41,349 nt of DNA from a virus: positions 1-41,349 of IMG/VR virus record IMGVR_UViG_3300020377_000013. One strand, given 5' to 3'. The first letter of the stretch is position 1. Each line of letters opens with the position of its first letter. Below are positions 1-41,349 of the stretch, piece by piece. The position numbers were made by a program, and so were the translations under genes. The notes below the pieces were generated by a model. It saw only the letters and a list, made by a program, of their open reading frames with translations, made no database searches and was not told where the DNA came from.

Positions 1-45
1 AGTTACCGAATACTTCGGCATATCATTCAGTTTTGGCAATGCCAT
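1..45 (-). CDS. Partial gp26/gp51-type baseplate hub protein (N-terminus only)
   Basis: Only the first 15 codons are present, reading MALPKLNDMPKYSVT; the gene runs off the left edge of the window. The start is supported by a strong AGGAG about six bases upstream that overlaps the stop codon of the preceding gene. An opening of the MALPxLNxPxY kind is what I recall for the T4 base-plate family (gp26/gp51 type) in marine T4-like phages, where the protein takes part in hub assembly. It is the fourth gene of a minus-strand late operon (gp4, 196-residue protein, tail-tube-like protein, this gene). With 15 residues the family call is a recognition, not a proof. Confidence 0.5.
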   Translation of the reverse strand, partial: MALPKLNDMPKYSVT

Positions 46-54
46 AATTTACTC

Positions 55-684
55 CTAACCTATGGATCCAAACAATTTGAAGAGTCCTTGATTATCGTCA
101 ATCGCTTTCCATCTTGTATAAGAGAACTGTGCAGTTACTTGCACTAGTCCATCTAATTCATTATTTAAATCAATAGAAGTTACTGTCGTAGGAAATGCAT
201 CGATCAGTTGCACTGAATATACAGAGCCTCCGCCAAATGCTAAATTAAGGTTCAGTAAACCTCCACCAATTTCTTTACTAATAATTGGTTTCCTTAATTG
301 ATGAATACGAATGTCACGCTGATACTCATTCTTATAAGCTACAGTTTGATTCTCTTCATCTAATATAGTACCTGTCCAATTATCTAAGTATTTCTTAATT
401 CCGTAATCGTTTAATGCATAGAACGTCATGGTTACATCGTCAACAGCATAACCATAAGCAATCTTTTGAAACTCCATACCAATCCTACGATCATTAGTTA
501 GTATTTGTTTTCCTGGTAGAGTTACGTTTGAACATAATAAATTTAATTCATTAGCACCAAGTGTTGCTATTCTACTTAAAAGACTTCTTCCACCAAAACC
601 ACTAGGCATTTCTACAAGGAACGCGTTTTGCCTAGCGAATCCTAATTTAGCAGAGGCTAAACTTTTTAGTTGATCTACGCTCAT
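55..684 (-). CDS. Tail-tube-fold protein, probable baseplate tail tube initiator (gp54-like)
   Basis: This is a 209-residue protein with the pattern of T4-type tail tube proteins: an N-terminal helix, the stretch SNVTLPGKQI near residues 52-61, then IAYGYAVDDVTMTFYALND near residues 75-93, and a long beta-rich C-terminal half ending in a strand such as TAQFSYTRWKAI. Tube proteins stack as hexamers. T4 uses gp19 for the tube body and gp54 for its first ring on the baseplate. Because the gene lies beside gp48 (the tube cap) and in a hub operon, gp54 is more likely than gp19, although T4 gp54 is longer (about 320 residues). Its ATG overlaps the upstream stop codon as TAATG. A second copy of the gp19 tube protein is the alternative. 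Confidence 0.65.
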   Translation of the reverse strand: MSVDQLKSLASAKLGFARQNAFLVEMPSGFGGRSLLSRIATLGANELNLLCSNVTLPGKQILTNDRRIGMEFQKIAYGYAVDDVTMTFYALNDYGIKKYLDNWTGTILDEENQTVAYKNEYQRDIRIHQLRKPIISKEIGGGLLNLNLAFGGGSVYSVQLIDAFPTTVTSIDLNNELDGLVQVTAQFSYTRWKAIDDNQGLFKLFGSIG

Positions 685-1274
685 TACATCATCCTTCTAG
701 AATCTTTGTATACAGTACTAGACGCACCGTTCTGCCAGTCGGCAGTTGGAAGAAATGTAGCTATCTCCCATTCAGGCGCAGGTACTCTAGCTAACCTACT
801 TTTAACTTGTGAAAACAAATAATGTTTTAAACATGGTTTATAGAATTTAATTTTAGATGTTGCTGTAAGTAACTTATAAGATATTTCAAATCGAGTAGTT
901 TCATCGTACTTAGTGTTATTAGTAACATCCATAAGATTATCTAGCATTTTTGCTCGTAAAACTGGAGGAAGATAATGTAGGTTTAACCCCATGAACCCGC
1001 CTTTAGCTGGTCCTATTATAACTGATAACGGAAACTTATCATAGTAAGGCAATGTTTCTTTATGCTTAGCATCATAAAAAAACATATTCATAGATCCAAT
1101 AAGTGGATTCTGTTTATTGACAAGTGTTAACTCTTCTGACTTCATTAAGTCATTGCGATTAACTCTTCTCATCTGCGATAGTTTTCTACGGAACCAGTCA
1201 CGCGATTGTGCCGTACGCGGATTAATACCAGCGCGGAACGCGTCTCTCTCTACTTTTGCAAACAAGTTACTCAT
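684..1274 (-). CDS. Conserved T4-like late protein, possibly DNA end protector gp2
   Basis: This 196-residue protein belongs to a family I recognise from T4-like phages by the central block FYDAKHKETLPYYDKFPL (about residues 66-83), then GLNLHYLPP, and by the ending VYKDSRR. The N-terminus is basic and helical (residues 10-40). In marine T4-like genomes such proteins are often labelled DNA end protector (gp2), a protein that guards packaged DNA ends and helps join head to tail. The gene follows gp4 closely, and T4 genes 2 and 4 are also neighbours, which supports the label without proving it. T4 gp2 is longer (about 274 residues), and a tail-completion role (gp3) cannot be excluded. Fourteen bases separate it from gp4, and a late-promoter-like TATAAATA sits just before its ATG. 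Confidence 0.55.
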   Translation of the reverse strand: MSNLFAKVERDAFRAGINPRTAQSRDWFRRKLSQMRRVNRNDLMKSEELTLVNKQNPLIGSMNMFFYDAKHKETLPYYDKFPLSVIIGPAKGGFMGLNLHYLPPVLRAKMLDNLMDVTNNTKYDETTRFEISYKLLTATSKIKFYKPCLKHYLFSQVKSRLARVPAPEWEIATFLPTADWQNGASSTVYKDSRRMM

Positions 1275-1279
1275 GCTTC

Positions 1280-1287
1280 TATTTATA
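1280..1287 (-). promoter_or_regulatory. Late-promoter-like TATAAATA box
   Basis: The minus strand reads TATAAATA here, an exact match to the T4-type late promoter, in the 14-base gap between gp4 and the 196-residue gene. If it is used with T4-like spacing, transcription would begin at or beside the ATG at 1274, giving a leaderless message. The AT-rich context makes a chance match possible. Confidence 0.35.
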
Positions 1288-1288
1288 A

Positions 1289-1783
1289 CTATTTTTTACG
1301 CTTTTTGCGATATGGCTTTAAAGGTTTTAGTGGTTTTATTTTTTTAAAGTCTTTCATTATACCCATAGATTTTAAGGTGTTCTCCGTCCATATCTGGAAC
1401 TCCCAACCCCTGTCCTTCGCATATTCATTGGCTGCTTCCCATTTATTCATATTCTTTACATAGGTCATAGCCTCGCCTATATATCGTTTAGACTTATTTG
1501 GATTTTTAGGAAGTTCTGTTTCTTTTTCTGGTTTTATTTCTACCAGAATTGTGTTACCATTCTCAAAGGTAATCTTTAGATCCACAAAATATCTGTGCAT
1601 CTTTTTATCAATATCCCAACGATATGGCACAACGGTTTCTTCGGAAGACCATTGCTTAACCTTCGAATTGTTTTCGCACCACATAAAGCATAGCTTCTCC
1701 CAATGAGATCTATAAGTTACTTTATCTGGATCACCTTTATATTTCTTAAGATTCTTTACTTTGTATCTACCGGAGTATGCCAT
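1289..1783 (-). CDS. gp4: Head completion nuclease-like protein (gp4)
   Basis: This 164-residue protein opens with MAYSGRYKVKNLKKYKGD, as T4-type gp4 (gp50) head completion proteins do, and T4 gp4 is close in size (about 150 residues). The centre has a TnsA/restriction-endonuclease-like arrangement: WEKLCFMWCENN near residues 28-39, a strand with FVDLKI and then ILVEIKP. The D...ExK pattern (D of FVDLK and EIK, roughly residues 67 and 81) would be the metal-binding active site. The tail is very basic (KPLKPYRKKRKK). In T4 the protein acts on filled heads before tails attach. It is the first gene of the minus-strand operon, divergent from gp48. No clear ribosome binding site precedes its ATG. 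Confidence 0.85.
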   Translation of the reverse strand: MAYSGRYKVKNLKKYKGDPDKVTYRSHWEKLCFMWCENNSKVKQWSSEETVVPYRWDIDKKMHRYFVDLKITFENGNTILVEIKPEKETELPKNPNKSKRYIGEAMTYVKNMNKWEAANEYAKDRGWEFQIWTENTLKSMGIMKDFKKIKPLKPLKPYRKKRKK

Positions 1784-1791
1784 GATTACGT

Positions 1792-1799
1792 TATAAATA
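1792..1799 (+). promoter_or_regulatory. T4-type late promoter for gp48 operon
   Basis: This is an exact TATAAATA in the 49-base divergent gap. It lies 34 bases before the gp48 ATG, followed by a good ribosome binding site (AAGGAAAGA, about 1822-1830). A near-copy, TATAAATT, follows at 1804-1811. Confidence 0.75.
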
Positions 1800-1807
1800 G
1801 GATTATA

Positions 1808-1821
1808 AATTTATATTTATT
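1808..1821 (-). promoter_or_regulatory. Candidate late promoter for the minus-strand gp4 operon
   Basis: On the minus strand this AT-rich stretch holds AATAAATA (1821-1814) and TATAAATT (1815-1808). Each matches the TATAAATA late box at seven of eight positions, 25 to 38 bases before the gp4 ATG. With the plus-strand box at 1792-1799 this makes a compact divergent late promoter. Confidence 0.45.
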
Positions 1822-1832
1822 AAGGAAAGAGC

Positions 1833-2969
1833 ATGGTAGATATATTAAGTATTTTTAGTTCAGTATTTGGTACACCGGATTTACCATACAGTGTAGGGAG
1901 AACAACGGTTGATCCTTCAGACTATCGTTATCCAATAGATCAAAATTATCCAGCCTACATACAGTATAGAGCCAAGAAAGTTTTACCAGCTTCAATCAGA
2001 GCTTCTAATACTCTTATTAATGAATATAAAGCAACAGTACCCGAAAGACTAAATGGCGCCAGCTCAATCACCGGTGATCAAGGAGGTGCTAATATTGGAC
2101 TTGGTGAAGTTTTAGCTTCTGAAAAAGATTTAAGTCAATACGAACAGCAATTATTAAACGCTGCCTATGATGCTGACAAAGCTGCGCAAGATGCTAGAAA
2201 TGCAGGAACATCGCAACAAGGATTATTAGGATTTACTACAACTTATAGACCAGGCAAACCTATTAGATTATATTTCCCTCAATCAGTTCAGATACATGAC
2301 AATATACAATACGATCAAGTTGGATTAGGTTTAGCAGGTGCAGCTGGACTAACTGCACTAAATAAAGGACAAGATATTTTAGAAGCAGTAAAAGCTGGTG
2401 CTGCAGAAACTGGTAAATCTCTTTATTCTCTTTTTGGATTAGGACAGCTTGATGATCAAGCAGCAAGATTGGCTGCAGCACGAGCTGCTAGCATGGTATC
2501 TGCACTAACGCCGGCTGGAGCTCAAGGCGCTTTGGCTATAGGCTTACAGGTAAAAGTAAATCCAAACACTAGGTCTATATTTACTGGAGTTACGGTAAGG
2601 AACTTTCAATTTACTTATGATTTTTATGCTAGTTCTAAAGAAGAAGCTAGGATGGTACAAAGGATAGTTAAAAAGTTTAGAACGACTATGTATCCTAGAG
2701 CTATTCCTGATGAAGCACTTAATGCTGGTTTACCATTAGGTTATGAATTTCCAGACTTGTTTGAAATACGTTTTAAGTTTGGTAACGGCGGTGACATTGA
2801 TATGCCTCAGCCTTTATTATCTTATTTAAGAGATGTTAATACTACTTACAATCCTGGAAGTATGTCATTCCATGCCGATGGCAAACCTACGCATGTTCAA
2901 CTATCTCTAACATTTCAAGAATTTCGTGCTCTTAATAGGCAAGATATTGAGAAAGAAGGAGGCCACTAA
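1833..2969 (+). CDS. gp48: Baseplate tail tube cap (gp48)
   Basis: This 378-residue protein is close to T4 gp48 in length (about 364). The C-terminal third carries the tail-cap signature: a tube-like strand FTYDFYASSKEEARMV (near 259-274), then YEFPDLFEIRFKF, and YNPGSMSFHADGKPTHV (about 341-357) followed by LSLTFQEFRALN, as in other T4 tail-cap proteins. The middle (about 165-235) is rich in Ala and Gly and predicted helical. The protein forms a ring on the hub from which the tube polymerises, working with gp54. It opens the plus-strand late operon behind an exact late promoter and a good ribosome binding site, and its stop overlaps the gp53 start as TAATG. Confidence 0.88.
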   Translation: MVDILSIFSSVFGTPDLPYSVGRTTVDPSDYRYPIDQNYPAYIQYRAKKVLPASIRASNTLINEYKATVPERLNGASSITGDQGGANIGLGEVLASEKDLSQYEQQLLNAAYDADKAAQDARNAGTSQQGLLGFTTTYRPGKPIRLYFPQSVQIHDNIQYDQVGLGLAGAAGLTALNKGQDILEAVKAGAAETGKSLYSLFGLGQLDDQAARLAAARAASMVSALTPAGAQGALAIGLQVKVNPNTRSIFTGVTVRNFQFTYDFYASSKEEARMVQRIVKKFRTTMYPRAIPDEALNAGLPLGYEFPDLFEIRFKFGNGGDIDMPQPLLSYLRDVNTTYNPGSMSFHADGKPTHVQLSLTFQEFRALNRQDIEKEGGH

Positions 2970-3724
2970 TGTCAGATTTTTTTAATAATTTTTCAAAGGT
3001 AGCCTATGCGTTTGGAGATGAGTTTAATAAAAAAGGTGGTGCCGAACTTACACTTGAATTATTTCAAGATATAACATCTTATGTTGACTTAATAGATGAT
3101 ATTAAAAACGTTGCACCATATTATAGTCTATACAATATATTAGAAAACGATAGGCCTGATCAAGTATCACAGAAAATATATGGTACACCTAACTATCACT
3201 GGACATTTTATATTATGAATGATCATCTTCGTAAACAAGGCTGGCCATTGTCTATGCTAGAACTTGATAAGAAAGTAAAACGTGATTTTCCTCATAAGTT
3301 TATAAGAACAGTTGATGTGTTAACAGGCATTATGCTACCAGGACAAAGGGCCTTTGGTTCTATTTCATCTGGTGGTGGATTTATATTAAGGCGGCATTTA
3401 GATCTAGGTTTGATTATAATAGATTCTAAAGATCATTTTCAGAAAGATGAAAAAGTATCACACACTGCATACGAAGGACCTACTAGTTCTATCACTGTTA
3501 AATCTACTGGGTTTGAATATTTATCACCACGATACTATGAAGACGGTAACGGCGACCAAGTAGATATCGATCCTCACAGTGGTACCGGAGGTGCATTACT
3601 GACTGAGGTAACTCAATATGATCATTACGTTAGAGAGAATGATAAATTAAAACAGATCAGAGTCATTAGGCCTGATGCAATTCAAAGTATTGTTGGAAAC
3701 TACATAGAAGCATTGAAATCATGA
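2969..3724 (+). CDS. gp53: Baseplate wedge protein gp53
   Basis: This 251-residue protein carries the gp53 motif set: YSLYNILENDRPDQVSQKIY (about 51-70), followed by YGTPNYHWTFYIMNDHL and a KVKRDFPHKF segment. In T4, gp53 joins neighbouring wedges around the hub as the last wedge component. T4 gp53 is about 196 residues; the extra length here is a C-terminal part (about 165-251) that looks like a compact beta domain. The start is fixed by an AGGAGG ribosome binding site seven bases upstream and a TAATG junction with gp48. The downstream gene starts inside its stop (ATGA). The product is cytoplasmic until assembled. Confidence 0.88.
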   Translation: MSDFFNNFSKVAYAFGDEFNKKGGAELTLELFQDITSYVDLIDDIKNVAPYYSLYNILENDRPDQVSQKIYGTPNYHWTFYIMNDHLRKQGWPLSMLELDKKVKRDFPHKFIRTVDVLTGIMLPGQRAFGSISSGGGFILRRHLDLGLIIIDSKDHFQKDEKVSHTAYEGPTSSITVKSTGFEYLSPRYYEDGNGDQVDIDPHSGTGGALLTEVTQYDHYVRENDKLKQIRVIRPDAIQSIVGNYIEALKS

Positions 3725-5082
3725 GCAATGAACAACCTTCAGGCAGTGAACAGTCTTCTGCCTTTTCTGTTATATCAGCGACTATAAAAAGTTCTAGGAA
3801 CGTTACGATTAACGTTGATTCAGTATTGTCTGAACTTATATTCTATGAAAACATAGGTAAACCTTTTGTGACTGGATATGTGGCATTAGTTGATAATGAA
3901 AGAGTAGTTGAAGGCTTACTAGATGTTCAAGGCGCTGAAATATTTGAAATCAAATATAAAAGAAATACAGGTAAAATAGGAGTTAAACCTATTGTACAAC
4001 GATTTGTTATACAAAGAATTGAAAAGCTAGCTCGAGCAAATGAGTTTACACAGGTAGTCATATTTAGATTAATTGATGAAGGTGTTTATAAATCAGGCTT
4101 AATAAATGTTAATAAACTTATGGAAGGCCAACCTTATCAAATTATTAATACGTTACTAACAGAACATTTAAATAGAAATGATTTACAAACGTCTGCAAAA
4201 TTTAATTCTTCAAATAAGATGAGAGTTATAGTACCAAACATGACTCCTTTAGAAGCAGCAGAGTGGATTAGAAATAGAGCTACTAATCCAAATGGATACC
4301 CATATTACTTATATAAAACTGCAATAGATGATAAGTATATCTTTGCAGACTTAGAAACATTGTTATCTTCTCCTGTTATAAATGTTAATAATCCTTTTAC
4401 AAATAACCAAGCTTCTAGTTCAACTTTAAGTCTGCAAAGAGAAATGGTTATTGAAGATATGGATCAGGCTGAGGTTGATGATTTGTATTCTATGGTAAGA
4501 GCAGGCGTAGTTGGATCTAAACAACAATATTATGATGTCACTACTGGAGATTACGAAGAAATAGATTTTAACATTAACAACGATGTTATAGCTGACATAC
4601 ATTTATTAAATGAAAAGCAAAAGCGACCTACTATTGATGGTAAATTAACATTCGAAGATATAGAAATATCAAACTATCAAGCGCGCAAGCATTCACATAT
4701 TAGTATATCCAAACCATACAAAGAAGTAAGAGCATATGATGAAGAATATGTTGAAGGTGGTAATAAAAATAAAATTAAATCTAGAGCTTTACAACATTTA
4801 TTAGATAAGACTCCTATAAAATTAGTAGTAAAAGGTGATGCTTTTATTCATGGATTAGAAGATTATGGTGTAGGTAATAGCGTAAGAGTTATTGTAAGAG
4901 CTAAAGAAGAATCACAGACTAAAATGAAAATTGATAGAAAACAATCAGGCGATTATTTAATTTGTGCTACTAATTACATTTTAAAATTTGATAAAGCAAA
5001 TGCTTCTGAAATGATTTTACTTTGTGCTAAAATAGCAAATTATCAGAATGATACGTATAGTCCTAGTGGAGGTGTCGTATGA
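3721..5082 (+). CDS. Baseplate central hub protein (gp27-like)
   Basis: This 453-residue protein is a likely hub protein of the gp27/gpD/VgrG-base type. It lies directly between gp53 and the OB-fold spike protein. Its N-terminal half has the hub-domain pattern of strands such as ELIFYENIGKPFVTGYVAL (about 39-57). The second barrel region includes QIINTLLTEHL and PNMTPLEAAEWIRNRA (about 174-189), a helical element typical of hub proteins that act as an adaptor between the six-fold tail and three-fold spike. T4 gp27 is shorter (391). No enzymatic motif is visible. ATGA overlaps on both sides suggest coupled translation with gp53 and gp5, which fits equal dosing of hub and spike. Confidence 0.75.
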   Translation: MSNEQPSGSEQSSAFSVISATIKSSRNVTINVDSVLSELIFYENIGKPFVTGYVALVDNERVVEGLLDVQGAEIFEIKYKRNTGKIGVKPIVQRFVIQRIEKLARANEFTQVVIFRLIDEGVYKSGLINVNKLMEGQPYQIINTLLTEHLNRNDLQTSAKFNSSNKMRVIVPNMTPLEAAEWIRNRATNPNGYPYYLYKTAIDDKYIFADLETLLSSPVINVNNPFTNNQASSSTLSLQREMVIEDMDQAEVDDLYSMVRAGVVGSKQQYYDVTTGDYEEIDFNINNDVIADIHLLNEKQKRPTIDGKLTFEDIEISNYQARKHSHISISKPYKEVRAYDEEYVEGGNKNKIKSRALQHLLDKTPIKLVVKGDAFIHGLEDYGVGNSVRVIVRAKEESQTKMKIDRKQSGDYLICATNYILKFDKANASEMILLCAKIANYQNDTYSPSGGVV

Positions 5083-7709
5083 GTGTACCTACAACATATA
5101 ACGATTATTATGGCGATGAAACTAGGTGGTTCATAGGTACTGTTATAAGAGTAGATGATGATCCGGAAAGATTAGGTAGAGTCAAAGTTAGAATCTATGG
5201 AGTACATCCTGAAGATCCTGAAGATTGTGCACCAGATGAATTACCATATGCGTCTGTTATTTTGCCAAGTACAGAAGCCGGCGCTTCTGGTTATGGTGGC
5301 ACTGTAGGATTAAAGCCTTCAGCACAAGTCTTTGGTATTTTTCTTGATGGTAAAAATTCTCAAATGCCTTTGATCTTAGGTTCAATACCTAAGAGAGAAT
5401 CTACTACTAAAAAGCAAGGTAGAGAACTCGTAGATCCTAATGGTTACTATGTACAAGATCAAAATCAAGTAGAATATGCAAATGGCGGCGGTGATGGAGA
5501 CGTATACTATGCTAGCTTTATTTCAGGTCAAACGCGTAATAGACAAATACAAAGAGAACTATTTGTAATATTACAAACTGCAGCAAAAGCAGCAGGTGTT
5601 GAAGTAGAAATATTTAGTGGTGGACAGGACATTGAAGGTCATGGTACACGAAGAACTGGTAGTACGCGACATGATGCTGGTTACGCAGCTGACGTATATG
5701 TATATGATAAACAAGGTAAACAATTAAGAACAAATGGTAGAGATCCTGTGATGAATAAGTTCATTACAGAATTAGCTGCAGCTGGCGCAAAAGGTATTGG
5801 TGCTCATCCACGCTACATGGGTGGAACAGGCGTGCATGTAGATTTATGGGGTGAAGCAAAAGGTGGTGAACTTTGGGGAGAAGGCGGAACTGGCGATCCA
5901 CCCCAATCTATTATAACTGCATTTAGAGAAGGACAGCGTAGATTTTATCAGGCTGGTGTTGTTGATAGTACCGCAATTAAAAATAAAAATAAAGAACGTT
6001 CACTTGCATCTGAAGAATATGCAAATGCTGCGGGCGAAGCAGTGCTAAGAAGAATTACTGCTGAAGGTTCTACTGCAAACGATGTTGGCACAAAAGCAAA
6101 CGAATCATTTAAAACGATATCAACTACTACTGGAGATAAACCTGTAAAAGATGAACCGGTCGCAGTCGAAGTAACCGAAACAATTCCTGGTCAAACAGTA
6201 AAGAAAAATAACACAGCCTCATCTGACATTGGCAACTTAACAGGAAGTACTAGTATTTCTGCACCAAAACTAGATGAGATTATTGCACAAGGTAATGTAG
6301 CAGGTATGAATGCTGCATTAGTACAAGGATTAGATGTACAGGAAAATAAAGTTGCAGCCATTGTAACACCTGGTGCACCTATTGAAAGTGAAGTAAAGAA
6401 AGCTGTAGAAGAAACACAGGCTGGTGGAGTAGAAAAAGTATTAGGTGAGGAAACAGTTACAGCGTCTAGAAAAGTATCTGATGAACTAGGCAATCCATTT
6501 GGTAGTTCTAATCTATTTGGATCTATTGGTTCTGGTATAAGTAACATACTATCACAACTCGTTTCTCTTAGTTTTAATCAGCCAGGATTTAAATCGCTTG
6601 ACGGCACTACAGCATTTTTGCCAGAAGGTGTACAGCTAATAAATGCTTCAGGAGAAAAGGTTACACCACCTCCAGTTGTAAATAATAATGGGCATACAAA
6701 TGTTGCAGACTTAGTTTCTACTAAACAAAGTAAAAAGAATCTATACACTGCTGGTTTAGAAGATTCTAAATGGGCAGGTGTAAATAGTAGAGGTACACAA
6801 ATCGGAGGTAGTTATGAGTTTAAAACATTAAGCTCAACTGATCACATTGAAGCTGAAATGAGATTTGCTTCTAACCAAAGAGAAATTACAAGTTTAATTA
6901 TTGATTGGACTAATCTGCCATTTGGTTATGATAACTATACAATTGATGAGATACATCAATCAATAGGTGAATTACATACAAAGGAATACGGCATAAACGT
7001 TGTTAATGCAAAGCCAAATGATTATGGTATACAAACTCATATGTACGTTCACCAAAGTGGTAAGATAAAAAGAGCTGTACCACCTAAGAATCCAATTAAA
7101 GCACTTAAGTATCCTGTAAGGCAAGACATATACGATCATTGTATACACATTACATTAAATGCAAGTTCAACTACTGGCCGGCCACATAGGCAATTAGAAT
7201 CTTTAGATGAAATAATAAAAACTTTTATAAAGGTATTTCCTGGTGCTGAAATTTTAGGTGCAAATGATTTACTACCTGAACTATCAACCACAGCACCTGG
7301 CTTTAGTGTTCGACCATATGTGTTACGTAAGTTTGGTAAAGAATCTGTTAATAAAGAAATACCTGTTACTATTATTCCATCAGCAAAACAATTAGCAGAC
7401 TTACAGCCTGATAATGTAGTAACACCACAATCAGAACACAATAAAAGACCCGATCCTAATAAACTTATAACTCAGTTAGGAATGGATGTAGATTATAAAT
7501 CAACTTCAGAAACTTGGTTTAATGATAACCAAGACACTATTGATTTGCTTAGACAGAAAGCAGAAAAATCTTATGAGTCTGTAAAAGAAGACGGGTCTGG
7601 AATATCAAACAAACAGGTTACAACATTAGATGAACAACATAACACTAAACTAATGGCTAACCTAAGAAATAAATTAGCTGCAGCTAATAAAGGATTACGT
7701 TATGTCTGA
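5079..7709 (+). CDS. gp5: Spike-base protein gp5 with M15 peptidase and degenerate amidase-like domains
   Basis: This 876-residue protein starts with a gp5/VgrG-type OB-fold (about residues 15-108; TVIRVDDDPERLGRVKVRI, then GYGGTVGLKP and PLILGSIP). Instead of T4's lysozyme it has a peptidase M15-type fold (about 145-275) with zinc-binding pattern H198, D205 (HDAGYAAD) and H253xD255 (HVDLWG), so it probably cuts peptide cross-links of the cell wall during injection. A linker follows (about 290-560). A second fold (about 590-755) resembles amidase_2/PGRP but reads IIDWTN, ILGANDLLP and TTAPGF, where active members have a His, GHxD and CPG, so zinc ligands appear lost. The beta-helical needle that ends T4 gp5 is absent here and is encoded by the next gene (8-base overlap). 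A GGAGG ribosome binding site supports the start. Confidence 0.85.
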   Translation: MSVPTTYNDYYGDETRWFIGTVIRVDDDPERLGRVKVRIYGVHPEDPEDCAPDELPYASVILPSTEAGASGYGGTVGLKPSAQVFGIFLDGKNSQMPLILGSIPKRESTTKKQGRELVDPNGYYVQDQNQVEYANGGGDGDVYYASFISGQTRNRQIQRELFVILQTAAKAAGVEVEIFSGGQDIEGHGTRRTGSTRHDAGYAADVYVYDKQGKQLRTNGRDPVMNKFITELAAAGAKGIGAHPRYMGGTGVHVDLWGEAKGGELWGEGGTGDPPQSIITAFREGQRRFYQAGVVDSTAIKNKNKERSLASEEYANAAGEAVLRRITAEGSTANDVGTKANESFKTISTTTGDKPVKDEPVAVEVTETIPGQTVKKNNTASSDIGNLTGSTSISAPKLDEIIAQGNVAGMNAALVQGLDVQENKVAAIVTPGAPIESEVKKAVEETQAGGVEKVLGEETVTASRKVSDELGNPFGSSNLFGSIGSGISNILSQLVSLSFNQPGFKSLDGTTAFLPEGVQLINASGEKVTPPPVVNNNGHTNVADLVSTKQSKKNLYTAGLEDSKWAGVNSRGTQIGGSYEFKTLSSTDHIEAEMRFASNQREITSLIIDWTNLPFGYDNYTIDEIHQSIGELHTKEYGINVVNAKPNDYGIQTHMYVHQSGKIKRAVPPKNPIKALKYPVRQDIYDHCIHITLNASSTTGRPHRQLESLDEIIKTFIKVFPGAEILGANDLLPELSTTAPGFSVRPYVLRKFGKESVNKEIPVTIIPSAKQLADLQPDNVVTPQSEHNKRPDPNKLITQLGMDVDYKSTSETWFNDNQDTIDLLRQKAEKSYESVKEDGSGISNKQVTTLDEQHNTKLMANLRNKLAAANKGLRYV

Positions 7710-9747
7710 TGATATTGAAAAAACATTAAAGAATAAGACTAAAGCTAGAGAAGGTTATAAAGATCCTAGTAATAACTTTCCTAGTGTAGGATATGGAAAC
7801 TCTTCTTCTTTAAACAAAGCTGCTAGAGGTGTACACACAAATGAATTGTATATTGGTGGTGGTACAACAGATTTAAATTTAGACTTAAAAGAAAACGATC
7901 ATTCGGAATATCCACTCAACCAAGTAAAAGAATCAGTATCAGGTCATATATCTGAAGTAGACGATACACCAAACAATGAAAGATTGTTATGGAGACATAA
8001 AACTGGATCAGGTGTAGAGATGAGACCTGATGGAACTATAATCGTTTCTTCTAGAAAAAATACTATCCATATTACTGGTGGAGACCAAAAAGTAATTATT
8101 GAAGGCGATGGTGATGTACATTATATGGGTAACTTGAAACTACACGTATCCGGAGATCTGGATATGGAAGTTGGCGGTGACTATAACTTAAGAGTACAAG
8201 GTGATAAGAATGAAGAGATACATGGTGGATCAAATACAAAGGTATATGAAAATAAATTAGAAACAGTGTCAGGTAATTCTTCTACGTTTGTTACAGGTGC
8301 AAATACCGAAACCTACTTATCTGACTATAATAAAATCGTAAAAGGTAATAATACCGAACGTGTTGCGGGCAAGCACGCAGAGTACATAGGTGATGATGCA
8401 ATTGTGACAGCAAAGAACGCAATGAACTTTACATCTCCGGATATAAACATTGCTGCAAATGATTTAACTGCCATTGCTACTACAGGCGCGATAGGTGGTG
8501 ATAATGTAATTCACTATGGAAAAAATTACTATGGTACATCTGCTACGTTTACTGAAGGTGTTACAGGTCCAGTATTTCATGGTGATCTTCAAGGTACAGC
8601 AGTCAGAGCAATTACAGCAGACGTTACAAACTCTCAGAATTATTCAGATCCAGATACGCATGATGGTAGTGCTGGTAACACAGGTTCTGCACAAGGTTAC
8701 ACTGCAGACAATACTCCAACAGACACTAGCAATAGAATGACACCTCCTGGTCCAAGTTCAACTACAATGGATCAATACTTAAATCAATCAGACAAAGGTG
8801 TAAGAACTGTTACGGTAGATCCTGGTGATGTAATGAAAAATACGATTGATAAGACATCTCATTATGGTGGAATATCGAAGTATCCTCTTACAACTGAAAT
8901 GGTTAGGTCAAGATTACGAGATCCAAACACTGCAAGAAATAAAACGTTTATTGGTAGAGCTATAGCTGAAAATGTTTTATCTCCTAGTTATATTCAACAA
9001 AAGCCTGAAAAGTTTGAGATAGGATTAATATTCAATCGCGATGGTACAGGTAAAATTCCTGCTGGTAAGTTACTTGGCAACGAAGATATGAAACTAGAAA
9101 AGATTGCTACTGAAGCAAATACTATTGTAGTTCGGACACTTATCCCTAATCAATCTTATAATCCTGAACAACAGTATCAAAAATACGGTGTAATAAATGG
9201 TCATACTAAATTGGCTTCAGGTATATCACTGGCAAAATTCTTAGGTGGATATGGAGATCCTAACACATTAGAACATATTACAGATGACGTTGAGCGAGTA
9301 AAGATTGCTCGTAACTTATATGCGCATGCTGAATTTATGAATGCAGCTCAACAATATTTAGAAGAACTTAACAGTCATCGTTTAATAGTTACTGAAGGCT
9401 TATATAAAAAACGACCTGATGAAACATTAGATCCAAATAGTCTTAACCTATTAGCATCACGAGGTCAGGTAGTTGTATACGAATTAAGAGATAGAAATGG
9501 ATTAATTGATATAGAGAAAACATTTGATTTGGCATTGTATTGTAAAGACTATGTTAACTTTGATCGAATGATTCTTGATTATGATTCATATAATCCTGAT
9601 GATAGCTTAAATGCTCAAGTCATTATACAAATGCCTGCTGTAAATGCGGATTGGAATATGAGATATCGAAATGAAATTGAAACAAGATTTAATAATTACA
9701 CACAAACAAACGGTGAATTGGTAGAAATATCAGAACCACCTGTATAA
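7702..9747 (+). CDS. Beta-helical spike (gp5C-like needle) with a C-terminal domain of unknown role
   Basis: This 681-residue protein has, from about residues 95 to 250, short repeats of the VxGxxxxx kind seen in the T4 gp5 C-terminal needle: VIIEGDGDVHYMGN, LHVSGDLDMEVGGDYNLRVQ, VSGNSSTFVTGANTE. This indicates a triple-stranded beta-helix that forms the membrane-piercing tip. Preceding residues include GVEMRPDGTIIVSS, the usual lead-in to such needles. After a linker rich in Asp, Thr and Gly (about 310-360) a further domain (about 390-675) follows; I do not recognise it with certainty. The gene overlaps gp5 by eight bases, so the two proteins probably do the work of T4 gp5 as a split pair. 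A late promoter lies just after its stop. Confidence 0.75.
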   Translation: MSDDIEKTLKNKTKAREGYKDPSNNFPSVGYGNSSSLNKAARGVHTNELYIGGGTTDLNLDLKENDHSEYPLNQVKESVSGHISEVDDTPNNERLLWRHKTGSGVEMRPDGTIIVSSRKNTIHITGGDQKVIIEGDGDVHYMGNLKLHVSGDLDMEVGGDYNLRVQGDKNEEIHGGSNTKVYENKLETVSGNSSTFVTGANTETYLSDYNKIVKGNNTERVAGKHAEYIGDDAIVTAKNAMNFTSPDINIAANDLTAIATTGAIGGDNVIHYGKNYYGTSATFTEGVTGPVFHGDLQGTAVRAITADVTNSQNYSDPDTHDGSAGNTGSAQGYTADNTPTDTSNRMTPPGPSSTTMDQYLNQSDKGVRTVTVDPGDVMKNTIDKTSHYGGISKYPLTTEMVRSRLRDPNTARNKTFIGRAIAENVLSPSYIQQKPEKFEIGLIFNRDGTGKIPAGKLLGNEDMKLEKIATEANTIVVRTLIPNQSYNPEQQYQKYGVINGHTKLASGISLAKFLGGYGDPNTLEHITDDVERVKIARNLYAHAEFMNAAQQYLEELNSHRLIVTEGLYKKRPDETLDPNSLNLLASRGQVVVYELRDRNGLIDIEKTFDLALYCKDYVNFDRMILDYDSYNPDDSLNAQVIIQMPAVNADWNMRYRNEIETRFNNYTQTNGELVEISEPPV

Positions 9748-9751
9748 ACTA

Positions 9752-9759
9752 TATAAATA
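9752..9759 (+). promoter_or_regulatory. T4-type late promoter for gp25-gp6
   Basis: This exact TATAAATA sits in the 36-base gap after the spike gene. An AGAGGA ribosome binding site (9774-9779) and the gp25 ATG at 9784 follow, spacing that fits an active late promoter. Confidence 0.75.
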
Positions 9760-9783
9760 GGAATAACAACATTAGAGGATTAA

Positions 9784-10221
9784 ATGGCTAAAGCGTTTTC
9801 GATAGAAGATACTAATCTTAATACATCGATACTTAGTTCTAGAGCTCGTAACTATAAGGATTTGGATTTAACATTTAGTCCAAAGCCAGCAGGAGATGTA
9901 TTTAAAAAATTAGATGCTGCTTCTGTAAAACAAGCTGTAAAGAATCTTTTAATGACGGCACAAGGTGAAAAACCATTTCAACCATATTTCGGATCACAGT
10001 TAGGAGAAGCGCTGTTTGATTTAGATACTGACTTTGATCCAGAATATGTACAGAATATTATAGCAGATGCCATACAAACATATGAACCAAGAGCTCACCT
10101 ATTAAGAGTTAGTGTTCAGCTACAACCAGATTTTAATTCAATAGACGCATCAGTAGAATTTCAAGTTGTAAACACAAAAGAAATTGTAGTAGTTGATGTA
10201 TCATTAGCGAGGCTTAGATAA
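9784..10221 (+). CDS. gp25: Baseplate wedge protein gp25
   Basis: This 145-residue protein is of the GpW/gp25 family, close to T4 gp25 in length (132). Diagnostic features are DLTFSPKPAGDVFKKLDA near the N-terminus, the core motif GEKPFQPYFGSQLGEALFD (about 61-79; the conserved E-PF-P-FG-L pattern), and an amphipathic C-terminal half with the IQTYEPRAHLLRVSVQL stretch. In contractile tails gp25 sits at the junction of inner baseplate and sheath, where it contacts the first sheath ring and nucleates sheath assembly. It has its own late promoter and good ribosome binding site. Its TAA is followed directly by the gp6 ATG, so the two wedge proteins are probably translated together. Confidence 0.93.
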   Translation: MAKAFSIEDTNLNTSILSSRARNYKDLDLTFSPKPAGDVFKKLDAASVKQAVKNLLMTAQGEKPFQPYFGSQLGEALFDLDTDFDPEYVQNIIADAIQTYEPRAHLLRVSVQLQPDFNSIDASVEFQVVNTKEIVVVDVSLARLR

Positions 10222-12060
10222 ATGGCTGCAACAGTTATTAAATCGTCTGATCTTGATTTTAACAATATCAAAGAATCATTAAAAAATTTCTTTAAACAGC
10301 AGGATGAGTTTTCTGATTATGACTTTGATGCTTCAGGTCTTAATAATGTTTTAGATGTTTTGGCATACAATACTCACTTAAATGGATTAACTGCAAACTT
10401 TGCAATTAACGAATCCTTTTTACCTACTGCACAATTAAGAGCATCTATCGTATCTCATGCTGAAACGTTAGGATATGAAGTTAGATCAATCACTACGTCA
10501 AAAGCAGTTTTAAATCTTAATGTCAATATGGCAGGAGTTGTAGGTCGGCGACCACAGATACAGTTACCAGCTGGTTGGACATTTACATCTTCAATTGACG
10601 GTGTGTCATATACATTTAGAACATTAGAATCTTATTTTGCAAGAGATGATGGAACTGGAAACTATACATTTAAAACATCAGAAGATTCTCCTAACATACC
10701 AGTGTTTGAAGGTGTAGAAAAAACCAAGACATTTTTTGTTGGTGAACAGAATGAAAGACAAATCTTCGTAATACCAGATGAAACAATTGATACAGCTACA
10801 GCAAAAGTAAATGTATTCGACACCGCTACATCTAGTAATTTTCAGGCATACATTCCACTAAGGTCAGCTGTGACAATTGATAAAGATACAAGAGTATACT
10901 CAATTCGCGAAGCGCCTAATGGAACTTATGAATTAAACTTTGGTGACGGTGTATCCTTTGGTAAGAAACCAGATCCTGGTAATAAAGTAACTGTTACTTA
11001 TCTTTCAAGCAAAGGACCACTAGCAGACAATGGAACTGTATTTACTTCTAATAATGACTTTAATCACCTTGGCTTGGACTATCCAGTTGTTGTTACAACT
11101 CAAACCGAATCAACAGGTGGCGCGGATAAGCAAACAATCGAAAGTATCAAACAACTTGCACCAATCGCATATGCATCGCAAAATCGATTAGTTACATCGT
11201 TAGATTATAAAGGAATGATATTAAGTAACTTTACAGATGTAACAGATTGTAACGTCTGGTCTGGAGATCAGAACGTTCCACGTGATTATGGTGCTGTATA
11301 TGTTTCATTAAACTTTGCAGATAATACATCGCAGACTGTACAAGATCAAATTAAAGCAGGAATCATTGGTCAGTTTACTGATAACTTATCAGTCGTTTCA
11401 ATTACTACAAAATTTACAGATCCTACAGAACTATTCTTAGAACTTACACTATCTTTCCAATTTGATCCTTCACTTACAGGTATCAGTTTATCTGCTACTG
11501 AAAGCTCAGTGTATAGATTTTTAAATTCATATTTCTCAAGGAATCTAAATAAGTTTGGTAAAATATTTAGACGTAGTAATATGTTAACTGAAATTGATGC
11601 TATTGATCAGGCTATACTTTCAAGTAAGTGTGATGTAAAAGCACAGTTAAGATTTAGTCCAACAATAGGTGATAAGAGAACATTTGAACTACAATATCCT
11701 ATGGATATAGCTGCACCTGATCCTTATCGATATATGGTACAATCACAGACATTTGAATTTGAAGGAACCATCGCAGTTATAAGAAATAAACTTAACTCTA
11801 CTAGGTTACAGGTAACAGACATTGATGGCAACGTTCTTTTAGATAATGTCGGCGAATACTTTCCAAGTACTGGTTTAGTTAAGATAGTAGGATTTACACC
11901 TGAAGCATTTATAGGCGGTGAAGATTTTATTAAGGTATCAGTCGTACCATTGAATGAAAGTATAATTAAACCATTACGCAATTATGTAATAAAAATCGAT
12001 CCAAGCTTATCATTTGCAACAGCAAGCGTAGATAGACAAGACACTACATCAACGGTATAA
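10222..12060 (+). CDS. gp6: Baseplate wedge protein gp6
   Basis: This 612-residue protein is in the place and size range of T4 gp6 (660), directly after gp25 as gpJ follows gpW in P2-like phages. Features of the gp6/J family are the N-terminal helix FNNIKESLKNFFKQQDEF, the segment LDVLAYNTHLNGLTANFAIN (about 45-64), INESFLPTAQLRASIVSHA with conserved turns, and a middle region around YELNFGDGVSFG (about 237-248). gp6 dimers form the continuous ring that ties the six wedges together and drives the baseplate shape change. The next gene starts four bases after the stop. Confidence 0.9.
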   Translation: MAATVIKSSDLDFNNIKESLKNFFKQQDEFSDYDFDASGLNNVLDVLAYNTHLNGLTANFAINESFLPTAQLRASIVSHAETLGYEVRSITTSKAVLNLNVNMAGVVGRRPQIQLPAGWTFTSSIDGVSYTFRTLESYFARDDGTGNYTFKTSEDSPNIPVFEGVEKTKTFFVGEQNERQIFVIPDETIDTATAKVNVFDTATSSNFQAYIPLRSAVTIDKDTRVYSIREAPNGTYELNFGDGVSFGKKPDPGNKVTVTYLSSKGPLADNGTVFTSNNDFNHLGLDYPVVVTTQTESTGGADKQTIESIKQLAPIAYASQNRLVTSLDYKGMILSNFTDVTDCNVWSGDQNVPRDYGAVYVSLNFADNTSQTVQDQIKAGIIGQFTDNLSVVSITTKFTDPTELFLELTLSFQFDPSLTGISLSATESSVYRFLNSYFSRNLNKFGKIFRRSNMLTEIDAIDQAILSSKCDVKAQLRFSPTIGDKRTFELQYPMDIAAPDPYRYMVQSQTFEFEGTIAVIRNKLNSTRLQVTDIDGNVLLDNVGEYFPSTGLVKIVGFTPEAFIGGEDFIKVSVVPLNESIIKPLRNYVIKIDPSLSFATASVDRQDTTSTV

Positions 12061-12064
12061 ATTC

Positions 12065-13177
12065 ATGGCAGCATTCGCACAAACACTTAGAGATTTTGGC
12101 AGACATGCAACTAATCTAAATAAAACTCTGGTTGATGAAATATTACCAGAACATTTTAGACAAGACTATCCTAATTTAATAACTTTTCTAGATGCTTATT
12201 ATGAGCATTTAGATTCTGCAGATAATTTTGGCGGTGTTATTGAAGAGCTGCAAACGTTAAGAGATATTGAAGATGCTAAGTTAGAATATTTAGATTTACT
12301 ATTTGATGAAATTGGTTTAGGTATTTCACAAGGCCAGTTCGTTACACCAAGAGAAGTTATTCGAAACTTTGGTAATTTCTTTAGAGTTAAAGGTTCTGAA
12401 TATTCTATTCATGGATTTTTTAGAGCATTCTTTAATGAAGAGATTGAGATCTTTCATCCTAAGGACAGCCTGTTTATTGTAGGCCAATCTAGAGTTGGTA
12501 CTGAAGATGCTAAGAAAATACAAGACGGACGACTATTTCAAGTTTTCTCTACACTAATTAAAGGACCTATTCCTTTAGTTATATGGGAAGCTTTATATAG
12601 AAAATATGTACATCCATCTGGATTTTACTTAGGTGCAAATGTTGTTTTAGAAGCAGAACCTCGGGTTCCTATTACCACAGTAGCATCTATTCCGTTTATC
12701 AATCCAAACATTAATGTGTTTGGTAGTGCAGCATTAGTATATGATCCGGAAGGAGAAGTGGTAGGCGCTTTAAGAGGATTCCGTATTACACCAGATGCTG
12801 GTATTGCGAAAACAATAAGTGGTTATCGAGCTGCATTTGATGGTCTGGACGGACAAGACTCAGATCAAATTAATAATGAAGCAACGCTATACATGAATAG
12901 AGGTTTTGTTGTAGATGGTTATGTCGGAGGCGATAGAGAACGTTTTTATCTACGTGATAGATATAATTTATCTAGAACAATTAAGAAGTTTCAGAATATG
13001 ACTATTGCTGAGCTCGAAGGGTACTATAGCAGTATGTACGAAATGGGTGGATACTGGGTATCATTTGACGATAAGACAGATTCAGCTGGTACAACTTCAA
13101 ATAATGTTCCACTTTCGTCTGTTAAATTTTCATCAACAAATGACACATTTGATGCTAGATCCTACTTCAGACAGTAG
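12065..13177 (+). CDS. Baseplate wedge/structural protein in the gp7 position
   Basis: This 370-residue protein belongs to a structural family common in marine T4-like phages. The N-terminal part has YPNLITFLDAYYEHL (about 35-49) and, after a helical region, FRVKGSEYSIHGFFRAFFNE (about 105-124), followed by a beta-rich C-terminal half. The arrangement recalls P2 gpI and the conserved part of T4 gp7, which completes the wedge triangle with two gp6 copies. T4 order is 6-7-8 and here it is gp6, this gene, a small protein, gp8. It is far shorter than T4 gp7 (1032), so only the core would be kept. The gp7 assignment is positional inference; the structural role is more secure. No good ribosome binding site precedes its ATG, so coupling to gp6 translation is likely. 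Confidence 0.6.
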   Translation: MAAFAQTLRDFGRHATNLNKTLVDEILPEHFRQDYPNLITFLDAYYEHLDSADNFGGVIEELQTLRDIEDAKLEYLDLLFDEIGLGISQGQFVTPREVIRNFGNFFRVKGSEYSIHGFFRAFFNEEIEIFHPKDSLFIVGQSRVGTEDAKKIQDGRLFQVFSTLIKGPIPLVIWEALYRKYVHPSGFYLGANVVLEAEPRVPITTVASIPFINPNINVFGSAALVYDPEGEVVGALRGFRITPDAGIAKTISGYRAAFDGLDGQDSDQINNEATLYMNRGFVVDGYVGGDRERFYLRDRYNLSRTIKKFQNMTIAELEGYYSSMYEMGGYWVSFDDKTDSAGTTSNNVPLSSVKFSSTNDTFDARSYFRQ

Positions 13178-13186
13178 TGTAACTAT

Positions 13187-13194
13187 TATAAATA
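13187..13194 (+). promoter_or_regulatory. T4-type late promoter upstream of small fibre-like gene and gp8
   Basis: This exact TATAAATA lies in the 42-base intergenic gap, followed by AGGAA (13209-13213) and the ATG at 13220. The position is like that of the boxes before gp48 and gp25. Confidence 0.72.
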
Positions 13195-13219
13195 ATGTTA
13201 AACATTTTAGGAATTAAAA

Positions 13220-13732
13220 ATGGCAAGACAGATTATAAACAGAGGCGCAACAGGTAATGACGGAACCGGTGATGATCTATATACCGGTGCTGGAAAGATA
13301 AATGATAATTTTGAAGAACTGTATAATGCTGTACAAGATATTGAAACTATCGTTGGTACAGACTCATCCGTTAACCTAGGCGTATCATTAGCGACTAGTT
13401 CAGTTGTATGGGAAGGTGCCACTGCCGATTCTCATGAAACAACTTTATCAGTCATTGATCCAACAACTGACAGAACAATCAACTTGCCAGATAGCAGTGG
13501 TACAGTAGCTTTAAAACATAATATTCCAGATACAATTGATTCTGATTATGTGCAAAGTAAAGCTGTAGAATTAGATTTAAGAAATTATTCAGTAGCTACT
13601 GCACCGACAGGGTCACACGGTAAAATGATATTTACAACCGACGGAGATTCAGGTAGTCCATGTCTAGCAATTTTCGACAGTGCAGCCGGTTTTTATAAAC
13701 GAATCGCTCTCGGCGGTGCAATTAGTACTTAA
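13220..13732 (+). CDS. Small fibre-like baseplate/tail protein
   Basis: This 170-residue protein has an N-terminal motif INRGATGNDGTGDDLYTG and then KINDNFEELYNAV (about 28-40), a signature found at the start of many marine phage tail proteins and probably an attachment helix. The middle has DRTINLPDSSGTVAL (about 85-99), a short module that recurs in the 1873-residue fibre of this phage. The C-terminal 60 residues are beta-rich and end in FYKRIALGGA. The role is likely structural, linking a fibre to the wedge, as inferred from its place between the gp7-position gene and gp8. It has its own late promoter and ribosome binding site. No enzymatic motif is seen. Confidence 0.6.
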   Translation: MARQIINRGATGNDGTGDDLYTGAGKINDNFEELYNAVQDIETIVGTDSSVNLGVSLATSSVVWEGATADSHETTLSVIDPTTDRTINLPDSSGTVALKHNIPDTIDSDYVQSKAVELDLRNYSVATAPTGSHGKMIFTTDGDSGSPCLAIFDSAAGFYKRIALGGAIST

Positions 13733-13745
13733 TAGGATATAAACA

Positions 13746-15116
13746 ATGCCAGCAACTATTACAGATACCTTAAGACAACAGATTGCTCGAGATTTCTTCG
13801 AGCGGTTTGAACAACAGACTCACAATTATTATGTGGGTATTGGTAGGTCACAACCATGGGATTCGAACGAAACAGTTCCTATTCCTATTAACAGTCCTCA
13901 AGAAGTTTCTAAATTAAGAAATGCCTTGCAGTCTATTAAAAAGGTTAAGTCTACATCTCTTGTTGTTCCTCGTAACAATTGGTCAAATGGTAGGATCTAT
14001 TCTCCATATGATGATACAGTAGCAGGTTATCCTGCACAGCCTTACTACGTAAAGAATGATAACAACCAAGTATATGTCTGTTTAGAAACTGGCCGTAACA
14101 GACTAGGTGTTGCTCAACCTTCTACAGTAGAACCGACAGGTGCTAATCATAGTTCTTTCAGAACTGCCGACGGTTACGTATGGAAGTTTATGTATACCAT
14201 AAGTGGATCACGGCAAGAGCAATTCCAATCATCAAATTTTATACCTGTACAAAAACAATTTAATGTTGATTCTAACTCTACTGGCATTGAGTTAAAACAA
14301 AAAGCAGTACAAGATAGTGCGATACCAGGACAGGTTTTAAGCGTTGCTCTAGAAGATGGTGGCACAGGTTATACAAGTATACCAACAGTTACAATTACAG
14401 GTAATGGTGTTGATGCAAAAGTTGTAGCCGACATTGATTCTGGTGCAGGTGTAGTTTCACGTCTTCGAATAAAAGACAGTGCTCATCCGAGCGGACCAGG
14501 CACTACAGCTCCATTAGCACACGGTAATGGGTACACTATAGCATTTGTTACAATATCTGGCGGTGGTGGAACAGGCGCTAAAGCTCGAGCAATCCTGCCA
14601 TTTAGCGATTCTGGTGTAGGTGCAGATCCAAGAGTAGATTTAAAAACCTCAGCTGTTATGTTCCATTCATTACTTGAAGGTAATGACAGTGACTTCTTAC
14701 TTGGTCAAGATTTCAGACAGGTAACACTATTTAAAGATCCACTAAATAGACAAGGCGCAAAGGTTATTGCTAATACAGCTAGCTGCTTAGATTTTATGAG
14801 ATTGTCTAATACACTAAATGGATTTACAAGAGATAAAATTATTGAAGGTCAAACAACGTTTGCACAAGCGTATATTGATGATATAGATTCTGATAAAATA
14901 TATTTCCACCAAGATGATGAAACTGGATTTACAGCATTTCAAGATGGAGAGATTATCGAAGAAACTACAGGACCAGGACAAGGTATTATTGACTCAGCAT
15001 TAATTCAATCAGAAGTTGATAGAAGAACTGGTGATATTCTATACATTGATAATAGATCACCAGTTGAAAGAACCGCAGCGCAAGCTGAAGATATAAAAAT
15101 TATTCTACAATTCTAA
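13746..15116 (+). CDS. gp8: Baseplate wedge protein gp8
   Basis: This 456-residue protein matches T4 gp8 at several landmark points I can recall: YYVGIGRSQPWDSNE (T4 has FGRSEPWSSNE) near residues 28-42, VVPRNNW near 77, DGYVWKFMYTI (about 142-152) and the ending YIDNRSPVERT followed by EDIKIILQF. T4 gp8 is 334 residues; an insertion of about 120 residues lies in the middle (roughly 200-300), with Gly-rich strands such as LEDGGTGYTSIPTVTITGNG. gp8 is a dimer on the outer wedge that holds neighbouring subunits and receives the peripheral baseplate. The start has an AGGA-type site (TAGGAtataaacaATG). Confidence 0.88.
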   Translation: MPATITDTLRQQIARDFFERFEQQTHNYYVGIGRSQPWDSNETVPIPINSPQEVSKLRNALQSIKKVKSTSLVVPRNNWSNGRIYSPYDDTVAGYPAQPYYVKNDNNQVYVCLETGRNRLGVAQPSTVEPTGANHSSFRTADGYVWKFMYTISGSRQEQFQSSNFIPVQKQFNVDSNSTGIELKQKAVQDSAIPGQVLSVALEDGGTGYTSIPTVTITGNGVDAKVVADIDSGAGVVSRLRIKDSAHPSGPGTTAPLAHGNGYTIAFVTISGGGGTGAKARAILPFSDSGVGADPRVDLKTSAVMFHSLLEGNDSDFLLGQDFRQVTLFKDPLNRQGAKVIANTASCLDFMRLSNTLNGFTRDKIIEGQTTFAQAYIDDIDSDKIYFHQDDETGFTAFQDGEIIEETTGPGQGIIDSALIQSEVDRRTGDILYIDNRSPVERTAAQAEDIKIILQF

Positions 15117-15126
15117 GGAATAGAAG

Positions 15127-18100
15127 ATGGCAACAGTATATACAGATACCTTATTTGATACAAAGTATAAGGACGATTTTGCAGATAGTGATGGTTATTA
15201 TCGCATACTGTTTAATAGTGGACGAGCTCTTCAAGCACGTGAACTTACACAGATGCAAACTATTATCCAAAAGCAAGTCGAACGCTTTGGTAATAACATA
15301 TTTAAAGAAGGTGCTGTTGTAAAACCTGGCGGTTTGAACATCGATACTGCCTATGAATTTGTAAAGCTAGATCCTACATCAACTGGTACAGGCGCAACTG
15401 TAGGAGAGATTATTACAGGTGCAACTTCAGGTTTAAAGGCAGAAGTTTTAGAAAGACTTGACGCCGAGGCCGGTGATCCTGTAACATATTACATTAGATA
15501 TGTCAATACTACTTCAGCTTCTGCTGGACCTAACACACCTAGGTTCTCAGCAGGTGAAAGCTTAGGAGCAGGCCGAGTTGTTCAAATAATTAACACAGAT
15601 ATAAATCCAGCTGTCGGCAGAGGCACTAGGATTACTGTCGGTGAAAGCATCTACTTTACTCAAGGTTTCTTTGTATATACAGAAAAGCAAGCAGCAATCA
15701 TAGCAAAATATGATGATGCACCTAATACTAATGTTGGATTTAAAATTACACAACAAGTGTTTAGTGTTGACGATGACTTGCAGCTATATGATAACCAAGG
15801 TACAAGTATTAATACTACTGCACCAGGCGCAGATAGGTATTGCATTAAGCTATTACTTACATCCGATGAAACTGTAGACTCAGATGAGAACTTTATCCAT
15901 GTAGCTACAATAAGAGATGGCGCTGTATTTACTGCAGTATCTGCTCAGCAAGATCAGGCATTTAATATTCCAAGAGATATGATTGCTACAAGAATTAAAG
16001 AAAATTCTGGTGATTATATTGTTAAACCTTTTAGAATTACGTTTGAAGAAGACTCACAAGATACTCATTTACTTTTAAAAGCAAGTGATGGTATCGTAGT
16101 TGTAGACGGCTATAGATCAGCTAGATTTGCACCTACTGATTTAAGAGTTGCAAAACCAACAACAGATATAGAAATTGAAGGCGAGTTTATGCCAGTCGAT
16201 TTTGGTCACTTTGTTGATGTTGCTGCAGGTCAAGTAAAAGGTGGGCCGGATATTACGACCTTAGCTCGACAAAACATTCGAACTGGACTAAATTACGGTG
16301 GTTCAACAATTGGTACAGTTAGAGTACGAGCCATAAGAGAAAATGGTTTAAACTATCGTTATTACTTATTTGATTTACGCATGAATGCAGGACAAAACTT
16401 TAGAGATGCTAGATCAATTGGTACTAATTCTACTAACTATTTTAATCCTACAATATCTGGTAGTAATGCACAAATTGAAGATCCACTTAACCATACACTA
16501 ATATATCAAACTCTATCACCAAGACCTAGAGTTTTAGATCCACAAAGTATGGAAGTACAAATTTTAAGACAAGGTACAAGTGATGGATCTGGTAATTTTA
16601 CTGTGAGTATTCCAACTAACTACGTATTGAATAATACTAGTGATTGGTTAATCATGCATGATTCGGGTCAAGCTGATAACTCTTCATTAGGTGGTATTAC
16701 TGCTGGTTCTAACACTACAACTATTACAGGACTTCCACCAAGTACACCAATAAAAGCTTATGTCTATGGTTCTACATCTGCTCCAGTTGTAAGAGCAAAG
16801 ACATTAGCTAAAAATCAAACTGTAACAACTACTATCACTACAGATCCAGTTACTGGTGAAAAGTATATTGACTTAGGTCAACCTGATGGATACAGAGTTC
16901 GAAGAGTAAGTTTAAATGATTCTGATGGAGCAGACGTATCTCATAAGTTTACATTCGATGATGGACAACGAGATAACTTTTATGGTTTAGCTCGTATGGT
17001 TTTAAATGACGGGCAAGCTGCACCAGCTGGAAATGTTTATGTGAAGTTTGATCACTTCAATCATGGTGCTGGTAACTTCTTTGCTGTTAACTCTTATACT
17101 GGTGTTGTTGACTATGAAGATATTCCTAGCCATACATCAATGTCTGGTCAAAGAATTAACTTACGTGATGCATATGACTTTAGACCAGTTATGAATAGTG
17201 GCGGTAGTTTTACTGAAGCTAACTTATCTTATCTTCCAGTGCCTACAGATCTAATTATTTCTGACAACACTTATTACTTGTCAAAGGCATTTAAACTTAT
17301 AATTGATAAAGAAGCAAATCTTGACATTGTACCTGGAGAAGTTTCTTTTGATCCTCCATATCCTACAGCGCCCGAAGGTACGCTGCCTCTTTACAATTTT
17401 AAATTCAATCCTAATACATTGGATGAAGAAGATATCACGGTACAAAAAATTGATCATCAACGATATACAATGGATGATATCAACTACTTAGAAAAAAGAA
17501 TTGAAAAGCTTGAAGAGATTACATCGCTATCAATGCTTGAAATGCAGACAAATAACTTCGAAGTTTTAGATTCAGCTGGTTTAAATAGAACTAAGTCTGG
17601 ATTTTTTGTAGATAACTTTACTACACACCTCTTATCTGAAACTACTAATCTATATTATAGAGCTTCAATAGATGCGTCCGAAGGAATATTAAGACCTACA
17701 TTTACTGAAGATAACTTACGCTTAATATATGATTCAGATAATTCAACAGGCGTAGTTAAGAAAGGTGATAATCTTTATCTTCAATTTACAGAAGAAAATT
17801 ATATCACTCAACCATTTGCTACTAAAGCTGTAAAGATCAATCCATATTCATCAACTGTATATACTGGTAATATGACAGTATCACCAGCATCTGATGAATG
17901 GAGAGATACAAACACTTTAGCTAGAAACGTTATTGATGGAGGCACAAAGCTTTCAACAAATACAGCTGCTAACTGGAACAATTGGGAATGGAACTGGGGT
18001 GGTAAAGATTTAGAAGATCTAAGAGTAGGTGATCAAACAAATACTATATCACGTACAAGTGGAAGAACCACAACTAAAACAGTTAATAAAGTTATAAGAG

Positions 18101-19212
18101 AACAGGTGGTTGAAGAAAGAATTGGTACACGAGTTGTACAAGTTGCTTTACTACCTTTTATTAGAGCTAGAATCATAAGCATTAGAGCACAAGGTTTACG
18201 ACCTAACAGTAATGTGTATTTGTTTATGGATGGGAAACCTATGGCTAACTACGTAAGAGAAGCTACGTTCCAAAGATATTCATCTACAACAAAAGATTAC
18301 GGTAACACTTTACGAAATTCTAATACACATCCTGATGGAGCTGGTATACTGACAACAGACAACTCGGGTAAAGTTGATATATCTTTTATGGTTCCAAATA
18401 ATAATACACATCAATTTAGATCTGGTTCACATGAGATTAAAATATTAGATATTAATGTAGATAATGAAAAGAAATCAGGTACAGTTGCTCGAGCAATATA
18501 CACAGCTCAAGGCTTACTAGATACAATTCAACATGATGTTAAATCAACACGTATGCTAGAGATTGAAGGATCTAAGTCTTCGGTCACTGCGCCGGCGCCA
18601 GCACGATCAAGAAGTAATGATGGTGGTAGAAACTCTTCTGGTGGTGGAGGTTCAGGTGGATCGGGTGGATCTTCAGGATCTTCAAGCGGCGGAAGCGGTG
18701 GATACTGGTCAACTAAATATATTAACGAAGCTGGTCAAAGAGTTTATAAATGGAATGGGCCTGGTAACAAAGCTGATACTTTGGATCCACACAAAGGTAG
18801 AATGCCAAACTTTAATAAACCAACACGTAATCCAGATAAAGCCGGGTCAATGTCACCAGCTCCAGCTGCACAGAAAATTGTATGTACAGAAATGTATAGA
18901 CAAACACAACTGGCAGATTGGGCAAAGGCTATGAAGATTTGGGATACATATCAACGTAGGCATCTTACTCCATACCACGAAATTGGTTATCACTGGTTGT
19001 TTAAACCATATGTAAGAGGTATGCAGCAAAGTGGATTGCTTACAAAACTTGGTGCTTACTTAGCTGAAGAAAGAACTAAACACCTTAAGCATGTTTTAAC
19101 ACGAGGTAAAGCTAAAGATAGTATCGTAGGTAATGTATGGTGTAAAGTTATACATCCAGTCGTTCATGTTGCTGGTAGAATTAAAACAAAAATTTATGGA
19201 GAATCTGAGTAA
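15127..19212 (+). CDS. Giant DUF4815-type virion structural protein with a C-terminal tail module
   Basis: This 1361-residue protein has an N-terminus, ILFNSGRALQARELTQMQT (about 27-45) followed by QVERFGNNIFKEGAVV, that is the hallmark of the DUF4815 family of T4-like marine phages. Large beta-rich regions follow. Near 800-830 there is a helical YMDDINYLEKRIEKLEEI segment that may trimerise, then a repetitive Thr-rich stretch and a conserved VALLPFIRARIISIRAQGL block (about 1010-1028). Residues about 1172-1193 form a Gly/Ser linker. The last 165 residues are a separate module (CTEMYRQTQLADWAKAMKIW...). Position after gp8 suggests an outer baseplate role like T4 gp10 or gp9; that is inference. 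An AAGGAATAGAAG ribosome binding site precedes the ATG. Confidence 0.75.
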   Translation: MATVYTDTLFDTKYKDDFADSDGYYRILFNSGRALQARELTQMQTIIQKQVERFGNNIFKEGAVVKPGGLNIDTAYEFVKLDPTSTGTGATVGEIITGATSGLKAEVLERLDAEAGDPVTYYIRYVNTTSASAGPNTPRFSAGESLGAGRVVQIINTDINPAVGRGTRITVGESIYFTQGFFVYTEKQAAIIAKYDDAPNTNVGFKITQQVFSVDDDLQLYDNQGTSINTTAPGADRYCIKLLLTSDETVDSDENFIHVATIRDGAVFTAVSAQQDQAFNIPRDMIATRIKENSGDYIVKPFRITFEEDSQDTHLLLKASDGIVVVDGYRSARFAPTDLRVAKPTTDIEIEGEFMPVDFGHFVDVAAGQVKGGPDITTLARQNIRTGLNYGGSTIGTVRVRAIRENGLNYRYYLFDLRMNAGQNFRDARSIGTNSTNYFNPTISGSNAQIEDPLNHTLIYQTLSPRPRVLDPQSMEVQILRQGTSDGSGNFTVSIPTNYVLNNTSDWLIMHDSGQADNSSLGGITAGSNTTTITGLPPSTPIKAYVYGSTSAPVVRAKTLAKNQTVTTTITTDPVTGEKYIDLGQPDGYRVRRVSLNDSDGADVSHKFTFDDGQRDNFYGLARMVLNDGQAAPAGNVYVKFDHFNHGAGNFFAVNSYTGVVDYEDIPSHTSMSGQRINLRDAYDFRPVMNSGGSFTEANLSYLPVPTDLIISDNTYYLSKAFKLIIDKEANLDIVPGEVSFDPPYPTAPEGTLPLYNFKFNPNTLDEEDITVQKIDHQRYTMDDINYLEKRIEKLEEITSLSMLEMQTNNFEVLDSAGLNRTKSGFFVDNFTTHLLSETTNLYYRASIDASEGILRPTFTEDNLRLIYDSDNSTGVVKKGDNLYLQFTEENYITQPFATKAVKINPYSSTVYTGNMTVSPASDEWRDTNTLARNVIDGGTKLSTNTAANWNNWEWNWGGKDLEDLRVGDQTNTISRTSGRTTTKTVNKVIREQVVEERIGTRVVQVALLPFIRARIISIRAQGLRPNSNVYLFMDGKPMANYVREATFQRYSSTTKDYGNTLRNSNTHPDGAGILTTDNSGKVDISFMVPNNNTHQFRSGSHEIKILDINVDNEKKSGTVARAIYTAQGLLDTIQHDVKSTRMLEIEGSKSSVTAPAPARSRSNDGGRNSSGGGGSGGSGGSSGSSSGGSGGYWSTKYINEAGQRVYKWNGPGNKADTLDPHKGRMPNFNKPTRNPDKAGSMSPAPAAQKIVCTEMYRQTQLADWAKAMKIWDTYQRRHLTPYHEIGYHWLFKPYVRGMQQSGLLTKLGAYLAEERTKHLKHVLTRGKAKDSIVGNVWCKVIHPVVHVAGRIKTKIYGESE

Positions 19213-20795
19213 TGTCATTAAATTCATTAGGTTATAAGTTAGGCAAAAGTCCTATTGCTCAATCATTCTACGTAGATGATGCCAAAGGTATATTTGCTAC
19301 CAAAATACAATTATACTTTAAATCAACGTTTGTAGCTACAGCTGATTTACAATTACCAATTAACATTCACCTCAGGCCTATGAGAAATGGTATGCCTTCT
19401 GATGTTGAAATAATACCAGGTTCTTCGGTTTATGTTGATTATAACTTTGTTAATACATCTGCTGATGGATCTGCTGTAACTAATTTTACTTTTGATGAGC
19501 CTATCTTTCTTAGTGGATTGACTGACTATGCAATAGTAGTTTATGCAGAAACTCCAGAATATGAAATATTTCTAGCTGAAATAGATGAAACAGTTGTAGG
19601 TTCAGCATCAGCGCGTGTTAATTTAAATCCTAATACTGGTACTGTGTTTTACTCTCAAAATGGTGCAACCTTTACGCCTAACCAGAAACAAGATTTAAAA
19701 TTTAATGTTGTAAGAGCTAAGTTTAATACCGGAACTGGTACAGTACGACTGAAGAATGCTTCAGTACCTAGACAACTGTTGAATAGAAATTCTATTCGTA
19801 CATTCGAAGGTGATAGTGATGTAAGAGTACATACAATAAATCACGGTTTACAAGTAAATGACACAGTTTCTATTGTAGGTTCTACTGCAGTAGGTGGCTT
19901 TACCGCTAATCAAATTAACGGCGATCATACAATTACAAAGATTGATGCAGGTGGATTTGAGTTTAAAATCAATGGCACTGCTGACTCAGATGAAGTTGGT
20001 GGTGGTGATAATATTTTATCAACTAAAAATATTCCTTATTCTTTAATCTGGCCAAACATGGCAACTATGAAACCAACCGGCACGGCTATATCTGCAGCTT
20101 TTAAAGGCACATCTGGTAAATCATTTGCGGGTGTAGAAACGCCGTACAATGTAGATGCAGCTTTTACTGCAGTTAACTTAAATAAAAACAATATTGCTTT
20201 AGATAGAAATTATGTTATTGCAGCAGATTCTATTGCTGACGCAGAGATTGCGGTTGGTGCTAGCACTGCAGAATTAGAAATGACTATTGGATCTGTAGAC
20301 AACTTTGTTTCTCCTGTTATTGATTTACAAAGATCCTCATTAACTCTAGTCGATAATGTTATCGATAAACAAGATTCAGCTGCAACAAGTGGATTCAATG
20401 TTCCTATGAACTTTGTACCTGAAACACAATCACGTGGTGGATCATCAGCTGCTAAGCATATTACAACAGTAACAACCTTAGCGCAGTCTGCAGTTGGTTT
20501 AAAGGTATTGTTAACTGCCAACAGACCTAAAGAATCAGATATCGATTTATACTGGAGGGTTTCTACTGAAAATGATTTAATCAATACAGTTGATTGGACA
20601 TACGTTGCTCCTGAATTATCGAATCCATCTGATGAAAACACAGCAGTATTTAGAGAATACGAATATTTAATTGGTGGTAAAGGTGGGCAGTTAGATGCAT
20701 TCATTAAATTCCAATTAAAAATTGTTATGACTTCTACTAACTCTGCTAAAGTGCCAATGATTAAGGATTTAAGAGCTATAGCATTGAGTGTATAA
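19212..20795 (+). CDS. Virion structural protein, peripheral baseplate
   Basis: This 527-residue protein is of a family I recognise only as a conserved structural protein of marine T4-like phages. The N-terminal domain has the pattern SPIAQSFYVDDAKGIFATKI (about 13-32), then INIHLRPMRNGMPSDVEIIP and LTDYAIVVYAETPEYEIF. This looks like a jelly-roll-type beta fold with a repeated structural plan. The second half is beta-rich with hydrophobic strands and no enzyme motif. It is coupled to the preceding giant protein by a TAATG junction and to the next small gene in the same way, so they are probably made together and meet in the outer baseplate. Confidence 0.65.
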   Translation: MSLNSLGYKLGKSPIAQSFYVDDAKGIFATKIQLYFKSTFVATADLQLPINIHLRPMRNGMPSDVEIIPGSSVYVDYNFVNTSADGSAVTNFTFDEPIFLSGLTDYAIVVYAETPEYEIFLAEIDETVVGSASARVNLNPNTGTVFYSQNGATFTPNQKQDLKFNVVRAKFNTGTGTVRLKNASVPRQLLNRNSIRTFEGDSDVRVHTINHGLQVNDTVSIVGSTAVGGFTANQINGDHTITKIDAGGFEFKINGTADSDEVGGGDNILSTKNIPYSLIWPNMATMKPTGTAISAAFKGTSGKSFAGVETPYNVDAAFTAVNLNKNNIALDRNYVIAADSIADAEIAVGASTAELEMTIGSVDNFVSPVIDLQRSSLTLVDNVIDKQDSAATSGFNVPMNFVPETQSRGGSSAAKHITTVTTLAQSAVGLKVLLTANRPKESDIDLYWRVSTENDLINTVDWTYVAPELSNPSDENTAVFREYEYLIGGKGGQLDAFIKFQLKIVMTSTNSAKVPMIKDLRAIALSV

Positions 20796-20995
20796 TGGAA
20801 TATAAAAAAGTTGAAGGCCTACACGGTTTAGTAAAAAATGAGAATGGTGTTGTCCTTAACACCAATGAAGAAGAAGTTAGAGCCGCGCGGGCACGGAAGC
20901 GAGCACAAAGAAAAAAAGCACGAGAGTTTGAAGATCTAAAACAAGATGTTAGTGATCTTAAAAGACTGATGGAACAGATTATTGAGAGAATGTAA
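20795..20995 (+). CDS. Small conserved protein with C-terminal coiled coil
   Basis: This 66-residue protein has an N-terminal part VEGLHGLVKNENGVVLNTNE, a strongly basic middle (ARARKRAQRKKAREFE, about 30-45) and a heptad-like end EDLKQDVSDLKRLMEQII consistent with a coiled coil. It is real rather than a spurious small frame: TAATG junctions on both sides, and a pattern I recall as a conserved small protein next to structural genes in marine T4-like phages. The role is unknown. A coiled-coil connector or assembly factor for a neighbouring fibre is a reasonable guess, but nothing in the sequence proves it. Confidence 0.6.
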   Translation: MEYKKVEGLHGLVKNENGVVLNTNEEEVRAARARKRAQRKKAREFEDLKQDVSDLKRLMEQIIERM

Positions 20996-21726
20996 TGTCA
21001 CGTAAGATTACTGTCCAAAAAACAAATACACTTAATGTCTGGCATCAGAAGACTAATACTATGTCAGGTTATGTAGGTGACTTAGATAATTTGGACCCGT
21101 ATTTTCAAGCACCTTTTGGATTCTCTACACCTCAAGATTCGAATATAGTTGATGCTGTTGGAACTATTGGAGGTAAACTTGATAAAATAGAATGTTATTT
21201 GTATGAACCCGTACTACCACATGATTCAGATAAATGTATCATTGGAAAGATAACAGCAAACCTAGGTGTAGACTCAGGTTATATACAAAAGCTTGACGTA
21301 CAGCAACTATGGAATTATGATTCTGCATTAGTAGGACCTCGTAATCCAGACAGCGATTATACATTCTACGGTGACTCACCTGGCACAGCCGATTTTGATT
21401 TTAATGCAGATAGTGTACATATAAAACGTTTATATGTTCCTAATGCAGATTTCATTGATAGTGCACAGATTTATAAAATATTAACAGTACACGAATGGAC
21501 AATGGATTCTGGTGATGACACCGGGTTTAATGCTGGCAAAGCAACCTTTAATGAGTATGTCAATATAAATACGTTACATATGGATAGTCAATCGGTCCAC
21601 ATTATAAGACCGTTTTATATTAATAGAAATGATGGGGTGAAAGCAAATGCATATTTTGGAGCGCATCTATTTGATTCAGAAGAAGGTCACATGGCTCTAG
21701 TAGATCCAGACTTCACACTGTCGTAA
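20995..21726 (+). CDS. Fibre-like structural protein (paralogue of the next gene)
   Basis: This 243-residue protein opens with MSRKITVQKTNTLNVWHQKT and NTMSGYVGDLDNLD, and the next gene opens in the same way (MARKIVVDF... NVMSDYIGDLDDLD). The middle and end hold several DSx-strand repeats (NADSVHIKRLYVPNADF, MDSQSVHIIRPFYINRN), as in beta-helical or beta-prism fibre shafts. The gene lies in a run of structural genes joined by TAATG junctions. It probably forms a short tail fibre or collar-like attachment. Function is inferred only from composition, paralogy and neighbours. Confidence 0.6.
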   Translation: MSRKITVQKTNTLNVWHQKTNTMSGYVGDLDNLDPYFQAPFGFSTPQDSNIVDAVGTIGGKLDKIECYLYEPVLPHDSDKCIIGKITANLGVDSGYIQKLDVQQLWNYDSALVGPRNPDSDYTFYGDSPGTADFDFNADSVHIKRLYVPNADFIDSAQIYKILTVHEWTMDSGDDTGFNAGKATFNEYVNINTLHMDSQSVHIIRPFYINRNDGVKANAYFGAHLFDSEEGHMALVDPDFTLS

Positions 21727-21736
21727 GGAAAAGTAA

Positions 21737-22306
21737 ATGGCACGTAAAATAGTAGTAGATTTCGTTGATGCGGTTGGTACATTCATGGCCAAAACAAATG
21801 TCATGTCTGACTATATCGGAGACCTTGACGACTTAGATTCAGAGTTTGCTCAAAACTTTGCAGACTCAAATGTAGTAAGTGCTCTTAATCATTTAGTTGG
21901 CATGATTGATTCAATTAATGATAGACTGTTTAGTGACTCTGATCACTGGCAATTAAGAGGATTAAAGGCTGACTCTGCAGATTTTAAAAGATTAAGAGTT
22001 GGTATGTTGCATGCTGACAGTGCAACTATAGATTCAGCAGAAATAAGAAACTTAACAGCTGAACATCTTACTATTGACAGTGCTACAATTCGAAGACTAG
22101 AAGTTGCAGAAGCAATAATTGATTCTGCTTACATTGATTCTGCTACGATAGATCATGCATATATCACTAACTTTCATTTCAATGATTCTGATGAAGTAGA
22201 AAAAGAATTAGATCACATGAAATTACTTACTATTAAGGAGGAAAGTGGTGGTGTTGTATTGGCTGGATATTTCATGTCAACAGACTCGGCAGCAGGTACA
22301 CCATAA
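21737..22306 (+). CDS. Fibre-like structural protein with DSA-type beta repeats
   Basis: This 189-residue paralogue of the preceding gene shares the GDLDxLD N-terminus. Residues about 78-150 are a run of strand repeats with the period of a beta-helix: ADSADFKRLRVGMLHADSAT, IDSAEIRNLTAEHLTIDSAT, IRRLEVAEAIIDSAYIDSAT. Each repeat has an Asp-Ser-Ala/Thr turn and a hydrophobic strand, which suggests a compact parallel helix or trimeric shaft. It has its own AAGGAAAAG ribosome binding site 11 bases after the upstream stop. It is likely a virion fibre or spacer. A small number of DSA turns reappear in the large fibres downstream. Confidence 0.6.
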   Translation: MARKIVVDFVDAVGTFMAKTNVMSDYIGDLDDLDSEFAQNFADSNVVSALNHLVGMIDSINDRLFSDSDHWQLRGLKADSADFKRLRVGMLHADSATIDSAEIRNLTAEHLTIDSATIRRLEVAEAIIDSAYIDSATIDHAYITNFHFNDSDEVEKELDHMKLLTIKEESGGVVLAGYFMSTDSAAGTP

Positions 22307-23358
22307 TGGCCGTAAGATTACCTTTATTAACGCAAGATGATGAAGCGATAAAAGAATGGACCAATGCCGATAGGGATCAGGTCTTCAAAAGAATCGCTTA
22401 TTGTTATGCAAACAATCCTTCAGTAGCTTTATCAGTTGTAGCTAGTAACGGAAACATTTCACCCGTTATGAATGATACACGCATGCAATCAGGTACAGCT
22501 CATACGTCAGTTGGTAACCAAAATACAACCAATGACGGTGATGCAGAATACGTGCAAGAATCCTCTACAGGAGAACCAACTTCAAGAACTGAAGCAACGT
22601 ATGATAAGATACACGAAACTACATCCAATCCAAATTTAAACTGGGGTCAAACATCTTATCCTGGTAATTTCGAAATTCCTTCTGGACCTAAGCCTGTTTA
22701 CTATGAAGGTAGAACTACTGGTAATCCTGGAACTAATGGTGGATATTCGATTAGGGAAATGGCATTTCAAGATATTTTAGATACATTTATTACTCCAGTT
22801 GTTACGCATATAGAAACTGGAAACGCAGGTGTATTTTGTGGTGGTGCATTTTTTATTAGTACAGCTACTACTCTCTCAAACTGTACTAACTTAGGTACTG
22901 TGTATACCGACACTATATCTGATGTAAATACATTTGACGCTGGTTCAATTGGAACATCTGGTACTGTACAGACTGGTATTGCTACAGGTGGTGTTGATTA
23001 TCAATTATTTAAAAATGACGGTGTTGAAGAAACATATCGTCTACCTCTGGTTATAGATTACACTTCGAATGGTGTAAATGATCCAGCCGGTTTAAGAGAG
23101 ATGACTCAAACAGAATTTCAAGCTTTCTTTTGTCCTTTAATAAGACAACAGATATATAATGGTACAGGCAATACATTACGTTATAATATAAATGGCAGCG
23201 GTACTACTAAAGGTTCTGCAATGACTGATACAAGATTAGATGGTTCAGGGACATGGAATAAAAGATTTGTTAATGCAAACGATTATAGATCACAAGAATT
23301 TCCTAATGGAACTAGACAAACGGTAGAAACTTGGACACTTAAAGTAGAGAGAACTTAA
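22306..23358 (+). CDS. Virion structural protein (conserved in marine T4-like phages)
   Basis: This 350-residue protein begins with MAVRLPLLTQDDEAIKEWTN and has a helical segment DRDQVFKRIAYCYANNPSVA (about 23-42). The middle is rich in Thr, Gly and Asn (about 60-150). A conserved-looking region SIREMAFQDILDTFITPVV (about 147-165) and GVFCGGAFFISTATTLS follow. The C-terminus is beta-rich and ends WTLKVERT. I recall this type as a structural protein next to fibre genes in cyanophages. No enzyme motif is visible. It is coupled to the DSA-repeat gene by a TAATG junction and is followed two bases later by the 156-residue gene. Confidence 0.6.
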   Translation: MAVRLPLLTQDDEAIKEWTNADRDQVFKRIAYCYANNPSVALSVVASNGNISPVMNDTRMQSGTAHTSVGNQNTTNDGDAEYVQESSTGEPTSRTEATYDKIHETTSNPNLNWGQTSYPGNFEIPSGPKPVYYEGRTTGNPGTNGGYSIREMAFQDILDTFITPVVTHIETGNAGVFCGGAFFISTATTLSNCTNLGTVYTDTISDVNTFDAGSIGTSGTVQTGIATGGVDYQLFKNDGVEETYRLPLVIDYTSNGVNDPAGLREMTQTEFQAFFCPLIRQQIYNGTGNTLRYNINGSGTTKGSAMTDTRLDGSGTWNKRFVNANDYRSQEFPNGTRQTVETWTLKVERT

Positions 23359-23359
23359 A

Positions 23360-23830
23360 ATGATTGAAGGACACGTTATAGTAGACGCATATTTTACTAA
23401 CGATAAAAGAACACATCTTCAAACCATGTGGCGTGAAGAAAGTACAGGTATTGTTAGGCCACATAATATTAATGTTGAAGAAGACCCTGATCAGTATAAT
23501 AAATTTTTATCTGAATATAACGTATCTGTAGATGATCTTCATGAACGAACATTTTTACGTATAAAAGAAATGCGTGAATCTTATGAGCAACAGATTATTA
23601 AAATTGCTAAAAGAGAAAAACTAATTGAAGATACAGAAAACCAAGATGCCTTCGATGTTTTTACAAATTATTTGTTTAGTAAAAACGCAGATAATGAATC
23701 ATTGTTTAAATTAAAACTTTTGATATTCGAACAAGAACATGTGAAGAATAGCGAAAATCGTGCCTTAAAAGGTAAATTACGAAAAGCCAAAACTATAACC
23801 GAGATTATAGCAAGATATAATGAATTCTAA
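23360..23830 (+). CDS. Conserved hypothetical protein, helical with basic C-terminus
   Basis: This 156-residue protein has a short beta-like N-terminus (IEGHVIVDAYFTNDKRTHLQ) followed by long helices with many charged residues. It contains ERTFLRIKEMRESYEQQIIK (about 64-83) and a basic ending LKGKLRKAKTITEIIARYNE. The ending FKLKLLIFEQEHVKNSENRA seems familiar from conserved small proteins near tail genes of marine T4-like phages. No catalytic motif or membrane segment is visible, so it is probably cytosolic, perhaps an assembly factor. It is the last gene before the enzyme cassette, only three bases from the first radical SAM gene, so it is unclear whether it belongs to the tail set or the cassette. 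Confidence 0.55.
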   Translation: MIEGHVIVDAYFTNDKRTHLQTMWREESTGIVRPHNINVEEDPDQYNKFLSEYNVSVDDLHERTFLRIKEMRESYEQQIIKIAKREKLIEDTENQDAFDVFTNYLFSKNADNESLFKLKLLIFEQEHVKNSENRALKGKLRKAKTITEIIARYNEF

Positions 23831-23833
23831 TAT

Positions 23834-24943
23834 ATGCTTTATGATATCCGTAAAAGGTTTCAATTCCATATTGAATTGACCGATGAATGTAATGCTAGAT
23901 GTCCTCAGTGTTCTAGAAATTGTATAGTAGATAATGTACTTAGCCCTAGGCCTGACTTAGCAAAGGCTGATATATCGTTTGACGAATATAAAGAAATCTT
24001 TAAAGATTTCAAATATCCTATCAAAAACTTAAACTTTTGTGGCAATTTCGGTGATCCCGTCTATGCTAAAGATATTTATGAAATCATAGAATATTCATGT
24101 ACTGATTTACTAGATAGAGGAAACGGACCGGGTAAAGAGTTTATATACATTCATACAAATGGTGGAATGAGAAAACCTGATTGGTGGGCTAAGTTCGGTG
24201 AAATGCTACATAAGCATTTACCTGATAATCACTTAGTTGTATTTTCAATTGATGGATTGGAAGATACTCATCATCTTTATAGAGTTAATACTCGTTATGA
24301 TAGAGTAGTTGAAAACGCTCGAGCTTTTATTAATGCAGGTGGATTGGCTGAATGGTCATTTATAAGATTTGGTCATAATGAGCATCAAGAAACTGAAGCT
24401 AGAAAAAGATCTAAGGAATACGGCTTTCAAAGTTTTATTCCAATTGATACACACAGGTTTTGGGGAAGAGAAAAACTAAAGTTTACATTTAATAAAAAAC
24501 CTTATGAAATTCTCAGATCATCGTCTAAAGCATCTAATAAAAAGAAAAAACAAGCTACTAACTATAGTGCAGACGTTGAAGGCGCACGAATAAAATCTAA
24601 AAACGAAATAGAATGTAGAGTTTCAAGTTCAACGGGTCGAAATGAGCTTTTTATAGATTGCTTAGGTGATATACATCCATGCTGTTGGATTGGTTCTTAT
24701 GAGTATAGAAAAAAACATTATACAAATGAAGTAGCAGATCCGCATGAAGTTACGCAGCATGAAATATTTAATATGAGAACAATTAGGAATGCTATTAAAG
24801 AAGATTTAAATCATATTATTGAAGATGATTTCTTTCAATATATACTGCCAATGAGTTTTGAAGTTTCGCCATGTAATATATGTGCAAAGCAATGTGGAAA
24901 AACTACAAACGTTAGAACTGATAAAGTGCGAGAAGTGTTATGA
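23834..24943 (+). CDS. Radical SAM enzyme with SPASM-type C-terminal cysteines
   Basis: This 369-residue enzyme has the radical SAM iron-sulphur motif CxxxCxxC at C19, C23 and C26 (TDECNARCPQC). A modified GGE region reads NFCGNFGDPVYA (about 71-82), and a barrel strand reads LVVFSIDGLEDTH (about 134-147). C-terminal cysteines at 261, 276, 283, 284, 347, 350 and 354 look like a SPASM/twitch domain holding auxiliary clusters. Such enzymes abstract hydrogen from peptides, sugars or small molecules to make epimers, cross-links or other changes; the substrate here is unknown. It opens the enzyme cassette with no obvious ribosome binding site or promoter, so it depends on upstream late transcription and translational coupling. 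Its stop overlaps the next start as ATGA. Confidence 0.85.
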   Translation: MLYDIRKRFQFHIELTDECNARCPQCSRNCIVDNVLSPRPDLAKADISFDEYKEIFKDFKYPIKNLNFCGNFGDPVYAKDIYEIIEYSCTDLLDRGNGPGKEFIYIHTNGGMRKPDWWAKFGEMLHKHLPDNHLVVFSIDGLEDTHHLYRVNTRYDRVVENARAFINAGGLAEWSFIRFGHNEHQETEARKRSKEYGFQSFIPIDTHRFWGREKLKFTFNKKPYEILRSSSKASNKKKKQATNYSADVEGARIKSKNEIECRVSSSTGRNELFIDCLGDIHPCCWIGSYEYRKKHYTNEVADPHEVTQHEIFNMRTIRNAIKEDLNHIIEDDFFQYILPMSFEVSPCNICAKQCGKTTNVRTDKVREVL

Positions 24944-25695
24944 TATACAGTAATCAATATGGTGAAGTAGACTTTTGGAATATTCCAGCTATCACAGAAG
25001 ATCCTGAACTTAGTCAAACAAAGAAAGTTGCTGTTACTCTTTCCGGCGGAGTAGACTCTGCATTTGTAATGTTTATGCTTTGTGAAAAAATAAAAGAATT
25101 AAATTTAGATTTACAAGTTCTACCATTTACTGGCGTGGATAAATTAAGGCCTACTAATGAATGGAATGCTAGAGAAATATTATTGTTATTTAAAGAAATG
25201 TTTCCAGAAGTTAATTTTTTAGATCACTATGTCTTTAAATATGATCATGAACCAAATAATACAAACATGAAAAGAAAACAACATGTATTGCATGAACGAA
25301 AGTTATATGCAGAACAAGACGTAAAACTTTGGTTATGTGGTAAATCTGCAAACCCTCCTACAGGCGAACACAAGAAAGATGATTTTTTAGTTACAGCCAG
25401 AGAAGTTGAAAGAGATACAAACTTAGGTGATCATTTTAAAATATTTACTCGCATACAACGTGATGGCGTATACAATAGATGGCTTTACAGACCGTTAGCA
25501 TTTATGCATAAAAAATTTATGGCAGAAGAATATAGAAAAAATAATCTGATGGAAGAACTATTTCCTTTGACTGCATCATGTATTGAGTACGCTGAAAAAA
25601 CTAATAACTTTCTAGGACCATGTAAAAAATGTTGGTGGTGTAAAGAAAAGAAATGGGCTTTTGGTTGTTACGATGGTGGGGCTGTAGATGACTAA
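24940..25695 (+). CDS. PP-loop ATP pyrophosphatase, QueC-like zinc site
   Basis: This 251-residue enzyme has the N-type PP-loop SGGVDS (residues 35-40), which activates a carbonyl or carboxylate with ATP to release pyrophosphate. The C-terminal cysteines C214, C228, C231 and C234 (GPCKKCWWCKEKK, then WAFG) have the spacing and place of the zinc site of QueC, the preQ0 synthase. The rest of the protein is not clearly QueC and no other queuosine gene is in this window, so I call only a QueC-like ATP-dependent amide or thio-forming enzyme. Asparagine-synthase-like amidotransfer to a sugar is the other plausible reading. It is translationally coupled to both radical SAM genes (ATGA before, 8-base overlap after). 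Confidence 0.8.
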   Translation: MIYSNQYGEVDFWNIPAITEDPELSQTKKVAVTLSGGVDSAFVMFMLCEKIKELNLDLQVLPFTGVDKLRPTNEWNAREILLLFKEMFPEVNFLDHYVFKYDHEPNNTNMKRKQHVLHERKLYAEQDVKLWLCGKSANPPTGEHKKDDFLVTAREVERDTNLGDHFKIFTRIQRDGVYNRWLYRPLAFMHKKFMAEEYRKNNLMEELFPLTASCIEYAEKTNNFLGPCKKCWWCKEKKWAFGCYDGGAVDD

Positions 25696-26923
25696 CTTTC
25701 TTTGCTCTATGCCTTTTATTCAGTTTTCTACTACAGTAGAAGGCCTTTATCAGGCATGTTGTATAGCAAAGGCTGAAGGTAATATGAATTTTGAAAATAC
25801 TTCTCCTATGGAGTTTTTTAATTCGGACCATATGAAACAGATACGCCATGACATGGTTACAGGAAACAAGTCGGATTTATTGAAAAGAACCTGTCAGGCA
25901 TGTATCAATCAAGAAAAAAGCTATGGTGTATCTAAACGAGTTGATTCGTTAAATCATTATATCCATGGAGAACTATTAACGGATGAGTTGATAGAAAGCG
26001 TAAGAGAAAATCCGGATATAGATTTAAAACCTTCAGACATAGATCATGTTAAAATGAAAGTGTTTGGTAATATATGTAACTTAAGATGCACAATGTGTCA
26101 CCCAGTATGTTCATCTAAATTGGCAGCAGAATTTAAAAGATATGGTAAGTGGGATGGACCAACACTTTTAAATTCATACAATAAAATAGATAAAGATAAA
26201 TTGTATGCTGACTTAGAAGTTATATGTCCTGTGCTTAGAGAGTTCGAGATTGTAGGAGGTGAACCTCTTATGATGGATCAGGCAATTGAAATGGTAGAAT
26301 GGATTGTTGAAAAAGGATATGCTGAGGATATGGAATTTAGAATTATCACGAATGCAACAATTGATAATTTTGATTTCTATAGATTAATGAAATATTTTAA
26401 GAAAGCTACCTTCTTAGTTTCACTAGATGCTGTTGGAAAAAAAGAAGAGTACATTAGGACTGGAACTATATGGGAAGAAAAGGTAGAAGTCTTAAGAAAC
26501 ACATTACGTGCTGGAATTAAAATTGGTTGGTCAAGCACAATCCAAATGTTAAATATAGGATACTTAAATGATATCCACAACTTTGCATTATCTCTAATTG
26601 AAGAATTTCCTAGAAAAACAAATATGATTGAAACTCCGTATCTAAATAATTTATTAAGTCGACCAGCCGCGTTGAATGCTATGAACTTACCAAAGGATAT
26701 AAGAGAACAATATATAAACAAGTATAAGTCTTTAGATTATGACTTTCACCATAAAGATAGATTTATAAAAAATTTAGAAGAAGCCAATCCTAATCCGGAT
26801 TATATTTACAAGGCTATGTCACATTATAAATTTTTTGATGAAAAAAGAGGAACTTGCTTATTAGATGAGTACCCAGAATTTGAAAATTATTACAGCGCTG
26901 TGGGGCCAAAAATACTCTACTGA
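25688..26923 (+). CDS. Twitch-domain radical SAM protein
   Basis: This 411-residue enzyme has an N-terminal cysteine-rich part (FLCSMPFIQF, YQACCIA, then TCQACINQE with C69 and C72) before the radical SAM motif CNLRCTMC (C130, C134, C137). The GGE motif VGGEPLMM and a LVSLDAVG strand follow. This order, an auxiliary-cluster twitch region ahead of the barrel, fits the family of twitch-domain radical SAM proteins, seen in bacterial surface-glycan loci. The substrate is unknown. It differs from the first radical SAM enzyme of the cassette, whose extra cysteines follow the core. The gene overlaps the PP-loop gene by eight bases and the next glycosyltransferase by 59 bases. Confidence 0.85.
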   Translation: MTNFLCSMPFIQFSTTVEGLYQACCIAKAEGNMNFENTSPMEFFNSDHMKQIRHDMVTGNKSDLLKRTCQACINQEKSYGVSKRVDSLNHYIHGELLTDELIESVRENPDIDLKPSDIDHVKMKVFGNICNLRCTMCHPVCSSKLAAEFKRYGKWDGPTLLNSYNKIDKDKLYADLEVICPVLREFEIVGGEPLMMDQAIEMVEWIVEKGYAEDMEFRIITNATIDNFDFYRLMKYFKKATFLVSLDAVGKKEEYIRTGTIWEEKVEVLRNTLRAGIKIGWSSTIQMLNIGYLNDIHNFALSLIEEFPRKTNMIETPYLNNLLSRPAALNAMNLPKDIREQYINKYKSLDYDFHHKDRFIKNLEEANPNPDYIYKAMSHYKFFDEKRGTCLLDEYPEFENYYSAVGPKILY

Positions 26924-27485
26924 CGACGTAAAAAAATTACCTATAGACATTGTATTTAGCGACAGAGAAGTGCCAGGAATAGAAACGCGTCCTATCAATA
27001 TGTCGTATAAAGGTACATGGAAAAAAATGACTTTGTTCGATAGTCGTTTAGATTTAGGTGACTGTTTATTTTTAGACTTAGATATTATATTACAAAAACC
27101 TTTACGCTTGTATAGACTCATTGATTATTACTATGAGAATAAAGAAAAGTCGAAGGTAATGTTAACGCATGTACATTGGTTTGACAATAAACCAATGGAA
27201 AGAAATAAATCAACTTACATTAGCTGTAATGTCAATTCCTCTGTATTTGCTTTTAATAATGCAGAATGCAATCATATATATGAAGAGTTAGTAAAGTTTA
27301 AACCAAAATTAGAAATGTTGTTCGAAGGTACAGACAAGTGGTTTTATCATAAACACAAAGATTGGTATAACTTTTTTCCAGATAAAATGATACAGCATAA
27401 CATACATAACTTTAAAAACTACGAAAAAGATAAAGCGATTATTATATCTGAAAATGGAAACGCAAATGGAAGAAATAAAGTATAG
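26865..27485 (+). CDS. DxD glycosyltransferase-like protein 1 of the cassette
   Basis: This 206-residue protein begins with a strand of the GT-A type (KIITALWGQKYSTDDVKKL) and has a metal-binding LDLDIIL motif with D71xD73. A basic FKNYEKDK end is present, but the fold is short (usual GT-A enzymes are 250 or more). The first 20 residues align with the starts of three later genes (TKYTYEDV, NKYPVEYV, EKYGQEYE), showing a paralogous set. It likely transfers a sugar from a nucleotide sugar; donor and acceptor are unknown. The start lies 59 bases inside the upstream gene, and a TTG at 26880 would give a shorter product. Confidence 0.72.
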   Translation: MSTQNLKIITALWGQKYSTDDVKKLPIDIVFSDREVPGIETRPINMSYKGTWKKMTLFDSRLDLGDCLFLDLDIILQKPLRLYRLIDYYYENKEKSKVMLTHVHWFDNKPMERNKSTYISCNVNSSVFAFNNAECNHIYEELVKFKPKLEMLFEGTDKWFYHKHKDWYNFFPDKMIQHNIHNFKNYEKDKAIIISENGNANGRNKV

Positions 27486-28137
27486 CTACGATATAGGAAA
27501 ATTTGCCGATATATTAAATCGTGTAATTTTTAGAGATTATCCACACCGAGCAAAAGACTTTGTTGAAAGTTTTATTAGCAATCAAATAAATTGTAAGATT
27601 TGGCTAGTCACGGAATTAAAAAATATTTTAGAAAGAAAAGGTATAACTGCCAAAAGAATAACAATAATGGGATGTTGGTATGGTAACATCATGGCACCAT
27701 TACTATTAGATAATATTGAAGGCTTAGAACAAATTGACTTAATTGACATGGATGAAGATGCACTACTTATTGGTAGAAAGTTTTTACAGAAAAGAATGGA
27801 TGACGGTAAAGTTAAAATTAATTTTATGACAAAGGATGTTAACTTCGATGAGTTCGATGATTTCTATACGCAAGTAGTAATAAACACTAGCTGCGAACAT
27901 ATGTATCCTATGTCATCGGTTATTTTTCGAAATGATAAAGACGTTATATATTGTCTACAGTCAAACGATATGCATGAGATTAGAGAACATGTTAACTGTG
28001 TTAGTTCTCCTGAAGAACTTGCTCAACAATCTGCAATCGAAAAAATTTATTACAGAGGAGTACACGAACATAAAGCTGCTATAGATCTTAAAAGAGAAAC
28101 CTATAATAGGTTTATGGTGATTGGGAAAAGAGCATGA
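27454..28137 (+). CDS. SAM-dependent methyltransferase-like protein
   Basis: This 227-residue protein has a class I methyltransferase core: strand and glycine turn ITIMGCWYGNIMAPLLLD (about 69-86, with the GxxxG motif I at G73 and G77), the acidic strand end IDLIDMDEDAL (about 94-104, D98 or D100 binding the ribose), and VVINTSCEHM (about 146-155) in the motif IV place. The substrate may be a sugar, lipid or protein; no further domain points to one. The start is uncertain: an ATG at 27466 (MEEIKYS) has GGAA just upstream and may be the true one. It sits between glycosyltransferases, and its stop is in an ATGA overlap with the next. Confidence 0.72.
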   Translation: METQMEEIKYSYDIGKFADILNRVIFRDYPHRAKDFVESFISNQINCKIWLVTELKNILERKGITAKRITIMGCWYGNIMAPLLLDNIEGLEQIDLIDMDEDALLIGRKFLQKRMDDGKVKINFMTKDVNFDEFDDFYTQVVINTSCEHMYPMSSVIFRNDKDVIYCLQSNDMHEIREHVNCVSSPEELAQQSAIEKIYYRGVHEHKAAIDLKRETYNRFMVIGKRA

Positions 28138-28841
28138 TTATTTGTACTGTATTAACTGGAACAAAATATACTTATGAAGATGTTAACAAATTATATCATG
28201 GACTAAAGAATAACACTACGATTGATTTTGATTTTTTATGTTACACAGATGCTGTTGGCGATTTTGACTCAGAAATTGTATTAAAAGCAATAGAAAATAA
28301 TGATAAAAAGTTACAATGGTTTAAACTAGATTTTTTTAAAAAAGATTTTGTTGAGCACGAAGATATAATCGTAATGGATATTGATTTAGATATCGTAGGA
28401 AATGTTGATTTCTTATTCGATGATTATGAAGGATTTGTAGGATCACACCGATGGTGGTGGCGATGGAGAGAAGATAAAGCAACTAATCCATTTGCACTTT
28501 CTGGCACTGTTTATAAATTTAAAAATGGAGAACATCAAATAGTAGTTGATACTTTTGAAAAAGATATAAAACATTGGGAAGAATACTTTATAAAGAATGG
28601 AACAACAAAAGGTCCAGTTAATGGTGAACAACATTTTGTTCAAAAGGTATTAGTAGATAATAATATTCCTTGCAGTTACTTTCCGGAAAAGCATATTATA
28701 AAATGGCATAAAGATGATTTTGCTACTCAATTAAAACTTGAGAAAGATTATCAAAAGTGGACTGGCAATCTATATATTGACTATATGGCTGAAGAAGATT
28801 GGCATCCTGATATTAGGATAATACACTATGCAGGAAGTTAA
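28134..28841 (+). CDS. DxD glycosyltransferase-like protein 2
   Basis: This 235-residue protein is a paralogue of the last cassette gene. The metal-binding motif is VMDIDLDIVGN (D82, D84, D86). Shared blocks with the fourth glycosyltransferase are KNGTTKGPVNGEQHFV and HPDIRIIHYAGS, so the two are related by duplication. The GT-A fold is suggested by the opening strand IICTVLTGTKYTYEDVNKL. The role is probably sugar transfer; the acceptor is not shown by sequence. It is coupled to the methyltransferase by an ATGA junction and overlaps the next gene by 14 bases. Confidence 0.75.
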   Translation: MIICTVLTGTKYTYEDVNKLYHGLKNNTTIDFDFLCYTDAVGDFDSEIVLKAIENNDKKLQWFKLDFFKKDFVEHEDIIVMDIDLDIVGNVDFLFDDYEGFVGSHRWWWRWREDKATNPFALSGTVYKFKNGEHQIVVDTFEKDIKHWEEYFIKNGTTKGPVNGEQHFVQKVLVDNNIPCSYFPEKHIIKWHKDDFATQLKLEKDYQKWTGNLYIDYMAEEDWHPDIRIIHYAGS

Positions 28842-29457
28842 AGTATTTTGTGTTAATGTAGGAAACAAATATCCAGTAGAATACGTATTTAAATTAAAGG
28901 CTGCGGTTGCTAGACACTTATCAGCTGACCATTCTTTTTACGTATATACAGATAATCCACACCTTTATGATTTTTCAATAAAGGCAGATCATGATTTAGA
29001 AATATGGTGGAATAAGTTACTAATATTTGAGAACACAGGTCCATGTCTTTATTTTGATTTAGATGTAATCATACATAATTCAATTGATACACTTGTAAAA
29101 GATAGTTTCCATATGGTCAATCCATCTTGGAAAGATCCTAAGAGAGCAAAAATACTAACCGATAGACCAGATTTAGGAACAGCATTTACTAACTCATCCG
29201 TAATGTCTTGGACTGATAGTAGAAACATACTAGAGCATTTTTTAAAAGATCCTGAAATGTATATGTTTAAGTATGGAGGTGATGATAGATATTTACACCA
29301 TGAACATAATTATGATTTATTTCAAGAAGGCATGGTTTATTCTTATCGCAATAATAATTTTAAAATTAAAAATGATTTTGCTGTTGCACTTTTCCACCAA
29401 GAGCCTGAAATACATGACTGCTTAGATCATGATATTGTAAAGGATAATTGGATATGA
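28828..29457 (+). CDS. DxD glycosyltransferase-like protein 3
   Basis: This 209-residue protein has the opening strand VKVFCVNVGNKYPVEYVFKL and the acidic motif YFDLDVIIHNS (D77xD79) of GT-A enzymes. A further motif, DLGTAFTNSSVMSW, replaces the GPVNGEQ block of its paralogues, so it is a more distant member with a different acceptor site. His-rich stretches (YLHHEHNYDL) follow. It overlaps its upstream neighbour by 14 bases and ends in ATGA with the next start. It probably extends or branches the same glycan as its neighbours, but that is inferred from adjacency only. Confidence 0.72.
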   Translation: MQEVKVFCVNVGNKYPVEYVFKLKAAVARHLSADHSFYVYTDNPHLYDFSIKADHDLEIWWNKLLIFENTGPCLYFDLDVIIHNSIDTLVKDSFHMVNPSWKDPKRAKILTDRPDLGTAFTNSSVMSWTDSRNILEHFLKDPEMYMFKYGGDDRYLHHEHNYDLFQEGMVYSYRNNNFKIKNDFAVALFHQEPEIHDCLDHDIVKDNWI

Positions 29458-30134
29458 AAATCTTTTGTGTTCGTATAGGAGAAAAATACGGACAGGAATA
29501 TGAAACATATATCAATGAAAAATTATCTAGATATGATATAACATGGATCAGAGAACCATTTGATTCTAGGATAAAACTTCAATGGAATAAAATGTATGCT
29601 ATGTCTTTAGACATAGATGAACCGGTATGTGTTATTGATATTGATTTATTACTAGTAAATAACTATTTACATTTATTCGAATATGTGATACAACGTGGAG
29701 AGTTCTTATCCATACCTGCATGGTGGAAGGATAGTCCTGGATATTCTATAAACGGTGGATTCTTTAAATATTATCCTAAAGACTGTAATTACATATATGA
29801 AAAATTTATGTCAGATCCAGAATACTGGCAAGAATATTATATAAAGAATGAGACAACTGTAGGACCAGTTAATGGCGAACAATACTTTGTAGAAGATTCT
29901 GTAAAGGAAAGACTTAATTTAAAAACTGTTCCTATGTCTTGGGTTGCTAGATGGTCGACCGGTTATAATATGACAGAAGCTCAATATTCAAAATGGCAAT
30001 ACGAAATTAACCAAGAATACGCAGATATTACTGGAAACGATTATTTGTATTTAGATAAATTCCATCCAGATATAAAATTAATTCATTTTACTCACTCTCA
30101 GAACAAGCCTACAGATTGGAAGTATTATAAATAA
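29454..30134 (+). CDS. DxD glycosyltransferase-like protein 4
   Basis: I place the start at the ATG at 29454 (MKIFCVRIGEKY), which overlaps the upstream stop as ATGA and has AAGGA about nine bases before. A TTG at 29448 would add two residues. The 226-residue protein has IDIDLLL (D62xD64) as metal-binding motif, and shares TVGPVNGEQYFVED and FHPDIKLIHFTHS with glycosyltransferase 2. Aromatic-rich stretches such as PAWWKDSPG suggest a sugar-binding face. It is the last gene of the cassette; the late promoter for the fibre genes overlaps its stop codon. Confidence 0.75.
   Translation: MKIFCVRIGEKYGQEYETYINEKLSRYDITWIREPFDSRIKLQWNKMYAMSLDIDEPVCVIDIDLLLVNNYLHLFEYVIQRGEFLSIPAWWKDSPGYSINGGFFKYYPKDCNYIYEKFMSDPEYWQEYYIKNETTVGPVNGEQYFVEDSVKERLNLKTVPMSWVARWSTGYNMTEAQYSKWQYEINQEYADITGNDYLYLDKFHPDIKLIHFTHSQNKPTDWKYYK
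30126..30133 (+). promoter_or_regulatory. T4-type late promoter for the tail-fibre block
   Basis: This exact TATAAATA lies across the stop of the last glycosyltransferase gene. It separates the enzyme cassette from the fibre block and would drive the genes from 30179 onward. AAGGAA follows at 30136-30140, close to where transcription would begin. Confidence 0.68.
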
Positions 30135-30178
30135 AAGGAAATAGAGTATGATCGAGTTACTTAGTATCGGATTGGGAT

Positions 30179-30523
30179 ATGGCAGAATACGAGAAGTTTA
30201 CGTTCGACATAGGTTCGGACATTGCAGTACAGCTAGAGCTAGTAGACCTTAGCGGTAATCCAAAAGATTTAAACAACTATTCTGCTGCAGCAAAGATGAA
30301 GCGGAACTACAATTCCGATTCTGCAGATACCACAGATTTTTCTGTTGCTATTACGCCGAATGAGGGTATCGTAACTCTTTCCTTGACAAACCAACAAACA
30401 AACGCACTTCGTGTAGGAAACTATGTTTATGATGTGGAGATCTCTTTCGTTGATTCAAACGGATCAACTGTAGTAGAGAGAATCCTTGAAGGAAAGATAC
30501 GCGCTAACCCATCGGTGACATAA
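30179..30523 (+). CDS. Small tail/baseplate protein with BppU-like N-terminal pattern
   Basis: This 114-residue protein starts FTFDIGSDIAVQLELVDLSG and then DLNNYSAAAKMKRNY (about 31-45), followed by TLSLTNQQTNALRVGNYVYD and a strand VVERILEGKIRANPSVT. This pattern of a short beta-sandwich is common to small tail proteins beside fibres in marine phages, and recalls the N-terminal domain of baseplate upper proteins. It probably serves as an adaptor or decoration at the fibre base. Its ATG has only a weak ribosome binding site. A stronger AAGGAA lies 38-43 bases upstream and fits an earlier out-of-frame ATG at 30148. It ends in a TAATG junction with the next gene. Confidence 0.6.
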   Translation: MAEYEKFTFDIGSDIAVQLELVDLSGNPKDLNNYSAAAKMKRNYNSDSADTTDFSVAITPNEGIVTLSLTNQQTNALRVGNYVYDVEISFVDSNGSTVVERILEGKIRANPSVT

Positions 30524-30744
30524 TGACAGAAATACCTCCAGTACAAACACACGTCAGAAAAATTACAGTAGGCACACCGGTTAGAAAAGTAACTGGTGCG
30601 CAAGCACAAAGCTTAAACGATTTAACAGATGTTGATACAACAGGCAATAAAAACTTTGCTATCCTACAATTCAACTCAACCCGTGGAAAATTCGAAGTTA
30701 CTACAGAACCTGATGGATTAGAATTTGACGGTGGTACTTTCTAA
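30523..30744 (+). CDS. Very small fibre-associated protein
   Basis: This 73-residue protein has THVRKITVGTPVRKVTGAQ near its start and LNDLTDVDTTGNKNFAILQF (about 31-50), a motif that recurs in marine phage fibre proteins (LNDLTDVD), then FEVTTEPDGLEFDGGTF. It has TAATG junctions on both sides, so it is surely translated with its neighbours. It probably is a connector between the small upstream tail protein and the 1017-residue fibre. No catalytic residues are seen. Confidence 0.6.
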   Translation: MTEIPPVQTHVRKITVGTPVRKVTGAQAQSLNDLTDVDTTGNKNFAILQFNSTRGKFEVTTEPDGLEFDGGTF

Positions 30745-33700
30745 TGGGTAATGTATTCCGTATAAAAACGTCTGCCGGTACACCTACGCTTGTAGGTAAA
30801 GAAGGCTTAAACATCTTAAAGATAGGTGAGTTTGGATACTCATATGTTGATGGTGATTCTGCTGGCGGTGATAGACTTTTTATAGGTATCGGTCCTCAAA
30901 AATCAAATGGATACGCCAGTGAATATGTAACGATTGGTGGTCAATACTTTGTGGAGATGCTTGATCATCCGGAAGGTAAGCTGCATCCATCAAGCGCAAT
31001 CATTACAGACGCTAATAATAAAATAGATAAGATCCTTATCGATAATATTTCGATAGATGGAAATACTATATCCACTACAGATCCTGATGGTAATATAATT
31101 CTAGATCCAAATGGCTCTGGATTTATTGATGCATCTACATCTATAATTTCTAATGTTGTTGATCCTGTTCAAGCACAAGACGCTGCCACTAAAAATTACG
31201 TTGATACAAGAGATGTTGCATTTGGTAACGCTGATGACAATGTATCTGGTGATGGTAACATACCTATGGGTGGCGAAATTCAAGTCAGTGGAGATTTCAA
31301 CACCAATACAAAAAGAGTTGACTTAGCCAACGGCGTAAAAATCAAAGTTAATTTAGATTCAAACGTAAGTGGCCTAGCTTCTTTAGAAGTAGATAATGTA
31401 AAGATCGATGGAAATACAATAAGCACAACATCCGGTGATTTGGTCATTGATCCAACTCCTGCCGGCGGTGCTGGTAAAGTTACAATTCAAGGTGACTTAC
31501 AAGTTGACGGTACTACAACCACAATTAATTCTACTGAATTAACTGTCAACGATAAAAATCTTATATTAGCAGATAATGCTACATCTGGTGTAGAAGCTGA
31601 CTCAGCTGGTATTACGATCGGTGGTGCTTTAGCACAAATCATTTATAAAAATACATTAGACATTTGGTTATTCAATAGAAAAGTTCAGGCTCCTAACATT
31701 AAGTTGGAAACATCCGATGGTACACCTGGTACTATTGAAGGTAGATACGCAGGATTTGATTCTGACTTTTCTGAGAAAACAACTGACAGTTTAAATGAAG
31801 GTGACATAAATCTATACTATACACAAGCCAGATTTGATTCTGACTTTGGTACTAGAACAACTGCAGATATTCCTGAAGGAACTAACTTATATTATACTAC
31901 AGCACGTAGTGACTCAGACTTTGATGCGCGCTTAGCACTTAAGTCTACAACAGATTTAGCCGAAGGTTCAAATCTATATTACACTGTACAGAGAGTTAGA
32001 GATGTCCTTAGTGTAAAGGACGCAGGTGGTGATGGATCTTTTGCATATGATTCTGCTACAGGTCAATTTACATATACAGGTCCTAGTGCCTCAGAAATAA
32101 GAGCTCATTTAAGTGCATCAGGCGCTATACAATATGATAGTTCCACTGGCCAATTTTCACTTAGCCAAGACGCAGTATACTCATCAGCTCGAGCAGACAG
32201 TGATGCAAGGCATGCTTTAAGTGCAGCAGGTGACTTATCATATGATCCTAACACTGGTGTATTCTCATTTGACGTAGAACAAGTCTATACAAAAGCAAAC
32301 TTTGATTCTGACTTAGATGAAGCACTTGCGAGTGGTACAGGTATTACGTATGATGCAAGTACGAATACAATTAATATTACAAATACAGGTGTTACTGCAG
32401 GTACATATGGTTCTGCTTCAGAAGTTCCTGTATTTAGAGTTAATGCTCAAGGTCAATTAGATTCTGCAGGTACTGTAACAGTTGCAGGTGTATCAGCAAC
32501 ATCTATCGATTCAAGTACTGGTGACTTTACAATCAATACTGCAGATGGTGGTGCATTTACAAGTAGATTGTATGACGCCAACATATTAAATAACGACGGT
32601 AATAAAGCTGGAATCACATGGACAGTTGGTGGAGCTACAGCTCAATATAGAACTGCAACTAATTTTATTGATTCTGATTTAGAAGTATATACAATACGAG
32701 AAATGAATTTTACCGGTAATAAGCTTCGCATTGAGGTTGCACAGTTTAGTCCAGGTTTAACTGCAACAGGTCAAAGCAATCTAAACTTTGATCAAAAGGC
32801 TACACAGTTTTCAGTAGCTGTAGATAATCCTATAGATTTTGATACACGGTTTATTAATAGTGTATCAAGTATTGCGCAGACAAATGCATATGTAGGAACT
32901 ACTCTAGCTAATTATAATGCAGGTGCAAAAAGTCAAACACCGGCGGGTGGTGTTGATTGGACACAGACATTTACATTTGACTCTGCATCTGGTGCAGCAG
33001 TAAGAGATAATAGTACAACTATTTCTGGTGGAACATCAATAGGTGAAATTACATTTGCAGATGATCAAGGCGCTGACTTTGCCACAACTGCATCATTCAC
33101 CACTACATGGAAAACACCTAACGTATCTGTTAGTATGAGCAATCTATCAGGTAATCAATTTCTAGAAACTTATACATCAACTTCTTATAATGTTAGTGTA
33201 AGTGGAATGTCATCTTCAAGTAACATTACTCACACCGTTACAGGAACAGGAGGTTCAATATCTAGTTCCAATGGATCTGGAACAATAACTTTTACCAATC
33301 CAATACACAAAGATAATGGCGGAGGAAGGCAGGTTGCAGTGAGCACAGAATTTAGAAGACCACCTGGAGTTGCAACTACATCTTATTCCGTGACTGACAC
33401 TGCTTCAGATATAACATTAAATGCAAGCTTCTCTTATCCAACTTTAACTATATTTACTGCAGGTGCCGGCACACCTCCAACTAGAGCTGATGTAGTTAAT
33501 GGCGATCAGTTTGAATCAGCAGTTACAGAACTATCAAATCAAACTAAAAACTTTACAGGTACAGTTAACAATCCTGATTCAGTGCCAAAGTGTTTTTGGT
33601 TTATGGTAAGAAGTGCAGCAAATCAGCCATCAACTTTCCAAACTGGTGCTAGTTCATCATTGCTCAGTGATGTTGGCACAACGAATACTACATTAGATTT

Positions 33701-33797
33701 GGAACCAGATTCACCACCAGCAGGTTACAGTGCAGAGACATATAATTTATATGGAATTGTTTTGCAACCTGGAAACACATATGTGAGTATTAGCTAA
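30744..33797 (+). CDS. Long tail fibre protein, 1017 residues
   Basis: This large modular fibre has an N-terminal domain with KTSAGTPTLVGKEGLNILKI and a GDRLFIGIGP segment (about 41-50), likely for attachment. Beta-rich shaft modules follow: NISIDGNTISTTDPDGN and VKIDGNTISTTSGDLVIDP (a repeated unit), DPVQAQDAATKNYVDTRD, and VDGTTTTINSTELTVNDKNL. Residues about 338-418 hold three copies of a LYYTxARxDSDFxxR unit. The C-terminal part (about 600-1017) contains Ser/Thr-rich Ig-like stretches and ends in NLYGIVLQPGNTYVSIS. The role is host-surface binding. TAATG junctions tie it to the next, larger fibre. Confidence 0.78.
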   Translation: MGNVFRIKTSAGTPTLVGKEGLNILKIGEFGYSYVDGDSAGGDRLFIGIGPQKSNGYASEYVTIGGQYFVEMLDHPEGKLHPSSAIITDANNKIDKILIDNISIDGNTISTTDPDGNIILDPNGSGFIDASTSIISNVVDPVQAQDAATKNYVDTRDVAFGNADDNVSGDGNIPMGGEIQVSGDFNTNTKRVDLANGVKIKVNLDSNVSGLASLEVDNVKIDGNTISTTSGDLVIDPTPAGGAGKVTIQGDLQVDGTTTTINSTELTVNDKNLILADNATSGVEADSAGITIGGALAQIIYKNTLDIWLFNRKVQAPNIKLETSDGTPGTIEGRYAGFDSDFSEKTTDSLNEGDINLYYTQARFDSDFGTRTTADIPEGTNLYYTTARSDSDFDARLALKSTTDLAEGSNLYYTVQRVRDVLSVKDAGGDGSFAYDSATGQFTYTGPSASEIRAHLSASGAIQYDSSTGQFSLSQDAVYSSARADSDARHALSAAGDLSYDPNTGVFSFDVEQVYTKANFDSDLDEALASGTGITYDASTNTINITNTGVTAGTYGSASEVPVFRVNAQGQLDSAGTVTVAGVSATSIDSSTGDFTINTADGGAFTSRLYDANILNNDGNKAGITWTVGGATAQYRTATNFIDSDLEVYTIREMNFTGNKLRIEVAQFSPGLTATGQSNLNFDQKATQFSVAVDNPIDFDTRFINSVSSIAQTNAYVGTTLANYNAGAKSQTPAGGVDWTQTFTFDSASGAAVRDNSTTISGGTSIGEITFADDQGADFATTASFTTTWKTPNVSVSMSNLSGNQFLETYTSTSYNVSVSGMSSSSNITHTVTGTGGSISSSNGSGTITFTNPIHKDNGGGRQVAVSTEFRRPPGVATTSYSVTDTASDITLNASFSYPTLTIFTAGAGTPPTRADVVNGDQFESAVTELSNQTKNFTGTVNNPDSVPKCFWFMVRSAANQPSTFQTGASSSLLSDVGTTNTTLDLEPDSPPAGYSAETYNLYGIVLQPGNTYVSIS

Positions 33798-36700
33798 TGG
33801 CAGACTATAACGGACTTACGAGAAACGCATGGCCAGGAACATGGAGTCCTAGCTCTAATCATCCTATAGTATTAGACACAGAGATGCGCGGTGGTTTACG
33901 CTACGTCAGTGGTGATTCCGGCGATAGAGTATCAGACATTACTGGACAAAGATTACAAGACGGTATGTTAATCTATGTCAAGAAAGCTCATGAAGGTTTT
34001 GAAGCTGAACAGTATTATAGTTTTAAACTCCAATCAGGTCAATATAGAGATAGTTCTACTGGTGAATTACCTAATGCTTCTAACAATTGGGAAGAGTTTA
34101 GGCCAAAGGTTGACTCAGCTACTACAACAAATCTTATTGATAGCGCATACATTCAGGCTCGTCAAAACGATTCGGCTGAGACTGCTACAAATGCGTATAG
34201 ACTAAATGGGCAATCAGGTAATTATTATAGAGAATGGGCTAATACATTAAATCCACCTGCCATTTTAGATAATGTTGATGTTTCTAATATTATTACAACT
34301 GATGTTGACAAAGCTTTTGTTGATGCTTTAAATGTTGATGCCGATACACTTGACGGATTACATAAACAAGATTATATTAATCTTATCGATTCTGCAGTTA
34401 ATGCTTTAGTTGATGGAGCACCTGGTGCTTTAGATACATTAAATGAACTTGCTGCTGCACTGAACGATGACAGCGATGCTTATAATACTTTATTGGCGCA
34501 AATTGCTGCACTACCTGATTCTTCTCAAGTTCAATTAATTACAGAAACACAAGTTGATTCTGCTTATGTGCAGGCCAGACAAGACTTTGCGTATTCATCT
34601 TTAACAGGCGCACCAACTAATGTATCGACTTTTACAAACGATGCCAATTATCTGGATTCTACTACAGCACAAACATTAATTGATGCTACATATATTCAAC
34701 AGAATCAAAGTAACATAGACTCTAGCTTAGTATCAGGTCTTGTAGATTCCGCTTATGTACAAGCGAGACAGGATTTTGCTTATGGTTCATTAACTGGTGT
34801 ACCTACGAATGTATCGACTTTTACAAATGACGCTAATTATTTAGATTCCACAACCGTACAAGGTGTCGTTGATCAGTCTTATGTTACAGGTTTAATAGAC
34901 GCAACTTACTTAGATTCTGCCGAAGTCATTGCTCTTATTGATAGTGACCATGTTCGTAACAGAGCCACATTTGGATTGGCAGGTAACACTGGTTCACATA
35001 CATTTAGACCTGATACAGAGACACTAACATTTTTAGGAACTACTGGTCAAATTAATGCAGGTATTGCTGCAAATAATGTTACTCTAGAATTAGACCAGAA
35101 CATTAACAGTATTACCAGTATTGCTTTTGAAGGCGGGTCAAACAATAATAATGAAACAAAAATTCAGGCGATTGATCCTACAAAAGATAACACAATAAAT
35201 CTTCCGGATTCAAGTGGTACAGTTGCATTAGTTGAAACAATTGATTCAGCTTTCGTTCAAGCAAGAACTCCACAAATCGACCTTAGTGCAGTTGATCAGC
35301 ATATTATACCAGCTACAGGAACTCTATATGACTTAGGTGATTCAAATCATTTCTGGCGAGATCTATATCTTTCAGGTAGTACTTTAGTTCTTGGAGATTT
35401 AAAACTACAACAACACTCAGGTAATTTTAGATTTACAAATAGACACAATGGCAATGAAGTAAAAGTTGTAGCTGATAATGTTAGTCCACATTTAATCGAT
35501 TCATCAGTTATTACATCTCTTTCCAGTGCCTTAGATATATCTACATTTACAAATGATGCAAACTATTTAGACTCTAACACAGTTAAAGAAGTTATTGATT
35601 CCACATATATTGCCGCAGCTATTGAAACAGACAGTAATATCACAGTTACCATTATTAATAATGTTACAGATACAGTTGACTCTGCTTATGTTCTTGGAAG
35701 AGTTGCTGCAGCTCCATTCTTAGATTCTGCAGATGCAATACAATTAATTGATAGTACATATGTACAAGCAAGGCAAGACTTTGCATATGGTTCATTAACT
35801 GGAGTACCGACCACTGTTTCATCATTTACAAATGATGCCAATTATCTAGACTCAACTACTGTCTTACCTTTACTTCCAAAATTTGGTGCTGACTTTGTTG
35901 ATTCTGCAACAGTCTTAGATATTATTAATTCTGCAGGATTGGATTCAGATTTAGTTATAGCTCTTGTTGACTCTGCATATATCCAACTAAGAGATCGATT
36001 TCAAGATTCATCATTAGTTACATCAACTGTAGATGCTACATACGTACAATCAAGACAGATAACATATAATACATCTGACTTTTTAGACTCTGGTACAGTA
36101 TCATTAGTAGTTGATAGTGCATATGTTCTTGCAAGATCTCCGGCTGGAGTCGACTCGGCATCAGTTACAGCAATCATCGACTCAGCTTATATTGCAGCTA
36201 GAGTTAGTGGTGCAGATTCTGCAGAGATAGCTACAAACGCATATAGATTTAATAATGAAGCTCCATCATATTATTTAGATTATAATAATTTAAGTAATAA
36301 ACCAAGTATACCAACTATTGATAAAACATATGTTGATAACTTAAATGTAGATGCCGATACATTAGATAATCAAGATGGAAGTTACTATTTAAACTATAAT
36401 AATTTAAACAACAAACCTACAGTACTAACATCTACTGACGTTAAAAATATATTTAATTCAAGCGGTGATGATGAAATTAGTACTGGTGCAGTTGTTGATG
36501 CAAAGTATATTGAGTTTAAACATGATGGTGGAACACAGCACGAATTTACAGTTGAGGTTGTTTCTAAAACAAGCGCTCACAGGTATCAAGGTTCTGGTTC
36601 CTCTAATGGTTATCAAATTGACGGAGTGGAATCTCCATTCTTACAATTTGTTCCAGGTAACACTTATAGATTTCTACAAAATAATGGTACAAATAGTAGC

Positions 36701-39418
36701 CACCAAATTAGGTTTTACTATGATGCTGCTAAAACAACAGCATACACTACAGGTGTAACTCTTAATGGTAATGCTGGTCAGGCAGGAGCATATACTGAAA
36801 TTGTAGTAAGTGATGCAACACCTGCTGTTTTATATTATCAGTGTGTAAATCATGGATATATGGGTAATGCTGTATTTACGCAGACTCGTAACTTAACTGG
36901 ATTTACTACAGACGATCTTACAGAAGGGTCATCAAATAAGTATTACACCGATGCCTTAGGTGATAGTGCAGTTAATGCTGGATTAGCAAGCATTGATTCT
37001 GATTATATTCAACAAAGAACACGAATTGGTTTAGGTGATATAGATTTTGGTGCTAATAAAATACTATACGCCAATGTTTATTCTACTACCGGTGACTTAC
37101 CAAGTGCTTCAACTTATCACGGTATGTTTGCTCATGTTCATGGAACAGGTAAAGCTTATTATGCTCATGGCGGAAACTGGATAGAACTTGCAAATGCTAG
37201 TTCTACATTTAGTGGTAATTATAATGACTTATCAAATAAACCAGCATTCCTCGATTCATCTTTAACAACTCAATTAATTGATAGTGCATATGTACAGGCC
37301 AGACAGACGACTGGCGGAGGCGGAACTGTAGACTCTGCTGACATTATTGCTATTGTTGATTCGGCTTACGTTACTGCAAGATACACCGGTGCTGGTATTA
37401 CGCTATCTACTGCAAGACAAGGTATATCAGTTACAACCGGCGCAGCATCGGGTGGAGGCCAATTACAATACGATAATTCTACTGGTGTATTTACTTTTAA
37501 TCCTTCTACTAACACCGGTGGCGGTGGAGGTGGAGGTGGAACTGCAGATGGCATTACACTTACAAAATATGTATTTACAGCCGATTCAGCTCAAACAGCA
37601 TTTGCAGATTCTGACGATAACGGTTTACTATTAACATATGACGATTCCGATACGCAATTAAATGTTTACTTAAATGGTATTTTACTCGTAGACTCTGACG
37701 ACTTTACGCTTACAAATAGCACTACTGTAACACTTACAACCGGTGCTAACTTAAATGACGTAGTACAAATTATTAAGTACACACCACCTAGTGGTGGAGG
37801 CTCTGGCTCAGGTGTAGATTCTGCTGCAACTTTAAATCTTATTGATTCTGATTATGTTTTAGCTAGAGTCGGACCAATTGGTCAAGGAACACTAGCAGTC
37901 AACAAGTATTTTTTCGATGCCACAGCGGGACAAGGTAACTTTGCAGGTGCTGATAAATTTGGTAATACATTATCAATCACGCCGGCAAATATTGAAGTAT
38001 ACTTAAATGGTATTCTCTTAGTTGAGACGACTGACTATACAGCTACAACAGATGCTGTATCCTTAACAGCGGTTGCTGATAGTGGTTATTCACTTACTGT
38101 TATTGAAACAATTGGTCAAGTAAATACACACCAAGCTATGGTAGAAACAGTATTTGAATTTGATGCTGATTCGGGTCAAACTGTATTTAGTGGTATAGAT
38201 AGAGGTGGATTAAAAACACTTCAAATGTCTGACGGAATTGTTTCCGTATTTGTCAACGGTGTTCTTATTTCAGATGTTAACGATTATACAACAACTGGTA
38301 CCGCACTTACATTACTAGATCCTGCGGACTCTGGAGACTTTATCTCTGTAAAAGTTACAAGAGGTACTGTAGCTTCCTCATTAAACACTAAGCAATATGT
38401 ATTTACTGGACAAACAGGAACTACACTAACTGGTGGCGGTTTAGGTTTTACCGGTAATGTTCAAATATTTAAAAATGGTGATCCACTTAAAGAATCTGAA
38501 TTTGCTATATCAGGTGGAGATACAATCACTTTACAATCTGCGGCTATAGGATCTGATCAATTTATTGTACAGACTTTTAACGCACAAGAATTTACTGGTA
38601 AATCATATGATTTCGTAGCAGACTCAGGTCAAACCGTATTTACTGGAAATGATAGACACGGCAATCGTTTATATTATCGATCATCAGGCGCACTAGTTTA
38701 CCTAAACGGTATTGCTCTTGTAGATCAATCTGACTATGTAGCAACAAATGAACAAACTCTTACAATGAATGAGCCTGTTGCTGCAAATGATGAACTTAAG
38801 ATTTACACATTTATTCCTGCAGATCTTTCATCAATTGCTTCTCCACTATCACAAGTAAGATATGAATACACTGCTACTGCCGCTCAAAGCATTTTTACTG
38901 GTGCAGACAGTAATGGTCAGGTTTTATCTTTTGACTCTGACTTAGTAAGTGTATATATGAATGGTTTATTACTTAGATCTGAAGACTTTACTGCTACAGG
39001 TGGAAACACTATTACGCTAGGAGTAGGAGCAGATGCCGGTGATAACGTAACTGTTGAAAAACTTACCGGTAATAATATTGGCTTAGGACGTCAACAAGTA
39101 CAAGCTATGATTAATGCTAGTGGTGGTAATACTTGGGGAGAAGCTACTGCAAGTAAAAACATATCTGCTGGAAGTAAAAACATAGTTGATACTAATAGTA
39201 CAACCGTAACACTTACGTTACCTGGTTCTCCAGCTTTAGGAGATGAAGTTAGAGTAATTGACGGAACCGGAAATGCTTCAGTATATAATATTATAATAGA
39301 TAGAAATGCAAATAACATTATGGGGTCTAGCAGTAATTTAGTGATAGATGTAGATAGAGCAGCTATTGGACTTGTATACTATAATGCATCACAAGGTTGG
39401 ATATTAATAGAGAACTAA
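33797..39418 (+). CDS. Giant tail fibre protein, 1873 residues, with repeats and a cupredoxin-like domain
   Basis: This is the largest protein of the window. Residues about 110-870 are a shaft with many DSAYVQAR units and three copies of a 37-residue block (from residues 254, 317 and 652). NVDADTLDG and NVDADTLDN units mark domain edges. Residues about 917-1031 contain SSHQIRF (H969) and YYQCVNHGYMGN (C1016, H1019, M1022), the ligand pattern of a type 1 copper protein. A Gly-rich hinge (about 1238-1248) is followed by six modules of 65-85 residues (about 1253-1758), each with a VxLNGxLL-type strand. The end domain has TLPGSPALGDEVRVIDG and a YNASQGWILIEN finish. It probably is the main host-binding fibre. 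Confidence 0.8.
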   Translation: MADYNGLTRNAWPGTWSPSSNHPIVLDTEMRGGLRYVSGDSGDRVSDITGQRLQDGMLIYVKKAHEGFEAEQYYSFKLQSGQYRDSSTGELPNASNNWEEFRPKVDSATTTNLIDSAYIQARQNDSAETATNAYRLNGQSGNYYREWANTLNPPAILDNVDVSNIITTDVDKAFVDALNVDADTLDGLHKQDYINLIDSAVNALVDGAPGALDTLNELAAALNDDSDAYNTLLAQIAALPDSSQVQLITETQVDSAYVQARQDFAYSSLTGAPTNVSTFTNDANYLDSTTAQTLIDATYIQQNQSNIDSSLVSGLVDSAYVQARQDFAYGSLTGVPTNVSTFTNDANYLDSTTVQGVVDQSYVTGLIDATYLDSAEVIALIDSDHVRNRATFGLAGNTGSHTFRPDTETLTFLGTTGQINAGIAANNVTLELDQNINSITSIAFEGGSNNNNETKIQAIDPTKDNTINLPDSSGTVALVETIDSAFVQARTPQIDLSAVDQHIIPATGTLYDLGDSNHFWRDLYLSGSTLVLGDLKLQQHSGNFRFTNRHNGNEVKVVADNVSPHLIDSSVITSLSSALDISTFTNDANYLDSNTVKEVIDSTYIAAAIETDSNITVTIINNVTDTVDSAYVLGRVAAAPFLDSADAIQLIDSTYVQARQDFAYGSLTGVPTTVSSFTNDANYLDSTTVLPLLPKFGADFVDSATVLDIINSAGLDSDLVIALVDSAYIQLRDRFQDSSLVTSTVDATYVQSRQITYNTSDFLDSGTVSLVVDSAYVLARSPAGVDSASVTAIIDSAYIAARVSGADSAEIATNAYRFNNEAPSYYLDYNNLSNKPSIPTIDKTYVDNLNVDADTLDNQDGSYYLNYNNLNNKPTVLTSTDVKNIFNSSGDDEISTGAVVDAKYIEFKHDGGTQHEFTVEVVSKTSAHRYQGSGSSNGYQIDGVESPFLQFVPGNTYRFLQNNGTNSSHQIRFYYDAAKTTAYTTGVTLNGNAGQAGAYTEIVVSDATPAVLYYQCVNHGYMGNAVFTQTRNLTGFTTDDLTEGSSNKYYTDALGDSAVNAGLASIDSDYIQQRTRIGLGDIDFGANKILYANVYSTTGDLPSASTYHGMFAHVHGTGKAYYAHGGNWIELANASSTFSGNYNDLSNKPAFLDSSLTTQLIDSAYVQARQTTGGGGTVDSADIIAIVDSAYVTARYTGAGITLSTARQGISVTTGAASGGGQLQYDNSTGVFTFNPSTNTGGGGGGGGTADGITLTKYVFTADSAQTAFADSDDNGLLLTYDDSDTQLNVYLNGILLVDSDDFTLTNSTTVTLTTGANLNDVVQIIKYTPPSGGGSGSGVDSAATLNLIDSDYVLARVGPIGQGTLAVNKYFFDATAGQGNFAGADKFGNTLSITPANIEVYLNGILLVETTDYTATTDAVSLTAVADSGYSLTVIETIGQVNTHQAMVETVFEFDADSGQTVFSGIDRGGLKTLQMSDGIVSVFVNGVLISDVNDYTTTGTALTLLDPADSGDFISVKVTRGTVASSLNTKQYVFTGQTGTTLTGGGLGFTGNVQIFKNGDPLKESEFAISGGDTITLQSAAIGSDQFIVQTFNAQEFTGKSYDFVADSGQTVFTGNDRHGNRLYYRSSGALVYLNGIALVDQSDYVATNEQTLTMNEPVAANDELKIYTFIPADLSSIASPLSQVRYEYTATAAQSIFTGADSNGQVLSFDSDLVSVYMNGLLLRSEDFTATGGNTITLGVGADAGDNVTVEKLTGNNIGLGRQQVQAMINASGGNTWGEATASKNISAGSKNIVDTNSTTVTLTLPGSPALGDEVRVIDGTGNASVYNIIIDRNANNIMGSSSNLVIDVDRAAIGLVYYNASQGWILIEN
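34556..35860 (+). repeat. Dispersed 111-base repeat within the giant fibre gene (three copies and one partial)
   Basis: Copies lie at 34556-34666, 34745-34855 and 35750-35860, with a shorter piece near 35540-35582. Each full copy encodes about 37 residues of the type DSAYVQARQDFAYGSLTGVP followed by TNVSTFTNDANYLDSTT. They differ mainly at synonymous and a few amino acid positions, so they are old in-frame duplications or a structural repeat of the fibre shaft. Confidence 0.75.
37553..39070 (+). repeat. Six tandem protein modules in the giant fibre
   Basis: Six units of about 65-85 residues begin near 37553, 37892, 38137, 38382, 38592 and 38848. Their common plan is: strand of the type YVFTADSGQTVFSG, a short acidic/Gly turn, a VYLNGILLV-type strand, a DYTAT stretch, and a closing hydrophobic strand (VQIIKY, LTVIET, ISVKVT, FIVQTF, LKIYTF, VTVEKL). 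They diverge at the DNA level, so the repeat is visible mainly in protein. Confidence 0.75.
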
Positions 39419-39419
39419 T

Positions 39420-40994
39420 ATGGTAACACTGAGTAGTATAAGAAGAACAAAAGAAGAGCAGCAAGGGACTACTGGTTTAGATTCATCAGAAGTTATAGCA
39501 ATTGCAGGATCTGGTGTTGCTGTTTATGATACGTTAGATTCATTGCCTGCTTCTGGTATGACTGGAGGCGATGAAGCTTTTGTACAAAGCACTAATAGAC
39601 TTTATGTTTCAAATGGATCAGGCTGGTATAATACAACTCTCGTTAATAGAAATGTAAGATGGTCAGAACAACCTGATGCATCATACTCAATTGCTGATTC
39701 AGCTACACCTCTCGTAATTACTGCAAAAGCATTAGACTCTGATAACAATAATCTTCTTAATCAGTCGACTGTTACTGATAGCGCTCAGTACATGGTGGAT
39801 ATAACAGTTGATTCGTCTGTATTTACTTTCACACCTAAATCTCGTGACTCAATTGGTATTGAAGTTGCCAATGGTAATCTTTCTGATTCTAACGGAGATT
39901 TTATATACACCTTTAAATGGTCAGACGGTATAAATCATGTAGTGCAAGCTTCTACAATATCATACGGTGGTGCCGCTGCAGTAGGATTTAGTGGAACTCC
40001 AACAATCGCGGGTACAAATATTGGTAGTGGATTAATGTCATTCACATCAAGTGTTACAGGCCAGACTTTTTATTGGGTCGATTTTACTAACAACTCATCA
40101 AATAACGCCGGTGCAGCGGTTACACTTAGCACAACTCCAGGAGGAGTATTTTACCTTACAATGATGGGTGGTGGTGGAGGTAATGGTTATCGCGGCGGGC
40201 GTGGTGGACACGGCGCGCTTGGAGTTGCGCAAGTTACAGTTCCGGCCGGAGTTACAACAATGCGTATATTTGTCGGAGGTGGTGGATATAGTTCGTCAAC
40301 CGCGTCTGGTGCTGCCGGTGGAATTTATGGTGGTGGTAACGGAGGAAACAGCGGTAATGGTTATAATTTCTCCTCATCAGGTGGTGGATACACCGGTCTA
40401 TTTACTGGAAATTCTGCTAATTTTGCTAACGCAGTTGCAGTTGTAGGTGGAGGAGGAGGTGCCGGAGGGCAAAGTTCCAACGATCGCGGTGGTGACGGCG
40501 GCACATTTAATCAAGATGCAGGTTCTGGTAAGTGGAGCGGTGATAATGTTTGGAGTACAAACACCAATAACGGTTTAGGTGAAAAAGCGTTAACAACCCG
40601 CGGAGGTAGGGCAGCGTCTAGATCTAATTCATATCACAGCAGTCCTTCTGCTGGTACTGAATTGCAAGGTGGTACCGGTGCAAATTCAAACTATGACGCT
40701 GGCGGCGGTGGTGGTGGAGGCTACTATGGAGGCGGCGGCGGAGGCGGCGGCGGTGGCTATGATGGTGGAACAGGTGGAGGTGGATCTGGATATGCAGATC
40801 TAACTTACGTTACTATCATGCAAAACTCTAGCAATCAGGATTTAGTTACAAGTGGTGCAAATTGGAACTCTGCAGATCTATTAGATTATACTCGAACAGC
40901 AAGTGGCGCAACAGATTTTACTAGTGGACCAGCTGCTGGTGCCGGGCAAGGTGATGATCAAAGATGGCACGGTCAGATTATTTTGTGGAGTTAA
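39420..40994 (+). CDS. Adhesin-like fibre protein with polyglycine domain
   Basis: This 524-residue protein has an N-terminal module TLDSLPASGMTGGDEAFVQS and LYVSNGSGWYNTTLVNRN (about 38-78) that is repeated at the start of the next gene, then an Ig-like region with ADSATPLVITAKALDSDN (about 97-114). Residues about 248-460 are a Gly-rich domain with GGGGGNGYRGGRGG, VTVPAGVTTMRIFVGGGGY and dense GGGGGGGYYGG stretches; it resembles gp38-type adhesins, where polyglycine II helices present loops to the host. The end has YADLTYVTIMQNSS and ...RWHGQIILWS. It probably sits at the tip of a fibre and helps set host range. Confidence 0.72.
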   Translation: MVTLSSIRRTKEEQQGTTGLDSSEVIAIAGSGVAVYDTLDSLPASGMTGGDEAFVQSTNRLYVSNGSGWYNTTLVNRNVRWSEQPDASYSIADSATPLVITAKALDSDNNNLLNQSTVTDSAQYMVDITVDSSVFTFTPKSRDSIGIEVANGNLSDSNGDFIYTFKWSDGINHVVQASTISYGGAAAVGFSGTPTIAGTNIGSGLMSFTSSVTGQTFYWVDFTNNSSNNAGAAVTLSTTPGGVFYLTMMGGGGGNGYRGGRGGHGALGVAQVTVPAGVTTMRIFVGGGGYSSSTASGAAGGIYGGGNGGNSGNGYNFSSSGGGYTGLFTGNSANFANAVAVVGGGGGAGGQSSNDRGGDGGTFNQDAGSGKWSGDNVWSTNTNNGLGEKALTTRGGRAASRSNSYHSSPSAGTELQGGTGANSNYDAGGGGGGGYYGGGGGGGGGGYDGGTGGGGSGYADLTYVTIMQNSSNQDLVTSGANWNSADLLDYTRTASGATDFTSGPAAGAGQGDDQRWHGQIILWS

Positions 40995-40997
40995 TAG

Positions 40998-41349
40998 ATG
41001 GGAAGATCTAGAGATATAGCAGGAATTTTAGGTAAGTCCGAAGCTCAAAACATAAACAACTTAGCGTTTTTAAATACATCATCTCCTACTGGTGTTGATT
41101 CTGCACAAGTAAAATCTATTGGACTAGAACATTTTTCTACAGTCGATTCTTTACCTATAAGTAATTTAGAAGCAGGCCAACAAGCTTATGTTTCCGGAAC
41201 AAACAGATTGTATATGTCAAATGGATCTGGATGGTTCAACGTTGGATTGATAAATGCATCACCAAGTCTTACAATAGATCCTACAGGCACGATCGTTCTT
41301 GCGACAGATGGTACACCAACAACGATTACACTTACTGCAACTGACTCAG
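40998..41349 (+). CDS. Partial fibre protein sharing the N-terminal module of the adhesin gene
   Basis: An open frame starts at the ATG three bases after the adhesin stop and continues to the end of the window (117 codons seen). It reads MGRSRDIAGILGKSEAQNIN, then FLNTSSPTGVDSAQVKSIG, and later TVDSLPISNLEAGQQAYVSG and RLYMSNGSGWFNVGLINASP, a clear parallel to the LYVSNGSGWYNTTLVN part of the previous gene. An Ig-like stretch follows (LTIDPTGTIVLATDG). The MGRSRDIA opening is common in marine phage tail-fibre proteins. It is probably another fibre or adhesin; its C-terminal part is outside the window. Confidence 0.72.
   Translation, partial: MGRSRDIAGILGKSEAQNINNLAFLNTSSPTGVDSAQVKSIGLEHFSTVDSLPISNLEAGQQAYVSGTNRLYMSNGSGWFNVGLINASPSLTIDPTGTIVLATDGTPTTITLTATDS

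Follow-up and report, generated by a model that had tools for sequence, protein, structure and literature searches.

An exchangeable cassette of eight genes, which occupies a slot of constant position flanked by tail genes in marine T4-like phages (Kyanoviridae), is tentatively read as making a small modified group, most likely a methylated and otherwise modified sugar, and attaching it to a virion protein in the infected cell. The cassette was analysed in a viral DNA of 41,349 nt (IMG/VR record IMGVR_UViG_3300020377_000013; the window), which had no close match at the DNA level in phage records. Its eight ORFs, 23834-30134, all lie on the + strand, with consecutive overlaps of 4, 8, 59, 32, 4, 14 and 10 bases. 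ORF, profile and fold data confirmed the gene set proposed in a sequence-only reading: two radical SAM enzymes, one QueC-like PP-loop ligase, a class I methyltransferase fold and four GT8-like glycosyltransferases, encoded on one strand with overlaps of 4-59 bases. The placement of the block among tail genes was likewise borne out, with baseplate and VrlC-like genes upstream and fibre and L-shaped-fibre-assembly-like genes downstream.

23834..24943, + strand: gene 1, radical SAM enzyme; CxxxCxxC at C19/C23/C26, Cys-rich SPASM/twitch-like C-terminal region
24940..25695, + strand: gene 2, QueC-like PP-loop ATPase; SGGVDS loop, C-terminal Zn-type site C214...C228xxC231WWC234
25688..26923, + strand: gene 3, radical SAM enzyme with N-terminal twitch domain (NF033640); CxxxCxxC at C130/C134/C137
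26865..27485, + strand: gene 4, GT8-like glycosyltransferase; DxD motif, phrog_1962 at 3.5e-5
27454..28137, + strand: gene 5, predicted class I SAM methyltransferase fold; GxWxG and NTSCEH motifs conserved in the alignment
28134..28841, + strand: gene 6, GT8-like glycosyltransferase; phrog_1962 at 1.7e-9
28828..29457, + strand: gene 7, GT8-like glycosyltransferase; phrog_1962 at 6.8e-5
29448..30134, + strand: gene 8, GT8-like glycosyltransferase; grouped with genes 4, 6 and 7 by profile and alignment

Genes 1 and 3 both carry the PF04055 domain (E 6.5e-9 and 2.8e-11) together with CxxxCxxC, as expected of the radical SAM superfamily. A SPASM match to gene 1 was weak (0.044, Pfam), while gene 3 matched NF033640 over its full length at 276 bits (curated cut-off 170). 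Relatives of gene 1 adjoin the PP-loop gene in one locus (L125) and lie upstream of it in another (L003), and the gene 3 family and the PP-loop form one fused protein in L040. The Pfam match of gene 2 to PP-loop/QueC was weak (0.0034); the PHROG QueC-like family was matched by 56 of 64 members of the gene 2 family. For the AF2 model of gene 2 (pLDDT 91) the best PDB fold match was Cap9 bound to its modified protein substrate, at E 3e-5 and with a TM of 0.69 when scaled to the length of the target but 0.52 when scaled to that of the query.

Sequence comparison places the gene 2 PP-loop in an undescribed, mainly viral QueC-like family of more than 100 members. With the QueC superfamily PF06508 (canonical QueC, QatC and Cap9; PMC13329287, PMC13279940) it shares the SGGxDS phosphate loop (64/64 members) and a C-terminal C(x)nCxxCxxC zinc-type site (63/64, with a spacing of 6-20 against 8 in canonical QueC). 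It differs in its CWWC signature, in being almost confined to viruses and in lacking the canonical substrate motifs, since YxQxHxxE, VPxRN and YPDC (motif set from PMC13329287) each occurred in 0/64 members. The family is also absent from the clusters described in the available part of the QueC superfamily survey (PMC13329287, PMC13279940). Gene 2 had no match in phage records, and searches with three different members as queries recovered no cultured phage with this PP-loop. Family members often adjoin arrays of radical SAM genes, on viral contigs of 84-275 kb with 13-18 radical SAM domains, and in other phages stand alone near replication genes. A single old pairing event was rejected, and the pairing is considered loose, because the PP-loop tree needs at least 19 changes. 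Membership of a defence system was also rejected: PADLOC gave weak generic radical SAM matches (pVip, 2e-7) and a QueC match at 0.026, and no match to the Cap9/QatC partners (CD-NTase, QatA/B/D) among genes 1-8, T350 and s156.

Genes 4, 6, 7 and 8 each pulled up one identical set of glycosyltransferases in profile searches and each carries DxD. The first three match phrog_1962 ('glycosyltransferase'); gene 8 had no library match and joins them through the family profile. They differ from phrog_1962 in being four diverged copies in one cassette, with relatives that have in-frame PP-loop or methyltransferase fusions. Gene 8 is listed with a TTG start; an ATG at 29454 is possible. Gene 5 had no family match in the libraries and is classed as a class I SAM methyltransferase by its predicted Rossmann methyltransferase fold (model pLDDT 84.5), the best fold matches being BioC, a carbamoyl N-methyltransferase and O-methyltransferases at E about 1e-7.

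The cassette was compared across 57 relatives with a readable slot, and its content proved variable. The glycosyltransferase family was present in 54, the methyltransferase family in 52, radical SAM genes in 47 and the PP-loop in 5. The slot and the tail protein family before it are bounded as follows.

22306..23358, + strand: T350, tail protein family (306-350 aa), candidate acceptor, gained and lost with the cassette
23360..23830, + strand: s156, short gene of the tail operon that immediately precedes the cassette and marks the left edge of the slot
30154..30169, + strand: conserved right slot junction, GAGTTACTTAGTATCG
30179..30523, + strand: L-shaped tail fibre assembly-like gene, right slot border; phrog_1084 at 1.7e-21, phrog_3304 at 1.2e-13

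A homologue of the right border gene occupies the same position in relatives, and GAGTTACTTAGTATCG is exact in 10 other slot loci, copies of the same virus aside. The s156 gene, which had no family match in the profile libraries, adjoins the slot in nearly all relatives and occurs also in 6 cassette-less loci, and is thus not cassette-specific; its homology to the C48C1 tail-fibre assembly chaperone was not supported. Natural fusions of four kinds were found (L040, G006/L020, L028 and L231), joining PP-loop and radical SAM in both orders, PP-loop and glycosyltransferase, and glycosyltransferase and methyltransferase. Because of these fusions and the fixed slot, the cassette genes are taken to form one pathway. 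Sister cassettes hold sugar genes (DegT/EryC1 aminotransferase, NodU carbamoyltransferase, GT8), and in some relatives an NAD-dependent sugar epimerase lies beside T350 inside the tail operon; together with the glycosyltransferases, the epimerase, aminotransferase and carbamoyltransferase make a modified sugar the most likely product.

The candidate acceptor was identified from 43 VrlC-anchored loci, in which T350 and the cassette were both present in 14 and both absent in 26, with the cassette alone in 3 and T350 alone in none (Fisher p 9e-9). The VrlC tree forces at least 7 changes of the joint state. Cultured phages follow the same pattern, Mosig having T350 and the cassette while HTVC008M and C48C1 have neither. 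Exceptions are L317, with a PP-loop/glycosyltransferase/radical SAM cassette and no T350, and L266 and L268, with radical SAM genes and no T350. Since it is gained and lost together with the cassette, T350 is the best acceptor candidate; nearness alone is the weaker account, because s156 sits between the two and yet has a looser tie to the cassette. The earlier proposal of a modified sugar attached to fibres or tail proteins therefore stands in three respects, namely one pathway, a sugar as most likely product and a tail protein, now a specific one (22306-23358), as best acceptor candidate.

Late expression with the fibres, a further part of that proposal, was not supported in the form given, as position is no sufficient basis for it. 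Two T4-type late promoter boxes bear on the block.

13187..13194, + strand: closest exact late box in an intergenic position ahead of the tail operon, which continues into the cassette
30126..30133, + strand: exact late box, TATAAATA, serving the downstream fibre genes

The box said to close the block is present at 30126, ending one base short of the end of gene 8 and 46 bases before the next gene. Exact late boxes in the window are not above chance in number (6 observed, 7.8 expected); however, 4 of the 6 fall in non-coding DNA, which makes up 2% of the window, and one lies at the end of gene 8, so their positions are not random. The block has no other exact + strand late box, and sigma-70-like matches there do not exceed chance expectation, in agreement with the reported lack of an internal promoter. 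In the window the cassette thus lies on the tail-gene strand without a promoter of its own, whereas in 39 of the 57 relatives and in Mosig it is inverted and points the opposite way to the tail genes, so late co-transcription is not a general rule. As proof of late timing, late boxes ahead of inverted cassettes were considered and set aside, being too few and the start codons unsure.

Under the proposed tail decoration, the GT8-like enzymes would glycosylate the acceptor with nucleotide-sugars of the host or the phage as donors, and the two radical SAM enzymes may carry out C-H chemistry on a sugar or peptide. The QueC-like enzyme would adenylate a carboxylate to give an amide, by analogy with Cap9, its nearest relative in fold, which couples a carboxylate to an amine on a protein, and the methyltransferase may cap the group. 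The acceptor would be T350 or its fibre, modified while still unassembled in the cytoplasm; candidate purposes are stability, receptor specificity and a way around receptor loss. Cytoplasmic decoration is expected to need few membrane proteins, and by hydropathy a candidate membrane segment was found in just 13 of 513 slot ORFs, with genes 1-8 all at or below the threshold. Against tail decoration, the T350/cassette association could be physical co-transfer of neighbours, the timing of the inverted cassettes may not match tail synthesis, and co-variation would also be expected between a receptor-binding protein and enzymes that change the receptor it binds. Lipooligosaccharide, moreover, is the substrate of soluble GT8 enzymes such as LgtC.

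The main rival, somewhat unlikely in our judgement, is that the glycosyltransferases and tailoring enzymes remodel host lipooligosaccharide, or another glycan assembled in the cytoplasm, and so keep sibling or competing phages from binding the infected cell, T350 being the receptor-binding protein whose receptor is masked. It predicts the same co-variation of tail protein and cassette, inverted cassettes would permit expression independent of the tail genes, the glycosyltransferases weakly resemble GT8 enzymes including LgtC by profile, and O-antigens are commonly tailored by carbamoyl-, methyl- and aminotransferases. However, the slot lies within the tail operon, where some cassettes face the same way as the tail genes, and the membrane flippase or integral membrane transferase of O-antigen seroconversion has little counterpart here, given the scarcity of membrane segments and with no flippase or polymerase seen among the slot ORFs. 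To our knowledge, radical SAM and QueC-like enzymes are also atypical of seroconversion loci.

Host-surface change is nonetheless the published interpretation of pelagimyophage host recognition islands, which hold GT8 glycosyltransferases and 'cassettes related to radical SAM' in the part of that account available (PMC7029224). Our cassette belongs with these islands in phage group (HTVC008M-like phages; Mosig EXVC030M, MT647606) and in genome place, beyond VrlC between tail genes and with glycosyltransferases. The Mosig slot has homologues of T350, which by its position is QOI69061.1, and of genes 1, 5 and 6, the gene 6 relative being 32% identical over the whole protein. Unlike the window, Mosig lacks the PP-loop, and HTVC008M, from the same host strain as Mosig, lacks both cassette and T350. 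The available part of PMC7029224 reports no tie of the cluster to a particular tail protein. Campylobacter phages CP220 and CPt10 encode 11-12 radical SAM proteins and an interchangeable five-gene radical SAM module, for which no function was given (PMC2853527). One protein there is weakly matched by gene 1, and amidinotransferase-like proteins like theirs are found also near the PP-loop in L128 and L015, but CP220 and CPt10 lack the gene 2 PP-loop family. The statement that no described phage system has this gene set was therefore too strong, both islands and module being in print, without a function and without this PP-loop family.

Quite unlikely is direct peptide modification, in which the tail protein itself is the substrate of the SPASM/twitch radical SAM enzymes and the QueC-like ligase (giving cross-links, epimerised residues or Cap9-like N-terminal conjugation) and the glycosyltransferases glycosylate the result. 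SPASM enzymes frequently modify peptides, the closest fold of gene 2 is Cap9 with a protein substrate, and such PP-loops are accompanied by up to 18 radical SAM domains in other phages. Yet no precursor-like small peptide was found, the near-universal slot genes are the glycosyltransferase and methyltransferase families rather than radical SAM enzymes or the PP-loop, and the PP-loop elsewhere occurs alone near replication genes. There is a slim chance that the slot is a recombination hot spot for unrelated metabolic genes that share no substrate, with T350 travelling by proximity. Such cargo would fit a slot whose gene content changes often while the flanking genes and the right junction sequence are conserved, but the same glycosyltransferase and methyltransferase families fill more than 90% of readable slots, the cassette families are fused in four ways, and s156 is tied less tightly than T350. 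It is highly improbable that the cassette modifies nucleic acids, by a 7-deazaguanine or other pathway in which gene 2 serves as QueC and a radical SAM enzyme as QueE, and this reading was rejected, for although the PP-loop adjoins radical SAM genes and viral QueC-family members make modified bases, the QueC motifs are absent, QueD was found in 1 and FolE in 5 of 20 viral records with PP-loop or slot and neither in the slot phages tested, and the PP-loop is fused to a glycosyltransferase.

Tail decoration may be taken further, to a doubtful but specific proposal that a tail adhesin is modified by a group made by radical SAM and QueC-like enzymes and is exchanged together with them as one unit between marine T4-like phages; the up to 18 radical SAM domains arrayed with the same PP-loop family in larger viruses would then be elaborated versions of this chemistry. 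Such cassettes occur in phages that infect some of the ocean's most abundant bacteria, and the linkage to T350 turns the question of what glycosyltransferase/radical SAM islands do into a direct test on one virion protein. The viral QueC-like family, which pairs with radical SAM arrays and had no member in the cultured phage records searched, offers a large store of enzyme chemistry to explore. Asp-Ser dipeptides are enriched in the fibres of the window (z 7-11); since the enrichment is missing from the fibres of G015 and G006, it was rejected as a modification motif and is not tied to the cassette. In favour of tail decoration, the distant T4-like phage G006 has a radical SAM array that follows its tail fibre genes on the same strand, with a few genes in between.

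The eight open reading frames of the cassette are as the sequence-only reading had described them, overlapping by 4, 8, 59, 32, 4, 14 and 10 bases.

Genes of the cassette, by position in the window
23834-24943, + strand: gene 1, radical SAM (PF04055, 6.5e-9)
24940-25695, + strand: gene 2, PP-loop protein
25688-26923, + strand: gene 3, radical SAM (PF04055, 2.8e-11; full-length NF033640 twitch-domain match, 276 bits against a cut-off of 170)
26865-27485, + strand: gene 4, glycosyltransferase
27454-28137, + strand: gene 5, predicted class I methyltransferase fold
28134-28841, + strand: gene 6, glycosyltransferase
28828-29457, + strand: gene 7, glycosyltransferase
29448-30134, + strand: gene 8, glycosyltransferase

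All four glycosyltransferases pull out one same family, and genes 4, 6 and 7 match the PHROGs glycosyltransferase phrog_1962. Gene 5 gave no family match; its assignment is predicted from a structural model (pLDDT 84.5). A second contig carries sequence near-identical to the window, itself a 41-kb IMG/VR fragment.

Using T350, the tail protein gene upstream (22306-23358), as an anchor, 465 viral relatives were found and 80 kept; those reaching more than 3 kb past T350, 57 in all, were scored. The glycosyltransferase family occupied 54 of these slots, the gene-5 family 52, radical SAM 47 and the PP-loop 5; the constant core is therefore glycosyltransferase plus methyltransferase, with radical SAM usual and the PP-loop optional. 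GT8-like proteins, NodU carbamoyltransferase, DegT/EryC1 aminotransferase, nitroreductase, TauD dioxygenase and a GDSL-like hydrolase also occur in the slot, and in many of the 57 relatives the cassette has s156, a small gene (23360-23830), on one side and the 114-aa gene at 30179 on the other.

The association of T350 with the cassette was assessed with an independent second anchor, the C-terminal portion of the VrlC-like gene, in 43 loci that extend 5 kb or more downstream. T350 and cassette genes were both present in 14/43 and both absent in 26/43, cassette genes stood without T350 in 3/43 (two holding radical SAM alone), and T350 without cassette genes in 0/43 (Fisher p 9e-9). On the anchor-protein tree this joint state requires nine changes, at least seven of them forced by well-supported branches, and kinship is therefore not the sole cause of the link; physical co-transfer is a possible source. 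The rule holds in cultured phages, T350 accompanying the cassette in Mosig EXVC030M whereas both are absent from HTVC008M, which has the same host strain, and from C48C1. Locus L317 is an exception, and s156, which lies between T350 and the cassette, is present in six cassette-less loci. On the contig of locus L028 the T350 position is taken by a 371-aa protein (L146:15203-16315:-) that has LQEM modules and extended YTG/YAG repeats, possibly a T350 that has diverged and carries another acceptor repeat. Asp-Ser dipeptides are strongly over-represented in tail and fibre proteins of the window (20995-21726, 11 against 1.8 expected; 21737-22306, 12 against 2.2; 33797-39418, 53 against 15).

Membership of the cassette enzymes in one pathway is supported by single-frame fusions, whose domain boundaries were scored, and by gene order. 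In L040 a 744-aa open frame fuses a PP-loop to a twitch radical SAM, and in G006 one of 830 aa fuses a radical SAM to a PP-loop; the 471-aa frame of L028 unites PP-loop and glycosyltransferase, and the 455-aa frame of L231 glycosyltransferase and methyltransferase. The contig L125, assigned by binning to a Flavobacteriaceae MAG yet phage-like in gene content, carries in this order genes for a T350-like protein, a sugar epimerase, an s156-like protein, a twitch radical SAM, a further radical SAM and a PP-loop.

We tentatively suggest that the cassette modifies a virion tail protein through cytoplasmic sugar chemistry. The glycosyltransferases favour sugar chemistry, as do the epimerase, the aminotransferase and the carbamoyltransferase found in sister cassettes; the near-absence of membrane segments favours a soluble cytoplasmic pathway, and the T350 link a virion protein as target. 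Gene 2 may have a carboxylate-amide role, by analogy with its fold relatives. That the enzymes instead modify the host surface is somewhat less probable, but keeps weight because a receptor-binding protein would likewise vary together with enzymes altering its receptor.

The late box TATAAATA at 30126 is an exact match; it is the only exact + strand late box within the block and lies at its very end. Late boxes in the window total no more than chance, and their positions are non-random (4/6 in non-coding DNA, which makes up 2% of the window). The cassette runs antiparallel to the tail genes in 39/57 scored loci and parallel in 18/57, so the earlier argument for late expression from tail-operon location falls away. 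The sequence GAGTTACTTAGNATCG (30154-30169), which lies between the late box and the gene at 30179, recurs exactly in 10 further slot loci, with an anchor-protein identity of only about 40-55%; it is possibly a recombination anchor or leader element.

A scan of viral DNA for CxxCWWCxE matched at least 120 stretches, among which at least 106 open reading frames were PP-loops connected by blastp. SGGxDS and CxxCWWCxE are kept in 64/64 aligned members, canonical QueC motifs were found in 0/64, and the best fold match is Cap9. Among the matches listed, radical SAM genes accompany the PP-loop in 68/109 viral loci, with up to nine in under 15 kb; the pairing switches often on the PP-loop tree. Seven viral contigs of 84-275 kb (holding L008, L050, L064, L021, L007, L020 and L051) each carry 13-18 radical SAM domains, mostly arrayed with one to three CWWC PP-loops; in those examined, NodU and large proteins resembling GTs or GT-methyltransferases lie nearby. 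In G006 about six genes separate the array from tail fibre genes that lie upstream of it on the same strand. Stand-alone CWWC PP-loops adjoin what we take to be ribonucleotide reductase in L018, L023, L027, L030, L036, L053, L077 and L080, and presumably DNA polymerase-like or UvsX/gp32-like genes in other lineages. Near the PP-loops of L015 and L128 are presumed amidinotransferase-like proteins; a glycine amidinotransferase likewise belongs to the radical SAM module of Campylobacter phages.

The sequence-only reading knew of no described phage system with exactly these genes, which is too strong as a claim of novelty. The island type with glycosyltransferases, and radical SAM cassettes varying between phages, are already noted for pelagimyophages (PMC7029224), and a module with many radical SAM proteins is described in Campylobacter phages (PMC2853527); no phage paper combining radical SAM with PP-loop and glycosyltransferase was found in the open-access literature (subscription papers lay outside this scope). 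What appears to be new is the link to T350, the fusions and the viral family of QueC-like proteins. A scan of 84,980 species genomes with one short pattern found only 15 PP-loop loci, a lower bound; several of these are phage-like and several come from Bdellovibrionia MAGs. Loci L133-L136, from Bdellovibrionia and related MAGs (some contigs 350-940 kb), look cellular and chromosomal, combine the PP-loop family with several radical SAM genes, and are possibly a cellular version of the system.
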